This document shows positions 1 to 64,000 of a stretch of 64,000 nucleotides of DNA, one piece after another. Every line of letters begins with the position of its first letter. Position 1 is the first letter of the stretch. Source of the stretch: an uncultured Campylobacterales bacterium (GTDB taxonomy: Bacteria; Campylobacterota; Campylobacteria; Campylobacterales; Arcobacteraceae). The notes beneath the pieces are model-generated. The model saw only the letters and a list, made by a program, of their open reading frames with translations. It was not told the origin of the DNA and did not search any database. Made by a program: the position numbers and the translations under genes. The DNA is taken from positions 1 to 64,000 of the forward strand of contig CANLWY010000010.1 in the NCBI GenBank assembly GCA_947494995.1, in the 5' to 3' direction.

Positions 1-75
1 TGGCTCCGGTACTTGGATTCGAACCAAGGACCAAATGATTAACAGTCATCTACTCTACCACTGAGCTATACCGGA
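1..75 (-). tRNA. tRNA-Asn(GTT)
   Basis: Minus strand reads TCCGGTATAGCTCAGTGGTAGAGTAGATGACTGTTAATCATTTGGTCCTTGGTTCGAATCCAAGTACCGGAGCCA: complete cloverleaf, anticodon GTT, TTCGAAT T-loop, encoded CCA. Confidence 0.97.
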
Positions 76-101
76 ATGTGAAATTTAAAGTGAAGTTTGA
101 A

Positions 102-176
102 TGGCTCCGGTACTTGGATTCGAACCAAGGACCAAATGATTAACAGTCATCTACTCTACCACTGAGCTATACCGGA
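102..176 (-). tRNA. tRNA-Asn(GTT), identical second copy
   Basis: 75-nt sequence identical to 1..75, separated by a 26-nt spacer. Confidence 0.97.
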
Positions 177-204
177 ATCTGTACTTCCCTTTAAATGGGT
201 TGGA

Positions 205-233
205 ATTATAGTAAAAATAAATTCCTTTGTCAA
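205..233 (-). promoter_or_regulatory. Consensus sigma70-type promoter for the tRNA-Asn pair
   Basis: Minus strand TTGACA (233..228), 17-nt spacer, TATAAT (210..205), about 30 nt upstream of the first tRNA. Confidence 0.85.
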
Positions 234-249
234 GGTTTTTTTTAAAAAA

Positions 250-1167
250 TTACAAAATTTTATAAAAATTTAAACCACTGCTATCAATTAGCGAAATAAC
301 ACCCTTTTCTATAAGTTTTTCTAAAGCTTTCTGGCTCTCTTCATCAAACATATTTTTTATATCCACTTGCGTTAAAGGTCTTCTTTTTAAAAGATTTTTA
401 ATCTCCTCTTCACTATAACTATTTGTTTGTTTTGGTCTATTTTTATATGCAATATTTACATTTACACCTTCAAATGTATTTGCTACTTTTTCTAAGGTTT
501 CAAAATCTACTGGATTTACATCATATGCAGGAGGTCTATCAATTGTACCAATATCAACTCTATGTGGATTTATCTTTTTTACAGCATCATACAATAGCTC
601 TATCTCTTCATCTTTATCATTTAAAGTTTTTACAAAAAGTATCTCTAATACAAATCTATTTGAAGTTAATTTCCTAAACTCAATCATTGATTCAATCATT
701 TTATCAATATCAATACCTTTATGAATCCTATCAAGCTTTTTAAAACATTTTTCACTTACACAATCAAGTGAAAGCTTTACAGTATCAAGTTTTAACAAAG
801 CATTGAATATTTTCTTATCATAAATAGTACTTCCATTTGAAAGAATCATTGTCTTTGCATCTTTTTTGATACGATTTATTTCATCTATTAAAATATCAAG
901 CTTTGGGTATAAAGTTGGTTCTCCATTAGCTGTTATTGTTATAACATCAATATTAGGATGTTTTTCAAAAGAATCCTTTATAGTATCTATAACTTCGTCT
1001 ACACTAGGATAACTTGTCATAGTATCTACTGTTTTAGCTTTTTCTAATTCACAATAAAGACAATCAAAATTACACTGTTTTGAAGAAGGAGATAAATCTA
1101 CTCCTAGAGATATACCAAATCTCCTTGAAGGAATAGGTCCAAAGATAATAGAGTTTGAATATGCCAC
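250..1167 (-). CDS. Radical SAM protein; probable GTG start at 1167 rather than the longer ORF start at 1275
   Basis: FGPIPSRRFGISLGVDLSPSSKQCNFDCLYCE (CxxxCxxC-type cluster motif). The extra 36 N-terminal residues overlap hemE and an apparent terminator hairpin. Confidence 0.85.
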   Translation of the reverse strand: MAYSNSIIFGPIPSRRFGISLGVDLSPSSKQCNFDCLYCELEKAKTVDTMTSYPSVDEVIDTIKDSFEKHPNIDVITITANGEPTLYPKLDILIDEINRIKKDAKTMILSNGSTIYDKKIFNALLKLDTVKLSLDCVSEKCFKKLDRIHKGIDIDKMIESMIEFRKLTSNRFVLEILFVKTLNDKDEEIELLYDAVKKINPHRVDIGTIDRPPAYDVNPVDFETLEKVANTFEGVNVNIAYKNRPKQTNSYSEEEIKNLLKRRPLTQVDIKNMFDEESQKALEKLIEKGVISLIDSSGLNFYKIL

Positions 1168-1183
1168 TTTTTTCCTTTTAAAT

Positions 1184-1215
1184 AAAAAAAGAGAAGCTAG
1201 AATAGCTTCTCTTTT
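1184..1215 (-). terminator. Rho-independent terminator after hemE
   Basis: AGAGAAGCTA (1190-1199), loop GAA, TAGCTTCTCT (1203-1212), followed on the minus strand by a T-run (1184-1190). Confidence 0.85.
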
Positions 1216-1243
1216 GTAAAGTCTGTTTGTTTTTATAGTTTTA

Positions 1244-2284
1244 CTATTTTTTTCCAGAAACTCTATGACACTCACTTACAAAGTGAATTGCATTTTCAAC
1301 TGGAACATCTGGTAAAATACCATGACCAAGATTAAAGATATGACCTTCTCCTTGCATAGTCTCTTGAATTTTTTCTACACACTTAGTAGTCTCTTCTTTA
1401 GAGTAAAGTCTACAAGGCTCCATATTCCCTTGAAGTACATATTTATCTCCAAGCTTTTCTTTAGCCATAGACATTGGAGTTCCCCAGTCAATACCAAATA
1501 CATCAAAGTTTCCATAAACTCCACCCATGTTAATGAATGCAGATACACCTTTAGGGAACATGATTACTGGAACATCTGGATACTTAGCTTTTAAGTGCTC
1601 AGCAATCTCTACCATATATTTCCATGAGAATTCATCATATCTTCCTGGTTCAATTGCAGCTGCCCAAGAATCAAAGATTTGAACAACATCAGCACCAGCT
1701 TCAATCTGTTTTTCCATATAAAACTTAACTACATCAGTAACTTTTCTTAAAATCTTGTGTAATAACTCAGGGTTAGAATACATCATTTTCTTACATATGT
1801 TATATGTCTTAGTTCCTTGTCCTTCAATCATATATGTTGCAAGTGTCCAAGGAGCTCCTGTAAATCCAATAAGAGCTTTATCTTCTGGTAATCTCTCTTT
1901 TAAAAGCTTGATAGTATCATATACATAAGTTAACTTATCAGCTGCAGCTTCTCCACCAAGTAGTGCATCTACATCTTCTTCAGTAACGATTGGGTCCCTA
2001 AATACAGGACCTTCACCTTTAATAAACTCTAAATGCATTCCCATTTCATTTGGAATAACTAAAATATCAGAGAATAAAATTGCAGCATCAACACCAACAA
2101 TATCAAGTGGTTGAATAGTAACTTCACAAGCCTTTTCAGGGTCATGACAAAGATTTAAAAAGTTTCCAGCTTGAGCTCTAACTTCCATATACTCTGGAAG
2201 ATATCTTCCAGCTTGTCTCATCATCCATACAGGAGTGTATGGAGTCTCTTTTCTTAAACACGCATCAACAAAAATTTTTGACAT
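1244..2284 (-). CDS. hemE: Uroporphyrinogen decarboxylase
   Basis: [19 protein letters not shown] signature, [16 protein letters not shown], full length 346 aa. Confidence 0.97.
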
Positions 2285-2423
2285 AATTATATACCTTAAA
2301 AAATATTCCTAAAAAAGGAACGAAATTAATTTTATTTATTTACTTTTTATAAAAAAAGTATAAAAAACACACATATCTTTTTGCTTTATAAATAAAGCAC
2401 CACTCTAAACATTAAAAAAAAGT

Positions 2424-2972
2424 TTACTTAATAATCTCTTTTTTTTCTTTCTTTCCAACTTTTCCTAAAAAGTATAAACCAATAGAAACAGCCGCAATAG
2501 ATAGTGCTAGATAAAGAATATCTAAGGCACTATTATATTGAGCTAAACCAACTTTTTTGAAATAGATTACAACAAGTACCATTACAATAACTTTTGATAT
2601 CTTATCCTTAAGTTGATCTAGCGAATTAATAGCTAAAAGTTGATTCTCTTTTGCTACTTCACCCTTTCTTCCCTTTTTAGCAGCATCAATATCTGATATA
2701 AAAAGTTCATACATACCAAAAGAGAAAATAATCATTACTACACCAATTAAATATAAATCAACTGCACCAATAATTCCACCCATAACTTTCTCATGGAAAT
2801 ACTTAGGATGCTCACCATTTAGATATGTAGTAACTACATACTTTGCAGTATCAAAGATATCAACACTTGCAACTATAAAAAGAATTATAGCTCCAATAAT
2901 ACCAAAGACCACTGCAGAGATTATTACAAATCTAGATGACCATAGGATATTTTCAAATACCTTTTCAAGCAT
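2424..2972 (-). CDS. UPF0114/YqhA-family membrane protein
   Basis: 182 aa with hydrophobic segments and YLIGVVMIIFSFGMYELFISDID motif. Confidence 0.8.
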   Translation of the reverse strand: MLEKVFENILWSSRFVIISAVVFGIIGAIILFIVASVDIFDTAKYVVTTYLNGEHPKYFHEKVMGGIIGAVDLYLIGVVMIIFSFGMYELFISDIDAAKKGRKGEVAKENQLLAINSLDQLKDKISKVIVMVLVVIYFKKVGLAQYNSALDILYLALSIAAVSIGLYFLGKVGKKEKKEIIK

Positions 2973-4009
2973 TAAATATCATTCTCCATCTCAATCCACT
3001 TTAAAGCAATTCTTACAGAGTTCGTAGCAGCACCAACTCTTACTTGGTCAGCCACATTGAAAAAATGCACAATATTATTAGCATATACATCTTTTCTAAT
3101 TCTTCCTACAAAAGTAGTATCTGTATCAGTTGAAATAATAGGCATTGGATAAGCATTATTTGCTAAATCATCAATTACTTCAACATTTTCAAATCTTTCT
3201 AAAGATTCTCTAACTTCAGATACATCTACCTCAACATCATCTTCAAATGTAACAGTAATAGATTCAGAATGAGATCTTAAAACTGGAACTCTAACACAAG
3301 TTGCTGCTACTTGAATCTCTTTATGTAAAATCTTTTGTGTTTCATTAACCATTTTCATCTCTTCTTTTGTGAAGTCATTTGGTTGTTGAACATCAATTTG
3401 CGGAATTACATTAAGTGCAATTTGGTGTGCAAATGATTTTTTCTCTGATTCATTAAGTCTAAAGGCAAAGAAATCTTGCATCTGTTTAACAAGTTCTTCC
3501 ATACCAGCTTTTCCAGCTCCTGAAACCGCTTGATAAGTTGAAACATCTACTCTTTTGATTCCATATAAATCATCTAATGGCTTTAAAGACAGAACCATTT
3601 GAATAGTTGAACAGTTTGGATTTGCAATAATTCCAGTCTCTCTCCAATTAGCAATATCATCTGGATTTACTTCAGGCACTACTAATGGAACATTAGGATC
3701 CATTCTAAAGTGAGATGTGTTGTCAATTACAACTGCACCTGCTTCAACAGCATACTTTGCAAATTTTTCAGAAATAGAACCACCTGCAGAGAAGAAAGCA
3801 ATTTCTACTTCATTCTCTTCAAAACAAGTTTCAGTTAACTCTAAAACTGTTACTTCTTTATCTTGGTATTCTACTTTTGTTCCTGCACTTTTTGCACTTG
3901 CAAGAGGAACTAGATTATTAATAGGGAAGTCATAATCATTTAATACTCTTAAAAGCTCTTCCCCAACAGCACCAGTAGCACCGACAATTGCTACATTAAA
4001 TCTTCTCAT
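2972..4009 (-). CDS. asd: Aspartate-semialdehyde dehydrogenase
   Basis: VAIVGATGAVGEELLRVL, NPNCSTIQMV active site, RIRKD. Confidence 0.97.
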   Translation of the reverse strand: MRRFNVAIVGATGAVGEELLRVLNDYDFPINNLVPLASAKSAGTKVEYQDKEVTVLELTETCFEENEVEIAFFSAGGSISEKFAKYAVEAGAVVIDNTSHFRMDPNVPLVVPEVNPDDIANWRETGIIANPNCSTIQMVLSLKPLDDLYGIKRVDVSTYQAVSGAGKAGMEELVKQMQDFFAFRLNESEKKSFAHQIALNVIPQIDVQQPNDFTKEEMKMVNETQKILHKEIQVAATCVRVPVLRSHSESITVTFEDDVEVDVSEVRESLERFENVEVIDDLANNAYPMPIISTDTDTTFVGRIRKDVYANNIVHFFNVADQVRVGAATNSVRIALKWIEMENDI

Positions 4010-6621
4010 TATTCGTTTCCTTTTCCTTCATTATTTTCTGAATCTTCAATTAAAGATGGTGATTCATTTACGTTTGTATTTACCTCAGAGTCTGAACTAT
4101 TCAATTCAATCTTCTCTGCTGTTATTACTTCTCCATCTTCTGTATATCTAATTACATTTCCATTTTCATCTACTTCAATCTCTTCAGCTTCTTTTGGACA
4201 TTTTGCAATAGACACAACTTTATCTTTTGCATCTACATTTACAATGATTACACCTGAAGTATTTCTTCCAGCTTTTCTAATTGATTGCATATCAACTCTA
4301 ATCATCTTACCTATAGAAGTAAGAGCCATTAAATCTTGTGTTTCATCTACAAGTACTTCACCAACAACATTTCCAGTTTTATTAGATAATTTCATAGAAA
4401 TTACACCAGAACCTGCCCTATTTGTTAGTCTATACTCTTCAACTAGTGTTCTTTTTCCAATACCTTTTTCAGATACTGTTAACAACTCTTGTTCTTCATT
4501 ATCAATAACATCTGCATCTACTACAAAGTCAGTATCTAGTTTAAACTTAATACCTCTAACACCTCTTGTAGATCTTCCTTGCTCTCTTGTTTTCTCTATA
4601 TCAAATCTAATACATTGACCTAAAGATGTAAAAATCATTAGAAATTGAGAGTTAACATCTGTAATCTTAGCTGTTACAATCTCATCTGCATCATCAAGAA
4701 CAATTGCTCTTACACCATTTGATCTAATATTTGAGAATTCAGATAATGATGTTCTTTTCACAATACCATTTCTAGTAAAGAATGCTAATGACTTAGACTC
4801 ATCAAAATCAGAAGTTGGGATAATCTCCATAATCTTCTCATCAGGTCTTAAGTTGATTAAATTAACAACTGCTTTACCTTTAGCTGTTCTTGAACCTTCA
4901 GGTATTCTATAAACCTTCAACCAGTATAATTGCCCCATGTTGGTTACAAACATCAGGGTGTCATGGGTATTAGATACAAAAAATCTCTCAATAAAGTCAT
5001 CATCATGAGTTGTTACTGCAACTTTACCTTTTCCACCTCTTCTTTGTTTTTCGTAAGATTTAATTGGAACTCTTTTTACATATCCATTATGAGTAATAGT
5101 AACTACCATTGGCTCATTTGGAATTAAATCTTCAATATCGATCTCATCATAAGAGTCTTCAATTTCTGTTCTTCTTTCATCAGAGTATTTTTCTCTAATT
5201 TCTGTTAACTCTTCTTTAATAATCTCATTTAATTTTTCTTCAGATTTTAAGATAGATTCAAGCTCAGCAATAAGTGCTAATAACTCTTGGTACTCAGCTT
5301 CTAATTTATCTCTTTGAAGACCTGTTAATCTTCCTAATCTCATATCTAAGATAGCTTGAGATTGAATTGTACTTAATCCAAATCTTTGTTGTAAACTCTC
5401 TTTCGCTTCTGCATCATTTGCAGATGCTCTAATAATCTTAACAACTTCATCAATATTGTCTAAAGCAATTTTCAGACCTTCTAAAATATGAGCTCTTGCT
5501 TTTGCTTTTTCTAAATCAAAAATGGTTCTTCTAATAATTACAGTTTTTCTATGTGATAAGAAAACATTTAAAATCTCAGGTAATGTAAATACCTTAGGTT
5601 CTTTATTATAAACTGCTAATAAAATGATTCCAAAAGTAGTTTCCATTGGAGTTGATTTATAAAGGTTATTAAGAACTATCTCAGACATTGCATCTTTTTT
5701 AAGCTCAATTACAACTCTAATACCTTCCCTATCTGACTCATCTCTAACTTCTGAAATACCTTCAACAGATTTCTCTTTAGCTAAGTTAGCAATTTGCTCA
5801 ATAAGTCTTGATTTATTTACTTGGTATGGTAATTCATCAAGTACAATAACTTCTTTCTTACCTTTTGTTTCAATATGATGCTTAGCTCTAATTTTAACTC
5901 TTCCACGCCCCGTGTTGTATGCATCAATAATTCCACGTCTACCAAAGATTGTTCCTCCTGTTGGGAAGTCTGGTCCTTGAATGAACTGCATAAGATCATC
6001 AGCTGTAGCTTCAGGATTATCAATTGTATGTAAAATAGCGTCTAAAAGCTCACCTAAGTTATGAGGTGGAATTTTTGTTGCCATACCTACTGCGATACCT
6101 TCTGAACCATTTAAAAGTAATGTTGGTACTCTCGTTGGTAAAACATCTGGTTCTTTTAGAGTATCATCATAGTTTGGTGTAAAGTTTACAGTATCTTTAT
6201 CAATATCTTTTAAAATATCCTCAGAGATCTTTGTAAATCTTGACTCTGTATATCTCATTGCTGCTGCATTATCACCATCAACAGAACCAAAGTTTCCTTG
6301 TCCATCAATAAGAGGTGCTCTCATTGAAAAATCTTGTGCTAACCTAACAAGTGCATCATAAACCGAAGTATCACCATGAGGGTGATACTTACCGATTACA
6401 TCACCTACAATTCTTGCAGATTTTTTATATGGTGCTCTTGCACTCATATTTAAATCATGCATTGCATATAAAATTCTTCTGTGAACTGGTTTAAGTCCAT
6501 CTTTTGCATCAGGTAATGCTCTACCAATAATTACACTCATTGAATAATCTAAATATGAAGCTTTAATACTGTCTTCAATATTTATGTCAATAATATCTTG
6601 ATTTTCGAAAAGGTTTTCCAT
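4009..6621 (-). CDS. gyrA: DNA gyrase subunit A
   Basis: [52 protein letters not shown], GyrA C-terminal repeats, acidic tail. Confidence 0.99.
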
Positions 6622-6701
6622 TAAAAAATGCCTTATTTATAAAATTTAGATATTTTATCTAAAAAAGGCTTAGTATAAGGCTTTTAGTTTATATTTTAAG
6701 C

Positions 6702-6742
6702 AAAAAAAAAGGGATGAAAGTAAAAAAACTTTCACCCCTTTT
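6702..6742 (-). terminator. Rho-independent terminator downstream of the DUF465 gene
   Basis: Minus strand GGGGTGAAAG...CTTTCATCCC stem (one G.U) followed by an A9/T9 tract at 6702-6710. Confidence 0.8.
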
Positions 6743-6763
6743 GAAAAACAATTATTATGCCCT

Positions 6764-6982
6764 TTAACTGTTCTCTTTTTTATATTTCATAATGTAGGTA
6801 TATACCTCATCTTTTAGTTTTAACTTCTCTTTTTTCTTTGCTTCTATCTCAAATTGGTCAGCATGGTTTTTCACCATTTCTTCAATCTCTTCATCTAAAT
6901 CATTATGCTTATCAAAAATTTTTACAAAATGACCATCTTTTTGTTTTAACTCTGTGATAATATCTCTATACTCGTGAAACAT
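6764..6982 (-). CDS. DUF465/YdcH-family small protein
   Basis: 72 aa, FVKIFDKHNDLDEEIEEM...KKKEKLKLKDEVYTYI pattern. Confidence 0.8.
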   Translation of the reverse strand: MFHEYRDIITELKQKDGHFVKIFDKHNDLDEEIEEMVKNHADQFEIEAKKKEKLKLKDEVYTYIMKYKKENS

Positions 6983-7012
6983 TGGCTTTCCTTTCTCGTT
7001 TGATATTAAAAA

Positions 7013-7018
7013 ATTATA
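7013..7018 (-). promoter_or_regulatory. Putative -10 box (TATAAT) for the DUF465 gene
   Basis: TATAAT on the minus strand about 31 nt upstream of the ATG. Confidence 0.45.
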
Positions 7019-7035
7019 ACAATTATGGCCTTAAA

Positions 7036-8217
7036 TTAAGTACGATAATCGGCATTTATCTTTACGTACTCATAACCTAAATCACAGCCGTAAGCAATAA
7101 AACTACCCTCTCCTACTCCAATATCACAAATAACTTTATATTGTTCCTTTTCAAGTACTTTTGCAGCTTTTATTTCTTGGGCTTCATCAAAACAGATTTT
7201 ACCTTTATTGAATACTACGACATCATTATATGAAATTACAAGAGAATTTTCATCACAAGTAATTCTAGAAGCCCCTATAGTTGAAGCTATACGCCCAAAG
7301 TTTGGATCTTCACCAAAAAGTGCTGTTTTTACTAAAAGTGAGTTTGAAAGAGCCTTTGCTGCTATCTCTGCTTCTTCATTTGAAGCTGCATTTATTACTT
7401 CAAAAGCAACAGCTTTTTTTGCACCTTCTCCATCAGCAACCATTAACATAGCCATATCATGCATTACAAGTCGTAAAGCCTCTTTAAATGCCTCTTTATC
7501 ATATGCATTTGATTTTCTATTAGCCATTAAAAGAACTGTATCATTTGTAGATGTATCTCCATCTACAGATATTGCATTAAAAGTTGTATATGAATTTACA
7601 GATAAAACTTCTTTCATATCATCTTTTGGAATGTCTGCATCCGTTGTGATAAAACAAAGCATAGTTGCAAGATTTGGATTTATCATTCCTGCACCTTTTG
7701 CAACTGCTCCTATTTTAAAAGATTTTCCATCTTCTAACTTCACTTCATACATACAAGTTTTAGGATATGCATCTGTTGTCATAATAGCTTGAGATAGATT
7801 CTCTCCACTCTTTGCAGTTAAATCAAAAGAGTTAGCTCCATCAATTAATTTTTGTAAAGGTAATGGGTTTCCAATTACACCTGTACTACTCATAATTGGA
7901 TTTGTCACATCAAAATTTAAAGATGAAAAAAGTTTATTTATATCATCAATTCCTCTTTGACCTGTCATTGCATTTGCATTTTTTGAATTGATCAATACAA
8001 AGTTTGATTGAAATCCTTTTTCATACATTTGATAATGTTTAAGTGGTGCTGCTTGAAATTTGTTTAGTGTAAATACTGCTTCAACATCACATAAAACATC
8101 ACTATAAATAAATCCTAAGTCTTTATTTCCATTTGGTTTTAATCCAGCGTGAATCCCATCACAATAAAAACCATCTATTTGATCAATAAATCCCTTTATT
8201 GGTAAAATTGTAAACAT
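7036..8217 (-). CDS. argJ: Bifunctional glutamate N-acetyltransferase/amino-acid acetyltransferase
   Basis: GVIGNPLP, AVAKGAGMINPNLATMLCFITTDA cleavage region, ISVDGDTSTNDTVLLMAN. Confidence 0.95.
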   Translation of the reverse strand: MFTILPIKGFIDQIDGFYCDGIHAGLKPNGNKDLGFIYSDVLCDVEAVFTLNKFQAAPLKHYQMYEKGFQSNFVLINSKNANAMTGQRGIDDINKLFSSLNFDVTNPIMSSTGVIGNPLPLQKLIDGANSFDLTAKSGENLSQAIMTTDAYPKTCMYEVKLEDGKSFKIGAVAKGAGMINPNLATMLCFITTDADIPKDDMKEVLSVNSYTTFNAISVDGDTSTNDTVLLMANRKSNAYDKEAFKEALRLVMHDMAMLMVADGEGAKKAVAFEVINAASNEEAEIAAKALSNSLLVKTALFGEDPNFGRIASTIGASRITCDENSLVISYNDVVVFNKGKICFDEAQEIKAAKVLEKEQYKVICDIGVGEGSFIAYGCDLGYEYVKINADYRT

Positions 8218-8234
8218 AATAAAATATTATCCTC

Positions 8235-9356
8235 TTATAAATCTTCTGGCATCTCTTTTTGAGATATCATTCTTTTTGCTTTTGAAATACTCTTTTGATT
8301 TCCTACTAGTAAAAGCTTTGAACCAGCACTAATAACTGCTGTTCCTTTAGGCATTTGAATAAATCGTCCCTTTTTCTCCGTAATTCCAATAACTGATACT
8401 TTCATTCTATCTCTAAGTCTTAACTCTTTTATTTCCCGATTTACAACCCAAGACTCAGCATCAACAAAAGCCTCTTCCATATCAATAGGAGTATCCGGTT
8501 TATATAAAAACTCTTCAAGAACATTTTCCATATCAGGACGTACTGCCATTGCTGAAACCCTTTTTGCCATTAAAGATGGTGTTGCAACAACCTTATCTGC
8601 TCCAAGTTTTTGAAGTCTAATTTTTTCATTTTGTGTTTCTGCGTTTGAGATAATCAGAAAAGGACTTCTTCCTAACTCTTTTTCATAAAGCCTTACTGAT
8701 GCTATTAATGTAATATTTTCTGAAATATTTTTTGATAATGAGATAGCACCTTTTGCTGAAGATAAATGAGACTTTAAAAAAGCTCTCTCTTTAAAAGGTT
8801 CTTCTTTAACAAAATAAGGATAATTATGCTGTTTTGCAATTTCTTCAATCTCTTCACTAGGATCAACAACAACAAAAGGAATATGGTTATCATTAAACTG
8901 TTTAGCAAGCTGAGCTGTATATTCATTGTGATAAAAAATCACAAAGTGTCGTCGTAATCTAGCAATCTTATAAAGCATATTTCTTTCCTTATAAAGTTCA
9001 AATAACTTACCCTTAATAACAGCATCAATAAGTACTGCTGTTGATAATGTAAATATTGCAAATCCAAAAATGATAAGTGTTACTGTAAAAAATCTTCCCG
9101 CAGGTGAGATAGGAGCTATTTCTCCAAAACCAACAGTAGTAAAAGTAATACCCGTTTGATAAATTGCATCTAATATGGGGAAGTCATCGATTAAAATATA
9201 ACCCATTGTTCCAAATATCATTATAACTTGAACAAGAACAAGAGGTAATCTAAAAGGTTTTAATTGAGAATATATGATTGGATTTAAATCATATTCTGGT
9301 TTAGCTGTACGTATCTCCCAGCCTAGAGCTTTCTTTACTCTTCTAAAGATGCCCAT
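8235..9356 (-). CDS. Ion channel/TrkA-N (RCK) potassium channel protein
   Basis: TFTTVGFGEIAPISPAGRFF selectivity filter, followed by TrkA-N-like and TrkA-C-like domains. Confidence 0.88.
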   Translation of the reverse strand: MGIFRRVKKALGWEIRTAKPEYDLNPIIYSQLKPFRLPLVLVQVIMIFGTMGYILIDDFPILDAIYQTGITFTTVGFGEIAPISPAGRFFTVTLIIFGFAIFTLSTAVLIDAVIKGKLFELYKERNMLYKIARLRRHFVIFYHNEYTAQLAKQFNDNHIPFVVVDPSEEIEEIAKQHNYPYFVKEEPFKERAFLKSHLSSAKGAISLSKNISENITLIASVRLYEKELGRSPFLIISNAETQNEKIRLQKLGADKVVATPSLMAKRVSAMAVRPDMENVLEEFLYKPDTPIDMEEAFVDAESWVVNREIKELRLRDRMKVSVIGITEKKGRFIQMPKGTAVISAGSKLLLVGNQKSISKAKRMISQKEMPEDL

Positions 9357-9359
9357 GAA

Positions 9360-9379
9360 AGCACTTTACTTAAAGTGCT
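9360..9379. repeat. Palindromic inverted repeat between rpmB and the channel gene
   Basis: AGCACTTTA-CT-TAAAGTGCT, perfect 9-nt arms, ending 3 nt before the channel ATG. Confidence 0.8.
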
Positions 9380-9382
9380 CTC

Positions 9383-9571
9383 TTATGAGTGTTTTTTAAG
9401 AGTTCTTAACTCTTTAGCAGAAATTCTGATTTTTCTTGAAGTACCATCTTCTAAAGTAACTCTAACTGTTCTTAAGTTTGGTAAAAATCTTCTTTTAGTT
9501 CTGTTTTTTGCGTGACTTACGTTGTGTCCAGACATTGGACCTTTTCCTGAAATTGCACATCTTCTTGACAT
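9383..9571 (-). CDS. rpmB: 50S ribosomal protein L28
   Basis: [33 protein letters not shown]. Confidence 0.97.
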
Positions 9572-9611
9572 TTTGCTTTCCTTAAAATTTTATAGTGAAA
9601 AATATTCGCGT

Positions 9612-9617
9612 ATTATA
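9612..9617 (-). promoter_or_regulatory. Putative -10 box (TATAAT) for rpmB
   Basis: GGTATAATACGCG on the minus strand, about 40 nt upstream of rpmB. Confidence 0.55.
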
Positions 9618-9724
9618 CCTTGCTATTCTTAAGTTAAATTTAAATTTAAGCTTTTTTTTAACAATAATAAATATTTAGTTTTATTTGGATAATATTTTAA
9701 ATTATTTAATACATGGGAATATTT

Positions 9725-10525
9725 ATGAAGCATATTATACTATTAGTTTTATCTATTTATTCTTTTGCGATTGAAGTTCAAAAACCAAAAGTTTACAATG
9801 AAGATATAGATGTAACAAATTGGCTTATGAGCGAAAAGCTTGATGGTATTAGAGGATACTGGAATGGTAAAGAGTTATTAACAAGACAAGGTAAGAAAAT
9901 CTATGTACCTAAATATTTTATACAAAACTTTCCAATTTTTGAACTTGATGGAGAGTTATGGACAAAAAGAGCAGATTTTGAAAATATACAAAATATTGTA
10001 ATGGATAAAACTCCTAGTAAAGAATGGAACAATATTACATATAATATATTTGAAATCCCAAATGCAAAGGGCAACTTTTTCCAAAGATTAAAAAAAGCAA
10101 AAGTCTGGTTTGAAAAGAATCCAAATAAACATATAAGAATATTAAAACAAATTAAAGTAGAAAATAAAGAGCATCTAGATAAATTTTTAGAAGAGATGAT
10201 CTCAAAAAAAGCTGAAGGTGTTATTGTAAAGAATCCAAATAAACCTTATCATACAGGAAGAAGTTCACATGTATTAAAAGTCAAAAAATCTTCAGATATG
10301 GAAGGAAAAGTTATTGGAATAAATATTTCAAAAAAAACAGGTGTATTAAAAAGTTTAGTTTTAAAAATTGAAAATGGTTTAATTTTTAATCTAGGAACTG
10401 GCTTTACTAAAGAAGAAAGGAAGAACGCACCTAAAATTGGAGAGGTTGTAAGATTTAAATACTTTGGATTTACAAAAAGGGGCGTTCCAAAGTTCGCCTC
10501 TTTTTTACATATTAGAAAAGATTAA
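9725..10525 (+). CDS. ATP-dependent DNA ligase with N-terminal signal peptide (LigE-like)
   Basis: KxDG motif (SEKLDGIRGYW), FELDGELW, EGVIVKNP, LKVKK; hydrophobic MKHIILLVLSIYSFA leader. Internal ATG at 9725 preferred over 9713 because of the -10-like GATAAT (9688-9693) and GGGA upstream. Confidence 0.88.
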   Translation: MKHIILLVLSIYSFAIEVQKPKVYNEDIDVTNWLMSEKLDGIRGYWNGKELLTRQGKKIYVPKYFIQNFPIFELDGELWTKRADFENIQNIVMDKTPSKEWNNITYNIFEIPNAKGNFFQRLKKAKVWFEKNPNKHIRILKQIKVENKEHLDKFLEEMISKKAEGVIVKNPNKPYHTGRSSHVLKVKKSSDMEGKVIGINISKKTGVLKSLVLKIENGLIFNLGTGFTKEERKNAPKIGEVVRFKYFGFTKRGVPKFASFLHIRKD

Positions 10526-11382
10526 ATAGTTTCTACTATTTCATTTACACGTGCTAGTTGTTTGTCTAAAGTATATTGTTTAGCTATTTTTCTATTTTGA
10601 TTTTTAATTAATTTTAAATCTTCTTTGTTATTTAATAATGCACTTATTTTAAATATAATACTTCTGTCACTAGGTGATTCCATTGTTGAGAATACATCTA
10701 TTACCTCTTTTGCTGCATTATTTACTGTCGTAAATACCGCACATTTACAAAACATTGCTTTTAATATACTTGAAGCAAAATTTTTATTGTGTGTTGGAAG
10801 CAAAAAAACATCTGAAGCTAAAAATAGTTCATCAATATTTTTATAATCTTCTAATAAAATTAATTTATCTTCAACATCATATTTTGATAATTGAAATCGT
10901 AAATTATAAATATGTTTTTTATTACCTTCTATTATAGCAACTACATCTTTTAAATTTAATGCCATTACAATATTTATAAACTCAACTACACCTGCACTTT
11001 TAAGATTTTGAGCTGTTATAAAAACTATCTTTTTCTTAGGGTCAATTTTAAGATCTTCACAAACTTTTTTCTTAATATCTTTTGGTTTTTGATACTCTAT
11101 ATTAATGGCAGGATAAACTACTTCTATCTTTTCAGAGGGAATTTCTAACTCTTTTAAAAGTTGTTCTTTTGAAGTTTGAGAATTTACTATTACTTTTTTA
11201 GCATTTTCAATCTTTTCAATAACTTCTTTATCTAATGCACCACTATGGAAATATATATCTGCAAACTCTTTTTTCTTGAAAACTTTTACTAAACCAGAAG
11301 ACTTTTTAAGTTCTGAAATATTCTCTTGCTTTAAAAGTTCACTTACTACTTTAGTTTTTATTTTATAATCTATTGTAAGCAT
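10522..11382 (-). CDS. Glycosyltransferase (GT-B, GT4-like)
   Basis: KVIVNSQTSKEQLLKELEIPSEKIEVVYPAIN, DVFLLPTHNKNFASSILKAMFCKCAVFTT. Confidence 0.8.
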   Translation of the reverse strand: MLTIDYKIKTKVVSELLKQENISELKKSSGLVKVFKKKEFADIYFHSGALDKEVIEKIENAKKVIVNSQTSKEQLLKELEIPSEKIEVVYPAINIEYQKPKDIKKKVCEDLKIDPKKKIVFITAQNLKSAGVVEFINIVMALNLKDVVAIIEGNKKHIYNLRFQLSKYDVEDKLILLEDYKNIDELFLASDVFLLPTHNKNFASSILKAMFCKCAVFTTVNNAAKEVIDVFSTMESPSDRSIIFKISALLNNKEDLKLIKNQNRKIAKQYTLDKQLARVNEIVETI

Positions 11383-11389
11383 ATAAATC

Positions 11390-11956
11390 TTAACTTAACT
11401 CATTATCAATGATTTGACAAATAGTATGTCCAAACAGGATATGCATCTCTTGAATTCTTGGCGTATCATTTGAAGGTACTACAAGATTTACATCACAATA
11501 CTCATTCATAGCTCCACCGTCTCTTCCAGAAAACCCAAGAATCTTACATCCAAGCTCTTGCCCTACTTTAAATGCATTTATTACATTTGTAGAATTTCCT
11601 GAAGTTGAAATACCAATTAATACATCTCCATCATTTGCTAAAGCTTCTACTTGTCTATCAAAAACTCTATCATAACCATAATCATTTCCAATAGCTGTTA
11701 AAGCAGATGTATCTGTTGTAAGAGCAATTCCAGGAAGCCCTCTTCTTTCAGTTTTATATCTTCCTGTTAATTCTGCTGCAATATGCTGTGCATCTGCCGC
11801 GCTTCCACCATTTCCAAAAAGAATTACTTTATTTCCATTTTTTAATGCTTCAACTGCAATTTTTGAAGCTTCTTGTAATGGTTCACTCATAGTTTCCATT
11901 ACTTTTTGTATAGTCTCAAGGTGTCCTTGAAACTCTTTTTCAATTACATTTATCAA
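11390..11956 (-). CDS. gmhA: Sedoheptulose-7-phosphate isomerase
   Basis: [49 protein letters not shown]. Confidence 0.97.
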
Positions 11957-13380
11957 CTTTCTGCCTTTTGTATCTTTTCAATTGTTCTAGTAGTACTTTT
12001 ACCATCAACAAACTCTACAAGTTTTGTTTGCTTTGCAATATCACTTCCAACTACAACTTTTCCTTCATAATCTGCACCCTTTACAAGTACATCTGGCTCA
12101 ACTTTAGAAATCAGTTCATAAGGTGTATCTTCATCAAAGATAACTACATAATCAACACACTCTAAAGCCGAAAGAATATATGCTCTATCATCTTCACAGT
12201 TTATTGGTCTACTTTCACCTTTTAATCTTTTTACAGAAGCATCTGAGTTTAATCCTAAAATAAGAACGTCACCAAAAGATTTTGCAACGTTTAAGTAGCT
12301 TACATGTCCTTTGTGTAAAATATCAAAACATCCATTTGTAAATACTACTTTTTTATTCTGTTTCTTTAACCTATCAGAAATTCTCTCTATTTCATCTCTT
12401 GATTTTATATGAAGTTCTATAGAGCTTTTATGCAAACTTGCTTGATACTCTTCAATTTCATCCATAGTAACAGTTGCCGACCCAATCTTTCCTACAACAA
12501 CACCTGCTGCTAGATTTGCAAACTCAACTGAAGTATATATGTCTTTTTCCAAACTAAGAGCAAAACCTAAAGAAGCAAGAACTGTATCCCCTGCACCTGT
12601 TACATCATAAACCTCTCTTGCAACAGTTGGTTTAACTACAACTTCATCTTTTTCTAAAATAGCTATACCATTTTCACTAAGAGTTATAACAGAAACACCT
12701 AAAGAAGCTTCTTCTTGCAGCTTACTAAGAGCTTCTTTTAAAGAAGTATCATTCTCTATTTTAATACCACTTGCTAACTCTGCTTCTTTTTTATTTGGAG
12801 TTAAAAGGTATGCACCTTCATATATTGAAAAGTCTGAACCTTTTGGATCCACTAAAACTTTTTTATCTTTTTTATTTGAATAAGAGATGATTTTTTCTAT
12901 TAACTCTTTTGTTAATACACCCTTTGCATAATCAGATAAAAGAACTATATCATATGCATTTATCTTTTCTAAAAACCTTTCATATAAGGCTTGTACACTT
13001 TGAGGAGAAATATCATTTTTACTCTCTTTGTCATACCTTACAACTTGAGAATGAGAAGCCATAAGTCTAGTTTTTCTTGAAGTTTTTCTTCCTGCTTGTT
13101 CTATTAAAAAAGATTTAACTCCAAGTTCACCCAACATAGATTTTAACTCATGACCAACCTCATCACTACCAATTACAGACATAACTCCAACATTTGCACC
13201 AAGAGAAACAAGGTTATTTATAACATTTCCTGCTCCACCTAAAACGCGTGTCTCTTTTTTTATATCTACAATTTGTACAGGTGCCTCAGGTGAAATTCTT
13301 TCGCATGAGCCCCAAAGATACTCATCTATCATCAAATCACCAATAACTAAAATATTTGGTACTCTTTCAACTTTTAACAT
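11953..13380 (-). CDS. hldE: Bifunctional heptose-7-phosphate kinase/heptose-1-phosphate adenylyltransferase
   Basis: PfkB-type N-terminus ([25 protein letters not shown]) and nucleotidyltransferase C-terminus ([17 protein letters not shown]). Confidence 0.97.
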
Positions 13381-14388
13381 CTATTTTACTTCTTCTTTAA
13401 ATAATCTTTTGATTTCTGGGATATATGCTTTTATACCATCTTCCATAGAGAATCTTGGCTCATACCCTAAATTCTCTTTTGTGGCTTCAATATTTGCTTC
13501 AGTAAAAAACTGATAAGAACCAATGTACGGATTAGGCATGTATTCCTTACCATTGTCAATTTCAAGCTCTTTTTGTAAAATATTTACAATATCTTCAAAG
13601 CTTCTTGCTTTTCCTGTTCCTACATTGTAAACGCCTGATTTCTTAGGTGAACAAGCTAGAATATTTGCTTGAATTATATCTTCAATATAGATAAAGTCTC
13701 TAAGAATTTTATCACTACCTTCAAAAAGTTTTGGAGTTTTTCCAGCTAAAACTTGATGTCCAAACTGAACTACCATTGAAGCAGTTTTGTTTTTGAAAAA
13801 CTCTCTTGGTCCATACACATTAAAGTATTTTAGTCCAACTATTGAAATATCAGGATTTTGTTTTAAGTATTTATAAGTAATATTATCCATCATAACTTTT
13901 GAGAAACCATAAGCATTATTTGGTTGCTCAAACCCTACTTCAAACCTATTGCTATCTCCATATGTAGCAGCAGAAGAGGCATAAATCATATTTGCTTTGT
14001 GTTTAATAGCAATTTTTAGTAAATCTTCATAAGCATTTACATTTGTCTTCATCATCACATCTTGCTCTAGTACTGTAGTATCAGAAATAGCTGCTTGATG
14101 GAAAATAAAATCAAAAGAAAAATTCTCTTCTAACTCTTTTAAAAGTTCTTTATCATTTATATCACCACTTACAACTTGACCTTTAAAACCAAGTAGGTTT
14201 TTAAAGTGTCCAAAACTTTTTAAATTTCCATTTGAAAAAGTTTCACCATTCCTAAAAGAATCAAGTGCAACAATATTTGACTCAGGATAGTTTTCTTGAA
14301 AGTAAAAGCAAAGACTTGAGCCAATAAAGCCTGCTGCTCCTGTTATTAAAATATTTTTATTGTTAAAATTTATATCGTTGTATTTCAT
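13381..14388 (-). CDS. hldD: ADP-L-glycero-D-manno-heptose 6-epimerase
   Basis: ILITGAAGFIGSSLCFYFQENYPE, YGPREFFKNKTASMVVQF, adjacent to hldE/gmhA. Confidence 0.95.
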   Translation of the reverse strand: MKYNDINFNNKNILITGAAGFIGSSLCFYFQENYPESNIVALDSFRNGETFSNGNLKSFGHFKNLLGFKGQVVSGDINDKELLKELEENFSFDFIFHQAAISDTTVLEQDVMMKTNVNAYEDLLKIAIKHKANMIYASSAATYGDSNRFEVGFEQPNNAYGFSKVMMDNITYKYLKQNPDISIVGLKYFNVYGPREFFKNKTASMVVQFGHQVLAGKTPKLFEGSDKILRDFIYIEDIIQANILACSPKKSGVYNVGTGKARSFEDIVNILQKELEIDNGKEYMPNPYIGSYQFFTEANIEATKENLGYEPRFSMEDGIKAYIPEIKRLFKEEVK

Positions 14389-14420
14389 AATATTAACCTT
14401 TTTATTTAAAGGTTAATATT
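14389..14420 (-). promoter_or_regulatory. 13-bp perfect inverted repeat abutting the hldD start codon (contains the SD-like AAGG)
   Basis: AATATTAACCTTT (14389-14401), 6-nt loop, AAAGGTTAATATT (14408-14420), immediately next to the hldD ATG (14388). Confidence 0.75.
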
Positions 14421-14453
14421 TTATCTAAAAAAGGATAATGATTTTATAATATA

Positions 14454-16220
14454 CTATTTATTTGGCTGATGGTTAAATTCTGGAACAATTTCTTTTAAAA
14501 TAGAAATTTTATCCTCTTCTTCAAGTAATCTATCAATCTGCTTGTTTAACTCATCAATATTAAACATAGTTGGACTAGCAACTGTAATTGACTCATAATC
14601 AGTTTTTTTGTCACTATCATTTATAAGAAGTTCTTCATAAAGTTTCTCACCAGGTCTTAAACCACAAAACTCTATTTCAATATCTTCACGTCCTGAAAGT
14701 TCAATCATTTTCTTAGCTAAATCAACAATTTTAATAGGCTCACCCATATCAAGAATAAATATCTCTCCACCTTTTCCAATAGATGCTGCTTGAAGTACAA
14801 GCTCACAAGCTTCTGGAATTAGCATAAAATACCTTGTAATATCTGGATGAGTTACAGTAATATTTTTACCCTCAGCTATTTGAGACTTAAATTTAGGAAT
14901 AACAGAACCTGAACTTCCTAAAACATTTCCAAACCTAACAGCTACAATTTCTGTTTTCTCTGACTTAGTATTTTGTGCATATAACTCACAAACTCTTTTT
15001 GTAGTTCCCATTACATTTGTAGGACGTACAGCTTTATCAGTAGAGATTAATACAAACTTTTCAGCTCCATATTTAATAGCTAAATCAATACAGTTCTTAG
15101 TTCCAATAATATTATTTGAAATACCTTCTAAAATGTTGTCTTCTACAAGAGGAACATGTTTATATGCAGCTGCATGAATAACAATCTCCGGCTTGTACTT
15201 TTTAAAAGTATTTTCAACAAATCCAGAGTTTCTAACTGTCTGCATAACTGAAGTTACATTTTCCGCATTTAATTCTTCAGTTATTTGATAAAGATTATAC
15301 TCACTATGATCAAGTAAAATTAACTGCTTAGCACCAAATCGTTTACATTGACGTGAAATTTCAGAACCAATACTTCCACCAGCACCTGTAATTAAAACCG
15401 TTTTATCTTTAATAAAAGACTCAATTCTTCTTTTATCTAAGTCTTTTGGATGCCTTGCAAGTAAATCTTCAACAGAAATATCTTTTAATTCTTTTTTACT
15501 TTTATCTGAAATTGAATTTATAACTTTGATATCATGAATTTCTAACATACTAAGTATTTCATAAATTTCTACTAATTTTTCTTGATTGTAATCTTTTGAA
15601 ATTATTACAGATTCGATTTTTTTACTTTGACAAACCTCAACTAGATCCTCAAAAGAATAAACCATCAAATTCATAATATAAGTTTTTTGTAACATTTTAT
15701 TATCATCAATAATTGCAACCGGAGTATATGATAGATTTTTTTTATCTTTTAGTATAGATTCAATTGACTTTGTTGCTCCAATAAGAAGTGTATTTTTATA
15801 TTTTTCATTCGTATTTGTTTCTATTATTATTCTTTTTGAAAGTCTTAATAATGATATAAATACTAAAGATAACATAAAATCAATTATTATAATGGATCTT
15901 GCCATAGGAGACAATTCTTCTTTAAATATCAAAAAAGTAAGAGTAAAAAGTATATATACTAAAATATGAGCAAAAAGAATTTTCTTCACTTCATATAAAG
16001 AAAAAAACCTCCAAGCGGTACGATATAATTTAAAATAAATAAATATAGATACCTTTAAAACAAGTAATATTAAAGCTATAATAATGAAATTATCATAAAA
16101 ACTATTTGGTACATTAAAATTAAACCTTAAATTATAAGCTAAAAAAAGAGTAAAAAATGTGATTATTGTATCTAATAATAAAAAAAAGATTATTCTTTTT
16201 AATGGAGATGGTGTAAACAA
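14454..16220 (-). CDS. Membrane nucleoside-diphosphate-sugar 4,6-dehydratase, WbpM/PglF/CapD family
   Basis: N-terminal TM segments, then VLITGAGGSIGSEISRQCKRFGAKQLILLDHSEYNLYQI and AAYKHVPLVEDN, 588 aa. Confidence 0.9.
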   Translation of the reverse strand: MFTPSPLKRIIFFLLLDTIITFFTLFLAYNLRFNFNVPNSFYDNFIIIALILLVLKVSIFIYFKLYRTAWRFFSLYEVKKILFAHILVYILFTLTFLIFKEELSPMARSIIIIDFMLSLVFISLLRLSKRIIIETNTNEKYKNTLLIGATKSIESILKDKKNLSYTPVAIIDDNKMLQKTYIMNLMVYSFEDLVEVCQSKKIESVIISKDYNQEKLVEIYEILSMLEIHDIKVINSISDKSKKELKDISVEDLLARHPKDLDKRRIESFIKDKTVLITGAGGSIGSEISRQCKRFGAKQLILLDHSEYNLYQITEELNAENVTSVMQTVRNSGFVENTFKKYKPEIVIHAAAYKHVPLVEDNILEGISNNIIGTKNCIDLAIKYGAEKFVLISTDKAVRPTNVMGTTKRVCELYAQNTKSEKTEIVAVRFGNVLGSSGSVIPKFKSQIAEGKNITVTHPDITRYFMLIPEACELVLQAASIGKGGEIFILDMGEPIKIVDLAKKMIELSGREDIEIEFCGLRPGEKLYEELLINDSDKKTDYESITVASPTMFNIDELNKQIDRLLEEEDKISILKEIVPEFNHQPNK

Positions 16221-16240
16221 AAAAAGCCTTTATATATTAA

Positions 16241-16810
16241 TCATGAAATAATATTATACTCAAAAGGGGATAAATTTTCATTAAAATTATTTAAATTTTT
16301 ATCAGCATCAGATAATATTATATTATTATCATTAATTTTCCAATTAATATTTAATTTTGAATCATTATACTTTACACCAATACTTTCGCCTTTCGCAAAA
16401 TATTTATCTACTTTTATTAATACCGTTGATTCTTTACTTAAAACAGAAAAACCATGAAGAAACCCAATAGGTACAAAAAGTTGTTTTTTATTATGTGAAC
16501 TTAAATTAATAGAAAAATGCTCACCAAAAGTAGGAGAGCCCTTTCTAAAATCTACTGCAACATCTAATATTTCACCATCTAAAACACTGATTAGTTTGTT
16601 TTGAGCAAAACTTAATGTATTAGTATGAAGTCCTCTTATCACTCCATACTTACTAAAAGATATATTATCTTGACAAAATTCAACCTCATGACCTATAAAA
16701 TTATTAAAAGATTCTTTTTTAAAGCTTTCATATATAAAACCTCTGTTATCTTTATGAAGAATTGGTTTACAAACTATTAAACCATCAATTTTATTTTTAA
16801 AGTATTTCAT
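16241..16810 (-). CDS. dTDP-4-dehydrorhamnose 3,5-epimerase-like (RmlC family)
   Basis: HKDNRGFIYESF, GVIRGLHTN...QNKLISVLDGEILDVAVDFRKGSPTFG, VPIGFLHGFSVLS. Confidence 0.85.
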   Translation of the reverse strand: MKYFKNKIDGLIVCKPILHKDNRGFIYESFKKESFNNFIGHEVEFCQDNISFSKYGVIRGLHTNTLSFAQNKLISVLDGEILDVAVDFRKGSPTFGEHFSINLSSHNKKQLFVPIGFLHGFSVLSKESTVLIKVDKYFAKGESIGVKYNDSKLNINWKINDNNIILSDADKNLNNFNENLSPFEYNIIS

Positions 16811-16813
16811 TAA

Positions 16814-17776
16814 CTATTTAAACCTTTTTTTAGAATCTACAAACTTAATACATACTGTTAAAATAAATAATGTCAATATAAATGATATATAAATATTTGG
16901 AATAAAATAAACAAACATAAATATACATAAATTTATTAATACCAAATAATTAGTTACTTTAAAATGGCTCCATCCAGCCTGCACAAGTCTTTGATAAGCA
17001 TGTTTTTTATGTGCTATACTTAATTTTTCTTTATTAATCATCCTTCTAATCAATGTAATTGTTGCATCAAACCAAAAAGATCCAAAAAGTGTAATCAAAA
17101 TCCAAAAATTCAAAACATCAATATTTGAATAATAAATAGTAATTATAGCTATGTTATATCCAAGAAGAGTACTTCCTACATCCCCCATAAAAATTTTTGC
17201 ATTGTTCCAGTTCCAAAATAAAAAACCTAAGGTTGAAACAAATAAAACAATAAAAATAGGATTTCCAAATAACAAAACTCCTGATATCCCTAAAAATACA
17301 AATTCACTTCCTACATAACCATTTATCCCATCTATGAAATTAGTAAGATTTATAAACCAAATAATCATTAAGAAAGCAAAAAGATTTGTAACAAAATTAA
17401 AAGTTATATTATAAATTCCAAAACTAATAGTATCTAATCCACCTAATATATATAATGCACATATTGCAATTACAGATTGAACAATAAGTCTCAATCTTGG
17501 ACTTAACTCATATAAATCATCAAAAAAACTTACTATACTTATCAACACTCCAATAAACAATGCATAAAAGAGATTCGCCTCTATTTGATTTGTTAAAAAA
17601 AGATAACTTATTCCTATAACCCAAGTAGAAACAATTGCAATACCCCCACCATGAGGAGTTGGTATGGAATGAGAACTTCTTTCATTTACTTTTGCTAATA
17701 ATGATTTTCTAATTGCATAATTTTTTATAAAAAAAGTTAAAATAAATGACATAAAAAACAAGCCCAAATAAATCAA
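16814..17776 (-). CDS. Undecaprenyl-phosphate sugar-1-phosphate transferase, WecA/WbpL family
   Basis: HGGGIAIVSTW, FFDDLYELSPRLRL, NLTNFIDGINGYVG, GDVGSTLLGYN, multi-TM. Confidence 0.9.
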   Translation of the reverse strand: MIYLGLFFMSFILTFFIKNYAIRKSLLAKVNERSSHSIPTPHGGGIAIVSTWVIGISYLFLTNQIEANLFYALFIGVLISIVSFFDDLYELSPRLRLIVQSVIAICALYILGGLDTISFGIYNITFNFVTNLFAFLMIIWFINLTNFIDGINGYVGSEFVFLGISGVLLFGNPIFIVLFVSTLGFLFWNWNNAKIFMGDVGSTLLGYNIAIITIYYSNIDVLNFWILITLFGSFWFDATITLIRRMINKEKLSIAHKKHAYQRLVQAGWSHFKVTNYLVLINLCIFMFVYFIPNIYISFILTLFILTVCIKFVDSKKRFK

Positions 17777-18633
17777 ATTTTCTCTCCATATATCATATTA
17801 TTTATTCCTTCTTCAATTGAATATGGATTTTTTAAATTTAACTTTTTTTTAGTTAGACTATTATCAACTTCTAAACTTTTAAATAACCTTTTATGAAAAC
17901 TAGGTTTTAATAATTTTAATAAAGTTTCAAAAAATGGAATTTTAATTAAATAAATATTTTTATCTAAATTCTTTGATATAAGTTTAATTAATTGAGTAGT
18001 ACTAAGAGACATATCATCTGAAGCTAAAAAAATTCCATCTTTTTCTTTTTTTATAATACATTCTACTAAATTACATAAATTACCTATGTATACCATACTT
18101 CTCTTATTATCTATTCCATAAAAAGGTAATAGATGTATTTTAGATACAAGATTTACTAAATTTTTTATATTTGCCTTTACTCCATATCCATATACAATTG
18201 GAGTTCTTACAATTGAAATTTTAAAGTTATGATCTGATAAAAGAAATAATTCTTTTTCCGCCTTTAATTTACTTTTTCCATATTCATCTTCTGGATTACA
18301 TTGACTATTTTCTGTATATTTAATATCTGTTTCTTCACCATAAACTTTAACAGTACTCATAAAAACAAATTGTTTAACGCCACTAATTTTTGCCTTTTTT
18401 GCTAATTCTGTAGTCTGAACAATATTTACTTTTTCATATTTTTCTTTAGAAGCGCCAGTCATTTGATGTACTAATGCAGATAAATGAATTACAACATCAA
18501 TATTTTCACAATTTAAAAATTCAATATTATCTTTCTTAAAACTAAAAGTTTTTATTTCAAAATCTTTTTTATATTTATTGAGAAAATACTTACCAATAAA
18601 ACCTGTTGAACCTGTTAATAAAATTTTTTCCAT
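17773..18633 (-). CDS. NAD-dependent epimerase/reductase, WbpV/WbjF-like
   Basis: ILLTGSTGFIGKYF, FMSTVKVYGE, YGKSKLKAEKEL. Confidence 0.85.
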   Translation of the reverse strand: MEKILLTGSTGFIGKYFLNKYKKDFEIKTFSFKKDNIEFLNCENIDVVIHLSALVHQMTGASKEKYEKVNIVQTTELAKKAKISGVKQFVFMSTVKVYGEETDIKYTENSQCNPEDEYGKSKLKAEKELFLLSDHNFKISIVRTPIVYGYGVKANIKNLVNLVSKIHLLPFYGIDNKRSMVYIGNLCNLVECIIKKEKDGIFLASDDMSLSTTQLIKLISKNLDKNIYLIKIPFFETLLKLLKPSFHKRLFKSLEVDNSLTKKKLNLKNPYSIEEGINNMIYGEKI

Positions 18634-18634
18634 A

Positions 18635-19849
18635 TTATTCCTGTCTTAATAACTTTAATAATTTATCAATTATCACTTCTTTTTTAAACATAGTATTTGT
18701 TAATTCTTTTGATATATTACTGATATGTTTTTTTTCTAAATTATTTAAGTTAATAGCCTTTATAAAAACTTCTTTTATCTCATTCATGGAATTAGGATTA
18801 GCACAAAAACCTATATTATGTTCCTTGATTATATCTGCTGTTTCACCATTAATTATTCCAATTATTGGTTTTCCTATCGCAATATAAGTTTGAGTTTTAG
18901 CAGGAATTGTTAAAGAAAATATAGGTTTATCAACTAAAGAAACAATTAGAAAATCACTTGCTTCTAAATATCTTGTAATTTCTTTTTTAGGTTTTCTACC
19001 CCAAAAAATTACATTTTTTATTTTATTTTTTTCTACAAGTTTTTTTAGATTACTCAAATATGATCCATCACCTATAATATTTAATTGAATTTTATTTAGA
19101 TATTTATCCTCTAAAGAACTAAATCCCAAAATTACATTATCTAAATTTTGAACAGTACCTATATTACCTGCAAATGTAAAATGTAAATAGTCCTTATCAC
19201 TAAAACTAAATTCTTCCAAGTTTACATCTAAATCATCAGTCCAGTTTGGAGCATGTATTATCTTCTTTTGATTTTTCAAATAAGGTAATATTCTATTTTC
19301 AAATCCTTTAGATGTAACTGCAAAGTTCGATGTATACTTATAGATATATCTTACAAAATTATTTAAAATAAATTCTAAAATTTTATTTTTTTTAAATCCA
19401 TAGGCATAAACACTATCTGGCCAAATATCTTGAACCCATAATGTAACAGTCTTTTTATAAAATTGATTTAATATAACAGCTGGGACTAGTCCTGTCAATG
19501 CACCGACATCAAAACCAAAAACATAATTGTATTTTTTACCAATTTTCAAACTTATGAAACTACCTAACATCATAAAAGAAATATATTTTAATAATTTTTT
19601 AAACAAACTACTTTTATATCCAGTTATTGCTTTTACTCTGTAAATTGTTAATCCATTCCAATTTTCTTTAGTATACCATTTATTAATATAATTGCTATAA
19701 AGTTCACCGAAAGGATATGTTGGATTTGTTGTCAAAATATCAACATCATAACCTTTTTTTTTCCATTCAAGCGCAACTTCATTTATTTTAAACTCTTCTG
19801 GATAAAAATACTCAGTAACAATTAAAATTTTTTTCAATACTTTTTCCAA
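18635..19849 (-). CDS. Glycosyltransferase, WbuB/WbjE-like (putative L-FucNAc transferase)
   Basis: ILIVTEYFYPEEFKINEVALEWKKKGYDVDILTTNPTYPFG, VQDIWPDSVYAYGF, GT-B fold; directly follows the FucNAc synthesis genes. Confidence 0.85.
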   Translation of the reverse strand: MEKVLKKILIVTEYFYPEEFKINEVALEWKKKGYDVDILTTNPTYPFGELYSNYINKWYTKENWNGLTIYRVKAITGYKSSLFKKLLKYISFMMLGSFISLKIGKKYNYVFGFDVGALTGLVPAVILNQFYKKTVTLWVQDIWPDSVYAYGFKKNKILEFILNNFVRYIYKYTSNFAVTSKGFENRILPYLKNQKKIIHAPNWTDDLDVNLEEFSFSDKDYLHFTFAGNIGTVQNLDNVILGFSSLEDKYLNKIQLNIIGDGSYLSNLKKLVEKNKIKNVIFWGRKPKKEITRYLEASDFLIVSLVDKPIFSLTIPAKTQTYIAIGKPIIGIINGETADIIKEHNIGFCANPNSMNEIKEVFIKAINLNNLEKKHISNISKELTNTMFKKEVIIDKLLKLLRQE

Positions 19850-20964
19850 ACAGTTCTATTAATGTAGTCAGTGTAAGATAAAATAATTCTTAAAACCTTA
19901 TCTGACACATTAGGCATACTATAATCAGAAACTAACCTTAAATCATTTTCTTTTTGACTTTTTAAAACTTCAAGTCCTTGAAGAATTCTTTCTTTTTCAA
20001 GGCCTACCATCATTACACTAGTTTCTTCCATAGCTTCAGGTCTTTCATGCGCTTCTCTAATATTTAATGCAGGGAATTTAAGTATTGAAGATTCTTCTGA
20101 AATTGTTCCACTATCACTCAATACAGCTTTTGCATCTTTTTGTAATTTAACATAATCATTAAAACCTAAAGGCTTCATTAATGAAACTAAAGGATTAAAT
20201 TCAATATTTAATTCATTTATTCTATTTCTAGTTCTTGGATGAGTTGAAACAATTATTGGTAATTTATAAATTTCAACAATCGTATTTAAAGTATCTACTA
20301 AATCTAGAAAATTCTTATCTGAACTAATATTTTCTTCTCTATGAGCTGATATTACAAAGTATGATTGAGGAGATAAAGAAAGCTCTTCTAAAATATTTGA
20401 TTTATTAATATCATCTAACTTATTATTTATTACTTCAAACATAGGAGAACCTGTTTTGATAATTCTATCTGCAGGTAAACCTTCTCTTAAAAGATATTCT
20501 CTTGCTATATCACTATATGTAAGATTAATATCTGCTGTATGATCTACAATCTTTCTATTGGTTTCTTCAGGAACTCTTTGATCAAAACATCTATTTCCTG
20601 CTTCCATATGAAAAATTGGAATTTTTCTTTTTTTAGCAGGAATTGCACATAAACAAGAATTTGTATCACCCAATATTAAAATAGCATCAGGTTTTTCCTT
20701 TTCAAATATAGGTTCAATTGCAATAAAAATTTTACCAATTGTCTCAGTAGGGCCTCCACCTGCCGCATTTAAAAAGTAATCAGGTTTTCTTAAATTAAAA
20801 TCATTAAAAAATACTTCGTTTAATTCATAATCATAATTTTGACCTGTATGAACTATAATATGCTCTACAGCTGTCGACTCTTCAAGCTTTGCAATAACCG
20901 AAGATAACCTAATTATTTCTGGTCTTGTTCCTACAATTGTCATAATTTTTAATTTATTTATCAT
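19834..20964 (-). CDS. UDP-HexNAc 2-epimerase, WbjD/FnlC/CapG-like
   Basis: IMTIVGTRPEIIRLS, RCFDQRVPEETNRKIVDHTADINLTYSDIARE, SDSGTISEES. Confidence 0.9.
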   Translation of the reverse strand: MINKLKIMTIVGTRPEIIRLSSVIAKLEESTAVEHIIVHTGQNYDYELNEVFFNDFNLRKPDYFLNAAGGGPTETIGKIFIAIEPIFEKEKPDAILILGDTNSCLCAIPAKKRKIPIFHMEAGNRCFDQRVPEETNRKIVDHTADINLTYSDIAREYLLREGLPADRIIKTGSPMFEVINNKLDDINKSNILEELSLSPQSYFVISAHREENISSDKNFLDLVDTLNTIVEIYKLPIIVSTHPRTRNRINELNIEFNPLVSLMKPLGFNDYVKLQKDAKAVLSDSGTISEESSILKFPALNIREAHERPEAMEETSVMMVGLEKERILQGLEVLKSQKENDLRLVSDYSMPNVSDKVLRIILSYTDYINRTVWKKY

Positions 20965-22069
20965 CTCTTACCTCTAAAAAATATGTATCTGGATTATTTT
21001 GATCAAAAGTTTCATTTGCCCATAAGAAAAGAATCATCTCTTCATTACCAGTATTCTTAATATTATGAGTGTACCCAGGAATCATCTCTACTATTTGCAT
21101 TTTTTTATCACTAACTACATAACTAATTATTTCATTTGTAATTATATGTCTAAATTCTATTAATGCTTCACCACGTACAACTAAAAATTTTTCATTTTTT
21201 GTATGATGATAATGATTTCCTCTAGTTACTCCTGGTGCAGTTGTTGACAAAGAAAACTGTCCACAATCTAAAGTCTTTAAAATCTCATAAAATGTTCCTC
21301 TATCATCTTCATGACCTTTTAATGTATATGAGAATTCATCACTATTTAAAAAACTCAAAAAAGTTGAATATAAAGCTCTCTCAAATCCTGAACCCACATT
21401 AGGTATTAAAAGATTTTCCCTATTATTTTTAAAACTATAAAGTAACTCTTCTATATCACCTAAAGTTTTTTCATATACTGTATCAATTTCACAATATATT
21501 TCAGAACTATTATCATTAAGTTTTTTTATAAAAGAAGATACAACATCATCTACATAAACTAAATTTAATTTTGTATCTTTATTATTTACTTGAACATCTA
21601 AATTTTTTGCAATATTATTACACCATGTGGCAATTACAGAATTGTAATTTGGTTTAGACCATTTACCAAAAACATTTGGTAACCTATAAATATATACATT
21701 TGTATTTGTTTTCTGATTATATTCTTTTAAAATATTCTCTGCTTCTAATTTACTTTTTCCATAATCATTATCTAATAATGCCTGCGTAGAAGAAGTAATA
21801 AGAATTGGTGTATTTTTATTCTCTTCTTTTAATATATCTACAATCTCTTTTGTTAAGTTACTATTGCCTTCATAGAATTCATCTACTTCTTTCGGTCTAT
21901 TAACTCCTGCTAAGTGAAATATAAAATCTACTTCTTTCACATATGCTTTTAAAATCTCTTTCGAGTCAGACTTAGAATAAAAGTAAAGTTTTTTTGAATC
22001 ATCAACTTTTAAATGTTCAATTAAGTTTTTAGCAATAAAGCCATTTGAACCTGTAATTAATATTTTCAT
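20954..22069 (-). CDS. UDP-2-acetamido-2,6-dideoxy-hexulose reductase, WbjC/FnlB/CapF-like (SDR + cupin)
   Basis: SDR N-terminus (MKILITGSNGFIAKNL) and cupin C-terminus (GQFSLSTTAPGVTRGNHYHHTKNEKFLVVRGEALIEFRH). Confidence 0.92.
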   Translation of the reverse strand: MKILITGSNGFIAKNLIEHLKVDDSKKLYFYSKSDSKEILKAYVKEVDFIFHLAGVNRPKEVDEFYEGNSNLTKEIVDILKEENKNTPILITSSTQALLDNDYGKSKLEAENILKEYNQKTNTNVYIYRLPNVFGKWSKPNYNSVIATWCNNIAKNLDVQVNNKDTKLNLVYVDDVVSSFIKKLNDNSSEIYCEIDTVYEKTLGDIEELLYSFKNNRENLLIPNVGSGFERALYSTFLSFLNSDEFSYTLKGHEDDRGTFYEILKTLDCGQFSLSTTAPGVTRGNHYHHTKNEKFLVVRGEALIEFRHIITNEIISYVVSDKKMQIVEMIPGYTHNIKNTGNEEMILFLWANETFDQNNPDTYFLEVRDDK

Positions 22070-23094
22070 TAAATTACACCAAACTCTTTTAAATCATTTT
22101 CTATCTCACGTAAGTTCAATAACATCTCTTTTAATTCTTCTTTATTTAATCTATGAGTGTTATGTGAATGATATTCATGTGCTTGTGTTACAATCTCTTC
22201 GCCTTCTTCAAAAAATTTATTATAATTTAAGTCTCTTGTATCAGCTGGTATTCGATAATAACCTTCCATATCTATAGCATGAACCATCTCTTCTCTTGTT
22301 AAAAGTGTCTCATATAGTTTTTCACTATGTCTTGTACCAATAATTGACACTTTATGATCATTTTTACTTACTAATTCTTTTAGGGTTTCGGCTAGAAGTT
22401 CAATTGTAGCCCCTGGAGCTTTTTGTACAAAAATATCACCTGTTTTCCCATTCTCAAATGCAAAAAGTACTAATTCTACTGCATCATCTAAACTCATCAT
22501 AAATCTTGTCATTTTTGGATCAGTAATTGTAATATCATTTCCATTTTTTATTTGTTCTAAAAATAAAGGAATTACAGACCCACGACTAGCCATAACATTT
22601 CCATATCTAGTACAAGCAATCATTGTTTCTTCATCATTAATATTTCTTGACTTTGCAACAGCAACTCTTTCCATCATTGCTTTACTTACACCCATTGCAT
22701 TAATTGGATATACTGCTTTATCAGTACTTAACACTATAACTTTTTTTACTTTTGCATTTATTGCTACATTTAAAACATTTTCTGTACCTATTACATTTGT
22801 TTCAACTGCTTGCATAGGATAAAATTCGCAAGAAGGTACTTGCTTTAAAGCTGCAGCATGAAATACAAAATCAACGCCTCTCATAGCATCTACTATTGAG
22901 TTTACATCTCGTACATCACCAATATAGAATTTTAATTTTGAGTGATTATATTTTTTTCTCATATCATCTTGTTTTTTTTCATCTCTTGAAAAAATTCTTA
23001 TCTCTTTTATATCAGTATCTAAAAATCTTCTTAGAACTGCATTTCCAAATGATCCTGTTCCACCTGTAATTAATAATATTTTGTTTTTAAACAC
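22069..23094 (-). CDS. UDP-GlcNAc 4,6-dehydratase/5-epimerase, WbjB/FnlA/CapE-like
   Basis: LLITGGTGSFGNAVLRRFL, AALKQVPSCEFYPMQAVETNVIGTENV, STDKAVYPINAMGVSKAMME. Confidence 0.93.
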   Translation of the reverse strand: MFKNKILLITGGTGSFGNAVLRRFLDTDIKEIRIFSRDEKKQDDMRKKYNHSKLKFYIGDVRDVNSIVDAMRGVDFVFHAAALKQVPSCEFYPMQAVETNVIGTENVLNVAINAKVKKVIVLSTDKAVYPINAMGVSKAMMERVAVAKSRNINDEETMIACTRYGNVMASRGSVIPLFLEQIKNGNDITITDPKMTRFMMSLDDAVELVLFAFENGKTGDIFVQKAPGATIELLAETLKELVSKNDHKVSIIGTRHSEKLYETLLTREEMVHAIDMEGYYRIPADTRDLNYNKFFEEGEEIVTQAHEYHSHNTHRLNKEELKEMLLNLREIENDLKEFGVI

Positions 23095-23131
23095 TCTTTC
23101 TCCTAATAAAATAAAAATAATTTAATATCGT

Positions 23132-23137
23132 ATTATA
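23132..23137 (-). promoter_or_regulatory. Putative -10 box (TATAAT) upstream of the WbjB-like gene
   Basis: TCTGTATAATACG on the minus strand, about 38 nt upstream of the start. Confidence 0.4.
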
Positions 23138-23150
23138 CAGATATTTTCTT

Positions 23151-24098
23151 TCAATTTTTTGAAATAATAGATTCTAATAACTTTATTAACTCACTTGTTC
23201 TTAATTTAGCACCATCTGAATTTAAATGATAATCTGTATCAAAAAAATATTTATCATCAAAAAGAAAATCACTAGGTTTACCAATTATAGCTATATCATT
23301 TTGTTTAAAATAATATAATAAAAAATTAAAATACTCTCTATAGTCTTTTGTATAATATTTATCATGATTAAGTGTATTTGGGAACGAAATATAAAAATTA
23401 ATTCCATTCAATTTACACCATTTAGAAAATTTTTTAATATCTTTCAATGCTAAAGTTTCTTTAAATTCATTACTAATGCTAAATGCTTTATAATTATTTT
23501 TATTAACCCATTTATAATTTTTTCTTGTATAATCACCATTTTCATTCAAATAAATAGAAGGATATGCTTCTTTTTTAAACTTACCATTAAATATTCTTTT
23601 TATTTTTTTTAAAATTTCATTAATTGAAATTGAAAAAATAATTTTAAGTTTATTAACAAAATTTATACTATTAATAAAATACTTTCTATCATATGATAAT
23701 ATAAAATCTCTTTTCACACTTTTAAACTCACGATTACTATATAAAAGATTTGGGTATTCAAATGGTGCAATTACAATATCACCTTTTTTTAAAAAATTCT
23801 TAGTTCTATATAATATATAATCAGTTTGTAATGAAGCATGCAATCCAAAATTTACAGTTGGTATTTTAAAAAACTCTTGAATCATTGTTGAATTAATACC
23901 AAACAATACATTACTCCCACCAACTAATACAATTTTATTTTTATCAATTGACTTTGCAAACCTCTCTTTTTTAATTATAGCTTTGTATAGCCAATAATCA
24001 GTTTTAGGCTCATAGAAGTAATATATAAAAATAGAACTACATAATAAAAATAAAAAATTATAAATTATAAATTGTTTAACTATTGTTTTTAACTTCAT
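23151..24098 (-). CDS. SGNH/AlgJ-DltD-like membrane-anchored protein, probable MBOAT partner
   Basis: N-terminal TM; VLVGGSNVLFGINSTMI (SGNH block-I-like); DTDYHLNSDGAKLRT (DxxH block-V-like); adjacent to an MBOAT gene. Confidence 0.7.
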   Translation of the reverse strand: MKLKTIVKQFIIYNFLFLLCSSIFIYYFYEPKTDYWLYKAIIKKERFAKSIDKNKIVLVGGSNVLFGINSTMIQEFFKIPTVNFGLHASLQTDYILYRTKNFLKKGDIVIAPFEYPNLLYSNREFKSVKRDFILSYDRKYFINSINFVNKLKIIFSISINEILKKIKRIFNGKFKKEAYPSIYLNENGDYTRKNYKWVNKNNYKAFSISNEFKETLALKDIKKFSKWCKLNGINFYISFPNTLNHDKYYTKDYREYFNFLLYYFKQNDIAIIGKPSDFLFDDKYFFDTDYHLNSDGAKLRTSELIKLLESIISKN

Positions 24099-24105
24099 AA
24101 AACTC

Positions 24106-25521
24106 CTAAAAGTCTACATAAATAAAAATTGATTTAACATTTTCTCTTGGGATAACATAATCATATATTAAATAAAAAGATAGTAGAGATAATAAAAATA
24201 ATTTAAACTTATTCAATCTTATCATTTTAATTCCATTATTAGAATTTTTAAAAATCAATGTTCCTATTAATACTAAAATAATATACAAAAGTTGTTCATT
24301 ATAAAAATTATAGTTTTTTAAGTTAATATAATAAGATAAATCTTTCAAAGTAAACATTGCATATAAAACTTTTTGTGCATCATCTAAGTTGTTAGCCCTA
24401 AAAAATATCCATGCTATATTTACAAAATTAAAAGTTATAAACCAAGATAACACACACCAAAGTTTAAAACCCAACTGTACCCAAAGCCTATGTATAATTA
24501 AAGCTACGCCATGAAGTAAGCCCCATAAAATAAAAGTCCAACCTGCACCATGCCATAATCCGCCTAATAAAAAAGTTATCATTAAATTAGTATAAGTACT
24601 AAAATGTCCATTGTAACTACCACCTAAAGGTATATATATATAATCTTTTAAAAACCTTGAAAGTGTAATATGCCACCTTCTCCAAAAATCTTGTATATTT
24701 ATTGCTTTATATGGACTATTAAAATTATAAGGTAATTTTATATTGAATAATAATGCAGCCCCAATAGCCATATCAGTATAGCCGCTAAAATCATAATATA
24801 ACTGAAAAGTATAAGACAATGAGGTTCCCCATCCTTCAAAAAAACTTAATGTTTTTGATTCGTCAAAGCCATAATTTGCCCAACCAGCAAAAGTATCAGC
24901 TATGATAACTTTTTTAAATAAACCTACAAAAAAAATAAATAATCCATTTAATATATTTTTATAATTCTTTATTATATTTTTTTTAGAAATAAACTGTGGC
25001 ATCATTTCTTTGTGATGAACAATTGGACCAGCAATTAGTTGAGGAAAAAACGTAACAAATAAAATATAGTTTAAAAAAGTACAGTCCTTTATAATTCCTT
25101 TATAATTATCTACTAAAAAGGCAATTTGCTGAAATGTAAAAAAGCTAATTGCTAAAGGAAGTAGCAAATTTATTTTTGATAATTCAGAATCAAATAAAAA
25201 ATTTATATTATCTATAAAAAAATCCATGTACTTAAAATACATAAGTAATAATAAATTACATAATAATCCAAAAAACAATAAAAATTTTTTCTTCTTAATA
25301 TTGTTAATATTTAACATTTTCCTTGATATAAAATAATTGAATAAAACTGACAATAATAAAATTGGCAAATATATAATATTCCACCAAGAATAAAAAAATA
25401 GTGATGCAAAAACAATAAATATTTTACCTGCTAAAATCATTTTTTTCTTATTTAAATAAAAATACATAAAAAATGTTATAGGTAAGAAAATAAGAATAAA
25501 CTCATAAGTATCAAATAACAT
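24106..25521 (-). CDS. MBOAT-family O-acyltransferase (AlgI-like)
   Basis: FNYFISRKM, FWRRWHITLSRFLKDYIYIPLGGS, LLGGLWHGAGWTFILWGLLHG. Confidence 0.95.
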   Translation of the reverse strand: MLFDTYEFILIFLPITFFMYFYLNKKKMILAGKIFIVFASLFFYSWWNIIYLPILLLSVLFNYFISRKMLNINNIKKKKFLLFFGLLCNLLLLMYFKYMDFFIDNINFLFDSELSKINLLLPLAISFFTFQQIAFLVDNYKGIIKDCTFLNYILFVTFFPQLIAGPIVHHKEMMPQFISKKNIIKNYKNILNGLFIFFVGLFKKVIIADTFAGWANYGFDESKTLSFFEGWGTSLSYTFQLYYDFSGYTDMAIGAALLFNIKLPYNFNSPYKAINIQDFWRRWHITLSRFLKDYIYIPLGGSYNGHFSTYTNLMITFLLGGLWHGAGWTFILWGLLHGVALIIHRLWVQLGFKLWCVLSWFITFNFVNIAWIFFRANNLDDAQKVLYAMFTLKDLSYYINLKNYNFYNEQLLYIILVLIGTLIFKNSNNGIKMIRLNKFKLFLLSLLSFYLIYDYVIPRENVKSIFIYVDF

Positions 25522-25529
25522 ATGAAACC

Positions 25530-26723
25530 TTATTTATCATATAATCTCATATTTTCATTAAATTTATCTTTGTAAATTAACATAGCTAATATAAATCCTA
25601 CAAATGGCATAGATGGTGGGATTGAGAGTAATAATATACTCAAAAAAGACAAAAATACTGAAAGTGTTTTATTATGAAAACTTTTAATTAAAAAATATGA
25701 AACAATCAAATAAAATATAAATCCTAATGATAGTAAATATGCTCCAATATAAGAATTTGTTTTATTAGTTTCTACAATAAATAAAAATATATCATTAAAA
25801 TATTTATTAATAACATTATTTCTTTTTTCACTAATATCTAATTCATTAATTGGTAATAAAAAGTTATCAAAATTAATCAAAAATGGTGTTAGAATATGTT
25901 GTAATCTTATAGACACACTTTCATCAGTACGAACAAGTTCATAAGGGTTACTAATAATTCTATCTGAAATGTTACTTATTCTTCCAAAATTATAACTTTT
26001 GAGAACAAATAAAATTATTAATACTATACTAAAAAATGCTATAGTCTTAGTAAAAAAATACCATAAATTTTTAGATTTAAATAAAGAATATAATCCAAAA
26101 AAAGACATTAAACCTAATAAAGCAGTAAATGATTTAGAAATAAAAATTATAAATAATATGTTTATAACTATTAGTATGAAAAAAATTTTTTCTTTTCTCT
26201 TTTTATGAATTTTTAAAATATAATAGACAACATACAATAAAAGAACTAAACCAAAAAAAGTTGGTTCAGGAGTTAAAGATGTCACACCTCGTAAATCACT
26301 TGTCCTTACATTCACTATAAAATTAAATACATATGGGTTTGACAAAAATTGAATAAAAGCAATTATTAAATATAATAAGTTACCAAAAATAATAGGTTTA
26401 TTAATATCATAGTTTTCTTCTTGTATTTTAATAAAAATTGAAAAACTTGAAAATAAAATAAGCAAAGAAACTATTTTTCTTACTACATCAAAATGAAATG
26501 AATAATTTAAAATCAATAGAAAAAGAATTAAAAACAATAATAGAATTATTAATCTATAATGATTGATACTGATTCTTTTTTTTATCAGTAAAATATAAAT
26601 AAAAAATGATAATAAAAGCCAAGGTTGAGTATCAAAAGAGTTTGTTGAAAAAGACAGCCATGGAAATTGTAAAATAAGTAAGATCCAAAAGTATACTATA
26701 TCCACCTTAAATTTATAATTCAT
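25530..26723 (-). CDS. Putative O-antigen polymerase (Wzy)
   Basis: About 12 hydrophobic segments, a large loop, position next to wzx/GT genes; family is sequence-divergent. Confidence 0.65.
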   Translation of the reverse strand: MNYKFKVDIVYFWILLILQFPWLSFSTNSFDTQPWLLLSFFIYILLIKKRISINHYRLIILLLFLILFLLILNYSFHFDVVRKIVSLLILFSSFSIFIKIQEENYDINKPIIFGNLLYLIIAFIQFLSNPYVFNFIVNVRTSDLRGVTSLTPEPTFFGLVLLLYVVYYILKIHKKRKEKIFFILIVINILFIIFISKSFTALLGLMSFFGLYSLFKSKNLWYFFTKTIAFFSIVLIILFVLKSYNFGRISNISDRIISNPYELVRTDESVSIRLQHILTPFLINFDNFLLPINELDISEKRNNVINKYFNDIFLFIVETNKTNSYIGAYLLSLGFIFYLIVSYFLIKSFHNKTLSVFLSFLSILLLSIPPSMPFVGFILAMLIYKDKFNENMRLYDK

Positions 26724-26735
26724 ATTTTAACCAAC

Positions 26736-27857
26736 TCAAAAATTAGAATCAATTATTCTAAAAAAATCTTTCCATGTTTCATTAAATTTTGCTTCATAAT
26801 TTTTAAATTTTCTTTTTTGAATATACTCATTGTATATACTATTAGCCCACAATGTTGGAGAATCAACATCAATAAGTATAGCACCTTCATACCCAGAAAC
26901 AACTTCCTGAGAATAAAATTCATTAGCACATATAATTGGTTTACCAAATGCCGCTGCTTCTAACAAAGGTAAGCCAAAAGTTTCTAAATAACTTGGGAAT
27001 ACAACTAAATCACAATATTTATAATAAGATAACATTACTTTATAATCAAGTCTACCTAAAAATATAAAATTATCTATCAAATTATTTTTATTAATCTTAT
27101 TTTTTAAATTATTATCTTCATTCTCATAAAATGTTAAATGTATTTTAATTTTCGAAATATCTGTATTATTGTTTTTTAAATGAATCAATGCATTAACAAT
27201 TTCTTCATTATTTTTATATATATGAGGTGCAGATGGAAGGAAAATATTATAGTAATTAGTATCAAAATAAGATTTTAATAAAATATATTTATGTAAATCT
27301 TTTAAAATAGGTCTTATTGGAAAAACTTTATCTTTGCTAATATTAAATTTTTTTATAAAAGATTTTCCAACCCATTCTGATTGAGTTACGATCATATGTA
27401 ATTTACCAATATAAGCTTTCATAAAAAAAGGATAGATATTTTTGTAAAACCACATTTTTCGCTCTTCTCTATTAAAAAAATTCCACTGCCTATCAATAAA
27501 TGGAATACATTGCATTACATAAGATATTTGAGGTATTTCATTATTATAAAAATTTACAGGAGTATTTTGTAGAGATATTATGAAATCAGGTCTTAAACTA
27601 TTTGTTTTAGACCAATTCCTCATCCCAATATAGTCCCAATAAATTCTACTTATATTTTTTTTATGATTAAAAAAAATATATTTTATATTTTTATTAGGAA
27701 ATTCTTGTTCTAAACTAGGGATAGACGAAAAAATGTAATATACATAAGTATTATCAGGCGGAATATTTTTAATAAATTCTTTTAATGTTATTAAGCCCCC
27801 ACCTGATACTAAGGCAACTGCATTTACAAAAATTACTTTGTTACTGGCTAACTGCAT
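26736..27857 (-). CDS. Glycosyltransferase family 4
   Basis: VIFVNAVALVSGGGLITLKEFI, CDLVVFPSYLETFGLPLLEAAAFGKPIICAN. Confidence 0.88.
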   Translation of the reverse strand: MQLASNKVIFVNAVALVSGGGLITLKEFIKNIPPDNTYVYYIFSSIPSLEQEFPNKNIKYIFFNHKKNISRIYWDYIGMRNWSKTNSLRPDFIISLQNTPVNFYNNEIPQISYVMQCIPFIDRQWNFFNREERKMWFYKNIYPFFMKAYIGKLHMIVTQSEWVGKSFIKKFNISKDKVFPIRPILKDLHKYILLKSYFDTNYYNIFLPSAPHIYKNNEEIVNALIHLKNNNTDISKIKIHLTFYENEDNNLKNKINKNNLIDNFIFLGRLDYKVMLSYYKYCDLVVFPSYLETFGLPLLEAAAFGKPIICANEFYSQEVVSGYEGAILIDVDSPTLWANSIYNEYIQKRKFKNYEAKFNETWKDFFRIIDSNF

Positions 27858-28947
27858 TTGTCAAGAACTCCATAGATTGTTTTCTTTCATAATCCAATTT
27901 TTTTATTACACTAATATAATCAATATTAATTTCCAAAGAATTAAATTCACTTTCACTTGATAAAATTCTATCTTTCAAACCAACTTTTGTTAATATACTT
28001 TCAAGTCTATTAGACAAATGCCCAGGAGAAATTGCAACAAAATTTTTTTCAAAATTTATCGAGAAGCATGTTCCATGATATGAATCAGTAATAATAAACT
28101 CTGCATTTAAATAAAGTTCTATAAAATCTTTTATTCCAGCATCTCTTACTTGTTCATCAACTCTTCCTAATGTTGAAAGGTTTTGATCAATTGAAATAAT
28201 TTTTAAGTTTAACTTACTAGAAAAATAATCTACAGCATTAGCAATAAGTTTAGTTTTAGGTACGCTATAAACTAAAATATATTTTTCTCTAGAAGATTTA
28301 CTTTTAAGCCCTAATAAATTTACCCATTTATTTTTAGATATTAATAATGTCGGATCTAAAACATGACTTATACTTTTATCTGGTAATAATCTTTGTAAAT
28401 AATTATAACCATCTTTTTCGCGAATTGAAATATTACTAAACTTTGATAATAATTCTTTTAGTTTTACTTCTTCACATTTAGAAAAAGAATAAGACCCGAA
28501 ACTTGAAGAATAAGAAATCTTTTTTGCATTAGAATTATAAAAATTTAAAAAATAAACTTCATCTATAATTGATTTTTTACTAACACATGCTGGATTCCAA
28601 ACTTGATCACTACCAGAAAGAACAATATCATAATCTAAAAGAATTTCATTTAATAATTCTTCATTATAATATTCTTTTGTAATATTTAAGTTTGAATCAA
28701 TAAAACTATTAAACTTCTTTATTAGTCTTCTTCGTGGCAAAATTCTAAATAAATCTTTTCCAACACTTAAGATTGATTTTAAACTTTTATTAAATCTTAA
28801 TAGCTTCATCTCACCATTAATGTGAGGATTATTGTAATTTAAGACTTTAACATCGCCATACTTAGATAATATTTCTTGTGTTGCAAAAGTCTGAAGCACA
28901 GCTCCATAATTAGTTACATTATATATAGTTACAATCAAAATTTTCAT
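27841..28947 (-). CDS. Polysaccharide pyruvyl transferase family protein
   Basis: ILIVTIYNVTNYGAVLQTFATQEIL, VLSGSDQVWNPAC, FIITDSYHGTCFSINF. Confidence 0.88.
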   Translation of the reverse strand: MKILIVTIYNVTNYGAVLQTFATQEILSKYGDVKVLNYNNPHINGEMKLLRFNKSLKSILSVGKDLFRILPRRRLIKKFNSFIDSNLNITKEYYNEELLNEILLDYDIVLSGSDQVWNPACVSKKSIIDEVYFLNFYNSNAKKISYSSSFGSYSFSKCEEVKLKELLSKFSNISIREKDGYNYLQRLLPDKSISHVLDPTLLISKNKWVNLLGLKSKSSREKYILVYSVPKTKLIANAVDYFSSKLNLKIISIDQNLSTLGRVDEQVRDAGIKDFIELYLNAEFIITDSYHGTCFSINFEKNFVAISPGHLSNRLESILTKVGLKDRILSSESEFNSLEINIDYISVIKKLDYERKQSMEFLTNAVSQ

Positions 28948-28948
28948 T

Positions 28949-29935
28949 TTAACCCTTATTTTCGTCTAGTGAAGTATAAAAACTTTCAAATGGTTTTCTT
29001 AAAGAAGCACATACTTTATTATTTTCATCAGGATAGCCTAATGCAATTACCATAATTATAGTATGCGACTCTTTTATCTTTATATATTGTCTTAATGCTT
29101 TATCTATTTCTGGCATTTTACTCCAATTAAGAGCGCAACTAGCAATGCCTATAGAATGAAAAGCATACATAATTGACATAGAAATTAATCCACCATCAAT
29201 CCAACATTGATAATATTCTTCTGGCGCGAAGAAAGACTTTAAATCTGTTGTAACTATAATTAAATTTGGAATATTATCTCCAAAAGGCTTATTTCCATCT
29301 TGATATTTTAATATTATCTTTTTTATACTTTCATCAGAACTGTGATACATATGCCATGCTTGCCTATTACAAACAGATGGCGTCTTCAATGCTAATTTAA
29401 TACCTCTTTTAATTTCCTCATCTGCTATGATTTCATTTTTAAATTCTCTTAATGTATACCTAGAATAAAAGAATAATTCTGGGTCTTCTAATTTTCCTTG
29501 ATAAAATTCATCTTTTTTCATATCAATAACACCATGAGAAACTTCATTATTAGAATTTAATTTACTTAATTCTAATTTAATTCTATTTACTCTATCATCG
29601 TTCCTATTCTCAGGTAAATTAATAAATTGCTCAATTACATTTTTCAATCCCTTTTCATGAAAATGTATATTACCATTGGACTTTTTCAAAAGTTCAATAC
29701 CTTCAAAAACACTACGCCACCCTGAATTAGGATTTCTATTCTTATAACTTAAGCTTTTTTCTATTCCATGATAAATTGCAACTGCTTTGTAACTTCTTTC
29801 AATATCATTGTTTAGATTTTCTTGCCACCCAGAATGAATTATAAATCTATTAAAATTGTAAAAATAAGCTTTTACAACCTTAAAAAATCTATATATACTT
29901 CTAACATAAGGCCTAATAAGCTTCCAGATTTTCAT
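28949..29935 (-). CDS. Nitroreductase-family protein with an N-terminal extension
   Basis: YSRYTLREF, ALKTPSVCNRQAWHMY, WIDGGLISMSIMYAFHSIGIASCALNW, ALGYPDE. Confidence 0.85.
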   Translation of the reverse strand: MKIWKLIRPYVRSIYRFFKVVKAYFYNFNRFIIHSGWQENLNNDIERSYKAVAIYHGIEKSLSYKNRNPNSGWRSVFEGIELLKKSNGNIHFHEKGLKNVIEQFINLPENRNDDRVNRIKLELSKLNSNNEVSHGVIDMKKDEFYQGKLEDPELFFYSRYTLREFKNEIIADEEIKRGIKLALKTPSVCNRQAWHMYHSSDESIKKIILKYQDGNKPFGDNIPNLIIVTTDLKSFFAPEEYYQCWIDGGLISMSIMYAFHSIGIASCALNWSKMPEIDKALRQYIKIKESHTIIMVIALGYPDENNKVCASLRKPFESFYTSLDENKG

Positions 29936-31218
29936 ATATTTCCTTTTTTGTAATTAATTATAAATTTTTTTGAGAAAAAATAATATAAAAACAATAAAAA
30001 TAAATTAGTAAATACTGTTGTGTATGCAGCTCCAGTAGAACCATACTCCGGAATAAATATTATATTTAATATTATATTTATTCCAGCTGCAACACCCATT
30101 ATTGTTACTTTTATTTTAATATTATTTCTTGTAATTAAAATACTACCCATATTATATGATATAAATATAACTGGTAATGTAATGATTAAAATATTAATTA
30201 ATTCTACAGACTTTAAATAATCTTCATTCAAAATAAATAAAATTAATTCTTCTGAGAAAAATAAAGTTATTAACATTACAAAAACCCCAGATAACAACAT
30301 ATAATAATTGCCTTTTTCATATAAATTTAAAAACTTACTAGTATCACTATTTACCCATCTATGTACTTTTGATTGAAAAAACTTTTGATATAATACATTA
30401 GGAATAATTAAAATAGCTGAAAAAAGTACATAACTTATATTATAATATGCTGCCTCACTATTTCCAGAGATATATTTAATTAAAATAATATCACTTTGTA
30501 GATATATTAAACTGAAAATTGATGCTAGTCCAAAGGGAGTCACACCTTTTATAACTTCGCTTAAATTTACTTCAGGTACAATTGAAGTGCTCTTTTTTTT
30601 ATGACCAACTAAATAAAACATGCCATAATATAATTTTTTTAAATAAAAGAAAGATAATATTATAAAAATTATTGATACAAAACAATATACATATGAAATT
30701 AAAAATATATTAATTTTATATTCTATCAAAAAAAACAATAAAATCAATAGTAATCTAATTAAATTGGGTAATACTTGCCAAAAGACTAATTTATAATAGT
30801 TTTCTTCAAGTTGAAACATTGCACTCACCAAATCAATAAGTACTTGTGAAATAACAAAACTAATCATAATTAATAAAAAATACTTAGTATATGGATCATT
30901 ATGAGGCCCATTAATTGCCCATAAACTAACTATGGATATAACTATTATGCCATTTATAAGAAGTAAAACATAAGTTTTTTTAAGTAGTTTATTTGCTTCC
31001 CAACCTTTATCTCCATAAACTTTCAACCAATATTGAGATATTCCAAAACTTATAAAAAGTATAGAAATAGCAATAAAAGACATTCCCGATGAGAATATAC
31101 CAAATTCTACTATTGGCAATGTATTTGCTAATAAAATAAATATAATAAAATTACTTCCCGAACTAAATATAGTTCCTAACCATAAAGAAGCTACATATAT
31201 AAAGTTTTTTTTAATCAT
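29932..31218 (-). CDS. O-antigen flippase (Wzx-like)
   Basis: About 12 TM segments, oligosaccharide flippase/MATE-like pattern, 428 aa. Confidence 0.8.
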   Translation of the reverse strand: MIKKNFIYVASLWLGTIFSSGSNFIIFILLANTLPIVEFGIFSSGMSFIAISILFISFGISQYWLKVYGDKGWEANKLLKKTYVLLLINGIIVISIVSLWAINGPHNDPYTKYFLLIMISFVISQVLIDLVSAMFQLEENYYKLVFWQVLPNLIRLLLILLFFLIEYKINIFLISYVYCFVSIIFIILSFFYLKKLYYGMFYLVGHKKKSTSIVPEVNLSEVIKGVTPFGLASIFSLIYLQSDIILIKYISGNSEAAYYNISYVLFSAILIIPNVLYQKFFQSKVHRWVNSDTSKFLNLYEKGNYYMLLSGVFVMLITLFFSEELILFILNEDYLKSVELINILIITLPVIFISYNMGSILITRNNIKIKVTIMGVAAGINIILNIIFIPEYGSTGAAYTTVFTNLFLLFLYYFFSKKFIINYKKGNI

Positions 31219-31339
31219 TAAATTCTTTTTTTAATATTTCTTTTAAAATTATATTACTTAATTCAATTATTTTTTTTTCATCTAACATAATGGATTTGAT
31301 TTTCTCATTTTCTTGTAATTTATTTAACTATATTTTTTA

Positions 31340-31390
31340 GTTAGTCCATATAAATTCTCTATAAGAAGAAATTTATATAAAATAACTAAC
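31340..31390. repeat. Nested inverted repeat between wzz and wzx
   Basis: GTTAGT-cc-ATATAAATT-(13 nt)-AATTTATAT-aaaata-ACTAAC. Confidence 0.7.
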
Positions 31391-31422
31391 ATCATCAAAG
31401 AACATTAATATATTTTTTAAAG

Positions 31423-32628
31423 TTACTTATCATCTTTATTAAATTTTAAGTTATTAACAAAATTCAATAATAAAACAATAAATATAGAAAAAATAAGACT
31501 TATAATAAAAGTAAGTATTATAATAATTTTTTTCTTCGGTTTTATTGGATAGTCATCAATTATAATTTCACCAATAATTTCACTATTATTTACATAATTT
31601 TTTGTTAGCTTATTTTGTTCAACTTTTATCTCATCAATAATTCTATTCTCTTTCTCTTTTAGTAAAACATCCTTCTTTAAAATTAGTTTTCTTAATTTAT
31701 CATTTATAATATTCTCTTTTTTTCTATATAACTCTTTTAAGTCCATATTTAATAATTTAAGTTTTTCATCCTCTAAACTTCTAATATCAAAATTTAAAAC
31801 TTTTGCTTTTTGCTTATTTAAATCTTCTATTATATTTTGTAAATTTAAAACAAGATTTTGATTACTCAACATATGCATGGCACTAATTAGGCTCTGAGTA
31901 TCAGTCTTCGTATTTTTAGAAACTATTTTTTTAATATTTTCTTCATATTCTTTTAGCTTCTTATTGTTAAATGACAATTTATTATTTATTAATTCTAATT
32001 CAACTTCATTTAAAAATTTAATTTTTTTATCTATATTAGGAATTTTTTGTTTCTTTAGTACATTTATACTTGCATCAATTCTTACTAATTCTTGAGTTTT
32101 AATTTTTTTTATTTCATTTAAAACATTAATTCTTTCTTGTTCTTTTACATTTTTTAATGCTAATTTTAAATTCTTTATTTTTAACTCTGTATTAAAATTA
32201 TATTCATCAAATTTTAACTGATATTCATTTTTTATAAAACTTAATACTTCTTCATTTTTATTTTTAGCTTTTTCATTTGAGTAAGCTTGAGTCGAAACCT
32301 CTATCAAATTATCTATATTTTTGACCGTTGAAATATTTGAAACAATAGCATTTCCTTCAGTAATTTTATTTGTAGGTCTACCTATTTGAAAAACAATATC
32401 TAATTTCTTTTTTAAAAGTACACTTTTCTCAACTAAGTTGTCACCTATATATCCAATTTTAATAACTGATTTAACTTCATAAATAGGTGTTTTAAAAAAA
32501 ACATAAATCATGCTTAAGATAGTTATAATAAATGTAAAAACACCTATGAACTTTTTTTTATCCAAAATAATTTTTAATAAATCTTTTAAATCAATTTTAT
32601 CTTCTTCTATATACTGTGTATCTTGCAA
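31423..32628 (-). CDS. Chain-length determinant protein (Wzz-like)
   Basis: IDLKDLLKIILDKKKFIGVFTFIITILSMIYVFFKTPIYE N-terminal TM, coiled-coil middle, P-rich C-terminal TM (YPIKPKKKIIIILTFIISL). Confidence 0.85.
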   Translation of the reverse strand: MQDTQYIEEDKIDLKDLLKIILDKKKFIGVFTFIITILSMIYVFFKTPIYEVKSVIKIGYIGDNLVEKSVLLKKKLDIVFQIGRPTNKITEGNAIVSNISTVKNIDNLIEVSTQAYSNEKAKNKNEEVLSFIKNEYQLKFDEYNFNTELKIKNLKLALKNVKEQERINVLNEIKKIKTQELVRIDASINVLKKQKIPNIDKKIKFLNEVELELINNKLSFNNKKLKEYEENIKKIVSKNTKTDTQSLISAMHMLSNQNLVLNLQNIIEDLNKQKAKVLNFDIRSLEDEKLKLLNMDLKELYRKKENIINDKLRKLILKKDVLLKEKENRIIDEIKVEQNKLTKNYVNNSEIIGEIIIDDYPIKPKKKIIIILTFIISLIFSIFIVLLLNFVNNLKFNKDDK

Positions 32629-32701
32629 AACTATCCTTAATTAATAAAATTATATTTTACTAAATTTAACCTAAAAAATAAGTTACATCTAATATATTCA
32701 T

Positions 32702-32738
32702 TAATAATAAAATATATAAATTTTTTATTTTATTATTA
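32702..32738. repeat. AT-only 13-bp inverted repeat (possible weak terminator)
   Basis: TAATAATAAAATA (32702-32714) / TATTTTATTATTA (32726-32738), 11-nt loop. Confidence 0.6.
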
Positions 32739-32794
32739 GCCTACTTTTTTCATAGCTTAAAATAATAATTTCTGCTTCTTCACCAAATATTTTA

Positions 32795-33844
32795 CTATTT
32801 AAAAAACCCTCTAAACCAAATAACAAACTCACTAATTCCATCGCTAAGTTTAGTATCAGGCTTATAACCAAAATCTTTGATTAAATCATTAGTATCTGCA
32901 TATGTTGATACAACATCTCCTGCTTGCATATCCATAAAGTTCTTTTTAGCTTCAATTCCTATCTTATCTTCTAGTGTTTCTATAAACTCCATTAAAGATA
33001 CGGGTGCATTATTTCCTATATTATATACCCTATATGGTGCTGATGATATATCTGGACTAGGATTTTCTGGGTTGAAGTTACTAGATGAACTAGCTGGGTT
33101 ATCAATAACCTTAATTATTCCATCTACTATATCTCCTACATAGGTAAAGTCTCTACTCATATTTCCATGGTTAAATACTTTAATAGGTCTATCATTTAGT
33201 ATTGCATCAGCAAACAACATTGGAGCCATATCTGGTCTTCCCCATGGTCCATATACTGTAAAGAACCTAAGTCCTGTTGTTGAAATATTATAAAGATGTG
33301 AATATGTATGTGCCATCATCTCATTAGACTTTTTTGTTGCTGCATATAGTGATATTGGATGATCAGTATGATCTGTTGTTTTAAAAGGTTGTGATTTATT
33401 TAATCCATATACTGAAGAAGAAGATGCATAAGAAAGATTTTTAACTTCATTATGTCTACAAGCTTCTAGTATATTCATAAATCCCTTTACATTTGAATCT
33501 ATATATGCATGGGGATTTTCTAGTGAGTATCTAACTCCTGCTTGTGCTGCAAGGTTACATACTGCATCAAACTTTTCTTTTTCAAATAGTGCATATATAT
33601 CATTTGTATTTGACAAGTCCATTTTAATAAATTTATGATTTTCATATTTAGAAGAAGATACAAGTTTATTATTTGTAATCTCTTCTTTAGAAATACCTAA
33701 TTCATTTAATCTTGCATATTTTAGGTTTACATCATAGTAGTCATTAATATTATCTAGACCTATTACTGTATCACCTCTTTCAAGAAGTTTCTTTGCTAGG
33801 TGAAAGCCTATAAAGCCTGCTGTTCCTGTTACTAGTATTTTCAT
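32795..33844 (-). CDS. UDP-glucuronate 4-epimerase-like NAD-dependent epimerase
   Basis: ILVTGTAGFIGFHLAKKLLERGDTVIGLDNINDYYDVNLKYARL, AAQAGVRYSLENPHAYIDSNVKGF, TVYGPWGRPDMAP. Confidence 0.9.
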   Translation of the reverse strand: MKILVTGTAGFIGFHLAKKLLERGDTVIGLDNINDYYDVNLKYARLNELGISKEEITNNKLVSSSKYENHKFIKMDLSNTNDIYALFEKEKFDAVCNLAAQAGVRYSLENPHAYIDSNVKGFMNILEACRHNEVKNLSYASSSSVYGLNKSQPFKTTDHTDHPISLYAATKKSNEMMAHTYSHLYNISTTGLRFFTVYGPWGRPDMAPMLFADAILNDRPIKVFNHGNMSRDFTYVGDIVDGIIKVIDNPASSSSNFNPENPSPDISSAPYRVYNIGNNAPVSLMEFIETLEDKIGIEAKKNFMDMQAGDVVSTYADTNDLIKDFGYKPDTKLSDGISEFVIWFRGFFK

Positions 33845-33847
33845 ATA

Positions 33848-35101
33848 CTATAATCTTTCATCTATAATATTTTTATCTAATACTGCTTTAACATCAAATA
33901 TTACTTGATTATCAGTTTTATTATACTCTAATGTCTTAAATTCATTATGAGAAACAGCAAGTATAATTGAATCAAACTCTGAAAACTCAAACTCTTTTAA
34001 AAGTTCAAGACCATACTCAGCTTTAACTTCTTCTTCTTTTGCCCAAGGATCATAAATATTAACATTACAGCCATACTCTTTTAATTCATCAACAATATCG
34101 ATAACTCTTGTATTTCTAATATCAGGACAATTTTCTTTAAAGGTAAAACCTAAAATAAGGACCTTTGAGTCTTTTATTTTTAGACCTTTTTTAATCATCA
34201 ATTTAATAACTCTTTCAGCAATATATTTCCCCATGCCACTATTTATCTGTCTTGCACCTAAAATCAAATTTGGTTTATAACCTAATTCTTGAGACTTATA
34301 TGTTAAATAATAAGGATCTACACCAATACAATGTCCACCAACTAATCCTGGTTTTAATTTAATAAAATTCCACTTTGTTGCAGCAGCTTCAATTACCTCA
34401 TTTGTATCAATTCCAATATTATCAAAAATTAATGCTAATTCATTAATAAGTGCAATATTTACATCTCTTTGAGTATTCTCAATTACTTTTGCAGCTTCCG
34501 CTACTTTTATTGAACTTGCTTTAAAAGTACCTGCTGTTATAATTGAAGAATATAACTCATCAACAAAATCTGTAATTTTAGGAGTGGAACCAGACGTAAC
34601 TTTTAATATTTTTGTAACTGTATGTTCTTTATCTCCAGGATTAATTCTTTCAGGACTATACCCACAATAAAAATCTTTATTAAACTTCATTCTTGATGTG
34701 TTCTCTAATTCAGGAACACATACTTCTTCTGTTACACCTGGGTATACTGTTGATTCGTAAATTACAAGATCATCTTTTTTTAATACTTTTCCTACTGTTT
34801 GAGAAGATTTTATTAAAGGAGTTAAATCTGGTCTATTTGAACTATCAATTGGAGTAGGTACTGTCACAATATAAATATTACAATCTTCTATATCCTCTAT
34901 ACTATTCGAATATTTAATTTTAGTTTTTATCTCTTTTAATTGCTCTTCTTCTAACTCCAATGTTCTATCAAAACATTCATTAAGTTCATTGATTCGTTGT
35001 TGATTAATATCAAAACCTACTACATCATACTTTTTAGCAAATGCATATGCTAAAGGTAATCCTACATACCCTAAACCTACTATACAAATTTTTTTATTCA
35101 A
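33848..35101 (-). CDS. UDP-HexNAc 6-dehydrogenase (TviB/WbpO-like nucleotide-sugar dehydrogenase)
   Basis: ICIVGLGYVGLPLAYAFAKKYDVVGFD, ESTVYPGVTEEVC, GLVGGHCIGVDPYYL. Confidence 0.9.
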   Translation of the reverse strand: MNKKICIVGLGYVGLPLAYAFAKKYDVVGFDINQQRINELNECFDRTLELEEEQLKEIKTKIKYSNSIEDIEDCNIYIVTVPTPIDSSNRPDLTPLIKSSQTVGKVLKKDDLVIYESTVYPGVTEEVCVPELENTSRMKFNKDFYCGYSPERINPGDKEHTVTKILKVTSGSTPKITDFVDELYSSIITAGTFKASSIKVAEAAKVIENTQRDVNIALINELALIFDNIGIDTNEVIEAAATKWNFIKLKPGLVGGHCIGVDPYYLTYKSQELGYKPNLILGARQINSGMGKYIAERVIKLMIKKGLKIKDSKVLILGFTFKENCPDIRNTRVIDIVDELKEYGCNVNIYDPWAKEEEVKAEYGLELLKEFEFSEFDSIILAVSHNEFKTLEYNKTDNQVIFDVKAVLDKNIIDERL

Positions 35102-35110
35102 AATATCACC

Positions 35111-36280
35111 TTAACTATCCGAATTAAAGATATCACGAGTATAAACCTTCTCTTCAACATCTCTAATATTATCACTTAATCTATTCGCAACTATTACATC
35201 TGATACATTTTTGAAATCTTCTAGATTTCTTATTACTTTAGAATTAAAAAACTCATCTTCTTCTAAGTTTGGCTCATATATAACTACTGGAATCCCTTTT
35301 GCTTTAATTCTTTTCATTATCCCTTGAATAGCAGATGATCTAAAGTTATCTGATCCTTCTTTCATAACTAATCTATATACTCCAACTATTTTTGGATTCT
35401 TTTTGATTATTGAATCTGCTATAAAGTCTTTTCTTGTTGAGTTTGCATTTACAATTGCTTCTATCATATTTGATGGTACATCTTTATAGTTTGCTAGAAG
35501 TTGTTTTGTATCTTTTGGAAGACAATATCCACCATATCCAAAAGAAGGATTATTATAATGAGTTCCTATTCTTGGATCTAATCCTACACCTTCTATTATT
35601 TGTTTTGTATCTAGTTCATGTGCTTGTGCGTATGAGTCTAGTTCATTAAAGTATGCAACTCTCATAGCTAGGTAAGTATTTGAAAACAGTTTTACTGCTT
35701 CTGCTTCAGTTGAGTCTGTATATAAAATTGGAATATCTTCTTTTATTGCACCTTGTGCAAGAAGTTTTGCAAAAGTCTCAGCTCTTTTTGATTTCTCACC
35801 TACAATTATTCTTGAAGGGTATAGGTTATCTAGCAGTGCTTTCCCTTCTCTTAAGAATTCTGGAGAGAAGATTATATTTGTTGTATTAAATTGTTCATTT
35901 ATTTTTTTTGTATATCCAACAGGAATAGTACTTTTTATTACCATAGTTGTATTAGGGTTTATTTCTAATACATCTTTTATAACATATTCAATTGATTTGG
36001 TATTAAAGTAGTTTGTTTCAGGATCATAATCTGTTGGAGTTGAGATAATTACAAAATCAGCATTTTCATATGCTTCTTTTTTATCTAAAGTAGCTCTAAA
36101 GTTTAGATTATCTTTTTTTAGGTATTCAGATATTTCTTTATCTTCTATTGGAGATTGTTTTTTATTTAATAGTTCTACTTTCTCTGGGATAATATCTAGG
36201 GCTATTACTTCATTATCTTGTGCTAATAATATTCCGTTACTTAGGCCTACGTATCCTGTCCCTGCTATGGCTATCTTCAA
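35111..36280 (-). CDS. ugd: UDP-glucose 6-dehydrogenase; TTG start
   Basis: [52 protein letters not shown]. Confidence 0.93.
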
Positions 36281-36307
36281 TCTTTGTCCTTTTAATTTAA
36301 AGACAAT

Positions 36308-36313
36308 ATTATA
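36308..36313 (-). promoter_or_regulatory. Putative -10 box (TATAAT) upstream of ugd
   Basis: GGATATAATATTG on the minus strand, between waaF and ugd. Confidence 0.45.
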
Positions 36314-36332
36314 TCCAAAATATGCTAAACAC

Positions 36333-37265
36333 TTATTTAATCTCTTTTAATACATCTTTAGCTGTTATTAACTTCATACACTCATGATGTTTTAAAGGAC
36401 ATGCTCTTTTCATACAAGGTGCACACTCTAAGTTCTTTGTTACTATTTTTCCATTTGGATTCATCCACTGATTTGTTTCAGTAAATTTTGTTGGTCCAAA
36501 GATTGTAACTGTTGGAACTTTAAAAGCTGCTGCTACATGCATTGGTCCAGAATCATTTGTCACGAAAGAATCAAGACCCGCTATCTTTTCAATAAGTTCA
36601 GGAATTGATGTTTTTCCTGATAGGTTATTATAATTACTTACACTATTCTCTTTTAATATATTTTCAATATCTTCTGCAATATCAGTTTCACCTGGTCCTC
36701 CAAAAATAACAATATCGTGTGTTTTTGACATCTCAATTGCTACTTTTGCAAACTCTTCGGGATACCATCTTTTTGCACTTCCATAAGTAGCGCCTGGGTT
36801 TATACCAAAACTTTTATTTTCATATTTAAAAGGTGCAAAATAAAGTTTTAAATCTTTAGTTTCATTATTTAAATTTAAACTATGATTTATAAAATCATTA
36901 TATCTAATAGCTTGATGAATCTCTTTTTTAGTTAATCTTTTATATGAAAACTTTTGTCTTGCTTTTATAAAAAACATCATAAACTTTGAAGAAAAACTTC
37001 TTCTAAATGAAATAGCCAAATCAACCTGTCCTACTTCATTTGCTATTTTTACCAAATTTAAATATCTATTTCCATCTTTTTTAGTATTATCAACAATCAC
37101 TTTTTTTACATTTGGAATTTTTCCCAAAGCTTGACTTGAAACAAAAGAACCAAGCATTGTTATCTCACAATTAGGATACTCTTTAATAATATTTTCAATA
37201 GCAGGAGTTGTCATAATAGCATCTCCAAGCCAAGTAGGAATCTCTATAAATATTTTTTTAACCAT
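36333..37265 (-). CDS. waaF: Lipopolysaccharide heptosyltransferase II
   Basis: [66 protein letters not shown]. Confidence 0.93.
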
Positions 37266-38304
37266 TTATCATCTTTTTATACGCCTCAAAAGAAGGCATT
37301 TTTCTAATTTTTCCATCTCTATTATCAACTAAACCATATCCAGGTGCAATTAATTGATGCCAATAAACTCTTTTAATTTTTTTTGTTCTTTTTACTATCT
37401 CGTGATACTCTAACATAAATTTTTTATAATCATCTTCACTTACGCACTCATGTTCACTTGTTGGAGCATATGGAGCTGTATTTGAAATAGGCCAATTTAC
37501 TTCTGTAATATAAACTTCATTTGAACATTTATTTGATAATTTTGTCATTGAATAAAGTAAATCAATTTTATTTTTTGTATCAAAAAATTTATACTGAGTG
37601 TTATATGGACTTCCTCTTCTGTCTACATAAAGTAAGCTTGAATGTTTATCATATTTTACATCTTCAAAATTGAACAAAGCTCTTGCCGTATAATAGTATT
37701 CAAAGTCAATTACACTTGGACCAATAAGCTCCAAATTGACAAAAGAATTATCTCTTATATCTTGAACTATTTTATAAAATTTCAAGTATTCACCTATACT
37801 AAAAAAACCCCACTTGGCTCTATTTATTGTAGTTCCAACTTGAAATTCATTTAAAAAAGGTGAAAACTCTTTAAAAACTAAAGTTATATTTTTTTCTAAA
37901 AGCTTTTCATTTTCAATATGAGCTCTATCTTGCATTACGTTTAGCAAAATTTCAATTTCTCTGTCTTGTTCTTTAAACCTTTTTACAAACTCTATATATT
38001 CATCTATTCTTTCAATTTCCCAAAGAGGAAATCTTATAATTAAATATTTTATCCCAAGCTCTTTTACTAATTCTAACTGTTCTTCACCTTTATCAAGGTT
38101 TACTCCAATTCCATACTCTAACTTTTCATTTCCTCTAAAAAACTTCATTAAAATTATTGAAAGTGGTAAAACAAATAAAGAAGTAATTAAAAGCTTTACA
38201 TAATCAAAAAGATGCTTCTTTCGCATCTCTTTTTTATATTTTTTATCTCTTATTACATGGGGTTGGTCTGAATAATCATCCCAAATAAAAGGCTCTTTAT
38301 TCAT
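37258..38304 (-). CDS. Membrane-anchored protein with glycoside-hydrolase-like TIM-barrel character, function unknown
   Basis: TM segment (VKLLITSLFVLPLSIILMKFF) then domain with LVKELGIKYLIIRFPLWE, VYITEVNWPISNTAPYAP, RVYWHQLIAPGYGLVDN; fold assigned by eye. Confidence 0.55.
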   Translation of the reverse strand: MNKEPFIWDDYSDQPHVIRDKKYKKEMRKKHLFDYVKLLITSLFVLPLSIILMKFFRGNEKLEYGIGVNLDKGEEQLELVKELGIKYLIIRFPLWEIERIDEYIEFVKRFKEQDREIEILLNVMQDRAHIENEKLLEKNITLVFKEFSPFLNEFQVGTTINRAKWGFFSIGEYLKFYKIVQDIRDNSFVNLELIGPSVIDFEYYYTARALFNFEDVKYDKHSSLLYVDRRGSPYNTQYKFFDTKNKIDLLYSMTKLSNKCSNEVYITEVNWPISNTAPYAPTSEHECVSEDDYKKFMLEYHEIVKRTKKIKRVYWHQLIAPGYGLVDNRDGKIRKMPSFEAYKKMING

Positions 38305-38307
38305 ATT

Positions 38308-38916
38308 TTAAAGCCTTGTAAAAGGACGTTTGCCAAGAGCAGCTCTCTTTACATCCTTTTCATACATTTTCATAAACTTTTCCCACTGTCTTTTGATTTT
38401 ATATTTGGTATATGCTTTTGACATTTTGTAAAAAACAAACTTCATACCTGTTCTTTTTGCTCCAAGACCATCGACGATTATTAGTTTATATGAACCTTCA
38501 CTAATTTTAGGACAGAAAATATTTGTAAGACTTGTATCAACAAAAAGTATCAAGTTTTTTTCTAAATACTCTTTTAACTCATTTATTAAAATCTCTTGTT
38601 CTTTTAAAGGTATCAACTTATTAGCCAAATAGTATCTAAAACTTTTACTTGGCTCTCCATCATAATCAAGAACCCTATCAAAAACTAAGCCTTTCCCCAA
38701 GTTCGTTTTTACATACCCATAACAATCAGTAACAAAAGATAAATCAACACCTTTTCTTTTTATATATTTCATATATGAATATTCTAATTTATTTTGATTA
38801 TTGTGAGTACCTTCTTTATGTAGTACTTTAATTACTTTTGTTTCATCATCAGGATGAATATAACAATCCCTCTCTCCACCTTTTGCAATAAGTAAACTCT
38901 CACCTAAAATAATCAT
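38308..38916 (-). CDS. YrbL-family kinase-like protein (copy 1)
   Basis: LIAKGGERDCYIHPDDETKVIKVLHKEG, VFDRVLDYDGEPSKSFRYYL, LIIVDGLGAKR. Confidence 0.85.
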   Translation of the reverse strand: MIILGESLLIAKGGERDCYIHPDDETKVIKVLHKEGTHNNQNKLEYSYMKYIKRKGVDLSFVTDCYGYVKTNLGKGLVFDRVLDYDGEPSKSFRYYLANKLIPLKEQEILINELKEYLEKNLILFVDTSLTNIFCPKISEGSYKLIIVDGLGAKRTGMKFVFYKMSKAYTKYKIKRQWEKFMKMYEKDVKRAALGKRPFTRL

Positions 38917-39848
38917 TTACTCTCCATTACATTGTTTAAAGTATGATTGAAGAAAAATTTACACTTTTCAATTTCTAACCCAGTATTTATATAAGTATAT
39001 ACAAAAGATGGTTTTTCAAGATAGATTTCAAAGTTATAGTTTCTGTAAGCTTCAATATCTTCTTTTGTCAATTCATCTTTTCTAGTTAAAATCACTTCCG
39101 CTTTTGCATCTAGATGAACTTTCCAATATACTCTTGGAATAAAAAGTAAAAGAGTTTTCCAATTCTCTCTAAGAATAGTTTTTTTATCTAAAAAAGAGAT
39201 GTTTTCGAGTAAATAATCATTGAAAAACCTATCTAAAAAAACTGTTTTATTTTTGAACTTTGAAATAAAAATCAAATATGGATAATAGATTATTCCTGCA
39301 ATTAAAACTAATAAATAGTGAATATCATCATATTGGTCTTTTTCAGGTTTTCGTCCTAATTTTTTCTTTAATAAATACCTATTTAAAGGATATAAAATAT
39401 TATAAAGTACAGACCTTCTTACTATTTTTTTAAACCTTTTATAAACAATTTCTTTCTTATTTATATCAAGTGCAGAAGTTAAAAGTGTAGTCTTTCCAAC
39501 TCCATCAGGACCAACTATTGGAAAAATTTTTAATTTTTTATACCTTTCAATACTTTCTTTATGTTTCAACTGTTCTTTTATTATCTTTTGTTCATATTTA
39601 ACTTTAATAAAAATTGTTTTAATATCTAAAGAAAAAAGAAGCTCTAACTTTAAAAAATCATACTCTTCTTTTATGATATTAAAACAAATTTTATTCTCAG
39701 AACACAAGTCAAAAACTACTTTTAACAAATTATTTAATTCAAAACTCTTAATAGATAGGCTATCATCTTCTAAGATAGCTAGCTTTAGCTTTTTATCCAA
39801 TGCCTTTTTATTTAGTTCATCAAAAAACACTTCTATACTATTTATCAT
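38913..39848 (-). CDS. P-loop protein, dTMP-kinase-like, with a novel N-terminal domain
   Basis: FPIVGPDGVGKTTLLTSAL Walker A; KTVFLDRFFNDYLLEN DR-type motif; C-terminal KAEVILTRKDELTKEDIEAYRNYN. Confidence 0.75.
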   Translation of the reverse strand: MINSIEVFFDELNKKALDKKLKLAILEDDSLSIKSFELNNLLKVVFDLCSENKICFNIIKEEYDFLKLELLFSLDIKTIFIKVKYEQKIIKEQLKHKESIERYKKLKIFPIVGPDGVGKTTLLTSALDINKKEIVYKRFKKIVRRSVLYNILYPLNRYLLKKKLGRKPEKDQYDDIHYLLVLIAGIIYYPYLIFISKFKNKTVFLDRFFNDYLLENISFLDKKTILRENWKTLLLFIPRVYWKVHLDAKAEVILTRKDELTKEDIEAYRNYNFEIYLEKPSFVYTYINTGLEIEKCKFFFNHTLNNVMESK

Positions 39849-40773
39849 CTAATAAACCTAATAAACACTTTTCAATCTTTATATACTCTTCTCGTGTATA
39901 AGAAGAATTCAACATAAAATTGTTTTGATTTTTCTCTTCACTTATTGTTGCCCATCTTTTTGAACTAGCAAATAGACTGTCTCCAAAAAATGAAATAGTT
40001 TTTGTATTAACTGCACCAGCAAGATGCATAGGTCCTGTTGAAGTACTAACAAAAAGATAAGATGCCGCTAAATAATTTGTAAACTCCAATAAAGACATCT
40101 TAGAATCTAAAAGTTCAATCTTTTCTTTTTCGCCCTCTTCTAGTTTTGAAGAGATATACTCTTTTGAAGAACTATCATCTGGACCAAAAGTAAATACAAC
40201 CTTATATGAAGTATTAGCTGCTTTTTTTGCTAAAGAGATATAATCATCTAAAGATAAATTCCCATCACTACTTCCTCCAAAACCAGGATGAAAAACAACT
40301 CTTTTTTCTTTTTCTATTTTAATATTAATTAATGGTTTTTCAAAATCAAGTTTTATATCTGGAAATAAAGCCAAGGCTAAATCCAAATTATACTGCCATT
40401 CAGTTTTTTCAACTCTGCTTCTTCTCTGCTTTACTCTTTTATTAAAAAATATTTGGGCTATTTTTGTTGCAGGTCCTACTCTTTTTTTTATTCTACTTTT
40501 AAAAAGAAGTTTTCCTAAATTTGTATCAATATAAGCACTAATACTTGCATCAAACTTCTTTTCTTTTATATTTTGTAAAGTTAAATATAAATTCTCTTTA
40601 TCATATAAAATTACATCATCAATAAAAGGCATTTTCTTTGCTAAATCAAAATTTATTTTACTAACCAAAGCTGTAAGTTTTGTATCAGGGTATTGCTCTT
40701 TTATAGCTTTAAAAAGAGGAAGAGTTACGACAAAATCACCAATCTTGTCATGTCTAGTAATTAGTAAATTCAT
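39838..40773 (-). CDS. Glycosyltransferase family 9 (heptosyltransferase-like)
   Basis: LITRHDKIGDFVVTLPLFKAI, VVFHPGFGGSSDGNLS, STSTGPMHLAGAVNTKTISFFG. Confidence 0.9.
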   Translation of the reverse strand: MNLLITRHDKIGDFVVTLPLFKAIKEQYPDTKLTALVSKINFDLAKKMPFIDDVILYDKENLYLTLQNIKEKKFDASISAYIDTNLGKLLFKSRIKKRVGPATKIAQIFFNKRVKQRRSRVEKTEWQYNLDLALALFPDIKLDFEKPLINIKIEKEKRVVFHPGFGGSSDGNLSLDDYISLAKKAANTSYKVVFTFGPDDSSSKEYISSKLEEGEKEKIELLDSKMSLLEFTNYLAASYLFVSTSTGPMHLAGAVNTKTISFFGDSLFASSKRWATISEEKNQNNFMLNSSYTREEYIKIEKCLLGLLDDK

Positions 40774-41519
40774 TACTTCTTACCTCTTATTTTTCGTTTA
40801 AACTCCACAAAACCTTTTAGTTTTTTATCGCTCTTTTGTAAAATTTCAATTGCTTTTTGTTCTTCTACATTTGCTAGTTTTGCATATGTTGAAGCAATAA
40901 CTAAAATATCATCTTCATCCAACCATAACTTTGCAAAATTATCAAGTCCAGTTTCTAAATCAATCTCTTTAAACTCCATTCTATTTATATCTACAACAGA
41001 GAATTCATATTTGTTATCTTTTATAGAAACTAAAGTATTACCTGCTGAAAAATCTTTATGATAAACTCCATTTTTATGCAAAGTAAAAGTAAACTTTACA
41101 AACTGTTTAATAATATCTTCTCTATTTTCTAAAGATTTATTCCTAAGAGGTTCTCTAATCGTAAACTTATAATCAAACTTTTTTGCAATAAAAAAACTCT
41201 CTTTAAATAATCCACTTTTAAAAAACTCTATATAACCTATTGGTTCAGGTGTATTAAGACCAAGATTTCTAAGTTTTACTGCATTGTTATAAGATTTTTT
41301 TGCCTTCGAATCTCTAAAATAAGCATATACTATTTGATTTAAAACATTTGGAACTTTAAACGCTTTTACAACAGTTCTAATCCCTCTATACTCAATAACT
41401 TTTAGTTCATTTCTAGCTTTATGTATAGTTTCATTATTCTCTTTAAAAAACTCAGGTATATTTATCAAAAACTCTTTTATGTTTTTATATCTATCATTTA
41501 GTTCAAACTTGAAACTCAA
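40773..41519 (-). CDS. InaA/Kdo-kinase-like LPS kinase
   Basis: VYHKDFSAGNTLVSIKDNKYEFSVVDINRMEF (HxDxxxxN...VDxN kinase pattern). Confidence 0.85.
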   Translation of the reverse strand: MSFKFELNDRYKNIKEFLINIPEFFKENNETIHKARNELKVIEYRGIRTVVKAFKVPNVLNQIVYAYFRDSKAKKSYNNAVKLRNLGLNTPEPIGYIEFFKSGLFKESFFIAKKFDYKFTIREPLRNKSLENREDIIKQFVKFTFTLHKNGVYHKDFSAGNTLVSIKDNKYEFSVVDINRMEFKEIDLETGLDNFAKLWLDEDDILVIASTYAKLANVEEQKAIEILQKSDKKLKGFVEFKRKIRGKK

Positions 41520-42673
41520 TTCTTCCCTTTACTTTCAAAAATTTCAAAAACTTTTTCCCACATTTTTTCACTCTCTTCTTTTAAATAACTTGATCTCTCT
41601 TCTAACTTAGAAATTAACTTATTCTTACTATCTTCATTTATTAAAATATCTATTTTCTTATGAATATCTTCAGAAGATGAATCTAGATTTAAAATCCCAT
41701 CTTCAAAATCATAATCTTTAAAAAGCATTTGATATTTATGACTCCAACTTGTTCCTAAAGCAGGTGTAGCTTGACTAAGAGCACTTACTAAACTATGAAA
41801 CCTACTTCCAATTACTCCTGAAGATTGATTTAAAATACCCTTTACTTTTAAAGGGTCTTCTTCTTTAAAAATATTAATACCTTCTACTCTTTTAGATATT
41901 TCATTTGCTAAATCAAAATCTTTTTTACCCTCATGTACTAAAATAAAAGGTTTTTTACCTTTTAACCTTAAATACTTAATTGATTCTTCGATAAGTGACA
42001 AGTACTTATTATCCTCATTTTCAATCCAACTTTTACTCACCATTTTATAATTAGGGATAATACAAAAATCATTGTTTTCAAAATCAAAATCAACTATTTT
42101 TGAAGCTTTTACAAGGTTTGTAAAATCTGGACTATTATAAATTTTTTTCTTTTCATTTACAATCGAGGTTAAATATTCATAAGAAATTTCTTCCCTTGCA
42201 AATATTAAATCACAATTTTCAACAAGCCCTCTCATACTATTTTTTATCTCTTCATTTTTAAAAGGCCCAAAAGCTTGAGGAAGAAGTATAATTTTTGAAT
42301 TATTCTTTTTCCATTTTTCTGTTAGCTTTAATAACTTATTTGTATTTTTAACACCCCATTGATCTCCATGGGCAAAGCCTGATGCATCAAGAACAATATC
42401 CACATCTTTACTTCTTACTAAACCATACATTTTTCTTCGTTTTTTAGGAATTAGTGAGACAAAAAAATCCCCTATATCAAGACCTGCTTTTTCATATGTT
42501 ACCTTCTGAAGGAGACCTAAACTTGCTCTTTTTTCATAAGGTGAGACATTTAAACTTGGTGCCATAACAAACTTAACATCTGGGTATTTTGATTTAACTT
42601 TTTGCAAAACAGCATGAAGCATAAGTTCAGCTCCTTTATTAACAAAACCTACACCTCTAATTTCTACAATCAT
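41516..42673 (-). CDS. Polysaccharide pyruvyl transferase family protein
   Basis: VEIRGVGFVNKGAELMLHAVLQKV, ILLPQAFGPFKN, GVIGSRFHSLVSALSQATPALGTSWSHKY. Confidence 0.85.
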   Translation of the reverse strand: MIVEIRGVGFVNKGAELMLHAVLQKVKSKYPDVKFVMAPSLNVSPYEKRASLGLLQKVTYEKAGLDIGDFFVSLIPKKRRKMYGLVRSKDVDIVLDASGFAHGDQWGVKNTNKLLKLTEKWKKNNSKIILLPQAFGPFKNEEIKNSMRGLVENCDLIFAREEISYEYLTSIVNEKKKIYNSPDFTNLVKASKIVDFDFENNDFCIIPNYKMVSKSWIENEDNKYLSLIEESIKYLRLKGKKPFILVHEGKKDFDLANEISKRVEGINIFKEEDPLKVKGILNQSSGVIGSRFHSLVSALSQATPALGTSWSHKYQMLFKDYDFEDGILNLDSSSEDIHKKIDILINEDSKNKLISKLEERSSYLKEESEKMWEKVFEIFESKGKN

Positions 42674-43968
42674 TTTTTACCTTTAAAAAAATTATTTATT
42701 CTTGAAAAAACAGTTTTTTTCTTTTTTCTATTATCAAAATAGTTATTTGCTTCTTTTATAAGCTCTTCTTCTGAATCATATTTATCAATTCTAATAGAGT
42801 GAGAAATTCTTTTTTTCGCATTCTCAATATCTTCTTTTGATGCTTCAATTGAATATTCAAATACTTCTTTTGGATAAGTAGGTATAGTATTACCTAACTC
42901 TTCCCATGCTTTAATATTTGCATTAAACTTCTTTCTTTTTAATTCAATTCCTTGACCTGATACTGCCTGTTCTAATGAAGCCTCTCTTAATTCTATAGCC
43001 TTAGCAGTTCTAGCACCATTTACAATATCTTTTCCTAAAGCTGTTCTAATTAAAACTAAACTTTCACCATTTTCTTTATCAACACCCTCAACACCATGAG
43101 GATCACCTAAAACAATATCAGAATAAACATTCATCTTATCAAAACAGAGCATACAGCGTGAAGGAGTAAAAAAGTCTTTCATGTTTTTTCTATTCTTCTT
43201 ATCCATAATTCTAAGATTACCCTCTTCATAAAAAGAGATATCTCCAGGATAAGAGGTATTAGAAGTATCTCTGAAAACAAACTTTTCAACCTTTTTAGAT
43301 GTTACTCTTTGAGTAAAATAGTTTACAGCACTGTATAACATCACCCTATCACAGATAAGCCCTATTTTGATTAACTTATCATTTAGCTTCTTTTTAATTT
43401 TCATTAAATTTTCTAAACCATGAAAATGACAAGAAAGACCTACAACTGCAACTTTTCCTTCAATTTCTAAAATCTCTGGAACCAAAGAAGACAAATTTGT
43501 TGGGACGTATTTAGACTTTTGTGATTTCATTAACTCTTTTGAATCTTTTATTATCTTAGCTTCAGATTTCAAAGAAGTATCATTCATCTGGGTAACTACT
43601 ACTGCACTTACAATCTTTTCATCCAATAAATACTTCAAAATTGCTGTCGTTACTCCACCACTTTGAGAATTTAAATATATACTCTCATCAGAAGCTTTAC
43701 CTACAAGACAACTTGTAATTTCACCAATAAAAGGATCAAACTTTGTTTTTTCAATAAGTTTTTTACTAAAATGATCTCCTGGACAAACATCAAAACATAA
43801 ACCACAATTAGTACATGCATCATAATCTATTTTTGGGAAAAAATATCCAGCAGTTGATTGTTTATAAGAGATACAATCATGTCCACATGAAGAAAAGCAT
43901 GAACCACAACTATGACATAAATAGTTATCAACAACTTCTGTAATATCTCTTTTTATTTTTTTAGACAA
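42670..43968 (-). CDS. FrhB-like (coenzyme F420 hydrogenase/dehydrogenase beta-subunit family) Fe-S protein
   Basis: Two ferredoxin-type clusters (CHSCGSCFSSCGHDC; CTNCGLCFDVCP), SQSGGVTTAILKYLLDEKIVSAVVV, SDIVLGDPHGVEG. Confidence 0.88.
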   Translation of the reverse strand: MSKKIKRDITEVVDNYLCHSCGSCFSSCGHDCISYKQSTAGYFFPKIDYDACTNCGLCFDVCPGDHFSKKLIEKTKFDPFIGEITSCLVGKASDESIYLNSQSGGVTTAILKYLLDEKIVSAVVVTQMNDTSLKSEAKIIKDSKELMKSQKSKYVPTNLSSLVPEILEIEGKVAVVGLSCHFHGLENLMKIKKKLNDKLIKIGLICDRVMLYSAVNYFTQRVTSKKVEKFVFRDTSNTSYPGDISFYEEGNLRIMDKKNRKNMKDFFTPSRCMLCFDKMNVYSDIVLGDPHGVEGVDKENGESLVLIRTALGKDIVNGARTAKAIELREASLEQAVSGQGIELKRKKFNANIKAWEELGNTIPTYPKEVFEYSIEASKEDIENAKKRISHSIRIDKYDSEEELIKEANNYFDNRKKKKTVFSRINNFFKGKK

Positions 43969-44061
43969 AAGGATTCCTATATAAAATTTATATATTTTAG
44001 CAAAATTATCTATTTGTTCTTATTAAACTTGGTGTTTATTACACTTTAATACAAATTTAAG

Positions 44062-44091
44062 TATTATCCATCCTTAATTTTAAATAAGGAT
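44062..44091 (+). promoter_or_regulatory. Putative -10 (TATTAT) and SD-containing inverted repeat upstream of the EptA-like gene
   Basis: TATTAT 44062-44067; ATCCTTA (44070-44076) / TAAGGAT (44085-44091), SD AAGGA in the second arm, 4 nt before the ATG. Confidence 0.45.
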
Positions 44092-44095
44092 TCCA

Positions 44096-45733
44096 ATGAA
44101 AGACTTTTTATCAAAACTTGGTTTTAATATCTTTTTAGCATTAATAATAACCTTACTATTTGTTTGTGTTGAACAGATTTATAGAGTTTACAATGACATT
44201 TTATCTTTTAACTTAAATCCAAAGAGTTTTTTTGAACAATTTATTATAAATCTACTTATCGTTTCTATTGTAAAAACAAGAGCTGTATTTATCTCTTTTG
44301 TTTTAATTGCAACTTTTGTATGGTTCCAAATACTTCACTTTGCATATTTTGGAACATGGATTTTTCCTCTTGAATATCTACTATTCTTCACTAAATTTCA
44401 AGAAACTTATGATACCTTTAGAACAGTAGCAGATATTGGAATTATTCCAACAATCATGACTATTGTACTTCTTATTTCTATTTACTTCTTATTAAAAAAC
44501 AGTGATGAAAAAAGGCTAAAAGTTCCTTTCTTATCATTTGTATTAATAGCTTTTATTATCTTTGTTCCTTTAAGAGTTTATATAAAAGATTCTAAAAAAG
44601 GTCATAGACCAAATGTAGAATACTATCCTATTAAAAACACAGTAACAAACGTAGGATATTTACTTGGAAATATTATGCCTAAAAAAATTGCCGGGAATAG
44701 TGGTTTAGAACAACCTATTTCCCCAACACCTGAGCTTTTAACAAACAATCCGGATATAAATGTAATTATGATTATGGGAGAATCACTAAATAGAAACTTT
44801 ATGTCTTTATATGACTATAAAATCAAAACTACTCCTTTTTTGGATTCACTTAAAAATGATGAAAACTTCATTTATAAAAAAGGGATTGCCTCTGGAGTTG
44901 TGACAGATGTTGCAGTTCCTTCATTTTTTAATATTATTAAAAGACCTGATGGAGTTCCTCAAATAATTTCAACAAATACATGTCTATTTAAAATGGCTAA
45001 AAATAATGGTTTTCAAACATATTTTTATAGCTCACAAGCACAAGATCAACTTGCACAACTTAAAAGTTATATTTGTACAAAATGGATTGATGATTATGTA
45101 GATGGAACAACGGTAACAAAAGATATTGATAAGCCAGCATTAGACAAATTCTTATTAGATAAAATCGAAGATGTAGACTTCTCAAAACCAAGTTTTATTG
45201 CGATGCAACAAAGAGCATCACACACTCCCTTTATTGATACTTTTCCAAAAGAGTTTGAAAAATTTAATAAAGAAAATATAAATGATAAAACAATAAGTCA
45301 AAATACAATTGATTACGCAAACTCTATTGCATATACAGATTACATTATCTCTGAGTTAGTTAGAAAAGTAAAAGCAAAAACTACTAGACCTACTTATTTC
45401 ATCTTTACATCTGATCATGCTTCAAATGTAGGAGATCCAAATAGACAAGGTCATGGAAGATTGAATTATGATGCAGTATATCAAGTACCATTTTTAGTTT
45501 ATGGAATAAATGGAGCAAAACCACTAAAAGAAAAGTTCTCAAATTTTGAGTTTATGTCACACTATCAAATGGCAAATGTTGTTAGCCATGTTATAGGCTA
45601 TAAAGAAAAATATGAACACTTTAATATGAGAGAAGACTATTTTGTATGTGATTCAGATATATCTGGTCTTTCAGGGATTTTAAAAATATCTTTTGATGAA
45701 AATAGTAATCAAACGAAAACATTAATAGAATAA
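44096..45733 (+). CDS. Phosphoethanolamine transferase, EptA/EptC-like sulfatase-fold protein
   Basis: N-terminal TMs; VIMIMGESLNRNFMSLYDYKIKTTPFL; FTSDHASNVGDPNRQGHGRLNYDAVYQVPFLVYG. Confidence 0.88.
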   Translation: MKDFLSKLGFNIFLALIITLLFVCVEQIYRVYNDILSFNLNPKSFFEQFIINLLIVSIVKTRAVFISFVLIATFVWFQILHFAYFGTWIFPLEYLLFFTKFQETYDTFRTVADIGIIPTIMTIVLLISIYFLLKNSDEKRLKVPFLSFVLIAFIIFVPLRVYIKDSKKGHRPNVEYYPIKNTVTNVGYLLGNIMPKKIAGNSGLEQPISPTPELLTNNPDINVIMIMGESLNRNFMSLYDYKIKTTPFLDSLKNDENFIYKKGIASGVVTDVAVPSFFNIIKRPDGVPQIISTNTCLFKMAKNNGFQTYFYSSQAQDQLAQLKSYICTKWIDDYVDGTTVTKDIDKPALDKFLLDKIEDVDFSKPSFIAMQQRASHTPFIDTFPKEFEKFNKENINDKTISQNTIDYANSIAYTDYIISELVRKVKAKTTRPTYFIFTSDHASNVGDPNRQGHGRLNYDAVYQVPFLVYGINGAKPLKEKFSNFEFMSHYQMANVVSHVIGYKEKYEHFNMREDYFVCDSDISGLSGILKISFDENSNQTKTLIE

Positions 45734-46297
45734 TTAAGTTTGTAAGTACTTCCTTACAAACTTCTCCCATCTTCTACTAATTCTTCCTCTTGCAAAATAT
45801 GGAATTTTATTTGGTAAAGTAAAGTGAGAAACATCTCCTAATCCATCAATTAGTACTAAATCAAAATCTGTTTCACTATTTTTTCTAAGTAAAATATTTT
45901 TAGGCATCATTCCATAATTGAAGATAATACAATTATCTATAAAATATTGTCTGTACTCTTCAAGCTCTTTTTGATAAGTTTCTACACTATTTTCTTTTAA
46001 ATAATGAGCAAAGCTCTTTGAAACTTCTCCATCATAATCTCTTATAAGTTCAATTACAAAGCCATCACCTTTATTTGTCTTAACTTCTCCATAGAACTTA
46101 GGAAGATGTTTAAAGTTGTCCATACCTCTTTTTTCTAATTGCTTATAATAAGAAATCTCTTTTATTGATTGTTTACTCTCTTCCCTTTGGTTTCCTTCGT
46201 AAGTTACCTTTACAGTCTTATTTGAATCTTCAGGATGAAGGTAAATTGCTCTTTCATTACCTTTTGCTATAAAGTCTTCATCTTTTAGAATTAACAC
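45734..46297 (-). CDS. YrbL-family kinase-like protein (copy 2)
   Basis: FIAKGNERAIYLHPEDSNKTVKV, IELIRDYDGEVSKSFAHYL, LVLIDGLGDVS. Confidence 0.85.
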   Translation of the reverse strand: MLILKDEDFIAKGNERAIYLHPEDSNKTVKVTYEGNQREESKQSIKEISYYKQLEKRGMDNFKHLPKFYGEVKTNKGDGFVIELIRDYDGEVSKSFAHYLKENSVETYQKELEEYRQYFIDNCIIFNYGMMPKNILLRKNSETDFDLVLIDGLGDVSHFTLPNKIPYFARGRISRRWEKFVRKYLQT

Positions 46298-46305
46298 TTC
46301 TACTC

Positions 46306-47403
46306 CTAAATAGTTTTGAATAATTCATTTAATTTTTCGAACTGCTTTTTATTATCAAAGCACTCATTTGCTTTTTCTTGTCCATTTCTTGCAAGTTCTT
46401 CTTTTAGACCACTATCATCGTATAATTTCTCTATTTTTAAAGCTAAGTCTTCGTAATTTCCACTTTCAAAAAGTAATCCAGTTTTTTCATCATCGATTAT
46501 CTCTAGAACTCCACCAGAGTTTGCTCCAATTACAGCAGTTCTACTTTTCATAGCTTCAATAGTAACAAGTCCAAAAGTTTCATTTTTAGAAGTCATTAAA
46601 ACCGTATCAGAAGCTTGCATAAACTTATGTGGTTCTTTTGTAAAACCTATAAACTTAACTTCATTTTGAAGATTATAATCTTTTACTTTTTCTTTGAGTT
46701 TATCTAAGTACTCTTCACTCATTGCATGACCAATAATAAAAGATTTTATATTTAAGTTTTTTTCTTTTAAAATTTTCATTGCTTCAATTAAAAGGTGCTG
46801 ACCTTTAAATTCATTGATTCTTCCAATAAGTGATATCATAAATGAATCATCAACTTTCAGATTTTCTTTAAAACTTTTTATTTCTTCTTCTCTCAAAGTT
46901 TCTGCTTCATTTGCACCAAGATACAAAAGTTCAGTTTTAGGTCTTACTTTTTCAGGAATAAACCTTTGCATTTGTTTTTGAACTGCTTTTGTAACACAAA
47001 TTATAGTATCAATATTTTTATATAAAAAATTATGGTAAAAATCATCTTTGAATCTAGTCATAGTCATATGTCTAGTTTGCACTATTTTAGGTTTTCTTTT
47101 TGAAAATTTCTTTGCTAATACAACTATTGGAATATCTTTTGTCCAATGAAGATGAACTATATCTATCTCTTCTTTATCAATAATCTTTGCAAGGCGTAAA
47201 GATGCACTTATTGAAAAACTACTTTTTCTTTTTAGCTCATATTTTTTTACGTTTGTAATAAAATCTTTTAATTTTGAATTTGAAGATACAAGACATGAAA
47301 CATCAAAGTTTTTTGAAAGCTCATTAGAACATCTAGCCATATAAAGTTCTAAACCTCCTAAATCAGGAGATAAACAAACTTCTAATATTTTTTTATTTAT
47401 CAT
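46306..47403 (-). CDS. Glycosyltransferase family 4; start probably at 47403
   Basis: ILEVCLSPDLGGLELYMARCSNEL, LIGRINEFKGQHLLIEAM, TVLMTSKNETFGLVTIEAMKSRTAVIG. Confidence 0.9.
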   Translation of the reverse strand: MINKKILEVCLSPDLGGLELYMARCSNELSKNFDVSCLVSSNSKLKDFITNVKKYELKRKSSFSISASLRLAKIIDKEEIDIVHLHWTKDIPIVVLAKKFSKRKPKIVQTRHMTMTRFKDDFYHNFLYKNIDTIICVTKAVQKQMQRFIPEKVRPKTELLYLGANEAETLREEEIKSFKENLKVDDSFMISLIGRINEFKGQHLLIEAMKILKEKNLNIKSFIIGHAMSEEYLDKLKEKVKDYNLQNEVKFIGFTKEPHKFMQASDTVLMTSKNETFGLVTIEAMKSRTAVIGANSGGVLEIIDDEKTGLLFESGNYEDLALKIEKLYDDSGLKEELARNGQEKANECFDNKKQFEKLNELFKTI

Positions 47404-48142
47404 TCTTTTGCATCTCAAGCATTAGAGCATATTTCATATATGAACTAAATGCAGAAATAACAGCAACATTCCAACCATGAATTCCATGAAATGCTCCACC
47501 TTTTAAAACTAAAGCTTTAAATAAAGCTCCAACTCCATGAACAAAAGGATCAAAGGCATTTGCACGTTTACCTGCATCATATGAAATTTGAGCACCTCTT
47601 TTAATAAACTTTTCTGTTGTACGAATCATGTGAACATAATCTTCATAAGAATAGTGAAGCATATCTGCTTTTAAATCACAAATATTTTTAGCTTCTACTT
47701 TTGCATGACCTTTTAATTTAGAGTATCCACACTTATTTCTATTGTAAAGCCTTGTTACCCTATCTGGGTACCAAAGTTTAATAAAATTATCACCTACATA
47801 AGTCTTTCTTGCAAATGAAAAACCATCATAAGCTGTATTATCTAAATCAAGTTTTTTAATCTCTTCAATTGCATTTAAATCTAATCTTTCATCTGCATCT
47901 ATACTTAAAACCCAATCATATTTAGCAATAGGTTCTCCAAAAGCTTTTTGAGGGCCATCTCCTAAATACTCTTGTTTTACAACTTTTGCACCTAAAGATT
48001 CGGCTATTTCACAAGTTCTATCAGAACTTAATGAATCAACAACTAAAACCTCATCACAAACTTCTTGTACTGATTTTATAACAGCTTCTATATTCTTTTC
48101 TTCATTTAATGTAATTATATTTGCAGTGATTTTCAAATTCAA
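47393..48142 (-). CDS. Glycosyltransferase family 2, LPS-core (WaaE/KdtX-like)
   Basis: ITANIITLNEEKNIEAVIKSVQEVCDEVLVVDSLSSDRT, DWVLSIDADERL, GYSKLKGHAKVE. Confidence 0.88.
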   Translation of the reverse strand: MNLKITANIITLNEEKNIEAVIKSVQEVCDEVLVVDSLSSDRTCEIAESLGAKVVKQEYLGDGPQKAFGEPIAKYDWVLSIDADERLDLNAIEEIKKLDLDNTAYDGFSFARKTYVGDNFIKLWYPDRVTRLYNRNKCGYSKLKGHAKVEAKNICDLKADMLHYSYEDYVHMIRTTEKFIKRGAQISYDAGKRANAFDPFVHGVGALFKALVLKGGAFHGIHGWNVAVISAFSSYMKYALMLEMQKNDK

Positions 48143-48196
48143 AAGACCTTATCTTAAAATAGTATATATTATATAACAAGTTTAATTTAAATAGGA

Positions 48197-48202
48197 TATA
48201 AT
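48197..48202 (+). promoter_or_regulatory. Putative -10 box (TATAAT) for the plus-strand GT4 gene
   Basis: GGATATAATCGCC, 20 nt before the ATG, with AAAGG SD between. Confidence 0.55.
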
Positions 48203-48221
48203 CGCCTTTTAAAGGTTATTA

Positions 48222-49292
48222 ATGAAACAAAAAACTGCAATTATTTGTCTATCTAGAGTAAATGGTGGAATGGAATTAGCCTCTGTTAAATTAGCAAGAC
48301 TATTAAGTACAGATGTAGAAGTTGAGTTTATTGCTAGAGATAATAGTTATATAGTAAATAAAAAAGAGCATTTTGATGGATATAAAATCAAAGTACATGA
48401 AGTAAGCTTTTCTAGTAACTTAAGCCTTAAACTAATAAAAAGTGTGAGAGAGATATTAATAGAAAGAGAGATAAAAAATATAATCTTTCTTGGTGCTTCA
48501 GAGATGAAATCTTTATATTTTGCAACACTGGGTTTAAATATAAACTTTATTATTAGACAAGGTTCTAAAAAAACTACTTCAAAAAAAGACATCTTTCACA
48601 AACTATTCTACTCTAATGTAAACTATTTTGTAGGTAACTGTGAATATATGAAGCAAAATATTATTGATATTTTACCAGTTCCCAAAGATGCAAAAGTAAA
48701 AAGAGTCTACTCATCATTAAGACTTGATAAAAATGTTTCATATAAAAAGTTTGATGGTAAAATCAACTTAGTTCATGTAGGTAGAGTTCACCCAGGGAAA
48801 GGACAATTTGATGCAATTAAAGCCTGCGATATTTTATATAAAAATGGGTTTAATTTTAATCTTAAGTTCTTAGGAGATATACAAGACAAAAACTACTATG
48901 AGACAATGAATAAATATCTTGAAACACTAGAATACAAATCAAATATAGAGTTTATAGGATATACAAGTGAGGTAAAAAAATATCTTCAAGAAAGTGATGT
49001 CTTTATTTTCCCTAGTTTAGGTGAAGGAATGAGTAATGCAATTATAGAATCTCTTGGCTTTGGACTTATTCCTATTATCTACAATGATACTTCATCGCCT
49101 GAGTTTAAGGAGCTTGGCTTCCATATACATTTAACAGACAAGAATACCATTGAAGAGTTGGGAAAAATAGTTTTAGAAGTGGCAAAAAATTTAGAAATTG
49201 AAAAAAATAAAGCAAAAGAGAATCATAAAAAAGCTTTAGAGGTTTTTGCCTTAGAAAGAGAACAAAAGGAATATTTAGAACTACTTATTTAA
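48222..49292 (+). CDS. Glycosyltransferase family 4
   Basis: VHVGRVHPGKGQFDAIKACDIL, SDVFIFPSLGEGMSNAIIESLGFGLIPI. Confidence 0.9.
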   Translation: MKQKTAIICLSRVNGGMELASVKLARLLSTDVEVEFIARDNSYIVNKKEHFDGYKIKVHEVSFSSNLSLKLIKSVREILIEREIKNIIFLGASEMKSLYFATLGLNINFIIRQGSKKTTSKKDIFHKLFYSNVNYFVGNCEYMKQNIIDILPVPKDAKVKRVYSSLRLDKNVSYKKFDGKINLVHVGRVHPGKGQFDAIKACDILYKNGFNFNLKFLGDIQDKNYYETMNKYLETLEYKSNIEFIGYTSEVKKYLQESDVFIFPSLGEGMSNAIIESLGFGLIPIIYNDTSSPEFKELGFHIHLTDKNTIEELGKIVLEVAKNLEIEKNKAKENHKKALEVFALEREQKEYLELLI

Positions 49293-49877
49293 TAAAGATA
49301 AAAAGTATTTGTTAAAAGAGTACTTCCTTGGTAATGAATCTTCAAACCGCTTCCATAATCTTTTTATTTTCTTTTGAGTAAAAAAAGATATATATTTAGA
49401 AAAAGGTAAGAAGTCATTATTTACAACCCCATCTATTAAAACTAACCTTGCACTCTTTTGATCAAGTTTCTGATACAACATGTTTTTAGTATTTAAGTCT
49501 TTAACAATAATACCTTCTTTTAAAGTATAACTTTTTAATTCATCTAAAAGTTTAATTGGATTGATTAAAGTTTTTGTCTTTTCATCTTTTTGTAAATAAT
49601 AAGATAAAGTCTTTGAAATATTTCCATCATAATCTTTTATTAAATCATAAACCTCACCTTTCCCTAATGAAGTCTCTACACTTCCATAATACTTTGCTAA
49701 AAGAGTCCAAGAAATATTTCTTTTTTCTAAAAACTTATAGTATTTAATCTCTTTAATGCTTTCAGAGTAATCATTTGAATGGGTAATTTTAATACACTTA
49801 GTATCATCATGAGGATGAATAAAAGCACTTCTATTTGTACCTTTTCCGACAGGCTTATTATTACTTAAATTAATCAT
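49281..49877 (-). CDS. YrbL-family kinase-like protein (copy 3)
   Basis: PVGKGTNRSAFIHPHDDTKCIKI, VYDLIKDYDGNISKTLSYYL, ARLVLIDGVVNN. Confidence 0.82.
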   Translation of the reverse strand: MINLSNNKPVGKGTNRSAFIHPHDDTKCIKITHSNDYSESIKEIKYYKFLEKRNISWTLLAKYYGSVETSLGKGEVYDLIKDYDGNISKTLSYYLQKDEKTKTLINPIKLLDELKSYTLKEGIIVKDLNTKNMLYQKLDQKSARLVLIDGVVNNDFLPFSKYISFFTQKKIKRLWKRFEDSLPRKYSFNKYFLSLLNK

Positions 49878-51019
49878 CTACTTTTTTCTATATTATCTAA
49901 TATCTTTTGTGCCCTTGCACTCCAAGTATGATATTTTAAAAACTTTTCATAAGCATTGTTTGCTAACTTTTCTCTTTTTTGTTTATCTTCAATTAAAGTA
50001 TTAACTGCACTTTCCCATGCATCTAAATCTGAACTATCGACAAGTAAAGCTGTTTCATCATTTAAAGCTTCATATACTACTTTGAAGTTAGAACACACTA
50101 TTGCTTTTTTTGAAGACATATATTCAAAAAGCTTAATTGGAGACATATATTTACTAGATCTATTTCCTTCATTATCACTTTGATAAGGAGCCAATAGAAT
50201 ATCACACATATTTCTATATTTATAGGTTTCTTTTGGTTCAACAAAACCATGGAAGATTAGATTATCTAAATCTTCTTGTGATTTCCAAAACTCTATATCT
50301 TTATCTTTTCCACCAATAATATGAAAAGTTGCATTTGGAACTTTTTTAGCAAGGGATATTATAATATCAATACCTCTTCCTTTAAAAAGACTTCCAACAT
50401 AACCTATTTGTATTTTTTCTTTATCAATATTTACACCAGAAGGTATATTCTCATTAGGGATGATATTTGTACCATTATTTGCAGCTAAGATAGAATCTAA
50501 ATTTAAACCATAACTTTTATTGTACATTTTTTTCAATTCATTTGAATTTACTACAAGCTTTAAATTATTTGTATTCTCTTTCATAAACTTATCAAAAAAG
50601 AAATCATTAAAACCTTTACCATCATAAGGTTCATGTTTTTCAAAAAGAGAAAAAAATCCAGCTTTTTGAGTTAAATAAAAAGCAAACATATCATCTCTTC
50701 CATAAACTATATCTGGATTAATGTTTTGAACCTGCTTTAAACATCTAAATGAATAAATTCTCTTTTTAAGATATTTAATATTTGGAGAATAAAGTTTCTT
50801 TAATTCAAAGTTTTTTTCAACTCCATAATACTCAAAGAAATCATTTATATTCTTCTCTTCTAATTTCTTAGTCCAAGGAGCTAACAAAGTAACCTCATGA
50901 CCTAAAGAAGCCAAAGCATTACACATCTTCATTACATGAATACTATTTGCCGTTCTTGAAGGGATTATCGATCTTGATATATATACTATTTTCATATTTT
51001 TCCTATCTTGTAATTCCAA
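49874..51019 (-). CDS. Glycosyltransferase family 4
   Basis: SRSIIPSRTANSIHVMKMCNALASLGHEVTLLAP, IGYVGSLFKGRGIDIIISLA, KYMSPIKLFEYMSSKKAIVCS. Confidence 0.88.
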   Translation of the reverse strand: MELQDRKNMKIVYISRSIIPSRTANSIHVMKMCNALASLGHEVTLLAPWTKKLEEKNINDFFEYYGVEKNFELKKLYSPNIKYLKKRIYSFRCLKQVQNINPDIVYGRDDMFAFYLTQKAGFFSLFEKHEPYDGKGFNDFFFDKFMKENTNNLKLVVNSNELKKMYNKSYGLNLDSILAANNGTNIIPNENIPSGVNIDKEKIQIGYVGSLFKGRGIDIIISLAKKVPNATFHIIGGKDKDIEFWKSQEDLDNLIFHGFVEPKETYKYRNMCDILLAPYQSDNEGNRSSKYMSPIKLFEYMSSKKAIVCSNFKVVYEALNDETALLVDSSDLDAWESAVNTLIEDKQKREKLANNAYEKFLKYHTWSARAQKILDNIEKSR

Positions 51020-52334
51020 TAATTAAAAATAAAACTATAAAAGCAAAATATTTTAATAAAAGGTTTAAGTCAATTTTATTTACGGTTATATTTTGTTGTT
51101 TTTTTGCAATCATTGCACTAATTAACACCATTAATAAAGGTAACTCAAAAGTTCCATATAATAAACCACCTGCCATAAATACTAATGCAGATACAATAGT
51201 AATTAGCATAATATCTTTTTTCTCTCGTGAAATATTTTTATAGGTAAAAATGGTATACAGTATGTAAATAAAAAACATTACACCCAAAACCCCATGTTGC
51301 ATTGGAATTTGTACATAAAGATTATGAGGTTTTGATATTATATCTAAGCCTTTTTGATCTTCTGGATATTTTTCTCTTAATAAATCCATATGATCCCCTG
51401 TTCCTGTACCTATAAGAGGATGATCTTTAATTACTTCTATTCCATAAATTGTCAAGCCAATTCTTATCCCAGTTGAGCCACTTTGAAAATATCTTTCACT
51501 TTTAATTACACTATTAAAATTTGTACCTAATTGATTAATTCTTTCATTAATTGTATTTGAAAAATTATATAGAAAAAGACAGGCAGAAAAAAACAATAAA
51601 GATGCTAATATAAAATATTTAATATTTTCTCTAAAAGATAGTACTAAAGTAATAAATATTACAACAACTAATGTCATATATCCTGTTCTACTTGCAATGA
51701 AAGACATATTAGCCAATGCTGTTATAATTATTACTAAAGCAATGAACTTTTTAAACCTATCTTCATTTTTAAAATTTAATATATAATATAATAAAAAACC
51801 AACAAGAAGAGAAATACCTACACCATGATCACTATGTGCAATAAAAGGTGCCGGGCTATATGCAAAAGTTTCCCATATCTCATATTTACCAATAGAAAAC
51901 TCATATGGTAAAAAACCAAAATGAATTAAATATGAAAAAACAATAGAAAAAAACATTCCAAAAATAAATGCACCAATAATTCGAAAGGCAAATCTTATAT
52001 CTAAAAAAGATATAAATACTAAAGGGAAAAGGAAGTATTTTATTTTATCCATATGATCTTTCCCATACTCCATATTATCTGTATAAAGTAATCCTACTGC
52101 ATGAAGTAAATAAAAAGCTAAAATAGCTTGAATAATTCTATTAGAAAAAGCCTCTTTCAAATAGAACCAATAATCTCTTCTATATAAAAAAAGAGCAAGC
52201 ATTGTAAAGAACATTGAACTTTTTGCACCATTATGAATGGGAATCAAAAAAGCATATAAAACTAAAAGATGATTTAACCAAAGCGTTATTTTATCTTTTG
52301 TTTCTTGTGCAGGTGAACTTAAAATATTTGTCAT
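51003..52334 (-). CDS. O-antigen ligase (WaaL-like, Wzy_C domain)
   Basis: About 12 TMs, IGTGTGDHMDLLREKYP...ISKPHNLYVQIPMQHGVLGVMFF; located in the LPS-core block. Confidence 0.82.
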   Translation of the reverse strand: MTNILSSPAQETKDKITLWLNHLLVLYAFLIPIHNGAKSSMFFTMLALFLYRRDYWFYLKEAFSNRIIQAILAFYLLHAVGLLYTDNMEYGKDHMDKIKYFLFPLVFISFLDIRFAFRIIGAFIFGMFFSIVFSYLIHFGFLPYEFSIGKYEIWETFAYSPAPFIAHSDHGVGISLLVGFLLYYILNFKNEDRFKKFIALVIIITALANMSFIASRTGYMTLVVVIFITLVLSFRENIKYFILASLLFFSACLFLYNFSNTINERINQLGTNFNSVIKSERYFQSGSTGIRIGLTIYGIEVIKDHPLIGTGTGDHMDLLREKYPEDQKGLDIISKPHNLYVQIPMQHGVLGVMFFIYILYTIFTYKNISREKKDIMLITIVSALVFMAGGLLYGTFELPLLMVLISAMIAKKQQNITVNKIDLNLLLKYFAFIVLFLIIGITR

Positions 52335-54334
52335 TATTTACCTTTTTTATATTCTCTAATTAAATACTCAGTTATTGCTAAATTAGCTTTATAATAATTC
52401 AACATTTCAATACTTGTTTTCTCTTTTAACTTATTTAATTTTTCAATTTTTTCATTATTTGTTACAATCATTGAACCATTAAAACCAAAATGATTCTCTT
52501 CATTCTCAAAAAGATTTTTCCCTATTGAAATGTACTCTTTATCTTGAAGTGTTAAATTATATAAAGTTGGAAAAATATCTTTATGTGATCCTGTTACTTT
52601 TGTATTGATTGATAACTTATCTTTTAGACTTTGTGGTAAATAAAAGTATAAAGGTATATTTTTTGAATTTAAAAGTTTATTATCATCATACTTCATAATA
52701 CCATCAATTGTATTATTATCAGCAGTTACAACAACAATTGTATTATCTTTAAATTTACTTTTCTTGAACTTATCTAAAAAAACTCCAACTTGATCTACGG
52801 CATAGGCATAAGAAGCTAATCTTTGTTTTGCCAAATCAAAATCACCTGTTATATGATTTTTAATAGTTTCATTAAAGACTAAACTTTTATTTTTATAATC
52901 ATTTGGTATATTATAAGGAGGATGATTGTTAGTGCTAAGTGCTACTATAAACTGTTTTTTATCACTTTTTTCTAATTTTCCTAAAATATGCGAATACAAA
53001 TATTCATCAAAGATTCCCCAAGGATGGAAATATTCATCTTCTTCTTTATCCTTTTTTTCTAGATTATTATATATATTTATTTTACCTTCAACATTTTCAT
53101 AGCCTTGGAACTTTATAAAACTACCAAGGTTTCTCCATGTTAAATCTCCACCATAAATAAATGACGTTTCATAACCTTCATCTTTATATAAAAAGGCTGG
53201 AGTATAAGTAAAACTTGTCTGCTTATACGTTGATTGTGAAAAAGCAAAAGATTTTGGTCTATGTGGAATATTTAACAATAGTGCTTGCAAACTTGATATT
53301 GTTCCATCACCTGCTGAAATCATATTAGTTAAAAGTATATCTTCATCAAAATACTTTTTTAATTCACCCAAGATATTAAACTCATCACTTTGATATTTTA
53401 GTATTGGCATTCCAAAGCTTTCTACCATAATAACAACTATATTATACTCATTATCATCAATTTTTTTTGTTTTATATGTGATATTTTTCAATAGATTCTC
53501 TCTATTAATATCTTTTGTACCCTTATAAACTTCAAAAGCTTTTTCAATATTATCTTTATATCCAGTTACCTTAAGTAGATCATACTTACGCTTTAAATAT
53601 TTTTTTCTTGCATTTAAAGCATTAGTAAAAGCTCTAAAGCCATTGTGAGAAACTTTATTTATAAATTCATCTTCAGATACATTTGGAATCATCTTCCCTA
53701 AAGGATACATTCCGAAAGTTCCCCTTACAGCAAGAAAATTCAAAATAAAAATTGTTGCAAAAACTAAAGCAGAAAATCTAAAAAACTTAAAAAAATTAAT
53801 ACTTTTATCTTCTGTTTTAAATATTTTGTTAATTAAATAAAATAGAAAAGCCAAATATCCAAAAAAGATAGTAAGAATTAAAACCACATTATAATTTTGC
53901 CAAAAAGTAATTAATAGTGCTTTTGTATCATCATCAAAAAAACCAAAAAATAGAATATTTATATGATCTTTAAAATATGAATAAAAACCAAAGTCAGCAC
54001 ATAAAAAGAAACTAACAATTGAATAAGTGATAAAAAGATAAAAAACAAAAAACTTTTTTGAATATTCTAAAAACTTTTCACTCTTTAAATAGTATAAAAC
54101 AATTAAAACAATTGTTGGTAGCGCTTGAATATACCCAACTACAGTTAAATCAAGTCGAAACCCAAGAAAAAATGCTTTTAAAATATCAGAATAATACCCA
54201 TCTAATGAATCTAAAGGAGAGTAATAGTTAAAGAAAACTAATCTAAACAAACTCATCAAAAACAAAAATAAAAGATGTGCAAATATTAACTTTTTAAATA
54301 TATTGAAAACTTTTGACATCAGTAAACTATTCAT
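52334..54334 (-). CDS. LTA-synthase-like sulfatase-fold membrane protein (phosphoglycerol/phosphoethanolamine transferase candidate)
   Basis: Five N-terminal TMs; YNIVVIMVESFGMPIL; STNNHPPYNIP; VVVTADNNTIDG; GSHKDIFPTLYNLTL. Confidence 0.85.
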   Translation of the reverse strand: MNSLLMSKVFNIFKKLIFAHLLFLFLMSLFRLVFFNYYSPLDSLDGYYSDILKAFFLGFRLDLTVVGYIQALPTIVLIVLYYLKSEKFLEYSKKFFVFYLFITYSIVSFFLCADFGFYSYFKDHINILFFGFFDDDTKALLITFWQNYNVVLILTIFFGYLAFLFYLINKIFKTEDKSINFFKFFRFSALVFATIFILNFLAVRGTFGMYPLGKMIPNVSEDEFINKVSHNGFRAFTNALNARKKYLKRKYDLLKVTGYKDNIEKAFEVYKGTKDINRENLLKNITYKTKKIDDNEYNIVVIMVESFGMPILKYQSDEFNILGELKKYFDEDILLTNMISAGDGTISSLQALLLNIPHRPKSFAFSQSTYKQTSFTYTPAFLYKDEGYETSFIYGGDLTWRNLGSFIKFQGYENVEGKINIYNNLEKKDKEEDEYFHPWGIFDEYLYSHILGKLEKSDKKQFIVALSTNNHPPYNIPNDYKNKSLVFNETIKNHITGDFDLAKQRLASYAYAVDQVGVFLDKFKKSKFKDNTIVVVTADNNTIDGIMKYDDNKLLNSKNIPLYFYLPQSLKDKLSINTKVTGSHKDIFPTLYNLTLQDKEYISIGKNLFENEENHFGFNGSMIVTNNEKIEKLNKLKEKTSIEMLNYYKANLAITEYLIREYKKGK

Positions 54335-54337
54335 TTT

Positions 54338-55126
54338 TTACTTGCCTTCTAAATTTTTAAGTGCAACAAATAGTTTAAAGAAAGATTCACCATCTCTACC
54401 TATAATTTTCTTCATAAAACTTTTTTGACTTAAACTGATTAAAAAAGAGATTCTATTTGCCAACTCTTTAAATTTTATATAAAAACTTTCATTTGAAGGA
54501 ACCAACTCAATATACCTTTTAATTACATACTCATAATCAACTTCAAAACTTGCTCTTGTTTTAGCTAAAGACAAAAGCAAAAGCAATAAATCTCTAAACT
54601 GTAATAGCTTTAAGTCAACACTTTCATTAAAACTATCTTCTAAATCTATTGTATAAATTCTTCCATCTTTATAAGTAAAATTTCTAGCTTGTGCTCCACC
54701 ATGGAACTCATTTGCATGGTGTATTTTTGCTAATTCATCTAAAATAAGATCGATAAAGTAATACATTTTTTCTTTGGAAATATCTCTTTTCCTAATATAA
54801 GAGTTAATCATTTTACCACCATCTTCTAATACAAAAAACTCACTATTTTTATATAAGATTTCAGGGGTATTTATACCCAATAATTTTAGTTTTGATATTT
54901 TATTAGTTTCATACTCTAAAGCTTCAAATTCTGTTTTCCTTTCAACTGGTAAAACTACTTCAAAAGAAAAAAGTTTATAAAAAAACTTATGAAAAATATT
55001 AGATTTTGTAGCCCTTGCCTTTTTCAGCCAATATCTTTTCCCCTTGTACTCAAAAGAGAATATCTCTTCACTGTTCTTTGAATATAATTCAAGAACTAGC
55101 TCTTCAAATGTTTTCTCTACGCCCAT
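54338..55126 (-). CDS. InaA/Kdo-kinase-like LPS kinase (second locus copy); start probably at 55126
   Basis: ANEFHGGAQARNFTYKDGRIYTIDLEDSF (HGGxxxxN...IDLED), VLEDGGKMINSYI. Confidence 0.8.
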   Translation of the reverse strand: MGVEKTFEELVLELYSKNSEEIFSFEYKGKRYWLKKARATKSNIFHKFFYKLFSFEVVLPVERKTEFEALEYETNKISKLKLLGINTPEILYKNSEFFVLEDGGKMINSYIRKRDISKEKMYYFIDLILDELAKIHHANEFHGGAQARNFTYKDGRIYTIDLEDSFNESVDLKLLQFRDLLLLLLSLAKTRASFEVDYEYVIKRYIELVPSNESFYIKFKELANRISFLISLSQKSFMKKIIGRDGESFFKLFVALKNLEGK

Positions 55127-55473
55127 ATTAAAATAATCACCCAAGTTGTAACATGAAGTCCAATACTAAACATAACAGCAGTTGAACCTATGTCCTTTGC
55201 AGTTTTTGCTAAAGGAGCATGTTCAGTTGTTACTAAATCAACTACATTTTCAATTGCTGAATTTACTAACTCTATTATTAATACTAAAATACCCGTTACT
55301 AGTAATATAAGTTTATACATTAAATCAACATCAATATATATAATTCCTGCAATAATAAAAACAGCGACAAAAAGCTCCAAACGAAAAGAACTTTCAGTTT
55401 TAAAGGCATGTTTTAAGCCATCAATGGCATATTGTGTATTTTTAAAAAGGTGATATTTTGGTTTATTATTCAT
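55117..55473 (-). CDS. dgkA: Diacylglycerol kinase
   Basis: AIDGLKHAFKTESSFRLELFV, ELVNSAIENVVDLVTTEHAPLAKTAKDIGSTAVM. Confidence 0.95.
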   Translation of the reverse strand: MNNKPKYHLFKNTQYAIDGLKHAFKTESSFRLELFVAVFIIAGIIYIDVDLMYKLILLVTGILVLIIELVNSAIENVVDLVTTEHAPLAKTAKDIGSTAVMFSIGLHVTTWVIILIWA

Positions 55474-55476
55474 TTT

Positions 55477-56385
55477 TTATTTTCTTTTATATAGGTTTTT
55501 ATAGTGTTTTTTCCATCTTTTGTGTTGCCAAAACCACTGCTGAGGAGTCTGTTCTATCTGTTTCTGAATAATATCTGCTTGAAGTTGAGTTAGCTCTTTT
55601 TCTTTATCTTCAGTTTTAAACTCAACGGTTGATGGATCTATTGCATCATATACTTTTATAGTATAATCTCTAAAATCATCCATTACTGCAAACAAAGGAA
55701 TTATTACTGCATCAAATTTTAAAGCAAGTCTTGCAGTAGCATCAGTTGCCATTACTTTTTTATCAAAGAAGTCTATTTCTACTCCATTTTTAGTATTCTG
55801 GTCAATTGCAACTGCAACAAAATGACCATTTTTAAAAGCTTTTAACATACCTTTTGCAGCTACTTTTTTTTCAAGCATTATAATATTATTTCTATCTCTT
55901 GCTTTAATATACATATCATTTATTAATGGATTATCCATTTTTCTATTTACAACTGCAAGAGTTCCATATTTTAACGCAGTATAAGGAATTGCTAATTCCC
56001 ACCCACCATAGTGAGCTGTTACAAATATGATTTTTCTATTATCTTTAATTGCATTTAGAATAACTTCCTCATTTTCTATTTTTGCTTTTGATAAAAGTTT
56101 TTCTTTTGAAATTGTTTGATTTTCTATAAACTCATACATATTAAAAAGTAGTGATTTATAAGAGTCTTGAATTATCTTCTCTTTTTCTTTGTCTGTGATT
56201 TTATCTTCATAAGCTAGATTTAAATTAACCTTAGCAATATGTCTATGTTCTTTATTAAAAATATAAATAATTTTAGCAGTTAAAATAAGTAATTTTTCAA
56301 GTAGAAACTTTGGGATTATAAGAAATAAAAATCTTAATAAAAGATATAAATAGTATATAAAATAGTCTTTAGCATTTGCTTTCAC
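55477..56385 (-). CDS. Lipid A biosynthesis acyltransferase (LpxL/HtrB/WaaM family)
   Basis: IFVTAHYGGWELA, AVAIDQNTKNGVEIDFFDKKVMATDATARLALKF, WFWQHKRWK. Confidence 0.92.
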   Translation of the reverse strand: MKANAKDYFIYYLYLLLRFLFLIIPKFLLEKLLILTAKIIYIFNKEHRHIAKVNLNLAYEDKITDKEKEKIIQDSYKSLLFNMYEFIENQTISKEKLLSKAKIENEEVILNAIKDNRKIIFVTAHYGGWELAIPYTALKYGTLAVVNRKMDNPLINDMYIKARDRNNIIMLEKKVAAKGMLKAFKNGHFVAVAIDQNTKNGVEIDFFDKKVMATDATARLALKFDAVIIPLFAVMDDFRDYTIKVYDAIDPSTVEFKTEDKEKELTQLQADIIQKQIEQTPQQWFWQHKRWKKHYKNLYKRK

Positions 56386-57385
56386 TTAATAATAGTCCTT
56401 CAATCATACTAACAATCTCTTTCTCATCAATTTCTTTAATTGAATCATCTTCTCTATTGAGTTTCAAAGGATTTACATTAGTATCTGATTCTATGATTTT
56501 ATTTGTATCTGTTTCATATGTATTCCTATATCCTGGAGTACATCCAAAAATTGTAATTGAAGGGATATTTAAAGCCCAAGCCATATGAGTTGGTCCAGTA
56601 TCATTTCCAATAACCAAATCACAATTTTTTACAACTGCTTTTAATGAGTTCAAATCTAACCTTGGTAAGACTATAGCTGAAGAGTTTAAAGCAATTTCAT
56701 CTGCTATTTCTTTCTCTTCCTCATTACCCCATGCAATTAAACAATTTTCATCTAAACAATTTATTATTTTAGCAAATTTCTCTTTAGAGTACATTTTTGA
56801 AGGCCAAGATGCCCCTATTATAAAAAGTATATTTTTCTTTGCACTTCTTAAATAGTTATATAAAATTCTTGGTTCATTTTCAAAATATAAAAAAGCTTCT
56901 TTTTTTTCAATATCTTCTTTTGATATATCTAAATCTAAAGCCCCACATATCACATCAATATTTCTTTCTATTACATTTTTCTCATATGCAGAGTCGATTT
57001 TTTTCTTATAAAAGAGTGATGCCGTACCTTCTCTTGTAGATTTCATTCCAAAACCTACTCTATTTTTACCTAAATATTTTGATACTATTGCTGATTTGAT
57101 TAAACCTTGGGCATCAATAACTAAATCATAATTATTGTTTGCATAATCTTTTAAAAGATTAACTTGTGCAGGGATATTCTTCTTATCAATTTTTATTGAT
57201 TTTAAATCTAATTCATAGATATTCTCAATATGAGGATTATGTTCCAAAATCTTTGAAAAAGCTTTTTCTACAAACCAATCAATACTTATAGAAGGATTAG
57301 ACTTTTTAAGAAACTGTAAAGCTACCATAGCATGGATTATATCACCCATTGCAGAGAGTTTAACAATTGCTATTCTCATTGACAA
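56369..57385 (-). CDS. waaC: Lipopolysaccharide heptosyltransferase I
   Basis: IAIVKLSAMGDIIHAMVALQFLK, VIDAQGLIKSAIVSKYLG, IGNDTGPTHMAWALNIPSITIFG. Confidence 0.93.
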   Translation of the reverse strand: MSMRIAIVKLSAMGDIIHAMVALQFLKKSNPSISIDWFVEKAFSKILEHNPHIENIYELDLKSIKIDKKNIPAQVNLLKDYANNNYDLVIDAQGLIKSAIVSKYLGKNRVGFGMKSTREGTASLFYKKKIDSAYEKNVIERNIDVICGALDLDISKEDIEKKEAFLYFENEPRILYNYLRSAKKNILFIIGASWPSKMYSKEKFAKIINCLDENCLIAWGNEEEKEIADEIALNSSAIVLPRLDLNSLKAVVKNCDLVIGNDTGPTHMAWALNIPSITIFGCTPGYRNTYETDTNKIIESDTNVNPLKLNREDDSIKEIDEKEIVSMIEGLLLSESKC

Positions 57386-58851
57386 ACCACTTTTACTCTA
57401 AGTCCTTTAGGAGTCTCTAATTTTACAATCTCATTCTCTATAATAAATATAGACTTCTCTAAGCAAATTTTTAATTTATTATCTTTTAATTTATACTTCA
57501 CTTTTGGATTTGACATATCTTGATTTATAAGTAAATTTAAACTTATCATAAATGATAACCACTCCATATTTTCAAAACATGGAAGAAGCTCTTTATATTT
57601 ATCTAAATCTCTTTTTTGAGGAAGTGATTTCTTTGAAAATTTAATTATATGTGCAATAGTTACTCGTGATGTATGCTGAAAATCATAATTAAGTCCACTT
57701 AAAATAAAATCAAAAGTATTATCATTTGATTTATAGAAATTTAGTGTTTTACCTATTGAATGAAGTTTTGAAGCTATTACAAGTAGTAATCTATATCTAT
57801 CATCTAAACCATGCATTGGCGCTAATACATCAAATATTTCACCTGCATTTCTTCCTAAATAAGCACTCTGTTTCTCATCTATTTGAAATCTATCAAGAAG
57901 ACTTTTTACACTTACATTAAAATTTGATGGAAACTTAGCATTTTGATTTCTCAAAAGATCAGTTAAATAAACACCTTCTCTAACACCAGCACCTGAAGTA
58001 ATAACTCTTTTTATATTTAATTCATCTAAAATAGTTTTAAATATAAAAGTTCCCTCTTTTATAGTATCAAATCTATCTTTTTTAATACCAATATATTTTA
58101 AGGTTTGATTATTCTTTGCATTTAAAATTGAATCAAAAATATGATCATTTAAATCTACGCAGTAAGTATATCCATGCAAAATATCTAAAGGATATTGATT
58201 TTTTGCCATAATAATTTTACTTAAAGCTCTTATTGAACCACCAATACCAACAACGGTTGAAGGTATTTCTTCTCCAGAAGCCAAAACTTCTTTTAATTTT
58301 TCTAAAATGAAATTCCTAGCACCCTCTACATCACCTTTTGAGAAGAAAAGTTCATCTATTCTAACTGTTCCTATATCTAAAGATATACATTTTTGGATTT
58401 TACCATCTCTTATAAAAGCAAACTCTGTAGAACCACCACCAATATCAACTGTTACAAACTCATCACCATGGATTAAGTTCATAGCTGCAACTCCACCAAA
58501 ATATGCCTCCTTAGAGCCATCAATAACTTTTATATTAAGACCTAATTCATCTTTTATACGTTTTATAAAAGTCTTTGCATTTGGAGCATCTCTTAATGCA
58601 GAAGTTGCAACACATATAATTTTTCTTGATTTTAGTGCTTTTGAAATATTCAAAAAAGATTGCAAAGAGTTAAATGCTCTTTGCATAGGAGCTTCTTGAA
58701 GGTTACCATTATTTTCATAACAACCTTCAGAAATTTTTACACGTGAACGTGTTTCATTTATAAGATTAAAAGCAAATCTACTGCTTTTTTCCAAAACAAC
58801 CATACGCATTGAGTTAGACCCAATGTCTATAATAGTTGTTATCTTAGCCAT
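57376..58851 (-). CDS. Ppx/GppA exopolyphosphatase/pppGpp phosphohydrolase family
   Basis: TIIDIGSNSMRMVV, VTVDIGGGSTEFAFI, VVGIGGSIRALSKI; C-terminal HD-like region. Confidence 0.92.
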   Translation of the reverse strand: MAKITTIIDIGSNSMRMVVLEKSSRFAFNLINETRSRVKISEGCYENNGNLQEAPMQRAFNSLQSFLNISKALKSRKIICVATSALRDAPNAKTFIKRIKDELGLNIKVIDGSKEAYFGGVAAMNLIHGDEFVTVDIGGGSTEFAFIRDGKIQKCISLDIGTVRIDELFFSKGDVEGARNFILEKLKEVLASGEEIPSTVVGIGGSIRALSKIIMAKNQYPLDILHGYTYCVDLNDHIFDSILNAKNNQTLKYIGIKKDRFDTIKEGTFIFKTILDELNIKRVITSGAGVREGVYLTDLLRNQNAKFPSNFNVSVKSLLDRFQIDEKQSAYLGRNAGEIFDVLAPMHGLDDRYRLLLVIASKLHSIGKTLNFYKSNDNTFDFILSGLNYDFQHTSRVTIAHIIKFSKKSLPQKRDLDKYKELLPCFENMEWLSFMISLNLLINQDMSNPKVKYKLKDNKLKICLEKSIFIIENEIVKLETPKGLRVKVVCQ

Positions 58852-58853
58852 TC

Positions 58854-59883
<1,030 letters not shown>

Positions 59884-59885
59884 GA

Positions 59886-61259
59886 TTAAGATAGCGCTTT
59901 AACTATCTCTTTTGCAGCTTCTCTTCCATCTGCTGCGGCAGTAACTGCTAAATGTGCGCCTCTTTGGCAATCTCCACCCGCATATACTTTTTTATTTGAA
60001 GTTTGATAGTTAATTGTTTCAATTCCACCCCAAGAGTTAATATCAACATTTAACTCTTTTAAGAACTCTGGAGCTTCAGGAGAGAATCCAAGAGCAAAGA
60101 TAATAATATCTGCATCTTCAACATATTCACTTCCTTCATTAATAACTACTTTTTGTCTACCAGACTCATCAGGTTCACTCATAGAAGTTGTAAGAAGTTC
60201 AATACCAACTGCTTGTCCATCTTTTTGAATAATCTTATTAGGACTTACATTAAATACAAACTCAACACCCTCTTCTTTTGAGTTCACAACCTCTTTTTTA
60301 GATCCAGGCATATTTGCTTCATCTCTTCTATAAAGACATTTAACAGATTTTGCACCTTCTCTAACTGAAGATCTTACACAGTCCATAGCAGTATCTCCAC
60401 CACCAATTACAACAACATTTTTATCTTTTACATCAATAAAACAAGATGGTTTATTTCCTAAGTTTCTTTTTTGAATACAAGTTAAAAAATCCATTGCAAG
60501 GTACGTATTAGGTGTATCTTCACCATCAATTCTAGCCCATCTACCAGCTTTTGCTCCAATTCCAAGATAAATAGCATCAAACTCTTCATCTAACTCAGAG
60601 ATAGTTTTATCTTTTCCAATTTCGCAATTTAAGTGAAGTTTCATACCAGCTTCTAATAACCAATTAATTCTTCTATCAACTGTTGTTTTATCAAGTTTAA
60701 AACCAGGGATTCCATACATAAGTAATCCACCAGCTCTATCTTCTCTTTCAAACATCTCAACAGCAATTCCTCTTCGTAAAAGAAAAGTTGCAGCAGAAAT
60801 TCCAGAAGGTCCAGAACCAATAATAGCTACTTTTTTATCACCTTTAATAGGTGCAAACTTAGGTTTCATTCCTGCTTCAAATGCTCTTTCATTTAAATGA
60901 GTTTCAACTGCACCAATAGATACAGCTCCGTGACCTGTATTTAATGAACAAGCACCCTCACAAAGTACATCTTGAGGACATATTCTTCCTAAAATTTCTG
61001 GAAAAGGAGAAGTTTCATTTGATAAAGCAAATGCTAAGTCCATATTCTTTTCAGCTGTTTGTTTTAACCATGCTGGAATAAAGTTATGTAAAGGACATCC
61101 TGTATGACAGTATGGGTCACCACACTGCATACATCTATCAGATTGTTCTCTAGCTCTATGCTTTCCAAACACTTGATAAACTTCATCATAATCTTTTAAT
61201 CTTTGTAATACATCTCTTTTTTCTGGATTTATTCTTTCAAATTTAGTAAAGTTTAACAT
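59886..61259 (-). CDS. gltD: Glutamate synthase small subunit
   Basis: CMQCGDPYCHTGCPLHNFIPAW, VAIIGSGPSGISAATFL, GGDTAMDCVRSSVREGA. Confidence 0.95.
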   Translation of the reverse strand: MLNFTKFERINPEKRDVLQRLKDYDEVYQVFGKHRAREQSDRCMQCGDPYCHTGCPLHNFIPAWLKQTAEKNMDLAFALSNETSPFPEILGRICPQDVLCEGACSLNTGHGAVSIGAVETHLNERAFEAGMKPKFAPIKGDKKVAIIGSGPSGISAATFLLRRGIAVEMFEREDRAGGLLMYGIPGFKLDKTTVDRRINWLLEAGMKLHLNCEIGKDKTISELDEEFDAIYLGIGAKAGRWARIDGEDTPNTYLAMDFLTCIQKRNLGNKPSCFIDVKDKNVVVIGGGDTAMDCVRSSVREGAKSVKCLYRRDEANMPGSKKEVVNSKEEGVEFVFNVSPNKIIQKDGQAVGIELLTTSMSEPDESGRQKVVINEGSEYVEDADIIIFALGFSPEAPEFLKELNVDINSWGGIETINYQTSNKKVYAGGDCQRGAHLAVTAAADGREAAKEIVKALS

Positions 61260-61262
61260 CTC

Positions 61263-64000
61263 TTAGTCCCCCTCATCTGGATTCAGTGGTAACACTGTCA
61301 TATTTTTTGGTTTAACCATCCAGAAGTTTCTAATCTCTGCTCTGAAGTTTTCTAAAATCATTTCAGCACCCTCAGATTCAGTCTCATTTAGATAATCCAT
61401 TAATAATCTTTTTAAGAATAATCTTTCTCTCTCTGTATCATCTGTATCAATTCTAACAGCTTCAATTAACTCTTGATTCATTTTATCTGCAAAAGTTTTT
61501 TCAGGGTCATAAACAAAAGATAAACCACCTGTCATACCAGCACCAAAATTAACACCTGTATTTCCTAGAATAACTACAATACCACCTGTCATATATTCAC
61601 AAGCATTATCACCAGTACCTTCAACTACAGCTGTACATCCAGAGTTTCTAACACCAAATCTTTCACCAACAGCAGCTCTAACATAAAGTTTACCACCAGT
61701 TGCACCATAAAGACAAGTATTTCCACCACCTGCAAACTCAGGACCTTGGTGTGGAGTATTGATGATGATCTTACCACCATTCATTCCCTTACCAATATAA
61801 TCATTTGCCGCACCGTCTAAGTATAAATTCATTCCTTTTGATAAAAGAGCTCCAAATGATTGCCCAGCAATACCTTTTAAGAAGATATTGATTGAACCAT
61901 CAGGAAGACCTTTATCTCCATAATACTTTGCAATTTCACCAGAGATTAAAGTACCAAATGATCTATTTAAGTTACAAATTGTCTCTTTAACTTTAATAGG
62001 AGTTGTTGGTTTTTCAATAGTTCTATGAACTTTCTTTAATAACTCTTTTTCAAATTTGTTTTTATCAAATGGCTCATTGAAATCTTTTTGACAAGTATCA
62101 ATACCATCAATTCTTCTTAAAACATTTTGGAAATCAAATTTCTTAGCAAACTCATCATCAATTACTTTAAGTAAATCAGATCTACCTACAATCTCTTCAA
62201 TTGTTTTATATCCAAGCTCTGCAAGTATTTCTCTTACTTCTTCTGCAATAAATGTAAAGTATGAAATCAGTCTCTCAACAGTTCCTGTAAAATGCTCTCT
62301 TAAGTCTTCATCTTGTGTTGCAACACCAACTGAACATTTATTTGTGTGACAAATTCTTAAAATTTTACACCCAAGAAGTGTAAGTGCTGCTGTACCAAAT
62401 GCATATGATTCAGCACCAAGCATTGCAGCTTTAACTACATCAAGACCAGTTTTTAATCCACCATCTGTTTGTACGTGAACAAATTCTCTTAAGTGGTTTG
62501 CTTTAAGTGCATTGTGTGCTTCTGCAAGACCCATTTCCCATGGATTACCTGTATGCTTAATAGATGTTAAAGGAGCAGCTCCTGTACCACCATCAGCACC
62601 AGAGATTACAATTCTATCAGCATATGCTTTTGCAACACCTGCTGCAATAGTTCCAACACCAATTGTTGATACTAACTTAACAGTAATTTTTGCTTCAGGA
62701 TTAATTTGCTTAAGGTCGAAAATTAACTGAGCTAAATCCTCAATAGAATAAATATCATGGTGTGGTGGTGGAGAAATAAGAGTAACACCTTCAACTGTAT
62801 GTCTAAGTGTTGCAATATATGGAGTTACCTTATGACCTGGTAATTGTCCACCTTCACCTGGTTTTGCTCCTTGTGCAACTTTAATTTGAATCTCTTCTGC
62901 ACTTCTTAAGTAACCTGGTGTCACACCAAATCTACCTGAAGCAACTTGTTTAATTTTTGAATTTTTAAGAGTTTTAAATCTTGCAATCTCTTCTCCACCT
63001 TCACCAGAGTTTGAAGCACCACCAATAGTGTTCATAGCAACAGCCATTGCTTCATGAGCTTCTGGAGAAATAGAACCACATGACATTGCAGCAGTTGCAA
63101 ATCTTTTAAAGATCTCATCTTTAGATTCTACTTCAGAAATATCAATAGCTTTCTTATCAGAATTAAACTCAAAGAAATCTCTTACAAACTTTTTATCTCT
63201 ATTTTGAACAAGCTCTTTTAATTTATTAAAATCTGTAATATCTTCTTTATTTTGTGCTTGTTTATTATGCATAGCTCTTGTAGTATCTGGACCATAGTCA
63301 TGATACTCACCACCATTGATATACTTATAGAATCCACCTAAATCTAATGGGAACATATGTTTATCATCAAAATATGCATTAAAATGTTGTTTTTCAATTC
63401 TTTTTTCAATATCTTCAAACCCCAGACCAGCTAAATCAGAGTGTGAATCAGTAAAACAACTCTCTACAATATCATCATTTAATCCAATAACATCAAATAA
63501 TCTTGAATTTCTATATGAAGCAATAGTAGAGATACCCATCTTAGACATAATTTTAAGAAGTCCAGCATTCATAGCTTTTTGAGTATTTTTAAGAACTCTT
63601 TGCATTTCATATTTAGAAACGCCTTTTCTTTCATATAATGCGACTGTAGATGCATACATCATATATGGATAAATAGCAGTAACACCATACCCAATTAAAA
63701 CAGCAGCCATATGTGGGTCATATACTTCACCAGTAACAGCTACAATTGATACATGATGTCTAACTCCTTCTTTAAGAAGTTGTTCATTTACATAACCAAC
63801 TGCCATAGCCATTGGAATTAGTTTTACATTCTCATTAACATCTCTATCATCTAAAATCACTACAGAAACAGTATCCTCTTTTACTGCTTTTATAACATAA
63901 GAAGCTAATTGTTCTAAAGAAGCTTTTAAATCATTTTTAAATGTTGTAGAGAATACTCTATTCTTATAATATTCGTCATATCTTGGACATGTAGGATCAC
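61263..64000 (-). CDS. gltB: Glutamate synthase large subunit, C-terminal part; 5' end lies outside the window
   Basis: GGASNSGEGGEE, PGEGGQLPGHKV, CHTNKCSVGVATQD; frame stays open to the window edge (DPTCPRYDEYYKNRVFSTTFKNDLKASLEQLASYVIKAVKEDTVSVVILDDRD). Confidence 0.95.
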   Translation of the reverse strand, partial: DPTCPRYDEYYKNRVFSTTFKNDLKASLEQLASYVIKAVKEDTVSVVILDDRDVNENVKLIPMAMAVGYVNEQLLKEGVRHHVSIVAVTGEVYDPHMAAVLIGYGVTAIYPYMMYASTVALYERKGVSKYEMQRVLKNTQKAMNAGLLKIMSKMGISTIASYRNSRLFDVIGLNDDIVESCFTDSHSDLAGLGFEDIEKRIEKQHFNAYFDDKHMFPLDLGGFYKYINGGEYHDYGPDTTRAMHNKQAQNKEDITDFNKLKELVQNRDKKFVRDFFEFNSDKKAIDISEVESKDEIFKRFATAAMSCGSISPEAHEAMAVAMNTIGGASNSGEGGEEIARFKTLKNSKIKQVASGRFGVTPGYLRSAEEIQIKVAQGAKPGEGGQLPGHKVTPYIATLRHTVEGVTLISPPPHHDIYSIEDLAQLIFDLKQINPEAKITVKLVSTIGVGTIAAGVAKAYADRIVISGADGGTGAAPLTSIKHTGNPWEMGLAEAHNALKANHLREFVHVQTDGGLKTGLDVVKAAMLGAESYAFGTAALTLLGCKILRICHTNKCSVGVATQDEDLREHFTGTVERLISYFTFIAEEVREILAELGYKTIEEIVGRSDLLKVIDDEFAKKFDFQNVLRRIDGIDTCQKDFNEPFDKNKFEKELLKKVHRTIEKPTTPIKVKETICNLNRSFGTLISGEIAKYYGDKGLPDGSINIFLKGIAGQSFGALLSKGMNLYLDGAANDYIGKGMNGGKIIINTPHQGPEFAGGGNTCLYGATGGKLYVRAAVGERFGVRNSGCTAVVEGTGDNACEYMTGGIVVILGNTGVNFGAGMTGGLSFVYDPEKTFADKMNQELIEAVRIDTDDTERERLFLKRLLMDYLNETESEGAEMILENFRAEIRNFWMVKPKNMTVLPLNPDEGD

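Follow-up and report, generated by a model that had tools for sequence, protein, structure and literature searches.

Positions 38308-43968 of the window, i.e., of the whole stretch of 64,000 nucleotides of Arcobacteraceae DNA that was analyzed, carry six ORFs on the minus strand with zero internal stops. These genes are listed below in the order of transcription, followed by the two genes downstream and by the divergent neighbor, and are assigned either to a conserved frame or to one of two accessory modules, A and B.

42670..43968, minus strand: FrhB/FdhB-like flavo-iron-sulfur reductase, 432 aa, TTG start; accessory module A
41516..42673, minus strand: PS_pyruv_trans (CsaB-like) transferase, hereafter PST, 385 aa; accessory module A
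40773..41519, minus strand: InaA/Kdo-kinase-like putative sugar kinase, 248 aa; conserved frame
39838..40773, minus strand: GT9 heptosyltransferase-like glycosyltransferase, 311 aa; conserved frame
38913..39848, minus strand: P-loop kinase-like protein, 311 aa; accessory module B
38308..38916, minus strand: YrbL1, small protein-kinase-fold protein, 202 aa; accessory module B
37258..38304, minus strand: GH-A-clan-like TIM-barrel protein, 348 aa; conserved frame, beyond the six genes first annotated
36333..37265, minus strand: WaaF, heptosyltransferase II, end of the conserved block; TIGR02195, 169 bits for a cut-off of 134.6
44096..45733, plus strand: EptA/CptA-like phosphoethanolamine transferase, divergent from the operon at a distance of 127 bp

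The six genes had been described in the initial annotation as overlapping at every junction, and we confirmed overlaps of 4, 4, 1, 11, and 4 nt in the order of transcription, with plausible ribosome-binding sites for most of the ORFs. They had also been taken as the limits of a unit, which was not borne out: the close-packed run continues after a gap of 3 nt into the GH-like gene, which in turn overlaps waaF by 8 nt, and its first break is a gap of 52 nt after waaF. The six-gene boundary is thus arbitrary. Most of the proposed family assignments were recovered with Pfam (FrhB-like, pyruvyl transferase, Kdo-kinase-like, GT9, and YrbL), whereas the dTMP-kinase-like assignment holds only loosely, as no significant Pfam match was found for the P-loop protein of the window. 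Models of defense systems gave no meaningful match to this locus, with one weak kinase match only.

The genes are bracketed by waaC (56369-57385) and waaF (36333-37265). The WaaF protein scored above the cut-off of its model, and the waaC-like gene and an LpxL-like gene (55477-56385) were assigned by sequence inspection; homologues of the latter two neighbor each other in loci L073, L092, and L135. The phosphoethanolamine transferase gene completes the set expected of a waaC-waaF LPS core locus; NCBIfam matches of this EptA/CptA-like protein fell below their cut-offs, and the gene is also the divergent neighbor in several relatives. A waaC-waaF cluster containing genes annotated as eptA, yejM, and yrbL was described in Arcobacter butzleri (PMC6477937). 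From this bracket and the matching A. butzleri cluster, it follows that the setting of the locus is LPS/LOS core biosynthesis, in agreement with the context originally proposed.

In order to compare gene order, about 45 loci were fetched from relatives, a close relative in the genome collection being a Halarcobacter MAG. About 35 of these loci share the same frame, which consists of the InaA-like kinase, optional genes, GT9, optional genes, the GH-like protein, and WaaF. The interval between GT9 and the GH-like gene was empty or was occupied by one or two YrbL genes, by a P-loop gene and YrbL, or by a P-loop-YrbL fusion, and the gene content upstream of InaA was variable. The GT9 gene (Pfam, 1.3e-15) adjoined or lay near InaA, upstream of the GH-like and WaaF genes, in most of the relatives' loci. 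The InaA-like kinase was found in 58 of 104 family genomes. Its match with the Pfam Kdo/WaaP kinase family PF06293 was modest (1.6e-6; 28.2 bits for a gathering cut-off of 21.3), and its catalytic HxDx4N motif, HKDFSAGN at residue 154, was kept in 42 of 42 homologues. This protein is therefore annotated here as a putative Kdo/WaaP-type sugar kinase.

The GH-like protein, which starts with a hydrophobic N-terminal helix, had no match in Pfam. AlphaFold2 predicted a TIM barrel (pLDDT 78.7), for which Foldseek returned GH26, GH39, and GH51 structures (best E 4.6e-7, TM about 0.5). E268, within TEVN, is retained, and the Asn-Glu acid/base motif of clan A appears as Asn-Arg (N161-R162), invariant across five homologues. 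Judging from the position of this motif, the replacement suggests that the GH-like protein may not be a simple hydrolase.

In the window, the P-loop gene and yrbL1 occupy the interval that separates GT9 from the GH-like gene. The sequence of the P-loop protein shows Walker A (residue 113, GPDGVGKTT), followed by DRF at residue 206 and RKDEL at residue 256. It was not matched by the thymidylate kinase family PF02223, which was detected in one of 13 family members at 0.016, and one distant homologue matched a thymidylate-kinase PHROG across the kinase domain (1.6e-4). Comparison of kinase-domain profiles with the Arcobacteraceae thymidylate kinases gave a probability of 6% and no real match; the genuine tmk gene is located elsewhere in the genome. 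A search of the P-loop profile against the sequences of solved structures returned generic Walker-A matches only, and the AlphaFold2 model, in which two homologues were used, had a pLDDT of 43. The kinase assignment of this protein is weak. In three longer homologues (G075, G303, and G442), the N-terminal domain carries GDYDF, a motif characteristic of nucleotidyltransferase-like domains; the short N-terminal domain of the window protein aligns to this domain and has lost the motif.

The P-loop gene was sampled in 15 genomes, and in all 15 it was associated with YrbL, either as the gene directly downstream (nine genomes: G000, G003, G007, G012, G013, G023, G040, G043, and G075) or as a C-terminal fusion in a single protein (six genomes: G014, G027, G053, G135, G303, and G442; loci L022, L023, L024, L064, L108, and L109). 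One further genome (G051, locus L135) encodes a fusion of YrbL with the GH-like protein, 549 aa in length. Fusions in both directions along this run of genes are good evidence, at the level of gene architecture, that the P-loop, YrbL, and GH-like proteins would serve one step. Both kinds of fusion are new and provide a clue that may tie YrbL to LPS-core assembly, i.e., a concrete functional lead for a family described as being of unknown function in the papers searched. YrbL1 itself matched the Pfam YrbL family PF10707 at 3.2e-46 (157.8 bits for a cut-off of 31.5) and keeps the catalytic-loop D127xxxxN and VDG. The genome has three YrbL genes, all of them inside this locus. The functional lead should nevertheless be read with caution: YrbL is rare in the phylum, exceeding the cut-off in 9 of 180 genomes, and in some of these it lies outside any recognizable LPS locus (L137 and L138).

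The P-loop and YrbL proteins could also be regulators of LPS assembly, such as a kinase/pseudokinase switch, rather than sugar kinases. In E. coli and Shigella, yrbL is under PhoP control and its function is unknown (PMC5775216), and the catalytic Asp is missing in 18 of 18 YrbL2 paralogues, both of which would suit such a role. However, the P-loop-linked YrbL1 retains the catalytic Asp, Asn, and DxG and is placed among glycosyltransferases and a relative of Kdo kinases, and we consider regulation unlikely.

The first two genes of the run form module A. The FrhB-like protein contains the FrhB_FdhB_N and C domains with two Fer4 motifs (Pfam, 1.6e-19 and 3.5e-23), and its homologues in the PDB include FrhB, Fsr, and 8riu_B at 4e-21. 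Eleven cysteines are invariant in eight homologues (C18/21/24/28, C55/58/62, C180, C206, C272, and C275). With both domains and the cluster cysteines for two ferredoxin clusters, the protein belongs to the FrhB/FdhB superfamily, whereas it scored far below the cut-off for FrhB proper (TIGR03289 equivalog, 62.9 versus 331.5 bits). No F420 ligase was found in the genome by a search in which methanogen and haloarchaeal controls were positive, and the electron donor of the FrhB-like protein is therefore probably not F420. The papers examined on pyruvylation, lactyl ethers, and E. coli O-antigens make no statement on the function of FrhB.

The PST matched PF04230 well above the cut-off (PS_pyruv_trans, 2.3e-32; 113 versus 25.3 bits), but remained below that of the CsaB equivalog TIGR03609 (1.7e-17; 63.7 versus 213.1 bits). 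Residues R160, R291, H293, and K313 are present, with the equivalence to CsaB R148 assigned by homologue alignment and spacing only, and the spacing of 20 between His and Lys is that of CsaB H308/K328, two residues shown by mutagenesis to be important for PEP binding (PMC10435577). Most of the other FrhB genes, which are more distant, are accompanied by PSTs of a different subfamily, in which one PEP-site arginine is lacking (SFH versus RFH). A second PST gene of the window lies beside a nitroreductase gene (27841-29935) in what resembles a parallel pair, and this nitroreductase subfamily was found in 2 of 298 genomes.

Among 103 other family genomes, FrhB-PST was found at the same position in one only (G135), which belongs to a second genus. 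Its order, FrhB-PST-InaA-GT9-[P-loop-YrbL]-GH-WaaF, is that of the window with P-loop and YrbL fused, and the encoded proteins share 61% (FrhB), 72% (PST), and 60-75% (flanking genes) identity with those of the window. The gene order is thus kept in a relative, as the initial annotation required for its six-gene system. In contrast, nine further family genomes have the InaA-GT9-P-loop-YrbL block and lack the pair; the block is present without FrhB-PST in the sister genomes G027 and G053. The closest FrhB-PST pair outside the family (G447; FrhB 49% identity, PST 340 bits) lies in an unrelated polysaccharide locus, beside a flippase gene. The phylum yielded 13 FrhB loci, ten with a PST-family gene next to FrhB and three with one at a distance of up to about 4 kb; nothing was found when FrhB was searched against a plasmid collection. 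This recurrence apart from the block indicates, from gene neighborhoods, that FrhB-PST is a separate unit, which is rare but recurs.

Overlaps at all junctions and the full order in G135 could still be read as the signature of one dedicated six-step pathway, the view first put forward. This is very unlikely, given the nine genomes with the block and without FrhB-PST, the pair found apart from the block in G447, and the continuation of the block itself to the GH-like and WaaF genes. We rejected the six genes as one conserved system: FrhB-PST is separable, and the last four genes are part of a block reaching the GH-like gene and WaaF. What stands of the original proposal is that the genes are real, belong to the right pathway, and recur in this order in G135; by their gene content and order, they belong to an LPS core locus of a known type that carries two separable add-ons. 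What is new are the fusions and the pairing of FrhB with PST, rather than a six-gene unit.

A separable pair may not act on the core at all. FrhB and PST could modify an O-antigen or another surface glycan, their place beside InaA being an accident of recombination in a variable locus; such pairs are found in O-antigen-type loci with flippases (G447 and L117), are missing from nearly all core blocks of relatives, and here adjoin the flank of InaA in which gene content varies. On the other hand, the pair is translationally coupled to InaA by an overlap of 4 nt, and the same placement in a second genus, with identities in the range of the flanking genes, argues against a chance insertion. We regard this explanation as rather improbable.

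Building on the gene anatomy, modularity, fusions, and retained catalytic residues observed above, we propose, with slight preference over the alternatives taken together, that the distal part of the Arcobacteraceae waaC-waaF LPS-core operon combines the conserved frame with modules A and B, whose substrates, reduction step, and common target glycan we infer as follows. The operon would build and phosphorylate the heptose core, the InaA-like kinase, GT9, the GH-like barrel, and WaaF extending and phosphorylating the inner core. The P-loop kinase and YrbL, acting as one unit, would phosphorylate a core sugar, and the GH-like protein may act at the same step, because one genome encodes it as a fusion with YrbL. 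In module A, a PEP-derived group would be moved onto a core sugar by the PST. The product of this transfer, or its precursor, would be reduced by the FrhB-like flavo-Fe/S protein, for which use of F420 is unlikely. The chemistry that we favor for this module follows the logic of MurA and MurB and would yield a 1-carboxyethyl (lactyl) ether. Phosphorylation and pyruvylation of the core, as suggested by the initial annotation, remain the natural reading of this gene set in its LPS-core setting, although not as the work of one single system.

Alternatively, the PST may make an ordinary ketal pyruvate and FrhB may be unrelated to it, reducing, for instance, a keto-sugar intermediate, an enzyme disulfide, or a cluster. 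The PEP residues of CsaB are kept in the PST, and homologues of FrhB reduce substrates as diverse as sulfite (Fsr) and hydroxymethyl-chlorophyll. Nevertheless, a PST gene is always close by in the FrhB loci of the phylum, a pattern suggestive of a common step, and we view the ketal as a possible but doubtful outcome.

Lactyl (1-carboxyethyl) ethers are present in the Klebsiella K22 and K37 capsules, and are believed to be present in K66 also. According to a survey of Klebsiella capsules, pyruvyl-transferase genes are present in K8, K22, K37, and K66, where pyruvate is absent, and one F420-hydrogenase-like gene and two nitroreductases are listed (PMC4616057). At the level of capsule types rather than gene by gene, this pattern would fit a transfer followed by a reduction. 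No enzyme for lactyl-ether sugars was described in the papers searched, and the pairing of FrhB with PST provides a testable hypothesis of how bacteria might make them. The joint claim that the P-loop/YrbL/GH-like set phosphorylates core sugars, which would be the first function of YrbL, and that PST and FrhB make lactyl ethers on glycans through a MurA/MurB-like route composed of unrelated proteins, is a long shot.

Finally, the locus was compared with known systems. The comparison with MurA/MurB is an analogy only: the proposed logic, a PEP-derived transfer and then a flavin reduction to a lactyl ether, is the same, whereas the protein families are unrelated. The FrhB-like protein shares with the flavo-Fe-S reductases FrhB, Fsr, and HCAR the FrhB_FdhB_N/C core and two ferredoxin clusters, but is encoded in a polysaccharide locus of a genome without F420 ligase. 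The PST has the fold family (PF04230) and the PEP-binding R, H, and K of the ketal pyruvyl transferases CsaB and WcaK; it differs from them in missing the CsaB cut-off and in being coupled to an FrhB-like reductase. With the LPS-core sugar kinases WaaP and KdkA (PF06293), the InaA-like protein has in common the HxDxxxxN motif and the Kdo-family match, although it is far below the NCBIfam cut-off for the KdkA equivalog (31.5 versus 142 bits). The waaC-waaF LOS core locus of A. butzleri and A. thereius has the same bracket of waaC, lpxL-like, yejM-like, eptA-like, GT, yrbL, and waaF genes; the legend of the locus figure (PMC6477937) names no FrhB, PST, or P-loop-YrbL module, whereas the window carries them. 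As for YrbL of the PhoP regulon, the window protein matches the Pfam family at 158 bits, and in relatives of the window this protein is fused to the P-loop kinase or to the GH-like protein.

All three YrbL genes (encoding small kinase-fold proteins) of the 3.2 Mb genome were found inside one LPS locus, in the window:

38308-38916, YrbL gene (YrbL1)
45734-46297, YrbL gene (YrbL2 subfamily)
49281-49877, YrbL gene

In 18/18 relatives, the YrbL2 subfamily (the window protein and its homologues) is missing the kinase loop's catalytic Asp. The family is nevertheless conserved, and the loss suggests that YrbL2 is a pseudokinase or acts through an altered mechanism. In locus L140, from another genome, two ORFs (7444-8129) make up one split YrbL gene, which is probably broken.

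54338-55144, additional kinase-fold gene, with weak similarity to Bud32

This gene, for which no Pfam match was found, adjoins lipid A acyltransferase-like and diacylglycerol-kinase-like genes.

A pairing of a transferase with a flavoenzyme was observed again at 27841-29935, within the locus's O-antigen region:

27841-28947, second polysaccharide pyruvyl transferase (PST) family gene
28949-29935, nitroreductase-family gene, its immediate neighbour

This PST belongs to a different subfamily and lacks one PEP-site arginine.

37258-38304, GH-A-like barrel protein gene of the LPS core locus, conserved and without a Pfam family

In a relative's locus (L135, 6283-7932), a single ORF immediately upstream of waaF carries YrbL at the N-terminal side of the GH-like protein. 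In the window's GH-A-like barrel, Asn-Arg appears to replace the Asn-Glu of clan A.
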